A DNA stretch of 40,412 nucleotides from a virus: positions 1 through 40,412 of IMG/VR virus record IMGVR_UViG_3300044979_000013; one strand, given 5' to 3'. This document shows positions 1 through 40,412 of the stretch, in pieces. Numbering within the stretch: position 1 is the first letter of the stretch; each line of letters starts with the position of its first letter. Under the pieces are notes generated by a model, which did not search any database, was not told where the DNA came from, and was given only the letters and a program-made list of their open reading frames with translations. The translations under genes and the position numbers were made by a program.

Positions 1-127
1 AGCAGCAGCAGCAAGTGCTTGATCGCATGAACGCACAGCGCGCGGGACTGCTGAACGGCGAGGGTGGCCGCAAGTACAACGAAGATGACGTGACGAAAAT
101 CGAAGCCCTGATGCAGAAAAAGGGCAT
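1..127. repeat. Terminal direct repeat, left copy (circular overlap)
   Basis: Bases 1-127 are identical to 40286-40412. The repeat starts in the CAG run of the scaffold gene, and reading across the junction keeps that gene in frame. A 127-base exact overlap equals a common maximum assembly k-mer, so this most likely marks a circular contig rather than a biological terminal repeat. Confidence 0.93.
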
Positions 128-335
128 TACCGATTACGACGATGGCGCGATTCTGTATGCCGCCACTCTGCCCCCCGAAAACACCAAGCCGAGCCAAATC
201 ACAAAGCCGTCCGCGACTTGGGAATTTCCTGAAATGGAGCGGTTCGGCAAGGATTTGACACCGGCTGGACTGGCGCGGACTTCGCGCGACATGGCGTTCG
301 ACGTTATCGGCGAGTTTCAACGGAAGCGTGCCTAG
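1..335 (+). CDS. Scaffold-like protein, 3' part (gene wraps the circle junction)
   Basis: This is the C-terminal part of a 184-aa protein whose first part lies at 40066-40285. Visible features are a Gln run, a charged helical middle and a basic C-terminus ending in EFQRKRA. Its place directly before the major capsid gene and its Glu/Gln/Lys-rich, probably coiled-coil composition suggest a capsid scaffolding protein, which would guide procapsid assembly and leave before maturation. No catalytic motif is visible. The role is inferred from synteny and composition. Confidence 0.75.
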   Translation, partial: QQQQVLDRMNAQRAGLLNGEGGRKYNEDDVTKIEALMQKKGITDYDDGAILYAATLPPENTKPSQITKPSATWEFPEMERFGKDLTPAGLARTSRDMAFDVIGEFQRKRA

Positions 336-349
336 CGGAAAAGCCGCTA
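333..349 (+). other. Small hairpin at the scaffold stop codon
   Basis: A 6-bp stem (TAGCGG/CCGCTA) with an AAAAG loop begins at the TAG stop of the scaffold gene. It lies just before the strong GGAGG ribosome site of the capsid gene. There is no U-tract, so it is not a canonical terminator. It could slow or decouple translation between scaffold and capsid. Confidence 0.3.
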
Positions 350-394
350 AGGTATTGATAGGAGGCTAAAATTCCGCAGTTTGGCTCAGGAATC

Positions 395-1381
395 GTGCCG
401 GCAAGCGGCGCTATAGCGAACGAATTGAGTGCTGTCGTTCGCCGCGCCTTCATGCCAAAAGTTTACGTGCAAATCTGGAAATCGGCGCCTCTCATGGCGG
501 CCCTTCTGGCATCCGCACAGGTAGCGACCGGCGGGTTGTCGCCAATCACCGCGCCGGTGCAGGGCACGCCGATGGTGTCCGGGCAATGGGTCGATTATTC
601 GGGCAGTTTTGAACAGCCCGGCGTGCAGCCAGGCATTCAGGATGCCGAGTTCAACCTGAAAGCCTTTGTCTCGACCATTCCGTTTCTTGGCTTTGAAGGT
701 CTGGTGCAGTTGGATTATTCGGTCGTGCCGCTGATCGAAGCGCGCATGAACGATTCAACGAATGTCACCATCGATACGTTTTCGACCGCGCTCTACAACA
801 ATGTCGCCAACTCGCAGCAACTGATCGGGCTTCCCGCCGCAATCGATGACGGCACCTATGCGGTGACGTATGGTGGCATTTCGCGCACTACGAATACGTT
901 CTGGAAATCGACCTATGTCGCAGGCAACGGCAACGTCACGCCGACGCGCAACCTGATGTTGCAATATATCTCGCAAGTGTCGAAAACGACCGGCGAAATG
1001 CCGTCGATCGGCATCATGGGCTTTGGCACATGGACCTTGCTGGCGCAGGATTTCACGTCGCAGGAACGCTACAACATCACGCCCGGCAATGCGTTCGGCG
1101 CTGACGAGAAGGCACAATCGCTGTTCCGAGCGCTCGATGTGGCCGGCGTGCCGTTCTACGCCGATCCGTACTGCCCGGAAGGCGTGCTGTACCTCATCAA
1201 CACGAATTACCTCTCGCTCTATCTGCATGAGCGCGCGGCGTTCTCTTTCACCGGCTTTGAATCGACGCTGCCCAACAACCAGTTGGGCTATGTCGGGGCC
1301 ATCCTGTCGCTGCTTGAGCTTGTGGACGTGAAGTGCAAGGCGCACGGCAAGTTCTCCGGCTTGGCCTATTTGAACATTTGA
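395..1381 (+). CDS. Major capsid protein
   Basis: A 328-aa protein right after the scaffold. Its size, lack of signal peptide, mixed alpha/beta composition and segments such as GLPAAIDDG and SRTTNTFWKS resemble HK97-fold major capsid proteins of podoviruses. It forms the icosahedral head with the portal and scaffold. The GTG at 395 has only a weak ribosome site. A perfect GGAGG (361-365) sits five bases upstream of an in-frame ATT at 371, and an in-frame TAG at 359 excludes earlier starts. The true start may therefore be ATT, adding eight residues (starting PQFGSGI after the initiator). Confidence 0.85.
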   Translation: MPASGAIANELSAVVRRAFMPKVYVQIWKSAPLMAALLASAQVATGGLSPITAPVQGTPMVSGQWVDYSGSFEQPGVQPGIQDAEFNLKAFVSTIPFLGFEGLVQLDYSVVPLIEARMNDSTNVTIDTFSTALYNNVANSQQLIGLPAAIDDGTYAVTYGGISRTTNTFWKSTYVAGNGNVTPTRNLMLQYISQVSKTTGEMPSIGIMGFGTWTLLAQDFTSQERYNITPGNAFGADEKAQSLFRALDVAGVPFYADPYCPEGVLYLINTNYLSLYLHERAAFSFTGFESTLPNNQLGYVGAILSLLELVDVKCKAHGKFSGLAYLNI

Positions 1382-1390
1382 GGTCCGATC

Positions 1391-2287
1391 ATGGCTCGTA
1401 TTGGCGGCGCATTTCCTCTTCCACTTCCGCAGGTTCAGGAAGGCGGATCAAAGATCGAACTCGGCACTGGCGGCGTGTTTTATCCGCCTGCTGGCGAGTA
1501 CATCTTCAATACCGGCACTGTGACGGTGCTGGAATTTTTCGATCCGCAAGCGCAGGGCTGGCGGACGCTGTTCAATTCGTCCACGGGCGGGTTTATCAGC
1601 GTGGATGGTGTCAACTTCCGGCTTCACAATCTGAGCGGCGCGGCGTCGGCGACTGCCGTTACCGGTGCAGGCTCCGGCGGCACCAACGGCATCGGCACTG
1701 TGGCGACGGGCGCGGCCATAGCGGTTGCGACTGGCTCCGGTGCGGTTGTTCCGATCACGGTGGTTCCAATTGTCGGCGGCTCAGTTGCCGCCCCGACGAT
1801 CACGCAGGCTGGTTCCGGCTTCCTTGTGCCGCCGCTGATCGTGATTGATCCGCCCCCGCCCGGCGGTACGCAGGCCACCGCCATTTGCACGCTCACGACG
1901 GGCGGCATTGGCGCGGTGACGATGGTTGACGTTGGCGCGGGCTATGCGGCGTCGCCGAATTTCTGGATTCTTCCGCAGCCCAATCAGTATCAGGGCGGCC
2001 CGGAAGTGGGTGTGGCGGCCGGCTCGATTCCACCGCCCGGCTTGGTCTATCCGTCCAACGCGGCGCCCGGCAATCAGAACACATCGTCGGCTGGCGCTCA
2101 GTTGACCTCTGTGGCTCTGACCGGCTCCGGCACCCTCACGGCGGTTAAACTCATCGTTGCTGGTTCCGGATATACTGGCTCGCCGGCTCTGACCGTGACT
2201 GGCGTTGGCGCCGCCACGGCGACCGTCACTGTCGGCAACACGACGCCTGCCAATGACGTGTCGATCATGATCGGGCGCGTCCAATAA
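1391..2287 (+). CDS. Head decoration or spike-like protein with beta-repeat modules
   Basis: A 298-aa protein directly after the capsid gene. The N-terminal ~85 residues look like a compact beta domain (ending FISVDGVNFRLHN). The rest is Gly/Ala/Thr/Val-rich beta repeats with the pattern GSGY-x3-PxLTVTGxGxATATVTV, seen near residues 130-200 and 235-285. The same repeat occurs in the next-but-one and following virion genes, which suggests surface-exposed beta modules. A capsid decoration or fibre role is inferred from position and composition. No family assignment is certain. Its last base is the first base of the next ATG. Confidence 0.6.
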   Translation: MARIGGAFPLPLPQVQEGGSKIELGTGGVFYPPAGEYIFNTGTVTVLEFFDPQAQGWRTLFNSSTGGFISVDGVNFRLHNLSGAASATAVTGAGSGGTNGIGTVATGAAIAVATGSGAVVPITVVPIVGGSVAAPTITQAGSGFLVPPLIVIDPPPPGGTQATAICTLTTGGIGAVTMVDVGAGYAASPNFWILPQPNQYQGGPEVGVAAGSIPPPGLVYPSNAAPGNQNTSSAGAQLTSVALTGSGTLTAVKLIVAGSGYTGSPALTVTGVGAATATVTVGNTTPANDVSIMIGRVQ

Positions 2288-2748
2288 TGAACCCGGTCGA
2301 GTTGGAACAGCAGCGGATTCATTACGTCCGTATCACCAACGGGCTGCCGTTTCCGTTTACGGATCGGCACGACGGCGTGCCGGTGACGATCCAGCCCGGA
2401 AAGTCGGAAAATCTGCCGCTCGACATGGCGGCGCATTTCTTCGGCTACCATCCGGCGGTCGAGCCGAACACGATGTTCCGCCACATCGCCAAGCGGCAGG
2501 GCTGGAACACGCCAGAATATGTCAAGCAGAATCCCGACACGCACAAGACGTTGGCTCAGGAGTATTTTGCCAAGCTCAAGATCGAGCCGGTGGCCTACAA
2601 GCTGGTCCCGGTGGCCGATCCTGACCCTCGCAAGCCGGTTCCTGCCGATCCGGCCATGACGATGGACGACGACTTGCCGGCCAATCAGCCGCGTCCTCGT
2701 CCGAAACGAGGCGTTGCGGTGCAGTCCGACGAGCAGGAAACGGCGTGA
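2287..2748 (+). CDS. Hypothetical head-completion region protein
   Basis: A 153-aa soluble protein overlapping the previous gene by one base and ending just before the adaptor gene. The N-terminal half is a folded-looking domain (YVRITNGLPFPF, then MAAHFFGYHP), and the C-terminal third is Pro/Asp/Lys-rich and probably disordered. Conserved placement between capsid decoration and adaptor suggests a virion or head-completion role. I recognise no named family. Confidence 0.6.
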   Translation: MNPVELEQQRIHYVRITNGLPFPFTDRHDGVPVTIQPGKSENLPLDMAAHFFGYHPAVEPNTMFRHIAKRQGWNTPEYVKQNPDTHKTLAQEYFAKLKIEPVAYKLVPVADPDPRKPVPADPAMTMDDDLPANQPRPRPKRGVAVQSDEQETA

Positions 2749-2751
2749 TGA

Positions 2752-3729
2752 ATGCAGCTATCCGATTACATCACGCAGCTTCAATTTCTGCTGCATGACC
2801 AGACCAACGCGGATTTCAGCCAAGCCGAACTGATAAACGCGATCAACAACGCGCGCGTTGTTACGTCGCTTGACTTTCATTGCTGCCGTGCGATTTACCT
2901 CACCCCGCCTAATGCTGTTGCTAATCCGGGCAGTTACAGCCCGGTCGGCATCATTGCCAATCAGGAAGTCTATTCGCTCAACGGCCAGCCCGGTAATTCC
3001 AATGGCGGGGTGGTTGTTGGCGCGGCGGTGACGGCGGGCGGTGCGAATTACACGTCAGCGGCAACGGTAACGTTTTCTGCTGGTCCGACTGGTAGCGTTC
3101 TGGCGACCGGCACGCCGGTTATCAGCAACGGCGTCATTACCGCAATCAATATGACGGCATGGGGACAGGGTTACTTGCCCGCGATTCCAGGCACCGCGAC
3201 GATTTCCAACCTGCCGACTGTGACGATTGCCGATACGGGCGGCGGCACTGGCGCGACCGCAACAGCCGTGATGTTCAATAACGTGTTCAACGTCATTTCG
3301 ATTTCAAACATCTGGGGCAATCAGCGGTACATGCTGAAATTCCGGGGTTTTACGCTGTTCCAGGCGTACATGCGCTCGCAACTGTTTTTCACGCAGCGGC
3401 CGATCATCTGGACCATTCATGAGCAGACCGGCAAAGTGCTGATTCAGCCACCGCCCGATCAAGGTTATCAGACTGAATGGGATGTGCTGGTGACGCCTGC
3501 TCCATTGGTGCAGTTGGCCGATTATGAGACACAGATTTTACCGCCCTACACGGACGCGGTTGAATATTATGCGGCGCATTACTGCTTGAACAAGTTGCAG
3601 AACTTCAATCAGTCCGAATTTTATCTGAAACTGTACTCGGCGCGGGTGCCTAAGATCATTATCGGCGCTGGCGGGGTTAGGATTCCTAATGTCTATCACA
3701 AGACGTACCAACGCCGCGTTATGAGGTAG
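2752..3729 (+). CDS. Head-tail adaptor (gp4/gp11-like) with inserted beta-repeat domain
   Basis: A 325-aa protein. The N-terminus (MQLSDYITQLQFLLHD, then FSQAELINAINNAR) and the C-terminal part (residues ~180-325, including NIWGNQRYMLK and YYAAHYCLNKLQN) look like podoviral head-to-tail adaptor proteins that sit under the portal. Between them, residues ~85-175 form a Gly/Thr-rich insert with the same GGxxYTSAATVTFS / GGGTGATATAV repeats as the neighbours. The insert splits an otherwise normal adaptor, pointing to a transferred surface module. It lies in a tight + strand operon, with four bases to the next ATG. Confidence 0.7.
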   Translation: MQLSDYITQLQFLLHDQTNADFSQAELINAINNARVVTSLDFHCCRAIYLTPPNAVANPGSYSPVGIIANQEVYSLNGQPGNSNGGVVVGAAVTAGGANYTSAATVTFSAGPTGSVLATGTPVISNGVITAINMTAWGQGYLPAIPGTATISNLPTVTIADTGGGTGATATAVMFNNVFNVISISNIWGNQRYMLKFRGFTLFQAYMRSQLFFTQRPIIWTIHEQTGKVLIQPPPDQGYQTEWDVLVTPAPLVQLADYETQILPPYTDAVEYYAAHYCLNKLQNFNQSEFYLKLYSARVPKIIIGAGGVRIPNVYHKTYQRRVMR

Positions 3730-3732
3730 CCC

Positions 3733-6228
3733 ATGCCGGGACAGGGACTAGGCCAGCCGGGCGGCGAGCAGCGCAGTCAGCAGAAGTTCATCGTTTTCGA
3801 GAATTTCGAGAAGATGAACACGCAGAGCGTGCGGCAGGCGCTCTCGGAAAAAGAATTGGCGTGGCTGGAAAATCTGCAACCGATTGCGCCGAACAATTTG
3901 ATGACGGTCCCGGCTCCGGCGGCAACTGCGCTTGCGACGATTACCGAAAATATCTCGACAATGTTCTATGCCGCGCTGAACGGCGTGGATTATTTCGTTG
4001 CGTTCACGACGGCTGGCAGCGGTTATCTCATCAACATAGCGACTGGCGCGGTCAATCATTTTGCGCCGGATGGCACGTTCAGTTCGCAACCTGACGTGAC
4101 GACATGGGAAGCGTCGCGGCTGCTGATTGCGGATTCGTTAGCAGGCTATGTGACGTTTGATGGCACGCTTTATATTGGCGCTGGTGGCGTATCGCCGAAC
4201 ATCACAGTAACGAATGGTGGCGCAGGTTACGGCACCGCACCGACCGTGACTATTTCAGATGGGTCAGGCACTGGTGCGACAGCCGTCGCGACTGTCGCAA
4301 ACGGCTCGGTGATTGCCGTTACGCTAACCAATCCTGGACACGGCTATCAGGCAAGTGATGTTCTTACCGTCTCATTCGGCACCAGTCCTGGCTCTGGGGC
4401 GACGGCTACGGTGACTATGACTGGTGCCGGAGTTTCCAATTTAACGATTGCTGAAAGTGGAGGGTATTCGGACCCGGGCAACTATGCCCTGGTATTTACC
4501 GGTGGCGGTGGCACCGGTGCCGCCGGTAAAGCGACAGTCTCGTTTAACGGTTCAATTTTTGCTGTCACTTCGGTTCATCTTTACTATCCAGGGAGCGGAT
4601 ATACATCGGCGCCGACAGTGACTCTTCCTGTTTCTCCGGTGTTCGGCGCGACAATTATAAATGCGTTCCTGACGACGGAAAGTGTCGCCACCATTGCTAA
4701 GACGGCTGGTGGCTCGTCGTACACAGCACCGCCAACGGCCACGATCGTCCCTCCCGATGGTATCGGGAGCGGCGCAACGGCTGTCACCACTGAATCCGGC
4801 GGTGCAATGGCGACCATTGGGCTAACGCCGTCGCCGATAGCATCGATCGTTATTACTACCGGCGGCAACTATTCTGTCGCTGCCGGGAATTATGCGCTGA
4901 GTTTCAGCGGGGGCGGAGGATCGGGGGCAACTGGAACGGCAACGCTTGCTATTGATCCATCAGGGCTTACCAGTAACATCGTTTGTGTAAGCACAATCTT
5001 GACATCGGCGGGCACAAATTATGTCACGTCCCCTACTGTTACCGTGAGCGCCGCCGCTACAACGCAAGCAACTTTTCTCGCGCTCATTCAATCACAAGGC
5101 TCCGGCTACGACACGACTGCTAATGTTGTGATTGGCAGTGGTAGCGGAGCTACGGCCATTGCGCATGTCTGGCCCAATATTGTCAGTAGCATCGCCGCCT
5201 ACGCCTACACGACGTTGGCGGTGTTTCAGGGTCGCGTGTGGCTCGGCGGCGGGCCTTTGCTAACGTGGACCGGAACCGGCGCGAGTTACGGCAATGTCGG
5301 CTATGATGATTTCCTTGAAGCCGACGCATCGGGTTCCCTGATAATTTCCGACGCCGACTTGATCCATGCCATCACGGCGCTTCGCGCGCTCAATAATTAT
5401 CTGTTCATCATGGGCGATCAGTCGGTCAAGCAGATTGGAAATATATCGCTCAACTCTGCTGGCACGGTGACGATTTTTACGATCCTAACGCTATCGTCCG
5501 ATCAGGGCACGATTTATCCGAAGTCCTGCATTTCCTACAATCGTGTGTTCATGTTCGCCAACACAAATGGTATTTACGGTGTGTTCGGATCGAGCGTACA
5601 GAAATTGTCGTCGGACATGGATGGCATTTGGAAGTTGGTCGATTTTACGCAGGTTGTGCAGGGCGCTCTTGCCGACGTTAATGCAATTCACAACGCGGTG
5701 TTTTTGATCCGGTATAAAGACCCGCTATCGACCACGCGGTCGATCTTGCTGACGTTCGACGGCAAGCGATGGTTTGTGATGGCGCAGGGCAATTCTCTGA
5801 CAGCGATTGCCACATCGGCTGCATTCGCAACTGGCGCGCTATCGCTATACGGCAGTTCGGGGCCTGATGTGACAAATTTGCTGGCCGCACCGGCTACAGC
5901 CGTGGCATTCAAAATTCAAAGCTCGCTGACAAGCCACGGTAATGCGGTGCAGGGTAAGAAAGCGATCCGTGCGGGTTTCACGTCCCAGGTTGGCGGCAAT
6001 AGCTCGGTGACGATGACCGTGGATACCGAATCCGGGCTGGGGCCAAGCCGCACCATGGATATTGCAACCGGCGTGTCACTCGTCGGCGGATCAAACGACG
6101 CGAATAATGCGGCGATCAGCAACGCCGGTATATTCTTGGGCCTGACCATCACCGGCACGCTGGCTGGTTTCACCATGACAAATCTGATAATTGAGAGTCA
6201 GGAAACCGCGCTTTGGAAAGGTGCGTGA
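3733..6228 (+). CDS. Tail nozzle/tubular tail protein with long beta-repeat insertion
   Basis: An 831-aa protein in the place of the tail nozzle of podoviruses (T7 gp12-like). Residues ~1-145 and ~490-831 look like the nozzle core, with beta-propeller-like segments LLIADSLAGYVTF, LFIMGDQSVKQIG and ILLTFDGKRWFVM. Residues ~150-480 are tandem imperfect repeats such as GGAGYGTAPTVTISDG and GSGYTSAPTVTL, rich in Gly, Ala, Thr and Val and almost free of Lys and Arg. The repeats probably form surface beta domains that may bind sugars or the host surface. The core function is inferred from order and composition. Confidence 0.7.
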   Translation: MPGQGLGQPGGEQRSQQKFIVFENFEKMNTQSVRQALSEKELAWLENLQPIAPNNLMTVPAPAATALATITENISTMFYAALNGVDYFVAFTTAGSGYLINIATGAVNHFAPDGTFSSQPDVTTWEASRLLIADSLAGYVTFDGTLYIGAGGVSPNITVTNGGAGYGTAPTVTISDGSGTGATAVATVANGSVIAVTLTNPGHGYQASDVLTVSFGTSPGSGATATVTMTGAGVSNLTIAESGGYSDPGNYALVFTGGGGTGAAGKATVSFNGSIFAVTSVHLYYPGSGYTSAPTVTLPVSPVFGATIINAFLTTESVATIAKTAGGSSYTAPPTATIVPPDGIGSGATAVTTESGGAMATIGLTPSPIASIVITTGGNYSVAAGNYALSFSGGGGSGATGTATLAIDPSGLTSNIVCVSTILTSAGTNYVTSPTVTVSAAATTQATFLALIQSQGSGYDTTANVVIGSGSGATAIAHVWPNIVSSIAAYAYTTLAVFQGRVWLGGGPLLTWTGTGASYGNVGYDDFLEADASGSLIISDADLIHAITALRALNNYLFIMGDQSVKQIGNISLNSAGTVTIFTILTLSSDQGTIYPKSCISYNRVFMFANTNGIYGVFGSSVQKLSSDMDGIWKLVDFTQVVQGALADVNAIHNAVFLIRYKDPLSTTRSILLTFDGKRWFVMAQGNSLTAIATSAAFATGALSLYGSSGPDVTNLLAAPATAVAFKIQSSLTSHGNAVQGKKAIRAGFTSQVGGNSSVTMTVDTESGLGPSRTMDIATGVSLVGGSNDANNAAISNAGIFLGLTITGTLAGFTMTNLIIESQETALWKGA

Positions 6229-6229
6229 T

Positions 6230-6580
6230 GTGCCGCAGTTCTCGCCCGATCAATGCACGTTCAACGATGTGCCCGGCATGGGCCAGTGGGATAATTCACA
6301 TTATCGCGAGCACTTGCAATTCGTACAAGTTCTCGCGGCGCTCTCGCCCCCTATTGAAATACCGAATTATGATTTTTCTCAAATGCTCACGGCTGGCGGT
6401 GCCATAAAATCAATCTGGACTACGCACGCGCAAGCCCATGCTTTTCTTGACCAGATAACGGGCGTGACGGAAGTGGACTATACCGAGTTTAGGTACGACA
6501 ACGAAGGCGACTTCTACAATTTTCAATCCTACCACTCGGTCGGCCACGCGCAGATAAGACAGATTTTGGGGATAGTGTGA
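6230..6580 (+). CDS. Hypothetical virion-region protein
   Basis: A soluble protein of about 116 aa. I place the start at GTG 6230 because GGAAAGG lies just upstream. An in-frame TTG at 6191 would add 13 residues inside the preceding gene. Segments QWDNSHYREHLQFVQVLAAL and VDYTEFRYDNEGDFYNFQ look folded and genuine. It sits between nozzle and ejection genes with overlapping starts and stops, so a small tail or connector component is likely. No family recognised. Confidence 0.6.
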   Translation: MPQFSPDQCTFNDVPGMGQWDNSHYREHLQFVQVLAALSPPIEIPNYDFSQMLTAGGAIKSIWTTHAQAHAFLDQITGVTEVDYTEFRYDNEGDFYNFQSYHSVGHAQIRQILGIV

Positions 6581-6900
6581 TGTTCGGTAATTACAACGCA
6601 ACGTTCGGGCTGAACTTTCCGGTCGATAGCCAAGGTGGCCTCTTCGGCCCGACTGCTCCGGTGCCCGGCATTACCCCGCCCGGCCCGGATGCTGGCGGCC
6701 TAACCGCTGCCCCGCTAGACCCAAAAGGAAGCCCGGCGGCAGGGGTAGGGGGTCCAGCCCCTTCACCTACCGCCCCTAGTCCGCTAGCCTCGCCCATGGC
6801 CGCCGGGCAGGCAACGCAGGCCGCTGTGGCGACAGATCAGCCTAATCCGGCTCCGGCGGCTGGTGTGGGCAGTCCGTTTGCAGCTAAAGGTGGGTTGTAA
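6580..6900 (+). CDS. Pro/Ala/Gly-rich hypothetical structural protein
   Basis: A protein of about 106 aa starting at the ATG that overlaps the previous stop (TGATG). Almost the whole sequence is Pro, Ala and Gly rich (for example GVGGPAPSPTAPSPLASP), so it is probably disordered. Its ATG-stop overlap with the next gene (6900) supports translational coupling in the ejection-protein block. Function unknown. Confidence 0.55.
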   Translation: MFGNYNATFGLNFPVDSQGGLFGPTAPVPGITPPGPDAGGLTAAPLDPKGSPAAGVGGPAPSPTAPSPLASPMAAGQATQAAVATDQPNPAPAAGVGSPFAAKGGL

Positions 6901-7610
6901 TGGCTTTTGTCGATACCGGCGGCGCGGGCGCGGCACCGAACGCTCCAAGCACCGGTCTAAGCACGTCCAGTCCGCTTAGCTTGGGCAGTCTCGGCACGGC
7001 GGCTGCGGGGGGCGCCGGGCTTGCGGGCTTGCTGACCTTGGGCAGTACGGCGCTTCCTTGGGAGTATGGCGCGCTAACGGCCAATGTGCCGCAACTTGAA
7101 CAGGAAGCGACGACGCTTGAGGGGCAGGGCCAGACGCTAACCGGCCAAGGCTCGCAGGCGCTGTCGATGGCGCAGAACGGGCAATTGACGCAGCCGCAAC
7201 AGGCGGCGCTTGGTCAATATCAATCTGGGCTGACCAATACGGCGGACCAGATTTATGCTTCGATGGGCCGCAACGCCAATCAGGACACGTCATATATTTC
7301 GACGCAGGCCGACATTGACGCCAAGGTGAATGCGATGGCGCAGGCGGAGATTCAAAGCACGATTCAGCTTGGCTTGGGCGAAACGCAGGCGGGCAACAGC
7401 TATGACAGCACGGCACTCGGATTTGAGAATGCCGCCAATCAGGCGCTGATTGCGGCAGGTCAAGCGCAGGTGCAGTCGGACGCCGCTTATAGCAGTGCAT
7501 TATCTGGCGTGTTCTCGGCAGTCGGGACTATTGCGGGCGGCGCTGTCGGCGCTATGGCCGGTGGACCTGTCGGCGCGGTTGCCGGCGCAACGATTGGTAG
7601 CAAACTGTAA
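6900..7610 (+). CDS. Internal virion (ejection) protein candidate, small
   Basis: A 236-aa protein with Gly/Ala-rich ends and a Gln-rich helical centre (residues ~65-190). Hydrophobic glycine-zipper-like segments lie at residues ~30-50 and ~205-232 (GAVGAMAGGPVGAVAGA). This mix of helical middle and membrane-active glycine segments, just before two large helical proteins, is typical of podoviral ejection proteins that leave the head and form a channel across the host envelope. No sequence family is recognised with certainty. Confidence 0.6.
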   Translation: MAFVDTGGAGAAPNAPSTGLSTSSPLSLGSLGTAAAGGAGLAGLLTLGSTALPWEYGALTANVPQLEQEATTLEGQGQTLTGQGSQALSMAQNGQLTQPQQAALGQYQSGLTNTADQIYASMGRNANQDTSYISTQADIDAKVNAMAQAEIQSTIQLGLGETQAGNSYDSTALGFENAANQALIAAGQAQVQSDAAYSSALSGVFSAVGTIAGGAVGAMAGGPVGAVAGATIGSKL

Positions 7611-9145
7611 TGCCCGAAGTCAGCACAGGCGAGACTTATAGCCCGTTCGGCTGGTCGGTGGACGATCCCGAACATGCGCCCCCTGGATCGACTACGCCGG
7701 GCGTGACTAGTCCGGGCGGCACTTCTCCGCTTGCACCGCCGCCGTATCTTGCGAAATACGGCAAGCAGATCGAGGGCGTGATTGCCGAGGACCGCGCGGC
7801 GTTTGACGAGTATCAAAAGAAGGCCGCGCCTGCGCAGGAGCGGTTGGCACACACGCTAGAATCGCCACTTCCAAAGCCGCCGGATCAGCAGCCGGTAAAG
7901 CCGCCGCCCGATCCCGCCACCTATCGGCAGGACGCCATGCAATTCGCAAGCGCCATGGCGGTGCTTGGCGCTGTCGCCGGCCGTTTTACGCGCCGAGCGG
8001 GGAATGCTTCACTCAATGCTTTTTCCGCCGCTATTAACGGTTGGAATAAAGGCAACGTGGAGGCGTATGAGCAGGCGACGAAGCAATGGGAGGAAGCCAC
8101 TAAGCAGACCATCGACAACAACAAGATGGTGCTCGACAAGTACAAGGAGGTTTTGGAAAATCGCAAGCTCAATATCGATGAGCAGATGGCGAGCATTCAA
8201 TTGCTTGCCAGTCAGTACCACGACAAGATGACATTCGACGCAGCGGCGGCGAAGAATTATACGCTGGTTGCGAGCATTTACGAAAAGAACCAAAAATACA
8301 CCGACAAGGTGCAGGCGACGGCGGATAAGTTGAGAGAAAAGCACGCCGAGCAGGATGAGAAAAATAAGGCTAATGCAAAATGGCTCGCCAGCCCGCCGGG
8401 ACAAGCGTACATCGCGCAACTTCCGCCGGAAGAACAGGTAAAATACCGTGGCTTTATTGAGCAGTACGGCTCTGGCACGCCGCGCTCGGCGCCTGCTATG
8501 GCGTTAAAGCAGTTCATCAAAGAGGAAACAGAAAGGCTAGGACATCTGCCGTCGCCAGAGGCGATCACGCAATTTGCCGCGCACTATGGCTCGGAAGTAA
8601 AAGCCACGCGCGATTTCGGAACCGGCACGCAGGGCAACGCGATCCGATCTTTCAGCGTCGCGCTCGATCACTTGGACGTTGCCGAACAGCTTGGCCGCGC
8701 GCTGCAAAACGGTGACGGTCGAACATTGAACATGCTGCGCAATGAGGCCAAACAGCAATTCGGTTGGGAAGGCGCGGTTGATTTCAATTTCGCCAAAAAA
8801 ATTGTCGGTGATGAAATCACTAAGTCCATTCTAGGCTCCGGTGCTGGCACCGGACAGGATCGCGAGGACATTCAAAAGGCTTTCAATGCCGCGAACAGCC
8901 CCGCACAGTTAGAGGGTGTTGTCCGCACGGCGAAACGCCTCATGGCCGGGCAGTTGCGCGGGCTGAAACAGCAATATGAGCAGACGACGGGGCAGCACGA
9001 TTTTGATAGCCGGTTGTCGGAACCTGCGCGGCGGGAATTGGTGAATCTTGGAGCTATGTCACAGCCAGTAGCGACTAGCGCAGGTCCGCCAGATGAACAC
9101 AGTGGCACGACATCATCGGGCGTTACATGGAGCGTTAAGCCGTAA
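7610..9145 (+). CDS. Internal virion (ejection) protein candidate, medium
   Basis: A 511-aa protein. The N-terminus (1-100) is Pro-rich and probably disordered. Residues ~105-270 are strongly helical and coiled-coil-like (NKGNVEAYEQATKQWEEATK, KYKEVLENRKL), followed by a folded region with RSFSVALDHLDVAEQLG (~345-361). It lies between the two other ejection candidates and its start and stop codons overlap both neighbours by one base. The role as an internal head or ejection protein is inferred from order, length and helicity. No transglycosylase motif is visible. Confidence 0.6.
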   Translation: MPEVSTGETYSPFGWSVDDPEHAPPGSTTPGVTSPGGTSPLAPPPYLAKYGKQIEGVIAEDRAAFDEYQKKAAPAQERLAHTLESPLPKPPDQQPVKPPPDPATYRQDAMQFASAMAVLGAVAGRFTRRAGNASLNAFSAAINGWNKGNVEAYEQATKQWEEATKQTIDNNKMVLDKYKEVLENRKLNIDEQMASIQLLASQYHDKMTFDAAAAKNYTLVASIYEKNQKYTDKVQATADKLREKHAEQDEKNKANAKWLASPPGQAYIAQLPPEEQVKYRGFIEQYGSGTPRSAPAMALKQFIKEETERLGHLPSPEAITQFAAHYGSEVKATRDFGTGTQGNAIRSFSVALDHLDVAEQLGRALQNGDGRTLNMLRNEAKQQFGWEGAVDFNFAKKIVGDEITKSILGSGAGTGQDREDIQKAFNAANSPAQLEGVVRTAKRLMAGQLRGLKQQYEQTTGQHDFDSRLSEPARRELVNLGAMSQPVATSAGPPDEHSGTTSSGVTWSVKP

Positions 9146-11166
9146 TGCCTACCGTCTCGGTTAATGGGCAGGATGTTGCTGTCGGCGATGAGTTTATGAA
9201 GCTCACGCCCGAACAAAAAAACTCGACCGTTGATGAAATTGCCAAATCGCTGAAAACCAAAGCCACAGCGAGCAAAACCGAACGATTTGAAACTGGATTC
9301 ATGGACCCGGTTTATGGGGCCGCGCAGATCGGCGCGCGAATGACGCCGGAGGGTGCTGGACTCGTTGGCGATGGTTGGGAGGAATATCAAAAAGAACTGC
9401 AGGGTACAGTTGATAAAACCGTGCGGGAACGCGAACAAAAATACGAGAAAACCGCACCGCAGGGCATGGATTGGATGCGTGCTGCCGGGAATATGGTTAA
9501 TCCCATGAATTATGCTGCACTGCCACTGGGCGGCATTACAGGTGGCGTTGCGACCGGCGCTCTCAGTGGCGCATTACAGCCGGCTACGGGGCCTGATTTT
9601 GGCAAGGAAAAATTGGGGCAAATAGCTGTGGGGGGCACTATCGGCGGCATTCTGGGTACTGCTGGCAAAGCAATTGGCTATGGCGTGCGTGAACTCGGCT
9701 CTTATCTTGCCCGCGAGTATCCTGAAAATGTGATGACGCAGGCGGTGCAGTCGATTTTGCGGCGAATTCATCAAGATGAAAAGGCCGGCGGCGTAACTGC
9801 AACGCAGGCCATCGACTTAATCAATGAGGCCGCTAAGGAAGGTAAGCCGATGACGCTTGCTGACGTAACTGGAAAAAATACCGAGCGTCTAGCGGGAAAT
9901 GTTTATCGCCAAGGCGGCGAAAGCGCGGCTATTGCCGACAAGTTTTTGCAGACTCGCGACGAGGGGGCAGCACAGCGCATGGCCGCTGATATTTCCAAGT
10001 ACGTTAAGGGCGGCGATTCGATGTTTAAGACGACTGAGGCGCTGTTTAAGGCTCGTAGTGCTGCCGCGCGCCCGGCGTACAAAATCGCAATGGACCCTGA
10101 GCGCATTGTTGATTCGCCTCGCCTGCGACAATTCTTGAACGATCCGACTGTAAAACAGGGCATTGGCGCCGGAATTGAAAGTCAGCGGTTGGAGGCTCTT
10201 GCGGCCGGTGAAAAATTCAATCCAAATTCGGCACAATATATCGTTAGTGATGTGAACGGCCTTCCTGTCGGGACGAAGGGTGTGCCCAATATGCAAGTTC
10301 TGGACGCGGTAAAGCGCGGCTTGGACGCCGGGGTAGAATCCGAGCGCGATGCGGTAACCGGCCGTCTTAGTCAGCGCGGGGTCATGTTGGATCGTGTTCG
10401 GTCGGCCTATGTTGATGAGTTGGACGCGCTTAATCCAGACTATGCGGCAGCTAGAACGGCATGGGCTGGTCCATCCGCTAGTCTTGATGCGCTACGCGCT
10501 GGCCGTAGCGTGTTCAAAAACTCGCCCGAACAAAATGCGGCCGACTTCGCAAAACTTCCGGCGGGCCAGCAGGAATTTTATAGACTCGGCGTTGCCGACA
10601 TGCTGCGTGAACGTCTTGCCAAAACTGGCATTAGCGGGGATGAGGCCAAAGCTCTCATTAAAAATCCGTGGGTTCGGGATCAGCTAAAGCCCATTTTCCG
10701 TAGCCCAGAAGATTTTGAGGGTTTTGTGAATGCGGTGGGCAACGAAAGCAAAATGTTCGCCAAGAATGTAGCTATCAGGAAGAACTCATTGACTGCCGAG
10801 CGGCTGGCAGAGGATCAATCCAGCGACAATTTTATGGCCGCAGGCGGTGCCAAGATTGCCGAGAATATAGCGACCGGCAGTTGGTTGTCTGCCGCCAAAA
10901 ACGCTATTCAGATGTGGCGCGATCTTGGCATCCGGGCTAACCCCAAGCTTAACGAGCAGATCGCCAAGATTCTGTTTCAAACGCCTATTGACGCGCAAGG
11001 TGAAGTCGGACAGCGCCTTACCGGACAGTTCGCGGGTGCCGGGCCGACTAATCGGCTTGTGCCTGCCGCTATCGTTGCTGAGACGGCTGGTGGGGCGCTA
11101 ACGCCCGGCGCGTATTCGGGCCTTTCACAGCTAGGCAGCAGCCCGCTTGCCGCGCAAGGGCAATAA
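9145..11166 (+). CDS. Internal virion (ejection) protein candidate, large
   Basis: A 673-aa mostly helical protein. A glycine-rich hydrophobic segment at ~125-170 (GGITGGVATGALSG ... GGTIGGILG) could cross or perturb a membrane. The middle (~230-560) has the pattern of phage internal proteins, with PAYKIAMDPERIVDSPRL, SAQYIVSDVNGLPVG and YRLGVADMLRERL. It is the last of the three-gene block, so it likely corresponds to the largest DNA-ejection protein. No lytic transglycosylase catalytic motif is obvious. The name is inferred. Confidence 0.6.
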   Translation: MPTVSVNGQDVAVGDEFMKLTPEQKNSTVDEIAKSLKTKATASKTERFETGFMDPVYGAAQIGARMTPEGAGLVGDGWEEYQKELQGTVDKTVREREQKYEKTAPQGMDWMRAAGNMVNPMNYAALPLGGITGGVATGALSGALQPATGPDFGKEKLGQIAVGGTIGGILGTAGKAIGYGVRELGSYLAREYPENVMTQAVQSILRRIHQDEKAGGVTATQAIDLINEAAKEGKPMTLADVTGKNTERLAGNVYRQGGESAAIADKFLQTRDEGAAQRMAADISKYVKGGDSMFKTTEALFKARSAAARPAYKIAMDPERIVDSPRLRQFLNDPTVKQGIGAGIESQRLEALAAGEKFNPNSAQYIVSDVNGLPVGTKGVPNMQVLDAVKRGLDAGVESERDAVTGRLSQRGVMLDRVRSAYVDELDALNPDYAAARTAWAGPSASLDALRAGRSVFKNSPEQNAADFAKLPAGQQEFYRLGVADMLRERLAKTGISGDEAKALIKNPWVRDQLKPIFRSPEDFEGFVNAVGNESKMFAKNVAIRKNSLTAERLAEDQSSDNFMAAGGAKIAENIATGSWLSAAKNAIQMWRDLGIRANPKLNEQIAKILFQTPIDAQGEVGQRLTGQFAGAGPTNRLVPAAIVAETAGGALTPGAYSGLSQLGSSPLAAQGQ

Positions 11167-11177
11167 GGGTATGTATC

Positions 11178-11381
11178 TTGCCAGATGAAGTGAACAAACC
11201 GGACGAAGCCAATGGGGCGTCTGAGGATTTCATGACTACGCTAGAAGATGGCGTGAAGCAGGTCTTGAAGAATCGGAAGGCGACGGCTTCTGAGCGCATG
11301 GCTGCGGTGCAGGCAGGCGTAAAATTGCTTGCTATCAGGCACAAAATTAGCGGTGATGGCGAGAAGGGCTTCTTTGAATGA
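11178..11381 (+). CDS. Small hypothetical protein
   Basis: A 67-aa acidic protein if translated from TTG 11178. An internal ATG at 11232 with GAGGA close upstream would give 49 aa. The core LEDGVKQVLKNRKATASERMA...AGVKLLAIRHKI looks helical and genuine. Its stop overlaps the next ATG (ATGA). Function unknown. Confidence 0.5.
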   Translation: MPDEVNKPDEANGASEDFMTTLEDGVKQVLKNRKATASERMAAVQAGVKLLAIRHKISGDGEKGFFE

Positions 11382-11638
11382 CCGATGTTCGCCCGCTCTT
11401 TGCTGACAAACAGCCCGGCCCGGCAGTCGAAGATATTGGCGCGACATACGTTGAAACGGCGCGGGCCATTGCTTCCATCTGCGCCACGAGGGCGCTCCTG
11501 ATGCTTGCCGTTCTGACCGGCGCGGCAATCTGGCTTTTCACAGCTTATGACCCGACGCGCGACCGCATGATCGCCGCCGTTGCATTCTCCATCGTTTTTC
11601 TTGGGCCGCTCACGGCCCTCTACGCGCGCAAAGGATAG
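11378..11638 (+). CDS. Two-helix membrane protein, holin-like candidate
   Basis: An 86-aa protein with two predicted membrane helices at about residues 40-58 (LLMLAVLTGAAIWLF) and 64-83 (MIAAVAFSIVFLGPLTALYA) and a basic tail (ARKG). Small two-helix phage proteins are often holins or antiholins. The main lysis cassette lies 5 kb downstream, so it may be an accessory membrane protein. It overlaps the previous stop by four bases. Confidence 0.55.
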   Translation: MTDVRPLFADKQPGPAVEDIGATYVETARAIASICATRALLMLAVLTGAAIWLFTAYDPTRDRMIAAVAFSIVFLGPLTALYARKG

Positions 11639-11641
11639 CTC

Positions 11642-12124
11642 ATGAAATATCTTGGACGAATCGTTGCTGGACTGGCCCTTGCTGTTACGCTCGGGGCGGC
11701 AATTTCGTTAGGCCAGTCAATCCAGCTTATCACTCCTGGTGCCGGGCTTGGATCGAACAATACCTTTAGCGGTGCCAATACGTTCTCCGGCGTGACCACG
11801 TTTTCCAATCAGATCGTTTCCACCGCCGGACTGCCGACTATCGCCAGCGGCGCGTGTGGTACCACTACCAACGGTGCAATTGTTGCGGGCAGCACCAATC
11901 AGTCAGGGCAAATCACTATTGGTTCGGCCACGACGACGACTTGCACAGTGTCTTTCTCGGCGACTTTGAGTGTCGCGCCGGATGCCTGCATTCTTTTCCC
12001 GATGAATGCGACGGCGGCTGCGACCGGCACGACTGTTGCGCGAGTGGCCGCCCCGACAACGGGCGGTTTTGTCATCACCGGATCGGCGCTCGCCAGCGCA
12101 AACTACGGCTACATCTGTCTGTAA
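11642..12124 (+). CDS. Exported fibre-like protein with Sec signal peptide
   Basis: A 160-aa protein. Residues 1-27 look like a Sec signal peptide (basic MKYLGR, hydrophobic IVAGLALAVTLGAAIS). The mature part starts with the phage-fibre-like pattern GLGSNNTFSGANTFSGVTTFS, followed by Gly/Thr-rich beta segments and three Cys. The NTFSGxNTFSG pattern is common in phage tail fibres, which normally lack signal peptides. It is the first of several exported genes in this block. Export and fibre nature are both inferred. Confidence 0.6.
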   Translation: MKYLGRIVAGLALAVTLGAAISLGQSIQLITPGAGLGSNNTFSGANTFSGVTTFSNQIVSTAGLPTIASGACGTTTNGAIVAGSTNQSGQITIGSATTTTCTVSFSATLSVAPDACILFPMNATAAATGTTVARVAAPTTGGFVITGSALASANYGYICL

Positions 12125-12136
12125 CGGAGGCATCAA

Positions 12137-12517
12137 ATGCGAACACGGATTATCGGCGCTGCTGCAATCCTGATCTTGGGCGCGATCGCTGCTGGAATTT
12201 TCACGGATCGCCCGTCATGGGCGCAGCTTGGCTCGGCATCGCCCGTTGCAACGGCGGTAACGGTTGGCACCACATCAGTTCAATTGCTGGCGGCCAACGG
12301 TTCGCGGCATGGGGTGCAAATCTATAACCAGTCCGCCAATGTCCTGTCGGTTCTTCCGGGCACGACCGCCGCCGTGGCAAGTGCTGCTGGTACAATCAAT
12401 GTCGCGGCGAGCGGCGGTATGCTGGTCATTACCTGCACGCCGACGTTTCCGTGCGGCAACGCCTTTCAGGGCATTGCATCAGGGGCGAGCAGTGCGATCA
12501 CTGTCTGGGAATACTGA
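12137..12517 (+). CDS. Exported small beta protein
   Basis: A 126-aa protein with a likely signal peptide (residues 1-30, MRTRIIGAAAILILGAIAAG, then an SWAQ site). The mature ~95 residues are beta-rich (TSVQLLAANGSRHGVQIYNQ ... SSAITVWEY). The same layout recurs at 12736 and 14042, suggesting three related beta-sandwich domains. A good AGG ribosome site precedes the ATG. The stop overlaps the next ATG. Function unknown; a virion surface or host surface role is possible. Confidence 0.6.
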   Translation: MRTRIIGAAAILILGAIAAGIFTDRPSWAQLGSASPVATAVTVGTTSVQLLAANGSRHGVQIYNQSANVLSVLPGTTAAVASAAGTINVAASGGMLVITCTPTFPCGNAFQGIASGASSAITVWEY

Positions 12518-12732
12518 TGCCGCGCCACAACCTCAATGATCGGTTCACACCGGGCGGCTCAATGGAGCCACGGCTCAACCCGGAAATCTGCGATACGCGG
12601 CTGAATGCCAATCTGGGGCCAAAGTTGCCGCGTCCGCTGGTCCGGGAAACAAATAGCGGCGCGGTGTATGCTGGCGATACGGCGGCCCGGCGCCGCGCGA
12701 TCGGCCTGCCATCCCGTTTCACTAAGGACTGA
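12517..12732 (+). CDS. Small hypothetical basic protein
   Basis: A 71-aa Arg/Pro-rich soluble protein beginning at the ATG overlapping the previous stop (TGATG). Segments RFTPGGSMEPRLNPEICDTRLNA and DTAARRRAIGLPSRFTKD look coding. No signal peptide or membrane segment, unlike both neighbours. It may be a small tail or connector component. No family recognised. Confidence 0.5.
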   Translation: MPRHNLNDRFTPGGSMEPRLNPEICDTRLNANLGPKLPRPLVRETNSGAVYAGDTAARRRAIGLPSRFTKD

Positions 12733-12735
12733 TTC

Positions 12736-13131
12736 ATGCGCTTGCTGCGTTGGGCCGCCATAGCACTCACGCTCGCTGTCGGCCCGGCGGTCGCACAGCA
12801 TGTCGGCCCGATGGGTCCGGCGGTCACGCTGTCGGTCACCACGGGCGGCACATGGCAGCTTATGTTTGCCGCGAACGGAAATCGCACGACGCTCTGGATT
12901 GAGAATTATTGCTCCGCTACGACACAGGGTGTTACGGCGGAAAGCCTGTTTGTCTATTTTCTGCCGCCCGCGACTGCCGCGCCAACAACGGCGAGCGGTC
13001 CTAGCCTCGGCGCATTTGAACTGGCGACCTGCGGCAGTCAGGTTTTCACTGGCAGCTACATGACCACGCAGGCCGTGTACGTGCTTGGCGCGACCACCGG
13101 TCACCAATTCACGGCATGGCAGACACAGTGA
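12736..13131 (+). CDS. Exported small beta protein
   Basis: A 131-aa protein with a clear signal peptide (MRLLRWAAIALTLAVGPAVAQ, cleavage likely after AVA). The mature domain (VTTGGTWQLMFAANGNRTTLWIENY...) resembles the products at 12137 and 14042 in layout and has two Cys. It is probably a paralogue of the same beta domain. It overlaps the next gene's start and lies in the exported fibre block. Role unknown. Confidence 0.58.
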   Translation: MRLLRWAAIALTLAVGPAVAQHVGPMGPAVTLSVTTGGTWQLMFAANGNRTTLWIENYCSATTQGVTAESLFVYFLPPATAAPTTASGPSLGAFELATCGSQVFTGSYMTTQAVYVLGATTGHQFTAWQTQ

Positions 13132-14021
13132 GGCTCATTCTAGCACTTGCGGTTGCCCTGTGGGCTACGGCAGCGACCGCTCAGAACATGGGCGGCGGCA
13201 TCAATAATCCCGTTTCGATTGGCAGCGCCACGCCTAGCGGGCCTGCTGGTGGGGTTCTCAGCGGCACATATCCGAATCCAGGATTTGCCTCGCCATTGCC
13301 GCTCGGCATAGCGCAGGCCACATCGCTTGCGATTGGCGGCTGCACGATTGGCAGTAACGTTCTTTGCGTGACCGGCGCAAGCGCGCTCGGCAATACGGTG
13401 ATCGGAGCGGGATCGGCTATTACGTCATCCGGTCCTGGCGGTGCGCTCGGCTCCAATGCTTTCAATTCAACTGCCTTTGCGCCGCTCGCTTCCCCGACCT
13501 TTACCGGCACCGTGACTATCCCAACGCCGTTCACGCTCGGCGCAGTCTCAGTGACCGCGACCGGCACGCAGCTTAATTATTTGAATGGCGCAACGGGCAC
13601 GACCGGCACGACGACGACCAACCTTGTTTTCTCGACTTCGCCAACATTTGTAACACCGACGCTTGGGGTTGCTTCTGCAACTCAAATTGTAGTTACTGGC
13701 GGCAGTTTTGGCGCGACTAGCGGCGGATGTTACCTCGACGGTAACCAAGGATTTTCATGCGTCGCTAAGACCGGCGCGGTTAACGATTTAATTTTGTTCA
13801 GCGTTGCTGGTGGCGCCATTTTGCGGAATCCTACGGGAACAAATAATGTCGTAATGGCGGGATCAATCACGTCCGGCAGCACAATCTCTGCGACAGGAAA
13901 TTTCTACATTGGGGCAACCAAAGGCGTCACCTGCTCAGGCGCACTCACGGTAATCGCCAGCGTTACGATCACAGGCGGCATTATCACGGCGGCAACCGGG
14001 ACAGGCGGCACATGTTCATAA
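13116..14021 (+). CDS. Exported tail fibre-like protein
   Basis: A 301-aa protein. A GTG at 13128, overlapping the preceding TGA as GTGA, gives an ideal signal peptide (MRLILALAVALWATAATAQ); ATG 13116 would add four residues. The mature part has GGVLSGTYPNPGFA, a motif frequent in phage tail fibres, then ASPTFTGTVTIPTPF and long Gly/Thr/Ser-rich beta stretches. A fibre with a Sec signal peptide is unexpected for a virion part. It could be secreted or attached at the host surface instead. No enzyme motif is seen. Confidence 0.62.
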   Translation: MADTVRLILALAVALWATAATAQNMGGGINNPVSIGSATPSGPAGGVLSGTYPNPGFASPLPLGIAQATSLAIGGCTIGSNVLCVTGASALGNTVIGAGSAITSSGPGGALGSNAFNSTAFAPLASPTFTGTVTIPTPFTLGAVSVTATGTQLNYLNGATGTTGTTTTNLVFSTSPTFVTPTLGVASATQIVVTGGSFGATSGGCYLDGNQGFSCVAKTGAVNDLILFSVAGGAILRNPTGTNNVVMAGSITSGSTISATGNFYIGATKGVTCSGALTVIASVTITGGIITAATGTGGTCS

Positions 14022-14041
14022 TGTGGTATGAGCGGTGACGC

Positions 14042-14362
14042 ATGGGAACCGGCGCTCAATCAACACAGCCAAGCCCAAACGCACTCACAACGCCAACCGT
14101 CAGTAACGCTAGCGTGGCTGTTGCGACGGTCAATCCGCAGCGCGCCGGATTGTACGTGTTTAATCCGTCCGCGACGATAACGCTTTGGGTGTCGCCAACC
14201 GGCACCGCTGCCGCCGTGAACGGCGCTGGCTCGGTCGCGATCCAGCCATTGCAAGGCGTCATGTTCGGGCCGCCAAATACGCCGCCATGGACAAACGGCA
14301 TGAACGCGGTTGCATCATCGGCTGGATCGAACGTCATTGTAATTCTTGAGTATTATCAATGA
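14042..14362 (+). CDS. Small beta protein of the fibre block (no signal peptide)
   Basis: A 106-aa protein resembling the mature parts of the 12137 and 12736 products (PQRAGLYVFNPSATITLWVSP ... VIVILEYYQ) but without a signal peptide. It may be a cytoplasmically retained, virion-incorporated paralogue. Its stop overlaps the next ATG (ATGA). Function unknown. Confidence 0.58.
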   Translation: MGTGAQSTQPSPNALTTPTVSNASVAVATVNPQRAGLYVFNPSATITLWVSPTGTAAAVNGAGSVAIQPLQGVMFGPPNTPPWTNGMNAVASSAGSNVIVILEYYQ

Positions 14363-16095
14363 ATCGCCCTCTGCTGGCGATCATTGCGGTTCTGGTCGCC
14401 GCTTGTGCAGCACAGGCACAGCAGCCTGTGACGGTGATTGGCCCTATCACGCCGGGCGATTGCCCGTTCTTTAATTCGACGACGGTTATCAAAGACAGCG
14501 GCATTCCGTGCAATGGAAGCGGCGGCGGTTTTGTTGTTGGTCCCTCCACGTCCGTCATTGGTCACATTCCGTTCTTCAACAACACGACCGGAAATTTGAT
14601 TGCGGACAGCGGCATTGCCACTTCGACTACGCCGGTATCGAGCGGCAATCAGGTTTATAATCTTGCTTTATTGGGGACGCCGGGAACTTCTGGTGTCAAC
14701 ACGGGGTTGTTGGGCGGCATCAGCGTTCTTCAAAACGGGGCTGGAAACGTAAACAGCCTATCACTTCCATTCAGCTATAATTACTTCAAAGTTTTTTCTG
14801 ATGGCATCGTGTCCAACGCTGCGGTGTCGGCGGTCACGATTGATTATTTCTTCGGCAACGGCGCAAGCGGAAGTTTGGCGACGGGCAGCCGATCTGCTCT
14901 TGAAGTGAATCTCACGCTAGCGGGGACTACTTCAAATTCCGGCGGCCTTTATACGGCACTTGGCGCGCTGGCAACCGCGACAGCCCCTGATAGTAACGGA
15001 AATTTGGAAGCCTTCGGGTCAACCGCCGTCCTAAAGAACGGTGCGACCGGTTATAACCTTTTGTCGTCAATTGACGCAGAAATTTCGGCCCGCACCGGAT
15101 CGACTGTCGTTAGCAAAATTATCGTTGGGATCGGCGGCGATCAATTCGACGCGGTTCGAGGGTCGTCGTATAATATTATGCTTGGCTTTAGCAGCCTCGG
15201 GGGTGCGACGGCGACTTATGACGATGGCATACGCTTTTGGGATAGTGCCGGTGCTGGCGTCTTTCCATTTTCTACCAGCGCAACTCTGCTTAATGCAACA
15301 GTCGCGTCCGGCACGCCGACGGTCAAAAGCTTTATTGACTTTTCCGCACTGGCTTGTTCTGGGGGCTATGAGATAAAGTTTTCGCAGTTCGATGTTGATT
15401 GTGGCGGCAGTCTTTACCTGTTTAACAACACCGCCGCGATTTCCGGTACGCAGCAGCAAAGTCCGTCGCAGTTCTTCTACGGGCAAGGCTGGAAAACAAA
15501 CTCGACGGCAGGTTCGCAGCAGGTCACGGCGCAGGTTTATCTTCAACCAATACAGGGTACGTCGGCGCCCACGAGCGAACTTATTTGGCTGTTCTCAGTC
15601 AATGGCGGCAGCTATACGCAACAAATGGCGCTGTTTTCTTCTGGCGTACTCAACCTCGCCACAGGATTTCAGATTGCAGGCGCAGCCACATCCGGAAACG
15701 TGCTGCGCGGCAACGGAACAAACTTTGTCAGCGCACAACTTTCATGTGCCGATCTTTCGACGCCGTGTCTCACGTCGCTAAGTACACTGACGATCGGCAC
15801 GCACCTGACCGGAACGAGCTACAACGGCTCGGCTCCGGTGACGATCGCTACTGACGCAACCAACGCAAATACGTTTTCAACTATCGTTGCGCGTGACAGC
15901 AATGGTAGCTTTGTAGCCACTGACGTATTTGCCAGCGGATTCATAGGTACAGCGGCAGCCCCAACAGTCAGCGCGGCCCAAATTGGGTACGGCGGCACTA
16001 CGGCTGCATCGAGTAATTGCGGTTCATTATCTGGTGCCGCCGGTTGCGTGGTTATCAATGTGGCTGGTACAACACATTACGTTCCGTATTACTAA
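14359..16095 (+). CDS. Large tail fibre/spike-like protein with signal peptide
   Basis: A 578-aa protein. Residues 1-21 look like a signal peptide (MNRPLLAIIAVLVAACAAQAQ). Residues ~20-60 contain the fibre pattern PFFNSTTVIKDSGIPC / IPFFNNTTGNLIADSGI. The C-terminus has LTGTSYNGSAPVTIATDATN and DSNGSFVATDVFASGFIG, typical of tail-fibre repeats, and ends GTTHYVPYY. It is probably the receptor-binding fibre or spike. A Cys in the signal region (VAACAAQ) weakly hints at lipidation but lacks the usual lipobox spacing. The signal peptide on a fibre is the odd part. Confidence 0.65.
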   Translation: MNRPLLAIIAVLVAACAAQAQQPVTVIGPITPGDCPFFNSTTVIKDSGIPCNGSGGGFVVGPSTSVIGHIPFFNNTTGNLIADSGIATSTTPVSSGNQVYNLALLGTPGTSGVNTGLLGGISVLQNGAGNVNSLSLPFSYNYFKVFSDGIVSNAAVSAVTIDYFFGNGASGSLATGSRSALEVNLTLAGTTSNSGGLYTALGALATATAPDSNGNLEAFGSTAVLKNGATGYNLLSSIDAEISARTGSTVVSKIIVGIGGDQFDAVRGSSYNIMLGFSSLGGATATYDDGIRFWDSAGAGVFPFSTSATLLNATVASGTPTVKSFIDFSALACSGGYEIKFSQFDVDCGGSLYLFNNTAAISGTQQQSPSQFFYGQGWKTNSTAGSQQVTAQVYLQPIQGTSAPTSELIWLFSVNGGSYTQQMALFSSGVLNLATGFQIAGAATSGNVLRGNGTNFVSAQLSCADLSTPCLTSLSTLTIGTHLTGTSYNGSAPVTIATDATNANTFSTIVARDSNGSFVATDVFASGFIGTAAAPTVSAAQIGYGGTTAASSNCGSLSGAAGCVVINVAGTTHYVPYY

Positions 16096-16106
16096 AGGGA
16101 ACTGAC

Positions 16107-16349
16107 ATGAAATCACTTATCATTGTTGCGCTTCTAGCCTTGTCCGTGCCCGCTCTTGCGCAGCAACCGCCATCGCAGGTTGACCCGGTATTGATGCAGC
16201 AGGCAATTGCGGCATTACAGGCACAGCGCAATCGCGCACTTGACGAGGCTGCGCAGGCGGAAGCGCAACTCGGCAAAGAAACTGCCGAGAATGCCGACCT
16301 GAAAAAGCAGATCGAGGCGCTCAAGCCAAAAGAGCCGGTGGAGAAATGA
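16107..16349 (+). CDS. Exported coiled-coil protein, possible spanin
   Basis: An 80-aa protein: N-terminal signal or anchor (MKSLIIVALLALSVPALAQ), then a Gln/Ala/Glu/Lys coiled coil (LQAQRNRALDEAAQAEAQLG ... LKKQIEALKP). A membrane-anchored periplasmic coiled coil directly before the endolysin fits an Rz-like inner-membrane spanin, though no Rz1 partner is evident here. Alternatively it is a secreted periplasmic protein. The preceding AAAGGGA is a good ribosome site. Its stop overlaps the endolysin ATG. Confidence 0.55.
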   Translation: MKSLIIVALLALSVPALAQQPPSQVDPVLMQQAIAALQAQRNRALDEAAQAEAQLGKETAENADLKKQIEALKPKEPVEK

Positions 16350-16837
16350 CCGCAAACGTATGGCCCCTGCAATCGCAGTGCCCCGCCTTCTACGGCGATC
16401 CCCGCACGGCGGGCTGGCTGGCATCAAACACCATTGATGTGTTGTGCCCTTGGCCGCTTAAAATGGGTGAGCTATCGGTGCCGCACATCCTGATTCACAG
16501 GAAATGTGCCGACAGCTTGACGCGCGTACTCGGCAGTATTTGGGACGCTACGGGACATAACTTGCCGCTGATCCAGCAGCTAAAATACGATCAGTTTAGC
16601 GGCAGTTACAATCTGCGGCTGATCCGTGGCAGTGTATCAGATATGTCAATGCACGCCTTCGCGGCGGCGATCGATTGGGATGCTGGAGACAACGCGCAGC
16701 ATTCTCAGAAACATTTGCTTCAAGACGACAGCCTGCTTGTGGTAAAGTTCAAGGAAGAAAGCTGGATATGGGGCGGCGACTGGTCGCCGGGTTCAATCGA
16801 CGCGATGCACGTGCAGGCCGCACGTGTACATCCATAG
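16346..16837 (+). CDS. M15-family peptidase endolysin (peptidoglycan L,D/D,D-peptidase)
   Basis: A 163-aa protein with the zinc-peptidase signature of the M15 (VanY/DacB-like) family: SMHAFAAAID (residues 101-110, H103 and D110), WGGDW (142-146) and DAMH (152-155, H155). These would bind zinc and cleave peptide cross-links in peptidoglycan. There is no signal peptide, so release depends on a holin. It lies between the coiled-coil protein and a two-helix membrane protein, forming the lysis cassette. Confidence in the family is high. Confidence 0.85.
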   Translation: MTANVWPLQSQCPAFYGDPRTAGWLASNTIDVLCPWPLKMGELSVPHILIHRKCADSLTRVLGSIWDATGHNLPLIQQLKYDQFSGSYNLRLIRGSVSDMSMHAFAAAIDWDAGDNAQHSQKHLLQDDSLLVVKFKEESWIWGGDWSPGSIDAMHVQAARVHP

Positions 16838-16847
16838 GGGAAATAAC

Positions 16848-17198
16848 GTGCTTACAATCTCACCAGGCGCCCGATTTATAATCGGTATCGTCATCACGAC
16901 CGCCATCGCGATCAGCGCCGGCACCATCCACCTTACTCACGCGATCCCAGACGCATGGATACCAGTGGTGATCGCATGGAGTGGAATCATCGCCGTTGTC
17001 GGATCGGCGATTCAGACGAGCCTTCAAGGTCTTGGCCTGACGAATGCCAACCGTATCGCGGCGGCGGCACCGCTGTCCGCAACTGATAAGATTGCCATTG
17101 CAGCATCGGCCCCCGAAGTCAGTCAGATCGTCACGACTGCGGCCATTGCAAATGCGGCAGGGCCGCTCGGTGACGGCGCGAAAGTGGTATCGAAGTGA
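16848..17198 (+). CDS. Holin-like membrane protein
   Basis: A 116-aa protein from GTG 16848, preceded by GGGGAA. The upstream ATG at 16824 would overlap the endolysin. Two hydrophobic segments at ~residues 9-30 (FIIGIVITTAIAISAGTI) and ~38-58 (IPVVIAWSGIIAVVGSAI) are followed by an Ala-rich soluble tail. Placement directly after the endolysin suggests a holin that permeabilises the inner membrane. The family is not recognised. The stop overlaps the next GTG (GTGA). Confidence 0.6.
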   Translation: MLTISPGARFIIGIVITTAIAISAGTIHLTHAIPDAWIPVVIAWSGIIAVVGSAIQTSLQGLGLTNANRIAAAAPLSATDKIAIAASAPEVSQIVTTAAIANAAGPLGDGAKVVSK

Positions 17199-17419
17199 CA
17201 CTGTTCGACATAATGGGGATAGCCTCTCGTATTCCATTCGATCTTGTGCAAAAGCTTCAAGCTGACATGCCAAAGATTCAACAGTTAATGGCGTTGGAGA
17301 AGCAGGCGGTGCCTCACCTAACAGCGTTGGAGCCTATAGCTCAGGAGGCGCAGGCTGTGTGGAACTCAATCAGTCCTGACGTGACGGCACTTATAACAAC
17401 TGTGGAGAAGCAACCATGA
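17195..17419 (+). CDS. Small helical hypothetical protein of the lysis block
   Basis: A 74-aa amphipathic helical protein starting at GTG 17195 overlapping the previous stop and ending in an ATGA overlap with the outer membrane protein gene. No membrane helix or signal peptide (IPFDLVQKLQADMPKIQQLM). Four-base overlaps on both sides support co-translation. Function unknown. Confidence 0.55.
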   Translation: MTLFDIMGIASRIPFDLVQKLQADMPKIQQLMALEKQAVPHLTALEPIAQEAQAVWNSISPDVTALITTVEKQP

Positions 17420-18063
17420 AGAAGATTCTGCTTGCGCTGATGTTGCTGGCAACCCCGGCATGGGCGACCGATATGCCGGTTAAGGTCGCGCCTGTAGCCG
17501 GCGTACCCGATCCATGTACGACCTCACAATGCACCGGCTGGTACGTTGGCGGCGGCTTCGCGGGCAACGGCACCAATGCCGACATTCTCGGCAACGGCAT
17601 TTCCGGCTCGGTCTTTGCGGCGGGTGCGATTCCATTCGTAAACGGCGGCTGGCAATACTGGAACGGCAAGTTGTTCCTTGCGGCCGAGGTTGGCGTCGGC
17701 GATCAGTTGAACATCGGGGGCCTGACCGGCAACGAGACTGGCGTGCTTGGCTATCAGGAGGTCCAGTTCGGCGGCACGCTGTCCGGTATCCTTGGCACCA
17801 ATTCCGCGCCAGTGACCGTCCCTACCGTTCTCAGCGCGGACCTGATCTCGCTGTACGTCGCAATGGGCGTCATCGAGCGGTCCTTCGCAAATGGATGGGA
17901 AACCGGTGCTGGAGCCAAATTCGCCATCGCTCCACATCTGTTTCTGGACATTGGCTATCGTTACGCCAACTACGGCGTGGCGGCGCAGGCGATCAGCCCA
18001 GCATTGACCGCGACGTACAACAATGAAAATCTCGTCCGCATTTCGGTTAACTACAAGTTCTAA
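17416..18063 (+). CDS. Phage-encoded outer membrane beta-barrel protein
   Basis: A 215-aa protein. Signal peptide at residues 1-17 (MKKILLALMLLATPAWA), then VKVAPVAGVPDP and GWYVGGGFAGN, as in rhizobial Omp25/Omp31-like porins. Alternating beta strands end in the outer-membrane signal VRISVNYKF with a terminal Phe. This predicts insertion in the host outer membrane by the BAM machinery. Lambda Lom and similar phage proteins are precedents. A role in masking the receptor or altering the envelope is inferred. It lies directly after lysis-type genes. Confidence 0.75.
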   Translation: MKKILLALMLLATPAWATDMPVKVAPVAGVPDPCTTSQCTGWYVGGGFAGNGTNADILGNGISGSVFAAGAIPFVNGGWQYWNGKLFLAAEVGVGDQLNIGGLTGNETGVLGYQEVQFGGTLSGILGTNSAPVTVPTVLSADLISLYVAMGVIERSFANGWETGAGAKFAIAPHLFLDIGYRYANYGVAAQAISPALTATYNNENLVRISVNYKF

Positions 18064-18072
18064 CCGGCGGCG

Positions 18073-18483
18073 ATGCCAGAATTTGAGCAGCGCGGGTCAG
18101 TTCCGGTCCCTGACCCGACTAGACTCACTACCGACGCCGTTGCTCTCGCCAAGGCAGAGATAGAAAAGCTTTTTGACACCAAATTGAACGGCTTTCGGGA
18201 ATTAGTCACTGAGAAGTTCGCCGGCCGCGATACGGCACTAGCCGCAGCGCTCAAGGCGGCTCAAGAACTAGTTAAGCAGCAGAACGACAGCAATACGCTG
18301 GCGATCGATAAAGCCGGAGCCTCGTTCGCAAAGCAGATTGACAGTCTGGACGAAAAGATTGCGGACCTGAAAGAGCGCGTGGGTGAGCAGGCCGGGAAAA
18401 ATTGGGCGGCGGTGGGTGCCTATATTATAGGTGCCGCTGGTGTGGTCGCGATGGTCGTTGCCGCGTTTTGGCATCATTCATGA
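18073..18483 (+). CDS. Coiled-coil protein with C-terminal membrane anchor
   Basis: A 136-aa protein: helical coiled-coil region (~residues 25-105, ALKAAQELVKQQNDSNTLAI, KQIDSLDEKIADLKERVGEQ) and one C-terminal membrane helix (~112-131, AAVGAYIIGAAGVVAMVVAAF). Tail-anchored coiled coils of this type are common in phage lysis regions. It could be a spanin-like or membrane-associated accessory protein. It is the last + strand gene before convergent - strand genes, whose final stop overlaps it. Confidence 0.6.
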   Translation: MPEFEQRGSVPVPDPTRLTTDAVALAKAEIEKLFDTKLNGFRELVTEKFAGRDTALAAALKAAQELVKQQNDSNTLAIDKAGASFAKQIDSLDEKIADLKERVGEQAGKNWAAVGAYIIGAAGVVAMVVAAFWHHS

Positions 18484-18487
18484 TGCC
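18470..18487. other. Palindrome at a convergent gene junction
   Basis: GGCATCAT-TC-ATGATGCC is a perfect 8-bp inverted repeat covering the 3' ends of both convergent genes. It has no flanking T-run on either strand, so it is not a clear terminator. It may protect 3' ends or slow convergent transcription. Confidence 0.4.
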
Positions 18488-18677
18488 GGCAGTTGTGCCC
18501 ATGAGTGAGGCTATGTCTCGGCTCTCGACCGCTCATGATGTCGTCGCAATCGTCCATCAACTCGCGATAGGCTTTCCAGAGTTCTGCCTCTTTCGACGTT
18601 GGCAATAACTCTACTAAATTGCTTCGTTCTGACTTCTCAATCACTTGGCCGGTCGTCTTGTCATATTGGTATTTCAT
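18474..18677 (-). CDS. Small hypothetical protein, last gene of the leftward operon
   Basis: A 67-aa protein, Glu/Lys-rich at the N-terminus (MKYQYDKTTGQVIEKSERSN) with a His/Arg-rich tail. No motif recognised. It is the most promoter-distal of the leftward small genes. Coding character and a start after AG-rich sequence support it. Confidence 0.55.
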   Translation of the reverse strand: MKYQYDKTTGQVIEKSERSNLVELLPTSKEAELWKAYRELMDDCDDIMSGREPRHSLTHGHNCRHHE

Positions 18678-18689
18678 CGCACTTCTCGC

Positions 18690-19079
18690 TTACAATTGTT
18701 GTAACTGGATGTCGTGATCGGCCATCCATCCCTCAGTCACATAGGCTCGATGGCGGCAAGCGCGACGATTATTGCCGGGAACTTCGGACATATTTGCAAG
18801 AGCCGACAAGATCGCGAATTGATTTTGTAGAATCTCGACTAGCATTTTTTCTGTTTTTGACTTCATGTCTCGTCCACTTTCTGACGCATATGCGTGAAGT
18901 TCGTTCGCCATAATGGCAAGCTGCTCGCCGAAACTGCCACCCGGATGTCGGTTGAGTTCCTGACCGGCCCAAATAGCGAGGGTCGCCGCTATGCAAGCAA
19001 TCTTGTCGCCTTTGAAAAGGTCGAGGCTTTGATCGAACATGCGGCGCTCGTCTGAATTTTCTGGAAGCGGCAGTTTCAT
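18690..19079 (-). CDS. Hypothetical protein of the leftward operon
   Basis: A 129-aa soluble protein. I chose ATG 19079 (MKLPLPENSDERRMFDQSLD) because it overlaps the previous stop by four bases. Helical core FGEQLAIMANELHAYASESG and KTEKMLVEILQNQFAILSAL. No family recognised. Probably a host-takeover accessory gene. Confidence 0.6.
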   Translation of the reverse strand: MKLPLPENSDERRMFDQSLDLFKGDKIACIAATLAIWAGQELNRHPGGSFGEQLAIMANELHAYASESGRDMKSKTEKMLVEILQNQFAILSALANMSEVPGNNRRACRHRAYVTEGWMADHDIQLQQL

Positions 19080-19294
19080 GATGCTGGCCCCATTCGACAC
19101 GTCAACTCAGCACATTTGTTTCGGACCTGTACGGCTTCGTCATTGTCGCCGTAGTCGCAATCCCCGCATCGAGAGCATTCGTGAACGGGAACCGAACACC
19201 CGCAGGTGGAATCACAACCGGCGTTGCACCCACCGATGCTTTGCCAGTCGTGGCCTTCCTCGCAACCGACAAATAGGAAGTCGCGCGTTTTCAT
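19076..19294 (-). CDS. Small Cys-rich protein
   Basis: A 72-aa protein from ATG 19294, overlapping the previous stop as ATGA. It has about ten Cys, many in CxC or CxxC spacing (GGCNAGCDSTCGCSVPVHEC, SRCGDC), plus His and Asp. It may bind zinc or another metal. No named family recognised. Confidence 0.55.
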   Translation of the reverse strand: MKTRDFLFVGCEEGHDWQSIGGCNAGCDSTCGCSVPVHECSRCGDCDYGDNDEAVQVRNKCAELTCRMGPAS

Positions 19295-19560
19295 GACGTA
19301 AGTGCCTCCGCAGCGACCTTGCGGCATTCAATCAGCAGCAGAGAGCATTGCTCCCCTTTGCCTTCGCGCCATCCGATGCGTTCGATTTTTGTAAGAGCCG
19401 CCTCTAGCACCCGGATTCTGTCGGCGGCGCACTCCATGTCGCGCGGGAAAAAGTCGGCATTGGGGTCGGACGGGAATCGATATTCAACCGGCGCGGCGCG
19501 ATAAGCCATTGCCCAACCTCTGAGCGTCAGTTCCGGGTTTCCTTTAATTGATACTGTCAT
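19291..19560 (-). CDS. Hypothetical protein of the leftward operon
   Basis: An 89-aa protein. ATG 19560 (MTVSIKGNPELTLRGWAMAY) follows an AAGGAACC ribosome site; the longer open frame upstream overlaps another gene. It has a helical centre (ECAADRIRVLEAALTKIERI) and two Cys near the C-terminus. Function unknown. Confidence 0.57.
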   Translation of the reverse strand: MTVSIKGNPELTLRGWAMAYRAAPVEYRFPSDPNADFFPRDMECAADRIRVLEAALTKIERIGWREGKGEQCSLLLIECRKVAAEALTS

Positions 19561-19591
19561 GGTTCCTTGCTCTTGCTGACGCAAAGTGCAT

Positions 19592-19801
19592 TTAATCGCA
19601 GACGTTTGGTTCTGCTCGATTTCCTGAGAAGTCGGCGACTGAGGCACCGCCCCACTCAATCTCGCCGATATTCTGGCCTTGGGTCGCCTTAGCGATAGCC
19701 TCATTGCGTGTACGCGCGTGAACAATACAAGTGGCACCTGTCAGGACGACGCGGCCCGTGACAATCCACTCGATATTCTCGGATTCGTTTTTCTTCGCCA
19801 T
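19592..19801 (-). CDS. Small hypothetical protein
   Basis: A 69-aa protein (MAKKNESENIEWIVTGRVVL) with a beta-beta-helix-like pattern and the segment ARTRNEAIAKATQGQNIGEI, resembling small phage domains that handle nucleotides or proteins. No firm family. The start follows AAC-GCATCG with only a weak ribosome site. Confidence 0.55.
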   Translation of the reverse strand: MAKKNESENIEWIVTGRVVLTGATCIVHARTRNEAIAKATQGQNIGEIEWGGASVADFSGNRAEPNVCD

Positions 19802-19834
19802 CGATGCGTTCCTAGTTTCGGATGCTAAGTGCGA

Positions 19835-20050
19835 CTATCTAAACTGCGCGGCTAATTCTCGCTGCTCTTCCTCAAATTCAACGTTGCTGGGCTTTAATCG
19901 TCGAATCTCAAAGGCGATCAGTGGATCGCCATTCATGGCAATCACGAGTCCAGCCGCTTCCTCAAACGCATCCTCGCGTGCCTGACGCTCACCAGGGGTA
20001 ACAGGCATCGGCTCGACGCGAACAGTTAGTAAAGTTGTCGGTTCAACCAT
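19835..20050 (-). CDS. Small hypothetical protein
   Basis: A 71-aa acidic protein (MVEPTTLLTVRVEPMPVTPG) with a helical C-terminus (REDAFEEAAGLVIAM, NVEFEEEQRELAAQFR). It starts two bases after the stop of the gene before it, preceded by AGGAGCAAG. No family recognised. Confidence 0.57.
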   Translation of the reverse strand: MVEPTTLLTVRVEPMPVTPGERQAREDAFEEAAGLVIAMNGDPLIAFEIRRLKPSNVEFEEEQRELAAQFR

Positions 20051-20051
20051 C

Positions 20052-20426
20052 TTACTTGCTCCTGTTTAGTGCCAAAAACCTGACCAGCGCCAACCGCGCG
20101 GATTGGGACCGCTGAAATCTTGTTTCTTGTAACAGTGCCAGGCGAGCCGAGACATACCGAAAAAATCGGCAAATAGACCTGCGCTGCGAAAGAAATACGA
20201 TTTCATTTGCTCCCCATCGGTGTAAAACGTGCGTGATGAACGCGATGCCAGCACCCAGTGTCGCGCCGGCAAGGATTCCAACGACAAAACTTCTAATATC
20301 AAAATGGCCGTCCTCCCGTTGGCACGGTCCCCAACATCGTATTTTGAGCGCGCGGCGTGCGGCGTCGTCTTGTTTATCAAGCACCTTGTGCTCGGCCATG
20401 TAATCTCGAAAGCTCATAGAGGCCAT
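20052..20426 (-). CDS. Single-pass membrane protein (C-terminal frame uncertain)
   Basis: From ATG 20426 (after GAGGAAC) the protein is MASMSFRDYMAEHKVLDKQD..., with one membrane helix near residues 48-67 (FVVGILAGATLGAGIAFI). The C-terminal ~50 residues, rich in Arg and Ser, run over a second open frame (20066-20206) that looks more protein-like. A stop in the third frame coincides with that ORF's ATG. A frameshift may therefore have extended this gene. The N-terminal ~75 residues are reliable, the rest is not. Confidence 0.5.
   Translation of the reverse strand: MASMSFRDYMAEHKVLDKQDDAARRALKIRCWGPCQREDGHFDIRSFVVGILAGATLGAGIAFITHVLHRWGANEIVFLSQRRSICRFFRYVSARLALLQETRFQRSQSARLALVRFLALNRSK
20066..20206 (-). 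CDS. Small aromatic protein, overlapping the membrane-protein gene
   Basis: A 46-aa ORF (MKSYFFRSAGLFADFFGMSR ... GWRWSGFWH) with GGGGAG just upstream of its ATG. It is very rich in Phe and Trp. It overlaps the 3' part of the 20052-20426 frame. Either this or the longer frame is the genuine reading of the region. I favour this one. Confidence 0.42.
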   Translation of the reverse strand: MKSYFFRSAGLFADFFGMSRLAWHCYKKQDFSGPNPRGWRWSGFWH

Positions 20427-20440
20427 TTGTTCCTCGTTCA

Positions 20441-20452
20441 TGCCGCGTCAGT
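20441..20452. repeat. 12-bp stop-codon junction repeat, copy 1
   Basis: TGCCGCGTCAGT on + (ACTGACGCGGCA on -). On the - strand the TGA inside it is the stop codon of the 63-aa gene. Identical copies lie at 20679-20690 and 21045-21056, also on stop codons. Confidence 0.7.
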
Positions 20453-20639
20453 TCGAACAAAGAATTGATCGAGCTTTGCTGCCGTGGACTGTGACAGCGT
20501 GTCTGCAGCCTGACTCCGGTATTGCTCCAAGCCGGTCCATGCAAATAGCGGCACAGCCATTCGGGGTCTTGGGCCACGCCGAACAAATAGCCTTTGCCAT
20601 CTGTTCAAGATTGGGAACGTAATCGTCAATCTTTGACAT
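20448..20639 (-). CDS. Small Cys-containing hypothetical protein
   Basis: A 63-aa protein from ATG 20639 (MSKIDDYVPNLEQMAKAICS), preceded by GCGAGGAA. It ends on the TGA of the repeated ACTGACGCGGCA junction, as two neighbours do, which supports this frame. The C-terminal 40 residues read less naturally than two other frames (for example LEQYRSQAADTLSQSTAAKL in the third frame), so one or two old frameshifts are possible. Confidence 0.48.
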   Translation of the reverse strand: MSKIDDYVPNLEQMAKAICSAWPKTPNGCAAICMDRLGAIPESGCRHAVTVHGSKARSILCSN

Positions 20640-20678
20640 CGTTTTCCTCGCATTCATGGCGCAATCTTTGTGTCGGTC

Positions 20679-20690
20679 TGCCGCGTCAGT
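20679..20690. repeat. 12-bp stop-codon junction repeat, copy 2
   Basis: Second exact copy of TGCCGCGTCAGT, spanning the TGA stop of the 51-aa gene at 20686-20841. Confidence 0.7.
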
Positions 20691-20841
20691 GCGTATCTTC
20701 TGCCTTTGGAGCCGCTTCCATTGCAGCTTCAAGCGCGGCCCGCATCTGATCCCGCGCCGCTTGGGGGAAGTTCTGAACCGCCGTGTGCTTATAGAAAGCC
20801 CGCAAGGCTCGTTCGATCATTTCATCCGTGATTTTCTTCAT
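20686..20841 (-). CDS. Small helical protein (51 aa)
   Basis: MKKITDEMIERALRAFYKHT, then a helical region rich in Ala, Glu and Met, ending KAEDTH. The ATG at 20841 follows CGAGGAAGC, a strong ribosome site. Strong helix-forming and coding character supports a real short gene. Function unknown. Confidence 0.6.
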   Translation of the reverse strand: MKKITDEMIERALRAFYKHTAVQNFPQAARDQMRAALEAAMEAAPKAEDTH

Positions 20842-20918
20842 ACGCTTCCTCGTATATTTAGCCGTTATGCGCGATTGCGTATTTAATCCATCGGCATCGG
20901 TTCATCCATTGCGGCCTC

Positions 20919-21011
20919 CTAGAGATCGCCGAGTTTGTGGGCATAATAGAATAGCCACCACAGAAACACGCCAACTGGTATTATCAGCACTATCAATTTG
21001 ATCGCAGTCAT
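20919..21011 (-). CDS. Single-helix membrane micropeptide (30 aa)
   Basis: MTAIKLIVLIIPVGVFLWWL then FYYAHKLGDL: one membrane helix with a basic, aromatic end. The ATG at 21011 sits in the repeated junction TGCGCCATGAnTGCG. It is below usual gene-finder cutoffs. It may modify the host membrane or a membrane complex. After its TAG, an AGGAGG precedes an 8-codon ORF (20883-20909, MDEPMPMD). Confidence 0.5.
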   Translation of the reverse strand: MTAIKLIVLIIPVGVFLWWLFYYAHKLGDL

Positions 21012-21044
21012 GGCGCAGTTCCGTCCTTAATTTCCGTGCGGCGC

Positions 21045-21056
21045 TGCCGCGTCAGT
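21045..21056. repeat. 12-bp stop-codon junction repeat, copy 3
   Basis: Third exact copy of TGCCGCGTCAGT, spanning the TGA stop of the gene at 21052-21306. Confidence 0.7.
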
Positions 21057-21306
21057 GCCGCCGAATCGTCTCGTCGTATCTCAGACCGATGAGGTTTGGT
21101 TTGGGCATGTCGATATGCTCCCATACTTGTTCAATGCGTCCGTCGCTCATTCTAATTGCCAAGTGTTCGACGTGATCCCATCTCACTCCAAAAGAGCGGT
21201 AAGCAATTGGCTTTGCCTTGGTAGGATCACCGTGACATGGCCCTACAGGAACATCGTCGTGTGCAATGCCACAGTGGATGCAGGGGTCACCAAAGTGTGT
21301 CATCAT
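21052..21306 (-). CDS. Small hypothetical protein with CxxC and His residues
   Basis: An 84-aa protein from ATG 21306, preceded by GCGAGGAACGC; the ATG at 21324 overlapping the previous stop is an alternative. MMTHFGDPCIHCGIAHDDVP includes a CxxC and several His that could bind zinc. The segment RWDHVEHLAIRMSDGRIEQV looks folded. No family recognised. Confidence 0.57.
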   Translation of the reverse strand: MMTHFGDPCIHCGIAHDDVPVGPCHGDPTKAKPIAYRSFGVRWDHVEHLAIRMSDGRIEQVWEHIDMPKPNLIGLRYDETIRRH

Positions 21307-21320
21307 TGCGTTCCTCGCAA

Positions 21321-21593
21321 TCATGGCGCAGAACTGATTAATTTTCGAGCCGCAGCAACATCCCATTCGACGGGAAGTCCCGGCGTCGGTTTCCCTATAA
21401 GTTGTATTTCCCGAATGGTGAGGCGTTTGCACTGTTTGTCGCCCGGCATCCCTTCCTCTTGCGCCGCCGCGTCGGCATAGGCAACGGCCTCCCTAAGCGC
21501 CGCGCGCAACAGTTCGTTCTCTCGGTGAGCCGCATCCCAGCCATAAACCGCATCGGCGAGTTCTTGTTTTAGTTTGACTACATCGTCCGTCAT
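21321..21593 (-). CDS. Coiled-coil hypothetical protein
   Basis: A 90-aa helical protein (MTDDVVKLKQELADAVYGWD, ENELLRAALREAVAYADAAA), with a C-terminal WDVAAARKLISSAP. Likely a short coiled coil. Its TGA stop lies in the repeated TGCGCCATGA junction. Function unknown. Confidence 0.58.
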   Translation of the reverse strand: MTDDVVKLKQELADAVYGWDAAHRENELLRAALREAVAYADAAAQEEGMPGDKQCKRLTIREIQLIGKPTPGLPVEWDVAAARKLISSAP

Positions 21594-21617
21594 TGCATTT
21601 TCCCCACTTATTCCGCA

Positions 21618-21980
21618 TCAAAGTGGATGCAAGAGCGTCCAACCGTCACGATTTTTGTAATTTTTAATCGCCCAACTTCTGGCCTCTTCATCAGAATTAA
21701 AGGCTCGGTTTACCAAAATTGATCCTTGGCGAATAAAGTATTTACCAGGATGTTTCGTCAAAAACTTATTATCAGCAGCCGATCGCCGGCCGCGCGTCTT
21801 TTCTTGTGCCAGATGCTCAAATAATGTAGCCGCATCATCCATTATAGAAGCAATGGACGATGGACCGACTCTTAGTTTTGAGCGCCCCTCCATTGCATCG
21901 ATGAAAGAACGGAGTCGGGCAGCAAGCCTATTGGCTTTTGAAGCGTGGTGGTAAGACAGAATGGTTGATGGTCCTGACAT
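21618..21980 (-). CDS. Hypothetical protein with beta-rich C-terminal domain
   Basis: A 120-aa protein from ATG 21980; the preceding AAGAGGATC is the best ribosome site. An ATG at 21998 would add six residues. The N-terminal half is helical and basic (HHASKANRLAARLRSFIDAM). The C-terminal ~50 residues (GKYFIRQGSILVNRAFNSDE, then EARSWAIKNYKN) look like a small beta domain. No known family. Confidence 0.57.
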   Translation of the reverse strand: MSGPSTILSYHHASKANRLAARLRSFIDAMEGRSKLRVGPSSIASIMDDAATLFEHLAQEKTRGRRSAADNKFLTKHPGKYFIRQGSILVNRAFNSDEEARSWAIKNYKNRDGWTLLHPL

Positions 21981-22003
21981 TTTGATCCTCTTATTCATCA
22001 CAA

Positions 22004-22234
22004 CTAAATTGCGTCTTGTAGAGATTCTTCGAGCGCCATCACGGCTTCCTTTGGCGTCTTGCCGTAGCCAGCCAGCATATTGCCATCGTCGTCCGGCTCG
22101 TCGCCATCGTAGGTAGCGCACCAATCAAAGTTGCGATCAGGGATCGGCGGGTAAATAAAATCGCATCGGATTTCGTAGCTGCCGTCGTCCAGCTTATTGA
22201 ACCATTGCGGCGACTGGATCATCGCATTCCCCAT
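22004..22234 (-). CDS. Hypothetical protein, Asp-rich
   Basis: A 76-aa acidic protein (SPQWFNKLDDGSYEIRCDFI, YDGDEPDDDGNMLAGYGKTP) ending in a helix MALEESLQDAI. The last segment (GKTPKEAVMALEE) resembles HicB-like folds, but it is too short and without the DNA-binding part to call. It abuts the stop of the gene before it. Confidence 0.57.
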   Translation of the reverse strand: MGNAMIQSPQWFNKLDDGSYEIRCDFIYPPIPDRNFDWCATYDGDEPDDDGNMLAGYGKTPKEAVMALEESLQDAI

Positions 22235-22513
22235 TCACGAACGGACGGATTTGGTCTTGAAGGGCGTTACCTTTATCTTCCCGCGTCCTACCTTACGAAT
22301 GGCGCGGCATTCGATCACATAGATTGCTTCATCACCGTAGGAGTCGCACTGGTCCTTTGCGCTCTCGACTGCGGTTGCGAATGAAAGGGCGTCTTTTCCT
22401 TCGCTGGAAATATCCAAACTGCCGTCGAGATTAAGCCATGCTGTGATGTAGAACGGCAACTTTGGATCGGCACCGTCTAATTCAAGTTGAGCTTTCTTTG
22501 TTTCGGTGACCAC
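22235..22513 (-). CDS. Hypothetical protein
   Basis: A 92-aa protein starting at GTG 22513, six bases after a strong AGGAG. Mixed alpha/beta sequence (LPFYITAWLNLDGSLDISSE, YGDEAIYVIECRAIRKVGRG). Basic C-terminus. No family recognised. The ribosome site overlaps the stop of the 37-aa ORF before it. Confidence 0.58.
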   Translation of the reverse strand: MVTETKKAQLELDGADPKLPFYITAWLNLDGSLDISSEGKDALSFATAVESAKDQCDSYGDEAIYVIECRAIRKVGRGKIKVTPFKTKSVRS

Positions 22514-22522
22514 GATATTCTC

Positions 22523-22636
22523 CTATAGTGGCGGGGATGGCTGGTTTACGACGCCAGCGACTACGACTAATGGCAGGCACGAGGCGACGTGCGCGATCCT
22601 GGTCATGCCGTCAGCTTTCACCAGTCCGGGACTCAT
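22523..22636 (-). CDS. Micropeptide with hydrophobic segment (37 aa)
   Basis: MSPGLVKADGMTRIAHVASC followed by LPLVVVAGVVNQPSPPL. The ATG at 22636 follows AAAGGA by seven bases. Its TAG overlaps the next ribosome site. It fills the only gap between two larger genes. A membrane or exported micropeptide is plausible. Confidence 0.42.
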   Translation of the reverse strand: MSPGLVKADGMTRIAHVASCLPLVVVAGVVNQPSPPL

Positions 22637-22670
22637 CCCCAAATCCTTTTCACTTCCCCGTTATAACTGT

Positions 22671-23207
22671 TCAAATGCACTCGCCGATGATCTCGCGCTT
22701 GAGCGCGCCGCACTTGTCATCGTCCCATGCGACTTTGCCGATCATGGCGACGATCCACCATCGCTCGCCCTTCCACTTCGGTGGAACGACCGTAGCGTGA
22801 AGCGTGCCTCGGCTACAAACCGATAGCGGTCCCGGCGACATGTGAACGATCCCCGGTGCTGCCGGTTCGATCTTGCCGCCATTGTTCGAGGGCTGGCCGT
22901 ATTCGTCCGAGCGCCAAAAGGCAATGACGGCCCCTTCCTTGCGCAGCGCCGTGAGGCGCTGCCGAGAAGTGTCTGGCCAGGTGGACGCGAATGCGTCCAC
23001 CGTTGCCAGCCAATATTCTTTAGAGCCGTCGCCAGAGCCGTCGCCATAGCCGTCGCCGTCGCCATAGCCGTAGCCATAGCCGTAGCCGTCGCCGTAGCCG
23101 TCGCCGGCGCCGTAGCCGTAGCCGTAGCCGTAGCCGTAGCCGTCGCCGTAGCCGTAGCCGAGCCAAGCCGGCAGGCTATTCTTGGCGAGAGTGATTACTT
23201 GCGCCAC
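22671..23207 (-). CDS. Phage protein with Tyr/Gly/Asp dipeptide repeat
   Basis: A 178-aa protein from GTG 23207 (MAQVITLAKNSLPAWLGYGY), with GGGAGAG six bases upstream. Residues ~15-62 are an almost pure GY/GD repeat. Residues ~65-178 form a folded domain (STWPDTSRQRLTALRKEGAV, then VVPPKWKGERWWIVAMIGKV and a terminal LKREIIGECI). It overlaps the 3' end of the DUF6948-like gene by 13 bases. I have seen this repeat-plus-domain layout as an uncharacterised phage family; its function is unknown. Confidence 0.65.
   Translation of the reverse strand: MAQVITLAKNSLPAWLGYGYGDGYGYGYGYGYGAGDGYGDGYGYGYGYGDGDGYGDGSGDGSKEYWLATVDAFASTWPDTSRQRLTALRKEGAVIAFWRSDEYGQPSNNGGKIEPAAPGIVHMSPGPLSVCSRGTLHATVVPPKWKGERWWIVAMIGKVAWDDDKCGALKREIIGECI
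23028..23164. repeat. Hexanucleotide-type microsatellite encoding the GY/GD repeat
   Basis: Tandem GCCGTAGCCGTC / GCCATAGCCGTC units on the + strand, which read as Gly-Tyr and Gly-Asp codons on the - strand. Array length could change by slippage in whole codons. Confidence 0.85.
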
Positions 23208-23497
23208 GGCGCGCTCTCCCACGCTGCAATGGCCTCTGGCGAGCATTCGGCAACGCCGGTCACGTTGCGCGCGTCGAATGTCGCGGCGGCAGGACCGACT
23301 CGGCACTGCGCGGTGGGGCCAGTCACCGAAAGATCGAGGAAGCCCTTAAGGCCGCGCCACTGGATGCAGTTGCGGGCGCGCTTGAGCGTGATGTTCTCGC
23401 CGCTCGTATCAGTCGCATAGCCGAAGAACACGCCGCGATTGCCGGTCGTGACAAGAACGGCGCGCTCGGTCTTTTTACGATGAGGATGATTTACCAC
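23195..23497 (-). CDS. DUF6948-like phage protein
   Basis: A 100-aa protein with the recognisable pattern TERAVLVTTGNRGVFFGYAT, then GENITLKRARNCIQWRGLKG and a terminal EAIAAWESAPWRK. This matches my memory of the DUF6948 phage family, whose function is unknown. It is usually near early genes, and here it is translationally coupled to the Tyr/Gly repeat protein. Family call moderately confident. Confidence 0.65.
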   Translation of the reverse strand: MVNHPHRKKTERAVLVTTGNRGVFFGYATDTSGENITLKRARNCIQWRGLKGFLDLSVTGPTAQCRVGPAAATFDARNVTGVAECSPEAIAAWESAPWRK

Positions 23498-23533
23498 GTT
23501 TGTCTCTCCTGCCCCTGTAGCGCGAGGCGCCGC

Positions 23534-23797
23534 TTACGGGATTTCCCGCAGTTTTGAGTTCACAGTGTCTTTGGCGACAGCCGTTCTAACTTTGGCGCGA
23601 ATGCCTCCGCGTTTAGCGGCACAACTTCTCACGCCATCTTTTTCTTCCTTGGTAGGCTCATTCATGCCCCATGTTGAGGTCGAAGCATTATGCTCACTGA
23701 TCTTAGCGTCAACTTTATCCCAAGCCATAAGCGGTAGAACATCGTCGCAGAATGCTGTTGCCGCCTCCTTGGTCGTGAAGGACCAAGGAAATCTCAT
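23534..23797 (-). CDS. Hypothetical protein
   Basis: An 87-aa protein (MRFPWSFTTKEAATAFCDDV...). The 13 codons upstream of its ATG in the same frame (LPLWSVTHVKTG) also look coding but lack a start. The gene may therefore once have been joined to the 23715-23996 gene by another frame. The C-terminal half is Lys/Arg-rich. Function unknown. Confidence 0.52.
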   Translation of the reverse strand: MRFPWSFTTKEAATAFCDDVLPLMAWDKVDAKISEHNASTSTWGMNEPTKEEKDGVRSCAAKRGGIRAKVRTAVAKDTVNSKLREIP

Positions 23798-23996
23798 GCC
23801 GGTTTTGACATGAGTAACAGACCAAAGCGGTAAATTCTACGATCTGTTCATCCCATTTGCACCACTGGCGTTTATTTTTATCGGCCGGCGCACAAGACCA
23901 GATCGTTCCATCATCGCACAAAGCAAACAATCGCAAGCCGTCTCTAACCCCAAAGGCAGACGACGATGCTTGGACGAGATAAATGGGTTTAGGCAT
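23715..23996 (-). CDS. Hypothetical protein (C-terminal frame doubtful)
   Basis: A 93-aa protein. The first ~52 residues (MPKPIYLVQASSSAFGVRDG, LFALCDDGTIWSC, KRQWCKWDEQ) look like a real beta-rich domain. The remainder overlaps the next gene by 83 bases and reads poorly. A frameshift near 23840 that split one longer gene is possible. Confidence 0.5.
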   Translation of the reverse strand: MPKPIYLVQASSSAFGVRDGLRLFALCDDGTIWSCAPADKNKRQWCKWDEQIVEFTALVCYSCQNRHEISLVLHDQGGGNSILRRCSTAYGLG

Positions 23997-24116
23997 GATC
24001 GCTTCTCACTCTGGTCTTTTCAAAGCGGGCGGTTCCCCTCTCCCACATCTTAGGGAGAACCTGGAAGCGGTTGGTCGAGCGGTGATTGGCCGCTGGTGTG
24101 GGGCTTCCACAAACTT

Positions 24117-24392
24117 TCAGAGTCGCGCAGAGATCGTCTGCAATTCACCTTCGATGTCGTGCAGCCACGATCCCGCCTTATCGAGATTGCGGCGCAGGGC
24201 CGGCTCCGGTTCGATTTTGCCGCCCGGAATTGCATTGGCATCGCGTGGGCGCGATCCATGGAGAGAGTTACCGAGATCAACGATTCGATTGTAGATATTC
24301 TGCAACCGCTCGACGATCTGCCCGCTGTCGCCAACCAGTGACGATGGTGCGGGGGGCGGTTCCGTCTGTGCCTGTCCTTCCTGATATGCCAT
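24117..24392 (-). CDS. Helical hypothetical protein
   Basis: A 91-aa protein with a Pro/Gln-rich N-terminus and helical core (GQIVERLQNIYNRIVDLGNS, RRNLDKAGSWLHDIEGELQT). Probably a small helical bundle. No family recognised. The ~120 bases downstream (23997-24116) hold only leader sequence for the next gene. Confidence 0.57.
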   Translation of the reverse strand: MAYQEGQAQTEPPPAPSSLVGDSGQIVERLQNIYNRIVDLGNSLHGSRPRDANAIPGGKIEPEPALRRNLDKAGSWLHDIEGELQTISARL

Positions 24393-24436
24393 TTCAATCT
24401 CCTACCACTGAGAGCCGCCGTGGAGCGCGGATTTGT

Positions 24437-24802
24437 TTAGTCTGTGGGAGGAACTGCGGCACGCTTCCGAATCTTCCGGTAGGCTGCCGTCCACCACCGC
24501 CGGAATTTCTTTCGATCCTGCAATCTAGCTTTGATCTGGCCCTCGTCCGTGACTTCGATTGCGGCCATGATCTGATTGTAGATATGATTACGGATCGAGA
24601 GCTTGAATGTGGACGACGTTGATGCAATGGCCTTCGGGTACATGACCTCAATGTAGGCAACCGTGTCTTTGCCAATATCCATGGCGATGGCCTGTACAAG
24701 TTCTTTGCTCCATGGGCCATCAAACTTCGGCGGCGGCTCGGCAACTTCGCCGAAACCGGGGCGCATAATCACCTCAAGAGCGCGGGCAAGTTCCTGGGTC
24801 AT
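24437..24802 (-). CDS. Hypothetical protein with basic helical C-terminus
   Basis: A 121-aa protein (MTQELARALEVIMRPGFGEV, then MDIGKDTVAYIEVMYP, KLSIRNHIYNQIMAAIEV), with a strongly basic tail (KARLQDRKKFRRWWTAAYRK). The basic tail could bind nucleic acid. It lies next to the SSB-like gene, so a DNA-handling role is possible. No known family. Confidence 0.58.
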   Translation of the reverse strand: MTQELARALEVIMRPGFGEVAEPPPKFDGPWSKELVQAIAMDIGKDTVAYIEVMYPKAIASTSSTFKLSIRNHIYNQIMAAIEVTDEGQIKARLQDRKKFRRWWTAAYRKIRKRAAVPPTD

Positions 24803-24835
24803 TTTTTCCCTCGCACTGAGCGGTCTTTAACTCGA

Positions 24836-25246
24836 TCAGAATGGAATCTCGTCGCCAAAACTATCCGGCATCGGGTCAGGATCGCGCGGCGGCGGCGTCT
24901 GAGCGGGTTGCTGCGTAGTCGCTGGTCCGGCTGATTGTGCCGGCGGTCGCACGCGAATACCCATCACGGCATCGCCCTTGAAATCGACCATTTCGGCGGC
25001 GAGGCCAATTTGCTTCCCGACCCACATGCTCGTTTCCGGGCCGTACAGCAACGTAATGCGCTTGGCGTTCGTGCGATTGCAGAGGAATGCCTTTTTGGCA
25101 CCGACAAATTTGATGAGCAACTTATTGCCGCCGCCCTGCTGGTCGAATGCCTTGACCTCGACGCTGGCGATCGTGACTTTGATTTCGCGGCCCTGCAAAT
25201 CAGCGGACTTCAAAGTGTCGCCGCCAAACACGCTATTCACGTCCAT
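24836..25246 (-). CDS. Single-strand DNA-binding-like protein with acidic tail
   Basis: A 136-aa protein. Residues ~1-100 look like an OB-type beta barrel (SADLQGREIKVTIASVEVKA, NKLLIKFVGAKKAFLCNRTN). A Pro/Gln linker (~101-125) follows, then an acidic-aromatic tip DSFGDEIPF like the DDIPF tip that SSB proteins use to recruit partners. The architecture matches an SSB analogue for phage replication or recombination. The OB fold itself is inferred from pattern, not proven. Confidence 0.58.
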   Translation of the reverse strand: MDVNSVFGGDTLKSADLQGREIKVTIASVEVKAFDQQGGGNKLLIKFVGAKKAFLCNRTNAKRITLLYGPETSMWVGKQIGLAAEMVDFKGDAVMGIRVRPPAQSAGPATTQQPAQTPPPRDPDPMPDSFGDEIPF

Positions 25247-25257
25247 GTTCTGTCCTT

Positions 25258-25506
25258 TCAGGTTGGGTTGAATGGCTTCCCGCCGATGCTCATTTCCTCG
25301 GCGTATTGGTCATGGTCAAACTGGGTTTCATCGCGCTCAATCCGGCGCCCATATTGGCGAATCGTGCGCCCGGTGATGATTTTGAAGCGCCGTTCCAGCG
25401 CGCAAATAATCCCGTAATCGCGTTCCACGTCCGGTGCCGTTACAGTTTCGTACCAGCGTAGTATTTCGTCCGGCGTGGACATGGCTTCAACGTCAATGTC
25501 GATCAT
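25258..25506 (-). CDS. Hypothetical protein
   Basis: An 82-aa acidic protein (MSTPDEILRWYETVTAPDVE, DYGIICALERRFKIITGRTI). Its ATG overlaps the stop of the gene before it, with only 11 bases to the SSB-like gene. Probably helical. No known family. Confidence 0.58.
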   Translation of the reverse strand: MIDIDVEAMSTPDEILRWYETVTAPDVERDYGIICALERRFKIITGRTIRQYGRRIERDETQFDHDQYAEEMSIGGKPFNPT

Positions 25507-26042
25507 GACTCCACCACTTTTTCTTTAGCCTTGATCGCCGCGACAGCTAATTTGCTCGAATGATATTCGATTTTTCGTTGGGCTTCTTTGATTTCCCGGC
25601 GATGATAACTGGCATTCCACGCCCAAGATCGCGTTTCCTTTTCCTTTTGGCCGATACGATCGCGCTGCTGTTGCTCATGTTTAGCAGCCAGTTTTTGTGC
25701 AAAGGCTAAAGCATCCGCCTCATTATCAAATGCCTGCTCATCATCTACAATTCGATAGCTATTGGATGTTCCATCCACATGCCATCGCGTCTTTTGATCG
25801 TGAACTTCAAGGCCAGTTACGATTGCCTGCCGCGCTGATACTTTCTCGCGATGAACAATAATTGAGCCTGTCGGCGGATTATAGCCTGCCGAGCAGTTTG
25901 CGCAGGCAATGGAAACCTGCACTTCATCGTGAAAGATAACCCGTAATCGGCCTGTCCCGCCACAATCCGGGCAGGTTACTAAATCAGCCGCCATGGGTTG
26001 AAAATCACCGACCCAGATCACATCACCAACTGCAAATCTCAT
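25503..26042 (-). CDS. Zinc-finger protein with coiled coil, early gene
   Basis: A 179-aa protein from ATG 26042 (MRFAVGDVIWVGDFQPMAAD). A DnaJ-like zinc finger (CPDCGGTGRLR, then CANCSAGYNPPTG) occupies residues ~25-55, giving four Cys in CxxC pairs. The C-terminal ~70 residues are a Lys/Gln/Glu coiled coil (ADALAFAQKLAAKHEQQQRD). It is the first sizeable gene after the strong leftward promoter, translationally coupled to a 23-aa hydrophobic peptide. Function unknown, perhaps protein or nucleic-acid binding. Confidence 0.6.
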   Translation of the reverse strand: MRFAVGDVIWVGDFQPMAADLVTCPDCGGTGRLRVIFHDEVQVSIACANCSAGYNPPTGSIIVHREKVSARQAIVTGLEVHDQKTRWHVDGTSNSYRIVDDEQAFDNEADALAFAQKLAAKHEQQQRDRIGQKEKETRSWAWNASYHRREIKEAQRKIEYHSSKLAVAAIKAKEKVVES

Positions 26043-26110
26043 GACCGGCACTCGCGCACGACGGCGATTGCGAGCAGAATGGCGATGGACATGGCGAGAA
26101 TTGCGAGCAT
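26039..26110 (-). CDS. Hydrophobic micropeptide (23 aa) at the head of the leftward operon
   Basis: MLAILAMSIAILLAIAVVRE then CRS: one membrane helix. Its TGA overlaps the next gene's ATG. The ATG lies only 4-5 bases after the promoter -10 box, so either the message begins at this codon or the internal ATG (Met7) is used. It is an early phage membrane peptide or a translated leader. Confidence 0.45.
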   Translation of the reverse strand: MLAILAMSIAILLAIAVVRECRS

Positions 26111-26114
26111 TCGG

Positions 26115-26144
26115 CTATAATGCACAAGGCATCGCATCTGTCAA
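26115..26144 (-). promoter_or_regulatory. Strong leftward early promoter
   Basis: On the - strand TTGACA (26144-26139), an 18-base spacer and TTATAG (26120-26115), close to the sigma-70 consensus. It faces the 25-gene leftward operon and lies back to back with the rightward regulator promoter, a typical switch layout. Confidence 0.7.
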
Positions 26145-26155
26145 TGTGATCCGCA

Positions 26156-26185
26156 TTGACTTTTGAAAATGCCCGTGCATATTCG
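26156..26185 (+). promoter_or_regulatory. Rightward promoter of the XRE regulator
   Basis: TTGACT (26156-26161), 18-base spacer, TATTCG (26180-26185), six bases before the ATG at 26192. The message would start at or near the A of ATG, so it may be leaderless as in lambda cI. Confidence 0.5.
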
Positions 26186-26191
26186 GCGGCC

Positions 26192-26392
26192 ATGATTACA
26201 GCCAAGGATATTCGACGCGCAAGAAAGCGGCTTCGCGAGAGCGAGGCTACGTTTGCCGCCCGTGTCGGCGTCAATCAGAGCACCGTGCATCGCTGGGAAA
26301 AAGATGGCGTGAGCAAGCAGCCGCTGATCCAGCTTGCGCTTCGCACCGCCTTGGCTGACATGGCTGTGCAAACCTCACGGACAGCGGAATAA
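26192..26392 (+). CDS. XRE-family helix-turn-helix regulator
   Basis: A 66-aa protein (MITAKDIRRARKRLRESEAT...). The helix-turn-helix at ~residues 17-37 (TFAARVGVNQSTVHRWEKDG) is a canonical Cro/CI-type DNA-binding unit. It occupies almost the whole protein, so it resembles Cro rather than a full repressor. It lies divergently from the leftward early promoter, which it probably controls. The TTG at 26156, in frame, is part of the promoter rather than the start. Confidence 0.75.
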   Translation: MITAKDIRRARKRLRESEATFAARVGVNQSTVHRWEKDGVSKQPLIQLALRTALADMAVQTSRTAE

Positions 26393-26398
26393 AATCTC

Positions 26399-26725
26399 AT
26401 GCCGGTGCCGCACACCGCCAGCAAATACCGGGCCGTCAAGACTGTCGTGGACAACATCGCGTTCGACAGTAAGCGCGAGGCGGCACGCTACGGCGAACTT
26501 AAGCTCCTGTTCCGCCCCGGCATTATCCGTAATTTGACGATCCAGCCGCAGTTTCATTTCAAGCTGGACGGTAGGAAAATATTCACATACCGGGCGGACT
26601 TCTCCTACTACGACGCCAAAAACGAGCTTGTCGTCGAGGACGTAAAGGGCGTCCGCACACCGGTTTATCGGCTCAAGAAAAAGATCATCGAGGCCGTGCA
26701 CGGTTTCAAGATCAGCGAGATATAG
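26399..26725 (+). CDS. DUF1064 nuclease-like protein
   Basis: A 108-aa protein: SKYRAVKTVVDNIAFDSKRE, then EAARYGELKLLFRPGIIRNL, TYRADFSYYDAKNELVVEDV, KGVRTPVYRLKKK. This matches DUF1064, a phage PD-(D/E)xK endonuclease-like family: an Asp in YRADF, then the E-x-K-like pair VVEDVKG. It could act as a Holliday-junction or branched-DNA nuclease in replication. It follows the XRE regulator directly and precedes the replication genes. Confidence 0.72.
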   Translation: MPVPHTASKYRAVKTVVDNIAFDSKREAARYGELKLLFRPGIIRNLTIQPQFHFKLDGRKIFTYRADFSYYDAKNELVVEDVKGVRTPVYRLKKKIIEAVHGFKISEI

Positions 26726-26728
26726 CGC

Positions 26729-27019
26729 ATGACCGTCGCGGTGTGCCCATGCTGTCAGCGTCCGCTAGCCGAGCGGCGGCTCGGTGGCTGGTATCGCGAT
26801 CGCATATTCGAACTTGTGTCGGCTCGGCCGAACGGCGTCTCCACGTTGGAAATCATTAACGTTATTTATTCGCATAGAGCCGATGGTGGCCCGACGTGGG
26901 CTAACAAGGCCGTTCATGTGATGATCTATTTGATGAACAAGACCCTAGCCAAGGATGGCTGGCGAATCAGAAGCACGCGCGGGCGCGGAGCCGTCTATCG
27001 CCTGGAGCGGACATCATGA
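26729..27019 (+). CDS. Hypothetical protein with short zinc motif and winged-helix-like body
   Basis: A 96-aa basic protein. It starts with MTVAVCPCCQRPLAERRLGG, whose CPxC pattern may be a partial zinc finger. The rest (FELVSARPNGVSTLEIINVI, YLMNKTLAKDGWRIRSTRGR) resembles a winged-helix DNA-binding domain. It lies in the replication operon with a four-base overlap to the GcrA-like gene. Confidence 0.6.
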   Translation: MTVAVCPCCQRPLAERRLGGWYRDRIFELVSARPNGVSTLEIINVIYSHRADGGPTWANKAVHVMIYLMNKTLAKDGWRIRSTRGRGAVYRLERTS

Positions 27020-27234
27020 GCAAACACGAGGGATGGGCAGACCGGTTTAACTGGACAGCCGAGGCCGTGGATGCGCTCAAAGCCGCCTGGCTGGCTGGTC
27101 GCACCCCAGCGCAGATAGGCGCAGCCCTGGGCGTTAGCGCGGCAGCCGTGATCGGCAAGCTGACGCGGCTGGGGCTTGGCCGTCGAATCAAGGTACGGCG
27201 ATATACGCGGGCGGCCTGGGCCCTTGCTCGATGA
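27016..27234 (+). CDS. GcrA-like transcription regulator
   Basis: A 72-aa protein with FNWTAEAVDALKAAWLAGRT and PAQIGAALGVSAAAVIGKLT, the N-terminal DNA-binding part of GcrA. In alphaproteobacteria GcrA binds sigma-70 and methylated GANTC sites set by CcrM to control cell-cycle genes. The C-terminal sigma-binding part of full GcrA is missing. A phage copy could redirect host cell-cycle transcription or phage promoters. It overlaps both neighbours by four bases. Confidence 0.75.
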   Translation: MSKHEGWADRFNWTAEAVDALKAAWLAGRTPAQIGAALGVSAAAVIGKLTRLGLGRRIKVRRYTRAAWALAR

Positions 27235-28058
27235 CGGAAATACGCATTCTACGAGCCGCCGGCCTTAGCGACACCCAGATCGTCGCTATCTTGGAGCTTG
27301 AACAGACCGAGCGCATGACCGCTCGTCGTGAGCAAAACCGAATTAATAAGAAAAATCAACGTTCGCGTCAGCATGTCAGTGCTGACCGTGCTGACCGTGC
27401 TGACCGTGCTGACAATGCTGACAATGCTGACAGGGTTTCCCCTCCCTCTCCCCCTTCTATGGTTTCCCCTAATACCCCTTTCTTAACTACCCCCTCGCCC
27501 ACCCCTTCCTCTTTTATTCGGACTACGTTCGAGGAATTTTGGGCGATTTATCCAAAACGAGACGGCGCCAATCCCAAAGCCCCGGCACTCAAAAAGTTCT
27601 CGGCGATCGTTCGATCCGGAACCGAGGCGGCCGTGATTATTTCTGGTGCTCGTGGCTATGCGTCGGCCGAATCCGACCGCGCCGGGACGCCGTACATCGC
27701 CCAAGCCGTGACGTGGCTCAATCAAAGCCGCTGGCAGGACTACGCGGCACCGGTACCGATCGCCACTGGTCCGCCTGTGCCGCCGCGTGAAGGACTACCG
27801 ACCCACGAGCAACTGAGGGCAAAATATGCAACAAACACCGATGATCGACACTCATCCGTTTTGGAAGAGGGCGAAGGTTCATGCGATAGCGAGCGGGGGG
27901 TGGGCCGACGTGAAACGGGGCAGCGAGGAACACGTAGCTTGGGTACGGTATTTTCAGGAATGGCTGCGCTGGACGCCGTGGTGCATGAGGCAAATGGCCG
28001 AGAATCAGTTGCGGGTGATTTTAATGCCAGCGCAGTGGCCGGAATGGTACGACGCTGA
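27231..28058 (+). CDS. Replication initiator-like protein (lambda O-like layout)
   Basis: A 275-aa protein. N-terminal helical part (RILRAAGLSDTQIVAILELE), an ADR/ADN repeat plus a Pro/Ser/Thr linker (residues ~50-95), then a domain with EEFWAIYPKRDGANPKAPALKKF and GTPYIAQAVTWLNQSRWQDY, as in phage replication proteins that recruit the host helicase. No polymerase or helicase is encoded, so replication should rely on the host. The last ~75 codons overlap the next gene and read poorly; the original end was probably near KYATN. Confidence 0.68.
   Translation: MTEIRILRAAGLSDTQIVAILELEQTERMTARREQNRINKKNQRSRQHVSADRADRADRADNADNADRVSPPSPPSMVSPNTPFLTTPSPTPSSFIRTTFEEFWAIYPKRDGANPKAPALKKFSAIVRSGTEAAVIISGARGYASAESDRAGTPYIAQAVTWLNQSRWQDYAAPVPIATGPPVPPREGLPTHEQLRAKYATNTDDRHSSVLEEGEGSCDSERGVGRRETGQRGTRSLGTVFSGMAALDAVVHEANGRESVAGDFNASAVAGMVRR
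27380..27433. repeat. Six tandem 9-bp iteron-like repeats (candidate origin)
   Basis: Six TGCTGACNN units (three TGCTGACCG, two TGCTGACAA, one TGCTGACAG), followed by a ~85-base pyrimidine-rich tract to about 27518. Iterons inside the initiator gene next to a skewed tract resemble the lambda origin inside O. Confidence 0.6.
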
Positions 28059-28122
28059 CTTTGCTGCGGCTGGCAATAAAACCGCGCCGCAGCGTTTGCT
28101 GGCTCAGTCCGATACCGTCTAG
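27826..28122 (+). CDS. Hypothetical protein overlapping the replication gene
   Basis: A 98-aa Trp-rich protein (WVRYFQEWLRWTPWCMRQMA ... MPAQWPEWYDADFAAAGNKT). The ATG follows AGGG by six bases. The sequence looks much more protein-like than the overlapping C-terminus of the replication protein. This pattern is familiar from phage replication regions, but the function is unknown. Its end overlaps the convergent gene by four bases. Confidence 0.62.
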   Translation: MQQTPMIDTHPFWKRAKVHAIASGGWADVKRGSEEHVAWVRYFQEWLRWTPWCMRQMAENQLRVILMPAQWPEWYDADFAAAGNKTAPQRLLAQSDTV

Positions 28123-28403
28123 CTGGTCAAGTCAATCTTAAGCGCCACGCCGGGCTGCGCCGTGAAGTCGTAAATGGCCTTCGCCAGCGCCATCGGGTCG
28201 TTGATGACCAGCCCCTGTGTCTCGCCGGCCGATACCGCGCCGGCCACGGCTTTGTTGAGCGACGAGCAGATCGACATGGCCTGCTCGACCGACCACTTGC
28301 GAAGCTGCATCCGCTCAATAAATGAATTAAACTCGGCCTGTAACCGCTTCTCAACATTAGATAATTGCGCGGCGTTAAGATGCTGACTCTCGCCCATCGC
28401 CAT
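28119..28403 (-). CDS. Helical hypothetical protein
   Basis: A 94-aa protein (LNAAQLSNVEKRLQAEFNSF, RKWSVEQAMSICSSLNKAVA), helical with a C-terminal NDPMALAKAIYDF segment. It is the last of a four-gene leftward group led by the XRE repressor. No family recognised. Confidence 0.58.
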   Translation of the reverse strand: MAMGESQHLNAAQLSNVEKRLQAEFNSFIERMQLRKWSVEQAMSICSSLNKAVAGAVSAGETQGLVINDPMALAKAIYDFTAQPGVALKIDLTS

Positions 28404-28662
28404 TGTGATCTTCCTCTATCGGTTCAAACGCGCGGCACCAGTGATTTGAGTTGCAGGTCGGCCAAGCCCCTTGTGTACCGGGCCGAGGACCGCCAACGCC
28501 CGGCACCATGACCTGCACTAGCCCAGGCGGGCCACACCGGCACCACCCTTGGCGCGGCTCTCCGGACTTAGGATTTGCTTGAGCATTCGCCAAGAACGCA
28601 TTGCAATTGCTGCATGATTGTTCCTTAAGCGGCGGCTTGTTCCACTGTGATGGGGGATTCAT
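28375..28662 (-). CDS. Cys-rich zinc-ribbon-like protein
   Basis: A 95-aa protein with several Cys/His (QSCSNCNAFLANAQA, GWCRCGPPGLVQV, AWPTCNSNHWCRAFE). The spacing suggests one or two zinc sites. Its ATG overlaps the preceding stop, and its end overlaps the next start. No named family. Confidence 0.58.
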   Translation of the reverse strand: MNPPSQWNKPPLKEQSCSNCNAFLANAQANPKSGEPRQGWCRCGPPGLVQVMVPGVGGPRPGTQGAWPTCNSNHWCRAFEPIEEDHNGDGRESAS

Positions 28663-28877
28663 TTGGCGCCAAATGCCTTGATTTTATACGTTTGCGGGAT
28701 ACCGGGGAAAAGTCCGTCGTCGGAGGGGAAAACATCCGGTTCAGCGATGACTTTTTTGGCTATTTCTTCGTCCACCTCACGACCCGGCACAACATACCAT
28801 TTACGCCCTTGTGGCGAATTCATCTGCATCAAAGCCGCGCCTGATCTCAGACGATCTTTCACACGTAGTATAGCCAT
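28659..28877 (-). CDS. Small hypothetical protein
   Basis: A 72-aa protein from ATG 28877 (MAILRVKDRLRSGAALMQMN). The longer open frame upstream runs into the repressor gene and reads poorly. Segment WYVVPGREVDEEIAKKVIAE is well formed. Function unknown. Confidence 0.56.
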   Translation of the reverse strand: MAILRVKDRLRSGAALMQMNSPQGRKWYVVPGREVDEEIAKKVIAEPDVFPSDDGLFPGIPQTYKIKAFGAK

Positions 28878-28900
28878 CCTTGTGCTGCCTTTGTGCACTT

Positions 28901-29143
28901 TCAACCCTCCATGATCGTGGTTTGGACGAGCAGCGCGGTGATGTTCAGGTCGAGCGCATGGCATATCCGCTTGAGCGTCGAAATCGGCGGATCGGACAGG
29001 CCAAGCTCGTATCGCGAGAGTTGCTGCGGCGTTATCTGTGCCTTTTCGGCAACGGCAGGCTGCGACATGTCCAGTTCCTCCCGCCTATTCTGCAGCCGCC
29101 GGCCGACTTCCTCAAGGAACCGGTAATCGTGTGTCCGTGGCAT
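28901..29143 (-). CDS. XRE-family repressor
   Basis: An 80-aa protein. N-terminal FLEEVGRRLQNRREELDMSQ, then the helix-turn-helix PAVAEKAQITPQQLSRYELG (~residues 30-50) and LDLNITALLVQTT. It is a single-domain repressor lacking a cleavage domain. It lies divergent from the + strand gene at 29228, with a CGGTG-N5-CACCG dyad between them. It could govern an immunity or early switch, though no integrase was found. Confidence 0.75.
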   Translation of the reverse strand: MPRTHDYRFLEEVGRRLQNRREELDMSQPAVAEKAQITPQQLSRYELGLSDPPISTLKRICHALDLNITALLVQTTIMEG

Positions 29144-29153
29144 CGTGTGGACA

Positions 29154-29182
29154 ACCTAAACTAAGACTTGCGGATCAGTCAA
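29154..29182 (-). promoter_or_regulatory. Promoter of the XRE repressor
   Basis: TTGACT (29182-29177), 17-base spacer, TTAGGT (29159-29154), ten bases before the ATG. The predicted start leaves only a 3-4 base leader. Confidence 0.5.
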
Positions 29183-29185
29183 CAT

Positions 29186-29200
29186 CGGTGGTACTCACCG
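29186..29200. promoter_or_regulatory. Candidate repressor operator
   Basis: CGGTG-GTACT-CACCG, a 5+5 dyad between the divergent repressor and the 29228 gene and just beyond the repressor -35. Shape and location fit an XRE operator. Confidence 0.45.
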
Positions 29201-29227
29201 TGCGAATCACAAGCAGGATCAACGGCT

Positions 29228-29413
29228 ATGGTCATTTCCTTCACCTTGCCAGACACCGCCGCCGCTATGCTCAACCGGCTGGTCAAGTGCATCGCAGAGG
29301 TCAACGGCGCCGCACCGGAAGCCGACGAGATCGTGCGGTCCATGGTCATTGATCTGCTGGCCGATGATGCAGTGGCGCATGGCGAGATTGCCGCGCCGGT
29401 CATGCTGCAATGA
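29228..29413 (+). CDS. Small hypothetical protein opposite the repressor
   Basis: A 61-aa protein from ATG 29228 (MVISFTLPDTAAAMLNRLVK), preceded by AGGA at nine bases. Helical and acidic. It is the first gene rightward of the repressor operator, the place of a regulated early gene. No family. Confidence 0.55.
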   Translation: MVISFTLPDTAAAMLNRLVKCIAEVNGAAPEADEIVRSMVIDLLADDAVAHGEIAAPVMLQ

Positions 29414-29595
29414 GCAAGGAATTGTTCATGGCCGCTCACGATGAACTGGTGGCCGAATACATGGAGCGGCATCCGGAAGCGACAGAGGCCCAAGCCTACG
29501 AGGCAACCGGCGATCTGGCTTATGACCGGTACCGCGACAAACTGGCCGATCAAATCGATGCCGCCAGAGCACGACGCAAGGACGAATTGCATTGA
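29410..29595 (+). CDS. Small helical protein
   Basis: A 61-aa protein (HDELVAEYMERHPEATEAQA, YEATGDLAYDRYRDKLADQI), acidic and helical, overlapping the previous stop by four bases. Typical small phage gene of unknown function. After it, 29596-29749 holds no gene; an isolated TTGACA at ~29675 lacks a matching -10. Confidence 0.57.
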   Translation: MSKELFMAAHDELVAEYMERHPEATEAQAYEATGDLAYDRYRDKLADQIDAARARRKDELH

Positions 29596-29749
29596 GTGAA
29601 TTGAGATTCATTTAATGAACCAAGATTCGCAACTTCAAAGATCAATAACATCAAAGACTTGCAACCCCCCTTGACAAGCCTGTATTTGCTGGCCCTCGCT
29701 ACACCCTTCACCCGCTTGCGAAGCGCGGGTCACTGAGCAGGCATGACCA

Positions 29750-29944
29750 ATGCAGATGACAGCAGAACAGGTGCTGCGGCGGCTCAGGGTCATTCGATAT
29801 ACCCCGTCATTGAAGTCAGTAGCCGAACAAGCAGGATTGCACCGAGCAACACTGTATAATCTGATGGCCGCAAACAGGCTTACAGATGCCCAGAGAGCAG
29901 CCCTCACAAGAGCATTGCAGCACGTCGATATTGTGCCGTCTTAG
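29750..29944 (+). CDS. Small helix-turn-helix protein
   Basis: A 64-aa protein (MQMTAEQVLRRLRVIRYTPS). The helix-turn-helix SVAEQAGLHRATLYNLMAAN lies at ~residues 23-42, followed by DAQRAALTRALQHV. It resembles Fis-type or transposon-like DNA-binding units. It may regulate the genes that follow. Confidence 0.62.
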   Translation: MQMTAEQVLRRLRVIRYTPSLKSVAEQAGLHRATLYNLMAANRLTDAQRAALTRALQHVDIVPS

Positions 29945-30043
29945 AACCGCCGTTCAGCGGTCATTTGTGGGCGTTTGCGGGGCATTGTAGCGCATATTTA
30001 GCGCTGGCAGGCCGATTTGACCCACTACATCTTGTGTCCATCA

Positions 30044-30057
30044 TAAACGGTCGTTTA
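30044..30057. promoter_or_regulatory. Dyad, candidate operator
   Basis: TAAACG-GT-CGTTTA in the 332-base stretch (29945-30276) between the helix-turn-helix gene and the HNH-like gene. It may be a binding site of the adjacent regulator. The same stretch also holds one weak 44-aa ORF. Confidence 0.35.
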
Positions 30058-30079
30058 GTTCTCAGCCTTTCCGCTTGTT

Positions 30080-30214
30080 CTATCCTCGGACAGCCGCTTT
30101 CTTGCGATCTTCCGGTGCCTCAGGTGGAGCAAGCTTGGTGGTGAGCGACCGGGCGCGCGGCGCGCTCGCAGACCCGATGGGTCCTGACGTGGCAGAGTCG
30201 GTCGCCCCGCACAT
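30080..30214 (-). CDS. Candidate 44-aa protein
   Basis: ATG 30214 after GGGGTGG, giving MCGATDSATSGPIGSASAPR, then SLTTKLAPPEAPEDRKKAAV and RG. Composition is like disordered phage tails. The opposite-strand frame reads worse. Uncertain. Confidence 0.33.
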   Translation of the reverse strand: MCGATDSATSGPIGSASAPRARSLTTKLAPPEAPEDRKKAAVRG

Positions 30215-30276
30215 GGTCCACCCCAATAATTTTTTTGTAGTAATCAAAGTAGTTTACGCCGGAAAAAATAATTGCT

Positions 30277-30741
30277 ATGAGATTGCTTATGACAGCATCC
30301 CCCGAATATCGCTCATGGGAGCGCATGAAATCGCGCTGTTTGGACCCGAATAGCCATAAATGGCGCTATTACGGTGCGCGCGGCATCAAGATATGTGATC
30401 GATGGATTGAGAGTTTTGCGAATTTCTATGCCGACATGGGGCCTAAGCCTGGTCTGGATCACACCTTAGATCGCATTGATAATGCTGGTGATTACGAGCC
30501 GGTGAATTGTCGATGGGCTACCCGATTGCAGCAGGCCAGAAACCGGCGAAACACCGTTTGGGTTGTCTGGGAGGGCCGGCGTATCCCCCTTTCGGAATTG
30601 GCTGAGGAATACAAGTTGGATTACAATATGTTAGCTGGCCGCCTCAAAATGGGGTGGCTGATCTGGGACGCTCTTTTTTCACCTGTGCGACCTCGTAAGA
30701 AGAATCGGGCCAAGGAACTTAATTGCGCCGGTCCAGCTTGA
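30277..30741 (+). CDS. HNH-like endonuclease/DNA-binding protein
   Basis: A 154-aa protein. SPEYRSWERMKSRCLDPNSH, YYGARGIKICDRWIESFANF and ADMGPKPGLDHTLDRIDNAG are hallmarks of a widespread phage family with an HNH-like core. H-x2-D-R-I-D and NCRWAT followed by QQARNRR would be the metal and DNA residues. The C-terminal half (WEGRRIPLSELAEEYKLDYN) carries a helix-turn-helix-like part. It is probably a free-standing homing-type nuclease. Confidence 0.65.
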   Translation: MRLLMTASPEYRSWERMKSRCLDPNSHKWRYYGARGIKICDRWIESFANFYADMGPKPGLDHTLDRIDNAGDYEPVNCRWATRLQQARNRRNTVWVVWEGRRIPLSELAEEYKLDYNMLAGRLKMGWLIWDALFSPVRPRKKNRAKELNCAGPA

Positions 30742-30759
30742 CGTGCTATGGAGCCTTTC

Positions 30760-31059
30760 ATGACCGAGCCACGATTGCCTTTGAACGGCCAGGTGATTGC
30801 GTTCGCGAAGTTGCCTGCAGGCAGTTTGCTGCGGCCTGACGTGGTTTATCGTGTTGAGAAGAAGCCTTTGGAAACCGAATATCTTCTGGTTGATGTGGCT
30901 TCGGGCCATGCCGGGCGTGTGCCAGAGCGCGACTTGATGGTTGCCGATTGGGTTGATGCCGGCGATCGGGTGAAGTCCGAACCGGCTTCTGAACTCGACG
31001 AGGCTGCGCCGGCCAAATCGCCTTTGCCTGACGATGAGTTTATGGGCCAGCCCGCATGA
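30760..31059 (+). CDS. Hypothetical protein upstream of the insertion
   Basis: A 99-aa protein. ATG 30760 is favoured since GGAG lies six bases upstream; ATG 30748 would add four residues. A beta-rich core (LNGQVIAFAKLPAGSLLRPD, VDVASGHAGRVPERDLMVAD) and an acidic tail. Its TGA overlaps the ATG of the interrupted membrane gene. No family recognised. Confidence 0.57.
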   Translation: MTEPRLPLNGQVIAFAKLPAGSLLRPDVVYRVEKKPLETEYLLVDVASGHAGRVPERDLMVADWVDAGDRVKSEPASELDEAAPAKSPLPDDEFMGQPA

Positions 31060-31084
31060 TCGAGCTTGCGATTGCGATTTTGTG
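31056..31084 (+). pseudogene. Interrupted membrane-protein gene, 5' fragment
   Basis: ATG 31056 overlaps the previous stop (ATGA) and encodes MIELAIAIL before the transposon. Joined to 33595-33784 after removal of the element and one target duplication, it gives an unbroken 72-aa protein with two membrane helices. Confidence 0.82.
31077..31084. repeat. Target-site duplication, left
   Basis: ATTTTGTG, identical to 33587-33594 directly outside the other inverted repeat. Eight bases is the usual duplication length for IS1595-family elements. Confidence 0.9.
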
Positions 31085-31108
31085 GGGGATTATACGCTTG
31101 ACTCCACA
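31085..31108. repeat. Left terminal inverted repeat of the transposon
   Basis: 24 bp beginning GGGGATTATACGC; 23/24 identical to the inverted right end. It contains TATAAT reading outward on the - strand (31094-31089). Confidence 0.9.
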
Positions 31109-31126
31109 AGACACAAAAGGTAGTAA

Positions 31127-31312
31127 ATGACAGACAGGCCGACGGAAATTGAGATTACGCCCACTATGATCGAGGCGGGGGAAGCCGCGTTTATGGCGTT
31201 CGACGATAGATTTGAGGATGCTAGCGAGGCTGTAGTCCGTATCTATGTGGCGATGAAGAGGGCCGCTACGGAAGTGTCCGTGGCTCCAGTGGATTACTCA
31301 CTTCAAAGGTAA
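31127..31312 (+). CDS. Cargo small acidic protein
   Basis: A 61-aa protein (MTDRPTEIEITPTMIEAGEA, SEAVVRIYVAMKRAATEVSV), preceded by AAAGG. Helical, of a type common as hypothetical genes in rhizobia and their phages. It starts 18 bases inside the left inverted repeat. It converges with the MltR-like gene and overlaps it by 47 bases. Confidence 0.55.
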   Translation: MTDRPTEIEITPTMIEAGEAAFMAFDDRFEDASEAVVRIYVAMKRAATEVSVAPVDYSLQR

Positions 31313-31772
31313 GTTCGGCAGCAATCTGGCAAATTGTCGCTACGTAGCGGTCGCGCGGGTTTGAAAAATCGTAGGTTAGTAAGCCCATTGTTGCATTGAT
31401 CCGCGACGGAGTACTTAGCGCATCGCAGCGTTCCGAAATCTTTGGCGTGTCGAACGATCTTTTAGCCGCATTATGGGCATATTCGTTTCGAATCTTGCGG
31501 ATATGTTCGAGATCAATCCGGGTTGCTTCGCCGTACAACGCAAGGGCAAATCCAAGTTCGATTTTGGCGGAAAACGTCCGCAAGGGTGCATCTGGCCGCT
31601 TATAAAGCGCGTCTTTCCGCGTCTCCGACAAGGGAATGAACCTGGCATTCAATGCAAACGAGAGTTGATCCTCTAAAAACGATCCTGCCGCCAATGCGGC
31701 GGCGCGATCATTTTTGTCGTGTATCTCGCCAAAGACCTCAACAAGGTGGTCATAATCGCCGAAATGTGACAT
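31266..31772 (-). CDS. Cargo MltR-like protein with HEPN-type RNxxxH motif
   Basis: A 168-aa protein from ATG 31772; the upstream in-frame start at 31823 would overlap the divergent gene. NDRAAALAAGSFLEDQLSFA and LRTFSAKIELGFALALYGEA, followed by IRKIRNEYAHN (R95-H100) and FDTPKISERCDAL, match the MltR (mannitol repressor-like) family pattern. RNEYAH also fits the Rx4H signature of HEPN RNases and toxins. Known MltR proteins act in sugar regulation. Here a toxin, defence or exclusion role is an inference from transposon cargo context. Confidence 0.6.
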   Translation of the reverse strand: MSHFGDYDHLVEVFGEIHDKNDRAAALAAGSFLEDQLSFALNARFIPLSETRKDALYKRPDAPLRTFSAKIELGFALALYGEATRIDLEHIRKIRNEYAHNAAKRSFDTPKISERCDALSTPSRINATMGLLTYDFSNPRDRYVATICQIAAELTFEVSNPLEPRTLP

Positions 31773-31784
31773 ACGGAATCTCGC

Positions 31785-31943
31785 ATGAGCGGCAAACAAC
31801 ACGATGAGCAATACAGCGAACATGAAGCGACAATCCGCTTCATGAAGGCGCTAAAAGCAGCGGTGAATACCCCACCAAAGCCGCTTAAAAGCATGACTCC
31901 GAAGCGTGCGAAGGCGCAAGGTGGTCGAAAAGCAAAGAAGTGA
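31785..31943 (+). CDS. Cargo small basic protein (52 aa)
   Basis: MSGKQHDEQYSEHEATIRFM, then KALKAAVNTPPKP and a basic tail KRAKAQGGRKAKK. It is divergent from the MltR-like gene, with 12 bases between the starts, so the two could be co-regulated. Its stop overlaps the lipoprotein GTG (GTGA). The basic tail suggests nucleic-acid contact. Confidence 0.52.
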   Translation: MSGKQHDEQYSEHEATIRFMKALKAAVNTPPKPLKSMTPKRAKAQGGRKAKK

Positions 31944-32263
31944 ACCTGTACCCGCGAATTGCCCTTGTAATAATCGTACTCACGCTTGGGGGCTGTATTG
32001 AAGATCAAGCCAAGACAGCGGGAATGTGCAGAAGTGAAGCATTGACTCGTGAGTTTGGAGCGCCAGCCTACAAAGATACGGCGGCTGAGACCGTAAAGTG
32101 TATGAGCCTAAACGGCTACACAAAGCGGGTTTCTCGATACTGCCCACACCTCACTGTCGGTGACATGAAAACAATCTGCTACCAACCGGATTCATGGTTG
32201 GGATGGATTGGCTTCCAGATCGAAATGGCGCTTAAGCCAAACGAGGGGTATTATCAGCATTAG
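31940..32263 (+). CDS. Cargo lipoprotein
   Basis: A 107-aa protein from GTG 31940. Residues 1-18 are a lipoprotein signal peptide with lipobox LGGC (Cys18): MNLYPRIALVIIVLTLGGC. The mature part has four more Cys and the segment YCPHLTVGDMKTICYQPDSW. It would be lipid-anchored in the host envelope. Phage-carried lipoproteins often block infection by related phages. That role is inferred. Confidence 0.65.
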   Translation: MNLYPRIALVIIVLTLGGCIEDQAKTAGMCRSEALTREFGAPAYKDTAAETVKCMSLNGYTKRVSRYCPHLTVGDMKTICYQPDSWLGWIGFQIEMALKPNEGYYQH

Positions 32264-32305
32264 CGCGCGTTGCGGCCAATCTCCGGTAGCGACTAAGCCT
32301 TATCG

Positions 32306-32500
32306 CTATGAGGGTTCGGTCATTCCTTCGGCGGCTTGGAGCATCGCTCGGCCAATATCGAGCATCCATTTTTTGCTCGCCATCATCTCAACTGTGCCGA
32401 GCGCCGTCACAAAACGGATTACCTTGTGTGTCGGCAAATCCGTCTTGTAGACCTGAAAGCCCTCAATTCCGGGGGTTGGTATGGATGGTTGATCCGTCAT
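32306..32500 (-). CDS. Cargo small hypothetical protein
   Basis: A 64-aa protein from ATG 32500 (MTDQPSIPTPGIEGFQVYKT, then VIRFVTALGTVEMMASKKWM). Compact alpha/beta pattern. It lies downstream of the transposase on the same strand and may be read through from it. No known family. Confidence 0.53.
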   Translation of the reverse strand: MTDQPSIPTPGIEGFQVYKTDLPTHKVIRFVTALGTVEMMASKKWMLDIGRAMLQAAEGMTEPS

Positions 32501-32572
32501 CACTGATTCTTGAGTTTGATCTGACGTTTACGCCAGCGCATGAACCGCTTTGCCTGAAATTTCCATATCGGC

Positions 32573-33520
32573 TTAGTGAGGTTGCCGGTATGTAAGGCGC
32601 TTGCCGCCTGCACCCTTGATCGCGGCAATGGTGCGATCGGTGTCATTGAAGCCGAGCGCGGCGCGGTGATTGTAGCGATGGTCGTATTCGGCCAGATAGC
32701 GGTGCAAATGCTTCTCGCCGCAATGCTGGTAAATGCCCTTCATTCCTCGCTTAAAGATCGAGAAATAGCCTTCAACTGTGTTCGTGGTCACGTCGCCGCG
32801 CGCATACTCTTTGAGCGCGTGTTTGATCGTTTCGTGCTTGGCGAAATGCCACGGCGCGATCTTGTAGAGTGGGCTTTCGTCCGTATGCACGCGGGTTTCC
32901 TTGGCGATGTTGGCGCGCATGATCGAATGCACCGTGTTCTGATCGGCCCGCGCAATCTGGAATGACCGCACGTTGCCGCCGCGCTCAACCAGTGACAGGA
33001 CGGCACGATAGGCCGAACGCTTGATGCCAGCCCGCTTCCCGCCCTGCCGTTTGGCCGGATCGCGGGGCATCAATTCGTCCTTATTGATCTTGCCGAAATA
33101 GGTCTCATCGGCCTCGACTGTCTTGCCCGCGCCACCAATGGGCGGCGCAAGGCCACCGGAACGCATGGCTTCGCGAATGCGGTGGCACATGAACCATGCC
33201 GACTGGTAGCGAATGCCGAGCGTGCGGTGAAGCTGGTGGGCGCTCATGCCCTTCTTGCTTGAATTGAGCAGGTAGAATGCCGTGACCCACTTGTGCAGCG
33301 GGATATGGGTACGCTCCATCACCGTGCCTGTGGTCACGGTAAAGTCCTTGCGGCATGCCTTCTCGGCGCAGCGATACCAGCCCGCTTTCGCGATGGGATA
33401 AGCGTGGTTGATCGTCCCGCAATGCGAGCACACCGGGCCATCCGGCCAGCGGGTTTCTTCGATCAGTTTACGGGCGGCGGCATCGTCTGTGAAATGAGCG
33501 GCAGTCAGTGCGTTTGTCAT
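32573..33520 (-). CDS. IS1595-family (ISXO2-like) transposase
   Basis: A 315-aa protein. N-terminal zinc ribbon (C31-x2-C34 ... C51-x4-C56), then the DDE core: VEADETYFG (D138), VHTDES (D214) and NTVEGYFSIFKRGMKG (E250), ending with the family pattern HLHRYLAEYDHRYNHR. Full length with all catalytic residues, so probably active. It catalyses cut-or-copy insertion with 8-bp duplications. GAGGG lies before the ATG, and the promoter is in the right inverted repeat. Confidence 0.9.
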   Translation of the reverse strand: MTNALTAAHFTDDAAARKLIEETRWPDGPVCSHCGTINHAYPIAKAGWYRCAEKACRKDFTVTTGTVMERTHIPLHKWVTAFYLLNSSKKGMSAHQLHRTLGIRYQSAWFMCHRIREAMRSGGLAPPIGGAGKTVEADETYFGKINKDELMPRDPAKRQGGKRAGIKRSAYRAVLSLVERGGNVRSFQIARADQNTVHSIMRANIAKETRVHTDESPLYKIAPWHFAKHETIKHALKEYARGDVTTNTVEGYFSIFKRGMKGIYQHCGEKHLHRYLAEYDHRYNHRAALGFNDTDRTIAAIKGAGGKRLTYRQPH

Positions 33521-33544
33521 GGCAAATCCCTCGATCTGCCCGAT

Positions 33545-33573
33545 TAACTACACCTTGTGGCCTGTGGAGTCAA
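33545..33573 (-). promoter_or_regulatory. Transposase promoter in the right inverted repeat
   Basis: TTGACT (33573-33568), 17-base spacer, TAGTTA (33550-33545), leaving about 18 bases before the transposase ATG. Self-promoted transposase from the end repeat is common in insertion sequences. Confidence 0.55.
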
Positions 33574-33582
33574 GCGTATAAT
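33555..33582 (+). promoter_or_regulatory. Outward-facing promoter at the right end
   Basis: TTGTGG (33555-33560), 16-base spacer, perfect TATAAT (33577-33582), pointing toward the gene fragment, recombinase and terminase. The left end has the mirror arrangement (TTGTGT-N16-TATAAT). Confidence 0.45.
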
Positions 33583-33586
33583 TCCC
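33563..33586. repeat. Right terminal inverted repeat of the transposon
   Basis: 24 bp whose complement begins GGGAATTATACGC; one mismatch to the left end. Similarity continues with gaps about 20 bases further inward. Confidence 0.9.
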
Positions 33587-33594
33587 ATTTTGTG
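33587..33594. repeat. Target-site duplication, right
   Basis: ATTTTGTG, the second copy of the 8-bp duplication, directly outside the right inverted repeat. Confidence 0.9.
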
Positions 33595-33784
33595 GCTTGT
33601 CATCGGCATTGTGATTTTGCTCGGCGTGATCTGGATTGCGCTGTATGTGGTCAAGCTTTTTGTGGCGATCCCGGCGCCGATTGAGAAGGCCATCTGGGCG
33701 ATTGCGCTTATCCTTTGCTTGATTGGTGTATTGTCGCTGCTGGCCGGGGGCGGCGGCACGATGCACTTTCCCCGTATCGGGTAG
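33595..33784 (+). pseudogene. Interrupted membrane-protein gene, 3' fragment
   Basis: Encodes LVIGIVILLGVIWIALYVVK and a second helix (AIWAIALILCLIGVLSLLAG), ending FPRIG. With the 5' fragment it forms a 72-aa two-helix protein of holin-like size. The frame is still open through the right inverted repeat, so a GTG at 33557 would give a 75-aa protein with a new N-terminus (MACGVKRIIP). Such a fusion could keep partial function. Confidence 0.8.
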
Positions 33785-33917
33785 CCGGAGCCGGGTCGCG
33801 CCTATCCCGCCGGATCGGATGCCGTTGCCGCGCATTTGCTCTGGCTGCTAGGTTATCCACAGATTTCATTCCGCAAATAGGACTTGCGTTGCTGCGCGCC
33901 TGTGATAAGGTGCGTTT

Positions 33918-34502
33918 ATGACATTGATTGCTTACGCCCGCGTATCGACGGCGGATCAAAACCCCGAACTGCAAGTTTCCGCGCTGCGATCGGCCGGCGC
34001 CGTGAAGATATTCACCGAGCGGGCGTCGGGCCGTGACCGTGATCGTCCGGTGCTGGCCGAGTGCCTGCAGTTTCTGCGCAAGGGCGATGTTCTGCTGTTC
34101 TGGAAACTGGACCGGCTGGCGCGGTCGATGATTCACTTGGGCCAGATTGCCGAGGATTTGCACAGGCGCGGGGTGGACCTGCGCTGTCTGACGCAGCCGA
34201 TCGACACAACGACATCGACGGGCAAGCTGATGTTTAATATCCTGGCGTCGTTTGCCGAGTTTGAGCGTGATGTTATTGTTGAGCGGACCAATGCGGGGCT
34301 TGCGGCGGCACGGGCGCGGGGCAAGATTGGCGGGCGCTTGAAGGGGACGCGGCTTGTGGATGGCAAGTGGGTGCAGCCGAGCGGTGCTACGGCGACAATT
34401 GCTATGGCGGAAGGCGCAATAACCGCCGTCAACGTGAATAGTGCGTACGGCGATCCGTGGCGGCCATACGAGAACGACAAAATAACGATCTCCGATGGCT
34501 GA
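33918..34502 (+). CDS. Small serine recombinase (resolvase/invertase) with unusual C-terminus
   Basis: A 194-aa protein. The catalytic domain is clear: YARVSTADQ (Ser10), the LLFWKLDRLARS region, STGKLMFNILASFAEFERD and the E-helix RTNAGLAAARARGKIGGRLKG. The usual C-terminal helix-turn-helix is replaced by ~50 residues without that fold (GKWVQPSGATATIAMAEGAI ... KITISDG). It overlaps the terminase start by eight bases, in the place of a small terminase. It could resolve genome multimers or act at packaging. TTGCGT-N16-TAAGGT lies six bases before the ATG. Confidence 0.8.
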   Translation: MTLIAYARVSTADQNPELQVSALRSAGAVKIFTERASGRDRDRPVLAECLQFLRKGDVLLFWKLDRLARSMIHLGQIAEDLHRRGVDLRCLTQPIDTTTSTGKLMFNILASFAEFERDVIVERTNAGLAAARARGKIGGRLKGTRLVDGKWVQPSGATATIAMAEGAITAVNVNSAYGDPWRPYENDKITISDG

Positions 34503-36369
34503 TGCCGCGCACGTCCCGCTCAAAGCCGATCTGCCAGCGGATGAACCAGAAAAATTCGAGCTTCAATCCAGCGCCGTTGCGCCGTTTCCGCGCGCCAGAT
34601 TTCTGCAATTTCTCAAACACCTGAAAGTGCAATCGAAGGATTACGGTCTTGTGCCGTTTCGGTTGCTCGGCTCGCAGCGATATTTGCTGGACGAATTATG
34701 CCGCGCGCTCGATGGTGGCGTTACGGTGTTTTACATCCTCAAGAATCGGCAGGCCGGAATTTCGACGTTTTTGCTGGCGCTCGATCTATTCTGGGCGTTC
34801 GAGCATAAAGGATTGCTTGGCGTTTTCATCACGCATGAGGAAGGATCGCGCGACGATTTCCGTTCTGCCATCGAAGTGTTTTTCGCCGAAACTCCGAAGT
34901 CGCACAAGATCAATTACGTGCGGCACAATCGCAATCTGCTGATCCTGAAAAATGGCTCCAAGTTTCGCTATCTGATCGCCGGCACATCGTCGGGCCGCAA
35001 GGGCGGCTTGGGCCGCTCCGGTTCGGCCAATTACGTTCATTCGACCGAGACGGCGTTCTACGGCAACGACGATGACCTTGCCGAGTTTCGCTCGCAAACG
35101 TCGTCGCTCTACCCACATCGGCTGCAGGTCTATGAATCGACCGCCAACGGTTACAATCATTTCGAGGAAGCCTGGGACTTGGCGAAGAAAGACCCAAGCA
35201 AATGGGCGGTGTTTATCGGCTGGTGGCGCGACGAGCGCAATCAGTTGCCGCTCGATCATCCGCTGTTCCTTAAATATATGCCTGATGGTTTGCAAAGTGC
35301 GCTGCTGCCGATTGAGAAGCAGCGGATACGCGCGGTGCGCCAGCAATATGAATTTGAAATCTCATTGCAGCAGGTCGCGTGGTACCGCTGGCACCTTGAA
35401 AGCGAAAAGAATGGCGATCAGTCGCTCATGGATCAGGAGCATCCGTGGACTGATCTTGACGCATTCCAGGCGACCGGATCGCAATTCTTCACGTCAGAAG
35501 CCCTGACCAACTGCCACCGCGAAGCGAAGAAATATCCGTTCCTCGCATACCGCTACAAGCTCACGCACCAGTTTGAAGAAACGCGGCTGCAACAAACCCG
35601 CGATGCCCGCTCGCCGCTCCGAGTCTGGGAGGAAGCCAGCAAATTCGGCTACTACGTTCTCGGCTGCGATCCTGCTTACGGCTCGTCGGACGAGGCAGAC
35701 CGGACCTGCATTTCAATCTGGCGCTGCTACGCAGATTGCATTGTGCAGGTCGCCGAATATTGCTCGACCGAGCCGAGCACCTATCAATGCGCGTGGGTAT
35801 TGGCGCACTTGGCTGGTTACTATGGTCTGACGTGGCTTATGCCGGTGCTGGAAATCACCGGGCCGGGGCAGGCGGTGTTTGACGAGATTCAGAAGGTGCA
35901 AAAGCTGTCGGCGGAAATCCGGCTGCAGGATGATAATTACGGCATCCGCAATATTCTTTCCAACATGCGGCATTTCTTCTACCGGCGGCTTGATTCGCCG
36001 ACTGGCGGCTCTCTGATCTATCAGTGGAAAACGACGGAAGAACTCAAGCGCCGCATGATGAATCAGATGAAAAACGGCATTGAGTTGGGCCGCATGACGC
36101 CGCGATCGATCCCGCTGCTCGATGAAATGCGCCGGATCATCAACGACGAGGGCCACATCGGCGGCGAGGGCCGGTCCAAGGATGACCGCGTGATGGCTGC
36201 TGCACTGGCTTATCAAGGCTGGACCATGTACGCGCAGCCCCGTTGCAAGGCCATGGGCCTGACATTGGCAAAAGCCGAGGAAATTGATAAGCGTGGCGGG
36301 ACGGAGCCTGTGGACCGCTTGATCATCAACTATCTCAAGCGGTCGAATATCAGCGTTCCAACAGGGTAG
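34495..36369 (+). CDS. terL: Terminase large subunit
   Basis: A 624-aa packaging motor. ATPase: KNRQAGIST at residues 83-91 is the atypical Walker A, and the HSTE element (182-185) carries the Walker B glutamate. The nuclease domain begins with VLGCDPAYGSSDEADRT (Asp ~392) and ends with GRSKDDRVMAAALA (Asp ~562). It pumps DNA into the procapsid through the portal and cuts concatemers. Portal, scaffold and capsid follow. No small terminase is recognised beside it. Confidence 0.92.
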   Translation: MADAAHVPLKADLPADEPEKFELQSSAVAPFPRARFLQFLKHLKVQSKDYGLVPFRLLGSQRYLLDELCRALDGGVTVFYILKNRQAGISTFLLALDLFWAFEHKGLLGVFITHEEGSRDDFRSAIEVFFAETPKSHKINYVRHNRNLLILKNGSKFRYLIAGTSSGRKGGLGRSGSANYVHSTETAFYGNDDDLAEFRSQTSSLYPHRLQVYESTANGYNHFEEAWDLAKKDPSKWAVFIGWWRDERNQLPLDHPLFLKYMPDGLQSALLPIEKQRIRAVRQQYEFEISLQQVAWYRWHLESEKNGDQSLMDQEHPWTDLDAFQATGSQFFTSEALTNCHREAKKYPFLAYRYKLTHQFEETRLQQTRDARSPLRVWEEASKFGYYVLGCDPAYGSSDEADRTCISIWRCYADCIVQVAEYCSTEPSTYQCAWVLAHLAGYYGLTWLMPVLEITGPGQAVFDEIQKVQKLSAEIRLQDDNYGIRNILSNMRHFFYRRLDSPTGGSLIYQWKTTEELKRRMMNQMKNGIELGRMTPRSIPLLDEMRRIINDEGHIGGEGRSKDDRVMAAALAYQGWTMYAQPRCKAMGLTLAKAEEIDKRGGTEPVDRLIINYLKRSNISVPTG

Positions 36370-36374
36370 CCGCG

Positions 36375-36854
36375 ATGTCTGGTGTCATTCGTAGCTGGCA
36401 GTGCCTGAACGGGCGGTGCAATACGGCATTTCAAGCGTGGGAGCAGAATCCAGCCTGCCCGAAATGTGAATGCGTACGGGTCCAGTGGATACCCGGCGGC
36501 GGGCACGTCGCCGGGACTGCCCGTGCGGCTGATGCCGAGTTGCGGACGCTCGCCGACAATTACGGCCTGTCCAATCTCAATTCAGCCGAGCGCGGTCGCG
36601 GCGCGAAGATGGTCAAGACGCCATTGCCGGTGACGAAAAACAAGGATGCCGCCGTGCAGTTCGCGCCCGGCTTCGCGCAGGTGCCCTACGTCATGGACCG
36701 GCAGGGCAACGCGCATAGCGTTTGCGCGCCGTCCATGCAGAACGTGAATTTCAAGGTCCGCTCCGGCGCCGAAGTGCCGCTCGGCGGCGGCAAGATGGGC
36801 TTTGCCAATCCGGTCACCAATACGCGCTTTGAAGGCACGCACCGCGCAAAATGA
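36375..36854 (+). CDS. Zinc-ribbon protein between terminase and portal
   Basis: A 159-aa protein. The N-terminus (WQCLNGRCNTAFQAWEQNPA, then CPKCECVRVQW) has four to five Cys in a zinc-ribbon pattern. The rest is a basic, probably disordered region with MVKTPLPVTKNKD and FKVRSGAEVPLGGGK. Overlaps the portal ATG by four bases. Likely a packaging or head-assembly accessory. Confidence 0.6.
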   Translation: MSGVIRSWQCLNGRCNTAFQAWEQNPACPKCECVRVQWIPGGGHVAGTARAADAELRTLADNYGLSNLNSAERGRGAKMVKTPLPVTKNKDAAVQFAPGFAQVPYVMDRQGNAHSVCAPSMQNVNFKVRSGAEVPLGGGKMGFANPVTNTRFEGTHRAK

Positions 36855-38617
36855 TTATCCCGGACAATCCAAAGCTGAAAGACGAATACCTGCAATGGAT
36901 TTTGGACACATGTCTTGCGTCACGCAATGACCGCAAGAACATGTACGACCGGCGGCGTCAATTTTTCCTGTACGGCACCGGCTCGGATCAGGACATCATT
37001 TATAACCGGCTTGAGTCGCACCTGGATTTGGTGTCGTCGTTTCTCTACTCGCCAGACCATGCCGAGTTTGCGTTGTCGGCACCGGCCAATGCCAGCGATG
37101 CCGAAGTCAAGCAGTACATGGCGGCGCAGGATTCTTTCAACAATGATTTCCGCGATGCAGGGCTATTCGATTATTTTGCCGACGCGCTCGGTTGGGCGCT
37201 GCCGTTTGACAGCATGTTTCTCAAAATGGGCTGGTCCGATATTCGCGGCGAGGAAACCTGCACGCTGATCGAGCCGTGGAAATTTGGCGTCTTTGCCGAG
37301 GAAGTTACCGACCTGGAATCGCAGCCCGCATTCGTCCATACCTACCACATCGACTACGACAACGCCTGCCAGCGGCTGATCCGGGCCGGGCTTGGCGAAA
37401 AGGTCAAAGATATTGCGGTGGTCAATACGCCGTTCGAGTCGCCGTTTCCTGAACTGATAACTCGCATGATTATCTCGTCCACGGCGGGCGAGAATTTGGG
37501 CGGCAACGTCACCGGCTCGGTCAATCCGTCTTATGTGCAACGACCGAGCTACCACGCCAAGGTTGATCGCCCACTTGTGGCGTTTCATGAACTGACGATA
37601 TGGGATGATGAGTGCGAGGATTATCGCGTGTTCTTCGCTGTTGATCCCGGCATTTTCATTTCGGACAGCAAGCGCACCATCGAGGCGCTGAAAAAGGCAG
37701 GCGGCTTCAAATCGCAGCGCAAGCAGCAAGAGCAGTTCTACAACACGCAATGCAATCCGTTCTTCCCAAAAGACCATCCCTATGTGCATGTGCGGCCCTA
37801 TCACATGTACGAATATTTCTGGGGCAAGGCGCACATTGAATCGCTGATCCCGTTGCAGGAATGGTCCAACGAGCGGCTCGATCAGATACACGACATTCTC
37901 GACAAGCAGGCCAATCCGGCGAAAGTGTTGTCCGGGTTTCTGGGCTTGACTGATGAGAAGGCGGAAGCCTTTGGCGGCGCGGACAGTTGGGTGATGGATC
38001 AATTGCCGCAAGCTCAAGTCAAAGAACTGTACCCCGAAATGCCGCCGGATATTTTTGCCGACTACAATTCGATTGGGATGCTGTTCATCGAGGCGTCCGG
38101 GCTGACCGAAGTATTGCAAGGCAAGGGCAGCGAGGGCGTGCGTTCGCGCGGCCACGCCAAGGACTTGAAAACGACTGGCGCTGGCCGCATCAAGAAAACC
38201 GCCACGCGGCTAGAAGCGCCGCTCGTTCGCATGGGCGACCTCGCGCTGCGGCTGAACATGCGCAATAACGAAGATGCAATCCAGCCGGACCCGAAAGACG
38301 ATGGCAAGCCGGGCGATCCGTTCTACTACCATAACCTAGTCGGCGACTATTCGCTGCGTATTGCCGGTCATTCGCACTCGCCGCTGTTCGCCGATGACTC
38401 GAAAGAGTTGGCCGCAGCACTTTTCAAAGCTCAAGCCATAGATCAGGAAGGCTTGCTGCGGATGCTCAATCCACCGAACCGCGACAATCTCATTCATGCG
38501 CTGCGCTCTCGCCAGAAAAAAGCGGCGCAGGCTGCCATGAAGCGTGCCCAGATGGGAATGCCGGAGCCGGGTGCGCCGAAGAACGGCAGGGGCAAAGCGC
38601 ATCAGCCGAGCGTTTAG
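36851..38617 (+). CDS. Portal protein
   Basis: A 588-aa protein in the place of the portal. Recognisable features: DRRRQFFLYGTGSDQDIIYN, SFLYSPDHAEFALSAP, KMGWSDIRGEETCTLIEPWK, PYHMYEYFWGKAHIESLIPL, and a helical stem with GVRSRGHAKDLKTTGAGRIK. Twelve copies would form the ring for DNA entry. It shares the length and layout of podoviral portals. Its 3' end overlaps the antisense HNH gene by four bases. Confidence 0.85.
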   Translation: MIIPDNPKLKDEYLQWILDTCLASRNDRKNMYDRRRQFFLYGTGSDQDIIYNRLESHLDLVSSFLYSPDHAEFALSAPANASDAEVKQYMAAQDSFNNDFRDAGLFDYFADALGWALPFDSMFLKMGWSDIRGEETCTLIEPWKFGVFAEEVTDLESQPAFVHTYHIDYDNACQRLIRAGLGEKVKDIAVVNTPFESPFPELITRMIISSTAGENLGGNVTGSVNPSYVQRPSYHAKVDRPLVAFHELTIWDDECEDYRVFFAVDPGIFISDSKRTIEALKKAGGFKSQRKQQEQFYNTQCNPFFPKDHPYVHVRPYHMYEYFWGKAHIESLIPLQEWSNERLDQIHDILDKQANPAKVLSGFLGLTDEKAEAFGGADSWVMDQLPQAQVKELYPEMPPDIFADYNSIGMLFIEASGLTEVLQGKGSEGVRSRGHAKDLKTTGAGRIKKTATRLEAPLVRMGDLALRLNMRNNEDAIQPDPKDDGKPGDPFYYHNLVGDYSLRIAGHSHSPLFADDSKELAAALFKAQAIDQEGLLRMLNPPNRDNLIHALRSRQKKAAQAAMKRAQMGMPEPGAPKNGRGKAHQPSV

Positions 38618-39117
38618 GGGAAATTCAGCGAGGCAAATTTGCCAAACTCGCCGAGAGCCCATGCATCGTAAGATCGCGCGGCGGTTTCTTCATCGCTAAA
38701 ATAGCCGATGCACTTCTGTTTTCCTTTTACGTAAATGGCCGAACGCCATTTCTGGTACGGTGCATACCAAGACACGCCGCGATATTTGCTGGTGCTGTCT
38801 TTGTGTGCTTGTCCATTTTGAGCATTTTGTTGATTAGTGGCGGTTCTCAGATTCGGCCGTCTATTGTCGAGACCGCAACGACTGCGATGGTCCACTATTT
38901 CATGGGCCTTGGCCCGCATAATCCGCCGATGCAGGCGTTTTCCACCACTTACTGCGTAGAAAGTATTTCGTGCTTTTGTCGCAGTCCAAGCGCTCTCTGC
39001 GAGAATTAGAAAATCTTGCGGCGATGCTAAGGTTACAAATCCGAGTGTCAGGGCGGTCCAAATGTGATCGCCGCATTGACAATTATAAACGGGGCGTGGG
39101 AATGTACGGGTAGCCAT
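38614..39117 (-). CDS. HNH endonuclease with AP2 DNA-binding domain
   Basis: A 167-aa free-standing homing-type endonuclease. An HNH core at ~residues 60-105 (LHRRIMRAKAHEIVDHRSRC, then LDNRRPNLRTATNQQNAQ) gives the catalytic His and Asn. An AP2 domain follows at ~110-165 (SKYRGVSWYAPYQKWRSAIY, then FSDEETAARSYDAW). It lies antisense within the head-gene block, a common site for such invaders. It probably spreads by cutting genomes that lack it. Confidence 0.82.
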   Translation of the reverse strand: MATRTFPRPVYNCQCGDHIWTALTLGFVTLASPQDFLILAESAWTATKARNTFYAVSGGKRLHRRIMRAKAHEIVDHRSRCGLDNRRPNLRTATNQQNAQNGQAHKDSTSKYRGVSWYAPYQKWRSAIYVKGKQKCIGYFSDEETAARSYDAWALGEFGKFASLNFP

Positions 39118-39145
39118 TGCGGTCTCCTAAACCGTTGTGGTCATG

Positions 39146-39183
39146 GGCGGGGCAAGACGATGGTCGTCTTGCTGTCGCCCGCC
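39146..39183. other. Long strong hairpin upstream of the micropeptide gene
   Basis: A 9-bp perfect stem GCAAGACGA-TGG-TCGTCTTGC is extended by GGCGGG/CCCGCC with a small internal loop. It lies between the divergent HNH start and the micropeptide ribosome site. No U-tract follows. It could be an RNA processing or stability element, or a protein-binding DNA site. Confidence 0.55.
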
Positions 39184-39209
39184 AATCCTAACAGGAAAGG
39201 AGCCTTCTC

Positions 39210-39257
39210 ATGAAGCGAAAACATAAGAGGTCCCGTCGGCGCCACAAGCGCAAGTAA
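39210..39257 (+). CDS. 15-aa strongly basic micropeptide
   Basis: MKRKHKRSRRRHKRK: eleven Lys/Arg and two His in 15 residues, protamine-like. The ATG follows AAAGGAG by seven bases, an excellent ribosome site, and a strong terminator follows 33 bases after the stop. It would bind nucleic acid. It may assist DNA condensation or act as a regulatory leader peptide. Below usual gene-finding limits. Confidence 0.55.
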   Translation: MKRKHKRSRRRHKRK

Positions 39258-39289
39258 GCCGCCAACTACTCATCCACTCTCAGCCCATG

Positions 39290-39318
39290 CCCCGCTGGCT
39301 CACCCCGGCGGGGTTTTT
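39290..39318 (+). terminator. Rho-independent terminator
   Basis: CCCCGCTGG/CCGGCGGGG stem (one G-T pair) with a six-base loop, followed by TTTTT. It ends the transcript of the micropeptide and upstream packaging genes, ahead of the next promoter at 39367. Confidence 0.85.
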
Positions 39319-39366
39319 CGTTTGCATTCGGGTGCCGCCAAATCTCCTGCAAGCAATTTCAGGTAG

Positions 39367-39396
39367 TTGACGGCGACTGTTAATTCGGCATATCAA
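39367..39396 (+). promoter_or_regulatory. Promoter for the scaffold-capsid operon
   Basis: TTGACG (39367-39372), 18-base spacer, TATCAA (39391-39396), seven bases before ATG 39404, and no ribosome site. A leaderless message is likely. It follows a terminator, so it may set high capsid-operon output. Confidence 0.55.
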
Positions 39397-39403
39397 TTGC
39401 GGC

Positions 39404-39841
39404 ATGGCTTTAGGTGTTGATCCCGCTGCTGCCTCTCCGTCTCCTGCCGCGCCACCGGCACCACCCGGTTTGCCGAAATCACCCGTTGGCGGGCCGGGTG
39501 GCCCCGGTGCATCGCCGATGCTGTCGCCCGGCGGCGGCGCTGGCAACAAAGCCGCCGCAACTCAGCAGGTTAAAGCTGTCATTCCCGCGCTGCTTGTCGC
39601 CTCGATGGCGTTCGACGCCGGCTCCAAAGAACAGCAGGCATTGCTCCGCGCGATCTCGTCCCTCAATCCGATTTTCGGCAAGGCAGAAGGCTCCAACATG
39701 GTCCCGGCGGGCCTTGCCACGATGGCGCAAGCCACCAAACAGGGGCCGCTTAGTGCGGCTCCGCCGCCCGGTTTACAGTCATCGCCCAAGCCGCCGCCTG
39801 GAATGGAATTGCCGTCCAATGCCGGCGAAGGCGAAGTTTAA
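39404..39841 (+). CDS. Hypothetical head-region protein with Pro/Gly-rich ends
   Basis: A 145-aa protein. The N-terminal ~45 and C-terminal ~35 residues are Pro/Gly/Ala-rich and disordered. The centre (AATQQVKAVIPALLVASMAF, KEQQALLRAISSLNPIF) is helical. Placement before scaffold suggests a head-assembly or portal-associated role. The start has no ribosome site and is probably leaderless. Confidence 0.6.
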   Translation: MALGVDPAAASPSPAAPPAPPGLPKSPVGGPGGPGASPMLSPGGGAGNKAAATQQVKAVIPALLVASMAFDAGSKEQQALLRAISSLNPIFGKAEGSNMVPAGLATMAQATKQGPLSAAPPPGLQSSPKPPPGMELPSNAGEGEV

Positions 39842-39853
39842 CAGGAGTTTGTC

Positions 39854-40066
39854 ATGACCGAATATTTGCGGCCCAAAGTTCGCACCGGCAATCTCTCGCG
39901 GCGCACAATGGAAAACGGCATCTTCCGCAATCCGCCGACCTACACCGCGCTCGGCGGCTTCACGTCGGAACGCAAACTCACCGAACCGGCCGGCAAGCGC
40001 AACAAGATCAGCGGCATGACGCTTGAGCGCGGCGGGCCATCGGCTGAAAAAGGAAAGCCGATCTGA
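39854..40066 (+). CDS. Small basic hypothetical protein before scaffold
   Basis: A 70-aa basic protein (MTEYLRPKVRTGNLSRRTME, NPPTYTALGGFTSERKLTEP), after AGGAG at seven bases. Its TGA overlaps the scaffold ATG (TGATG). Probably a small head-assembly component. No family recognised. Confidence 0.57.
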   Translation: MTEYLRPKVRTGNLSRRTMENGIFRNPPTYTALGGFTSERKLTEPAGKRNKISGMTLERGGPSAEKGKPI

Positions 40067-40412
40067 TGGCCGACGCCGCAAAACCGCAACTCGATCCAAA
40101 CGTCGCCGCCGATCTGGCGCGGCTGGCGCTCGATCTGTCGCACAATAAGGAAACGCGGCGTGCGTTCGGCCAATTGGTCAAGAAAGCAAAGCCGGATTCG
40201 CCGCACGCTGCTGCCTTTGCGGACATCGACCTTGAGGACAAGTTCGAGCAATTCGAGTCCAAGCAGGAACAGCGGCGGCTTGAGCAGCAGCAGCAGCAAG
40301 TGCTTGATCGCATGAACGCACAGCGCGCGGGACTGCTGAACGGCGAGGGTGGCCGCAAGTACAACGAAGATGACGTGACGAAAATCGAAGCCCTGATGCA
40401 GAAAAAGGGCAT
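40066..40412 (+). CDS. Scaffold-like protein, 5' part (continues at window base 1)
   Basis: Start MADAAKPQLDPNVAADLARL, then helical DLSHNKETRRAFGQLVKKAK, an acidic segment ADIDLEDKFEQFES and a Gln run. Its frame is continuous with 1-335 after removing the 127-base overlap, giving 184 aa. Length, charge and position just before the capsid gene fit a scaffolding protein. Confidence 0.75.
   Translation, partial: MADAAKPQLDPNVAADLARLALDLSHNKETRRAFGQLVKKAKPDSPHAAAFADIDLEDKFEQFESKQEQRRLEQQQQQVLDRMNAQRAGLLNGEGGRKYNEDDVTKIEALMQKKG
40286..40412. repeat. Terminal direct repeat, right copy (circular overlap)
   Basis: Exact match to 1-127. Removing one copy leaves 40,285 bp as the circular or circularly permuted genome unit. 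Confidence 0.93.

Follow-up and report, generated by a model that had tools for sequence, protein, structure and literature searches.

Tail fibers of phages are normally made and assembled in the cytoplasm, and the usual ones fold in that reducing compartment. Several phage proteins are nevertheless found outside it. PblA and PblB of the Streptococcus mitis phage SM1 are tail proteins that also occur on the bacterial surface, outside the particle, in Gram-positive hosts; to our knowledge, PblB lacks a signal peptide and is released from the cell via lysis proteins. Lambda Lom, T5 Llp, and Cor of phi80 and N15 are phage-encoded envelope proteins with signal peptides, which are neither fibers nor part of the virion. 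The coat proteins of inoviruses reach the virion by way of Sec and signal peptidase, and assembly of these filamentous phages takes place at the inner membrane. Our literature search, with most subscription journals outside its coverage, returned no report of exported tail fibers of a tailed phage. Here, we describe a podovirus-like late gene string of a soil phage in an IMG/VR record, analyzed over its whole length of 40,412 bases (the window), that encodes a cluster of proteins whose export is well supported by sequence comparison. The evidence leans toward, but does not prove, receptor-binding fibers that would be added to the particle outside the cytoplasm.

The plus-strand genes from 395 to 18483 are consecutive, with overlaps or short gaps between neighbors, in the order capsid (395), large tail-type protein (3733), further virion genes up to 9145, two small genes, the module studied here (from 11642), endolysin (16346), putative holin, and outer-membrane barrel (17416). 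The open reading frames at 11642, 12137, 12736, 13116/13128, 14359, and 16107 are convincing coding genes within one tightly packed plus-strand operon. On its left, the module is bordered by a small membrane protein without a signal peptide (11378 to 11638, plus strand), a homologue of which lies immediately ahead of the module in all 11 relatives compared (33 to 70% identity), and on its right by the endolysin (16346 to 16837, plus strand; phrog_17001 endolysin, 2.8e-18; PF13539, 2e-8). The putative holin (16824 to 17198, plus strand) is so named for its hydrophobic segments and its position beside the endolysin, as comparison with Pfam and PHROG gave no convincing family match. The barrel is an outer-membrane beta-barrel protein with a signal peptide (17416 to 18063, plus strand; PF13505 OMP_b-brl, 4.8e-8), with relatives in four other phages and no match among plasmids. 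The window also contains an IS1595 element that resembles alphaproteobacterial plasmid copies. A search of about 85,000 species genomes with the capsid protein matched four MAG contigs, which belong to mixed phyla, but no prophage of a named isolate; the host is therefore not set by this search. We provisionally ranked lysogenic-conversion cargo low: we recognized no integrase in the window, and the genome search gave no prophage in an isolate.

Uncultured relatives were collected with the capsid protein, because scanning IMG/VR with 9145 or 14359 as the single query had found nothing. This yielded 80 IMG/VR loci at 70 to 95% identity, and downstream regions were taken from 28 contigs and one short one. 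Public phages searched with 14359, 12736, and 12137 gave no match, and the annotated phages that arose as relatives (L002 to L006) have no comparable module.

Signal peptides were called with a simple in-house predictor that looks for a basic n-region, a hydrophobic h-region, and an AXA-type site. The first-pass annotation had stated that six genes of the module start with convincing signal peptides, and all six were called (11642, 12137, 12736, 13128, 14359, and 16107), as was the barrel at 17416, compared to none of the upstream virion genes. Six of the nine genes in 11642 to 16837 thus carry a Sec/signal peptidase I-type signal peptide, which is far above chance, because shuffled window proteins pass the predictor at 3.1%. 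In 12137, cleavage is likely at SWA^Q, near residue 30, matching its relatives; the site in 11642 is less certain. For 13128, the signal peptide belongs to the GTG start, and an Asp precedes the h-region if translation begins at the ATG at 13116. Two further genes inside the module, 12517 and 14042, have no signal peptide and went unmentioned in the first-pass annotation.

The first gene of the module encodes a predicted exported, fiber-like protein of 160 amino acids with four mature cysteines (11642 to 12124, plus strand, like all genes that follow), recognized by its signal-peptide call and NTFSG repeats; among the relatives compared, only G014 has homologous DNA. It is followed by a small beta-domain protein of 126 amino acids with two mature cysteines (12137 to 12517), which signal-peptide call and branch alignment place in the exported branch of family 0. 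The AF2 model of this protein reached a pLDDT of 80, and a fold search with it gave nothing below 0.001, with weak jelly-roll/cupin-like matches only. The 71-amino-acid protein at 12517 to 12732 (family 2) is conserved in the module, being found in seven phages and having a signal peptide in none. The predicted exported protein of family 5 (12736 to 13131; 131 amino acids) has two mature cysteines conserved in the family comparison, and its mature part is about 75% identical between relatives compared to about 40% for the signal peptide. The fiber-like protein of family 13 (13128 to 14021) has six mature cysteines and a GGVLSGTYPNPG motif. A relative of 12137 follows, 106 amino acids long and from the cytoplasmic branch of family 0, with neither cysteines nor a signal peptide (14042 to 14362); it overlaps by 4 bases the start of the large fiber gene (14359 to 16095). 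This family 3 fiber of 578 amino acids, with eight mature cysteines in four close pairs, is recognized by its signal peptide, a conserved QPVTVIGPITPGDC..C segment, and a variable body; its AF2 model reached a pLDDT of only 33, too low for use in judging a trimeric beta-structured shaft. The last gene encodes a small coiled-coil-like protein of 80 amino acids without cysteines (16107 to 16349), known from its signal-peptide call and weak coiled-coil-type Pfam/PHROG matches only.

The fiber motifs quoted in the first-pass annotation were recovered (NTFSGANTFSG in 11642, GGVLSGTYPNPG in 13128, and GTSYNGSAPVTI in 14359). It left the role of the proteins open, naming secreted decoys, cell-surface appendages, and fibers assembled in the periplasm or at lysis. 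Its description of the cluster as fiber-like and exported agrees with the paired cysteines, the retained signal peptides, and the tail-fiber domains on relatives, but the fiber label does not extend to 12137 and 12736, which are small beta-type proteins, or to the small coiled-coil-like 16107, none of which is a fiber. For the large fiber, likeness among relatives is largely confined to the signal peptide and to a stretch of some 35 residues (QPVTVIGPITPGDC...KD.G..C), so that the conserved part is only the first 7 to 13% of the protein, and 13128 likewise has a conserved start and a variable body. Most other virion genes are conserved over their full length; 9145, however, has dissimilar alleles, and only some relatives match the small 6580. 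By this comparison, 14359 and 13128 are the hypervariable fiber-like genes of the window, and they lie beside other virion genes in the late string. No Pfam or PHROG family matched the window's own fiber proteins. Among their exported relatives, L127, which shares the N terminus of the large fiber, bears a Peptidase_S74 domain (7.6e-12) and L133 an SASA esterase (1.7e-28), both with PHROG tail fiber matches (6e-20 and 6e-18); others carry a Phage Tail Collar domain (L162; 1.4e-14), a putative esterase (L099), or a lectin-like domain (L111).

A search with the N terminus of the exported L054 fiber revealed exported fibers in further contigs. None of the 15 such contigs tested, many of them fragments, matched the capsid protein of the window, and the four that we read have a gene order common to them and belong to another podophage type, with a phrog_212 capsid in one contig and phrog_394 and phrog_376 tail proteins in one. 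In this second lineage, the exported fibers sit between capsid and tail genes. Their NPTCPTRPAGDSSNACASTAFV motif aligns, over a short stretch that no Pfam model covers, with APTPxxGDNDTSIATTAFV of non-exported fibers, both cysteines falling at Ala/Ile positions. We consider it possible, at somewhat short of an even chance, that the exported-fiber route, by origin or by spread, came to be used in two or more podophage lineages, in which fibers would be Sec exported, oxidized in the periplasm, and attached only at lysis.

Our preferred reading, to which we give even chances, is that the cluster encodes receptor-binding fibers and small partners made as Sec precursors, which would undergo folding and oxidation in the periplasm and be attached to virions as the cell lyses or afterwards. 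This reading is supported by signal peptides under selection, paired cysteines, fiber architecture and domains, and the late-operon position; the attachment to the virion, its timing, and the periplasm as the folding site are inferred. The fibers and their partners would be synthesized late as precursors, exported, and then cleaved by signal peptidase I; the mature proteins would fold in the periplasm, where their disulfide bonds would form. Holin and endolysin would open the cell and let the fibers meet fiberless particles, to which the conserved segment at the mature N terminus would attach them, the virion being completed outside the cytoplasm. The late joining step is plausible because T4 tail fibers and P22 tailspikes can classically join particles in extracts.

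Besides the lack of Pfam and PHROG matches for the window's own fibers and the unusable model of 14359, two observations count against this reading. Exported and non-exported fiber-like genes occur together in G011, G012, and G013, and in G443 of the second lineage, so that the exported ones may have another job, and the envelope genes of the module, that is, the barrel in the window and an O-antigen-ligase-like protein encoded in relatives, fit surface modification. Both favor a reading in which the exported fibers act outside the particle, staying in the periplasm or freed at lysis, where they would act on surface glycans or receptors by binding or deacetylation and thereby keep progeny from being lost on debris or infected cells from being re-infected. 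Such free fibers would also suit the esterase and lectin-like domains that some exported proteins carry and the proximity of the lysis genes in this lineage. Yet, a conserved mature N terminus followed by a variable body resembles a docking segment, the window has no other hypervariable fiber-like gene to act as receptor-binding protein, the second-lineage genes lie among virion genes, and a late-operon position is a poor fit to early-acting exclusion. On balance, we regard free fibers as a serious alternative, though one less probable than fibers that join the virion.

A different origin, in which the proteins are cell-surface adhesins, derived from the host or mobile, that the phage carries as cargo and that are fiber-like by composition only, could account for the lack of Pfam and PHROG matches of the window proteins and for their richness in Ser, Thr, Ala, Gly, and Asn. 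We consider it improbable, given the tail-fiber-specific domains on exported relatives (S74, Collar, and PHROG tail fibers), the fixed late-operon place in many phages, and the outcome of a search of a sample of 398 genomes of one phylum, which gave only one marginal, stop-broken match to one exported fiber type.

As to export itself, a survey of the relatives for conserved signal peptides bears out the first-pass reading. In the 26 contigs with an identifiable homologue of 11378 or of its small neighbor, signal peptides were called in 61 of the 181 genes after the border gene, a count that includes lysis and barrel genes and in which several miscalled starts conceal further signal peptides, compared to 3 of the 235 genes that precede it and 1 of 81 genes encoded on the other strand. 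The same border genes, with four signal-peptide genes between them, are present in the L133 contig, which comes from another metagenome and has 44% G+C. Within families, the signal peptides of 14359, 12736, and 13128 are less conserved (identity, 0.35 to 0.40) than the mature parts (0.58 to 0.75, measured over the first 35 residues for 14359 and the first 12 for 13128), whereas signal peptide and mature part diverge about equally in the 12137 family (0.37 and 0.40). Every family member keeps the signal-peptide call, compared to 8 to 22% of runs when random mutation to 35% identity is simulated. We also looked for relatives without the hydrophobic N terminus. One close relative (G004/L089) has a fiber without a signal peptide at the equivalent place, after its 14042 homologue, which speaks for a fiber identity of the exported genes, but each of the 12 members that we found of the 14359 family retains its signal peptide. 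The gene directly 5' of the exported fiber is 14042 in the window and a 14042 homologue at 9 of 13 loci. Some n-regions are long (L107 to L109). With their n-region, hydrophobic core, and AXA-type site, retained under divergence, the window proteins fit substrates of Sec and signal peptidase I, as judged from the predictor and the family comparison.

The cysteines provide a second line of evidence. Among non-redundant clusters at 70% identity, 41 of 43 exported ones have an even number of mature cysteines, compared to 62 of 163 controls of the same phages (Fisher, 2e-12; control classes, 18/59, 22/54, and 22/50), and under the strictest clustering 22 of 24 exported clusters do so (2e-6). The median gap is 21 within pairs and 70 between pairs, in a set that may contain a few gene-caller errors. 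In the window, the five fiber or beta-type proteins have 4, 2, 2, 6, and 8 mature cysteines. In the 12137/14042 family, the exported branch has cysteines and the cytoplasmic branch mostly has none, and the N-terminal pair of the large-fiber family is complete in 10 of 12 members and wholly missing in 2 of 12. Even in number, closely paired, and jointly gained or lost, these cysteines match the expectation for disulfide-bonded periplasmic proteins. Export is thus well supported, at the level of sequence, by two independent signs, signal peptides kept despite divergence and paired cysteines.

Cleavage in the window is predicted from sequence, and this, together with the long n-regions, would allow the hydrophobic N termini to stay uncleaved, as a membrane-interacting tip or anchor of proteins assembled in the cytoplasm. 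We rate this as marginally less probable still than adhesin cargo, since AXA^Q-type sites recur just ahead of the conserved mature segment and the pairing of the cysteines speaks for an oxidizing compartment. That wrong starts or chance hydrophobic N termini produced the pattern is very improbable, even with a home-made predictor and the ambiguous start at 13116/13128, given that signal peptides are kept across divergent relatives and that the cysteine statistics are independent of the predictor's criteria.

The conventional view has tail fibers as cytoplasmic proteins that are mounted on the particle before the cell lyses. Should fibers of abundant soil phages indeed be exported, maturation of the virion would include a step beyond the cytoplasm, the host's Sec, signal peptidase, and disulfide machinery would serve as phage assembly factors, and disulfide-stabilized fibers would offer a new source of robust binders. 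The combination of a signal peptide, a fiber domain, and an even cysteine count gives a signature with which all viral genomes could be surveyed, and it carries a warning for annotation, as exported fiber genes can pass for host surface proteins.

Compared to known systems, the window fibers are most like the tail fibers and tailspikes of Caudoviricetes (S74-chaperoned fibers, Collar-domain fibers, and esterase spikes), with which they share a conserved N-terminal segment, a variable body, and a late-operon position, and whose S74, Collar, and SASA domains are found on their relatives. They depart from these usual tail fibers in having signal peptides, predicted to be cleavable, and paired cysteines. 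In its S74 region, L127 is similar to PblB-type proteins, yet the dual role of the latter involves surface display without a signal peptide, whereas signal peptides are present here. The likeness between lambda Lom and the barrel at 17416, both beta-barrels, is one of fold class only. Unlike inoviruses, finally, the phages described here are tailed, with an HK97-like order of capsid, tail, and lysis genes.

Relatives of the window carry, within their exported module, a gene for an O-antigen ligase-like membrane protein (fetched loci L087, 6284-7192; L088, 7045-8070; L092, 11063-12097; L093, 880-2010; L098, 7986-9137; and L099, 9914-10768), a gene that the window lacks. The protein matched Wzy_C (PF04932) in three tested relatives and could alter host glycans; alternatively, it could be an oligosaccharyltransferase with the exported fibres as its substrate.

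The G019 contig encodes its predicted exported family-3 fibre (L125, 5983-8238), which has lost the N-terminal cysteine pair, outside the main slot and immediately before a terminase-like gene. In a second podophage lineage (L170-L177), predicted exported fibres sit between the capsid and tail genes. A phage-encoded outer-membrane beta-barrel protein with a signal peptide adjoins the window's lysis genes (17416-18063) and recurs in the relatives' loci L090, L092, L096, and L098. The large virion-region protein at 9145-11166 has dissimilar alleles among close relatives, being matched in only a few, and a distant match in Rhizobium phage RHph_I1_23.

The phage also contains an IS1595-type transposase (32573-33520), whose nearest copies are on alphaproteobacterial plasmids, which hints at the host. 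Capsid relatives also lie on contigs of metagenome-assembled genomes (L116-L119) labelled Acidobacteriaceae, Paludibacterium, Nitrosomonadales, and Chloroflexi, which are probably mis-binned phage contigs. A small serine recombinase (PF00239; 33918-34502), immediately before the gene at 34495 and with homologues in contigs or phages G004, G006, and G013, may serve in dimer resolution or DNA inversion.

Finally, the exported module includes small exported coiled-coil-like proteins (window, 16107-16349; L096, 5625-5837; L098, 6112-6321), candidate periplasmic fibre chaperones that could, by loose analogy, be compared with T4 gp57A.
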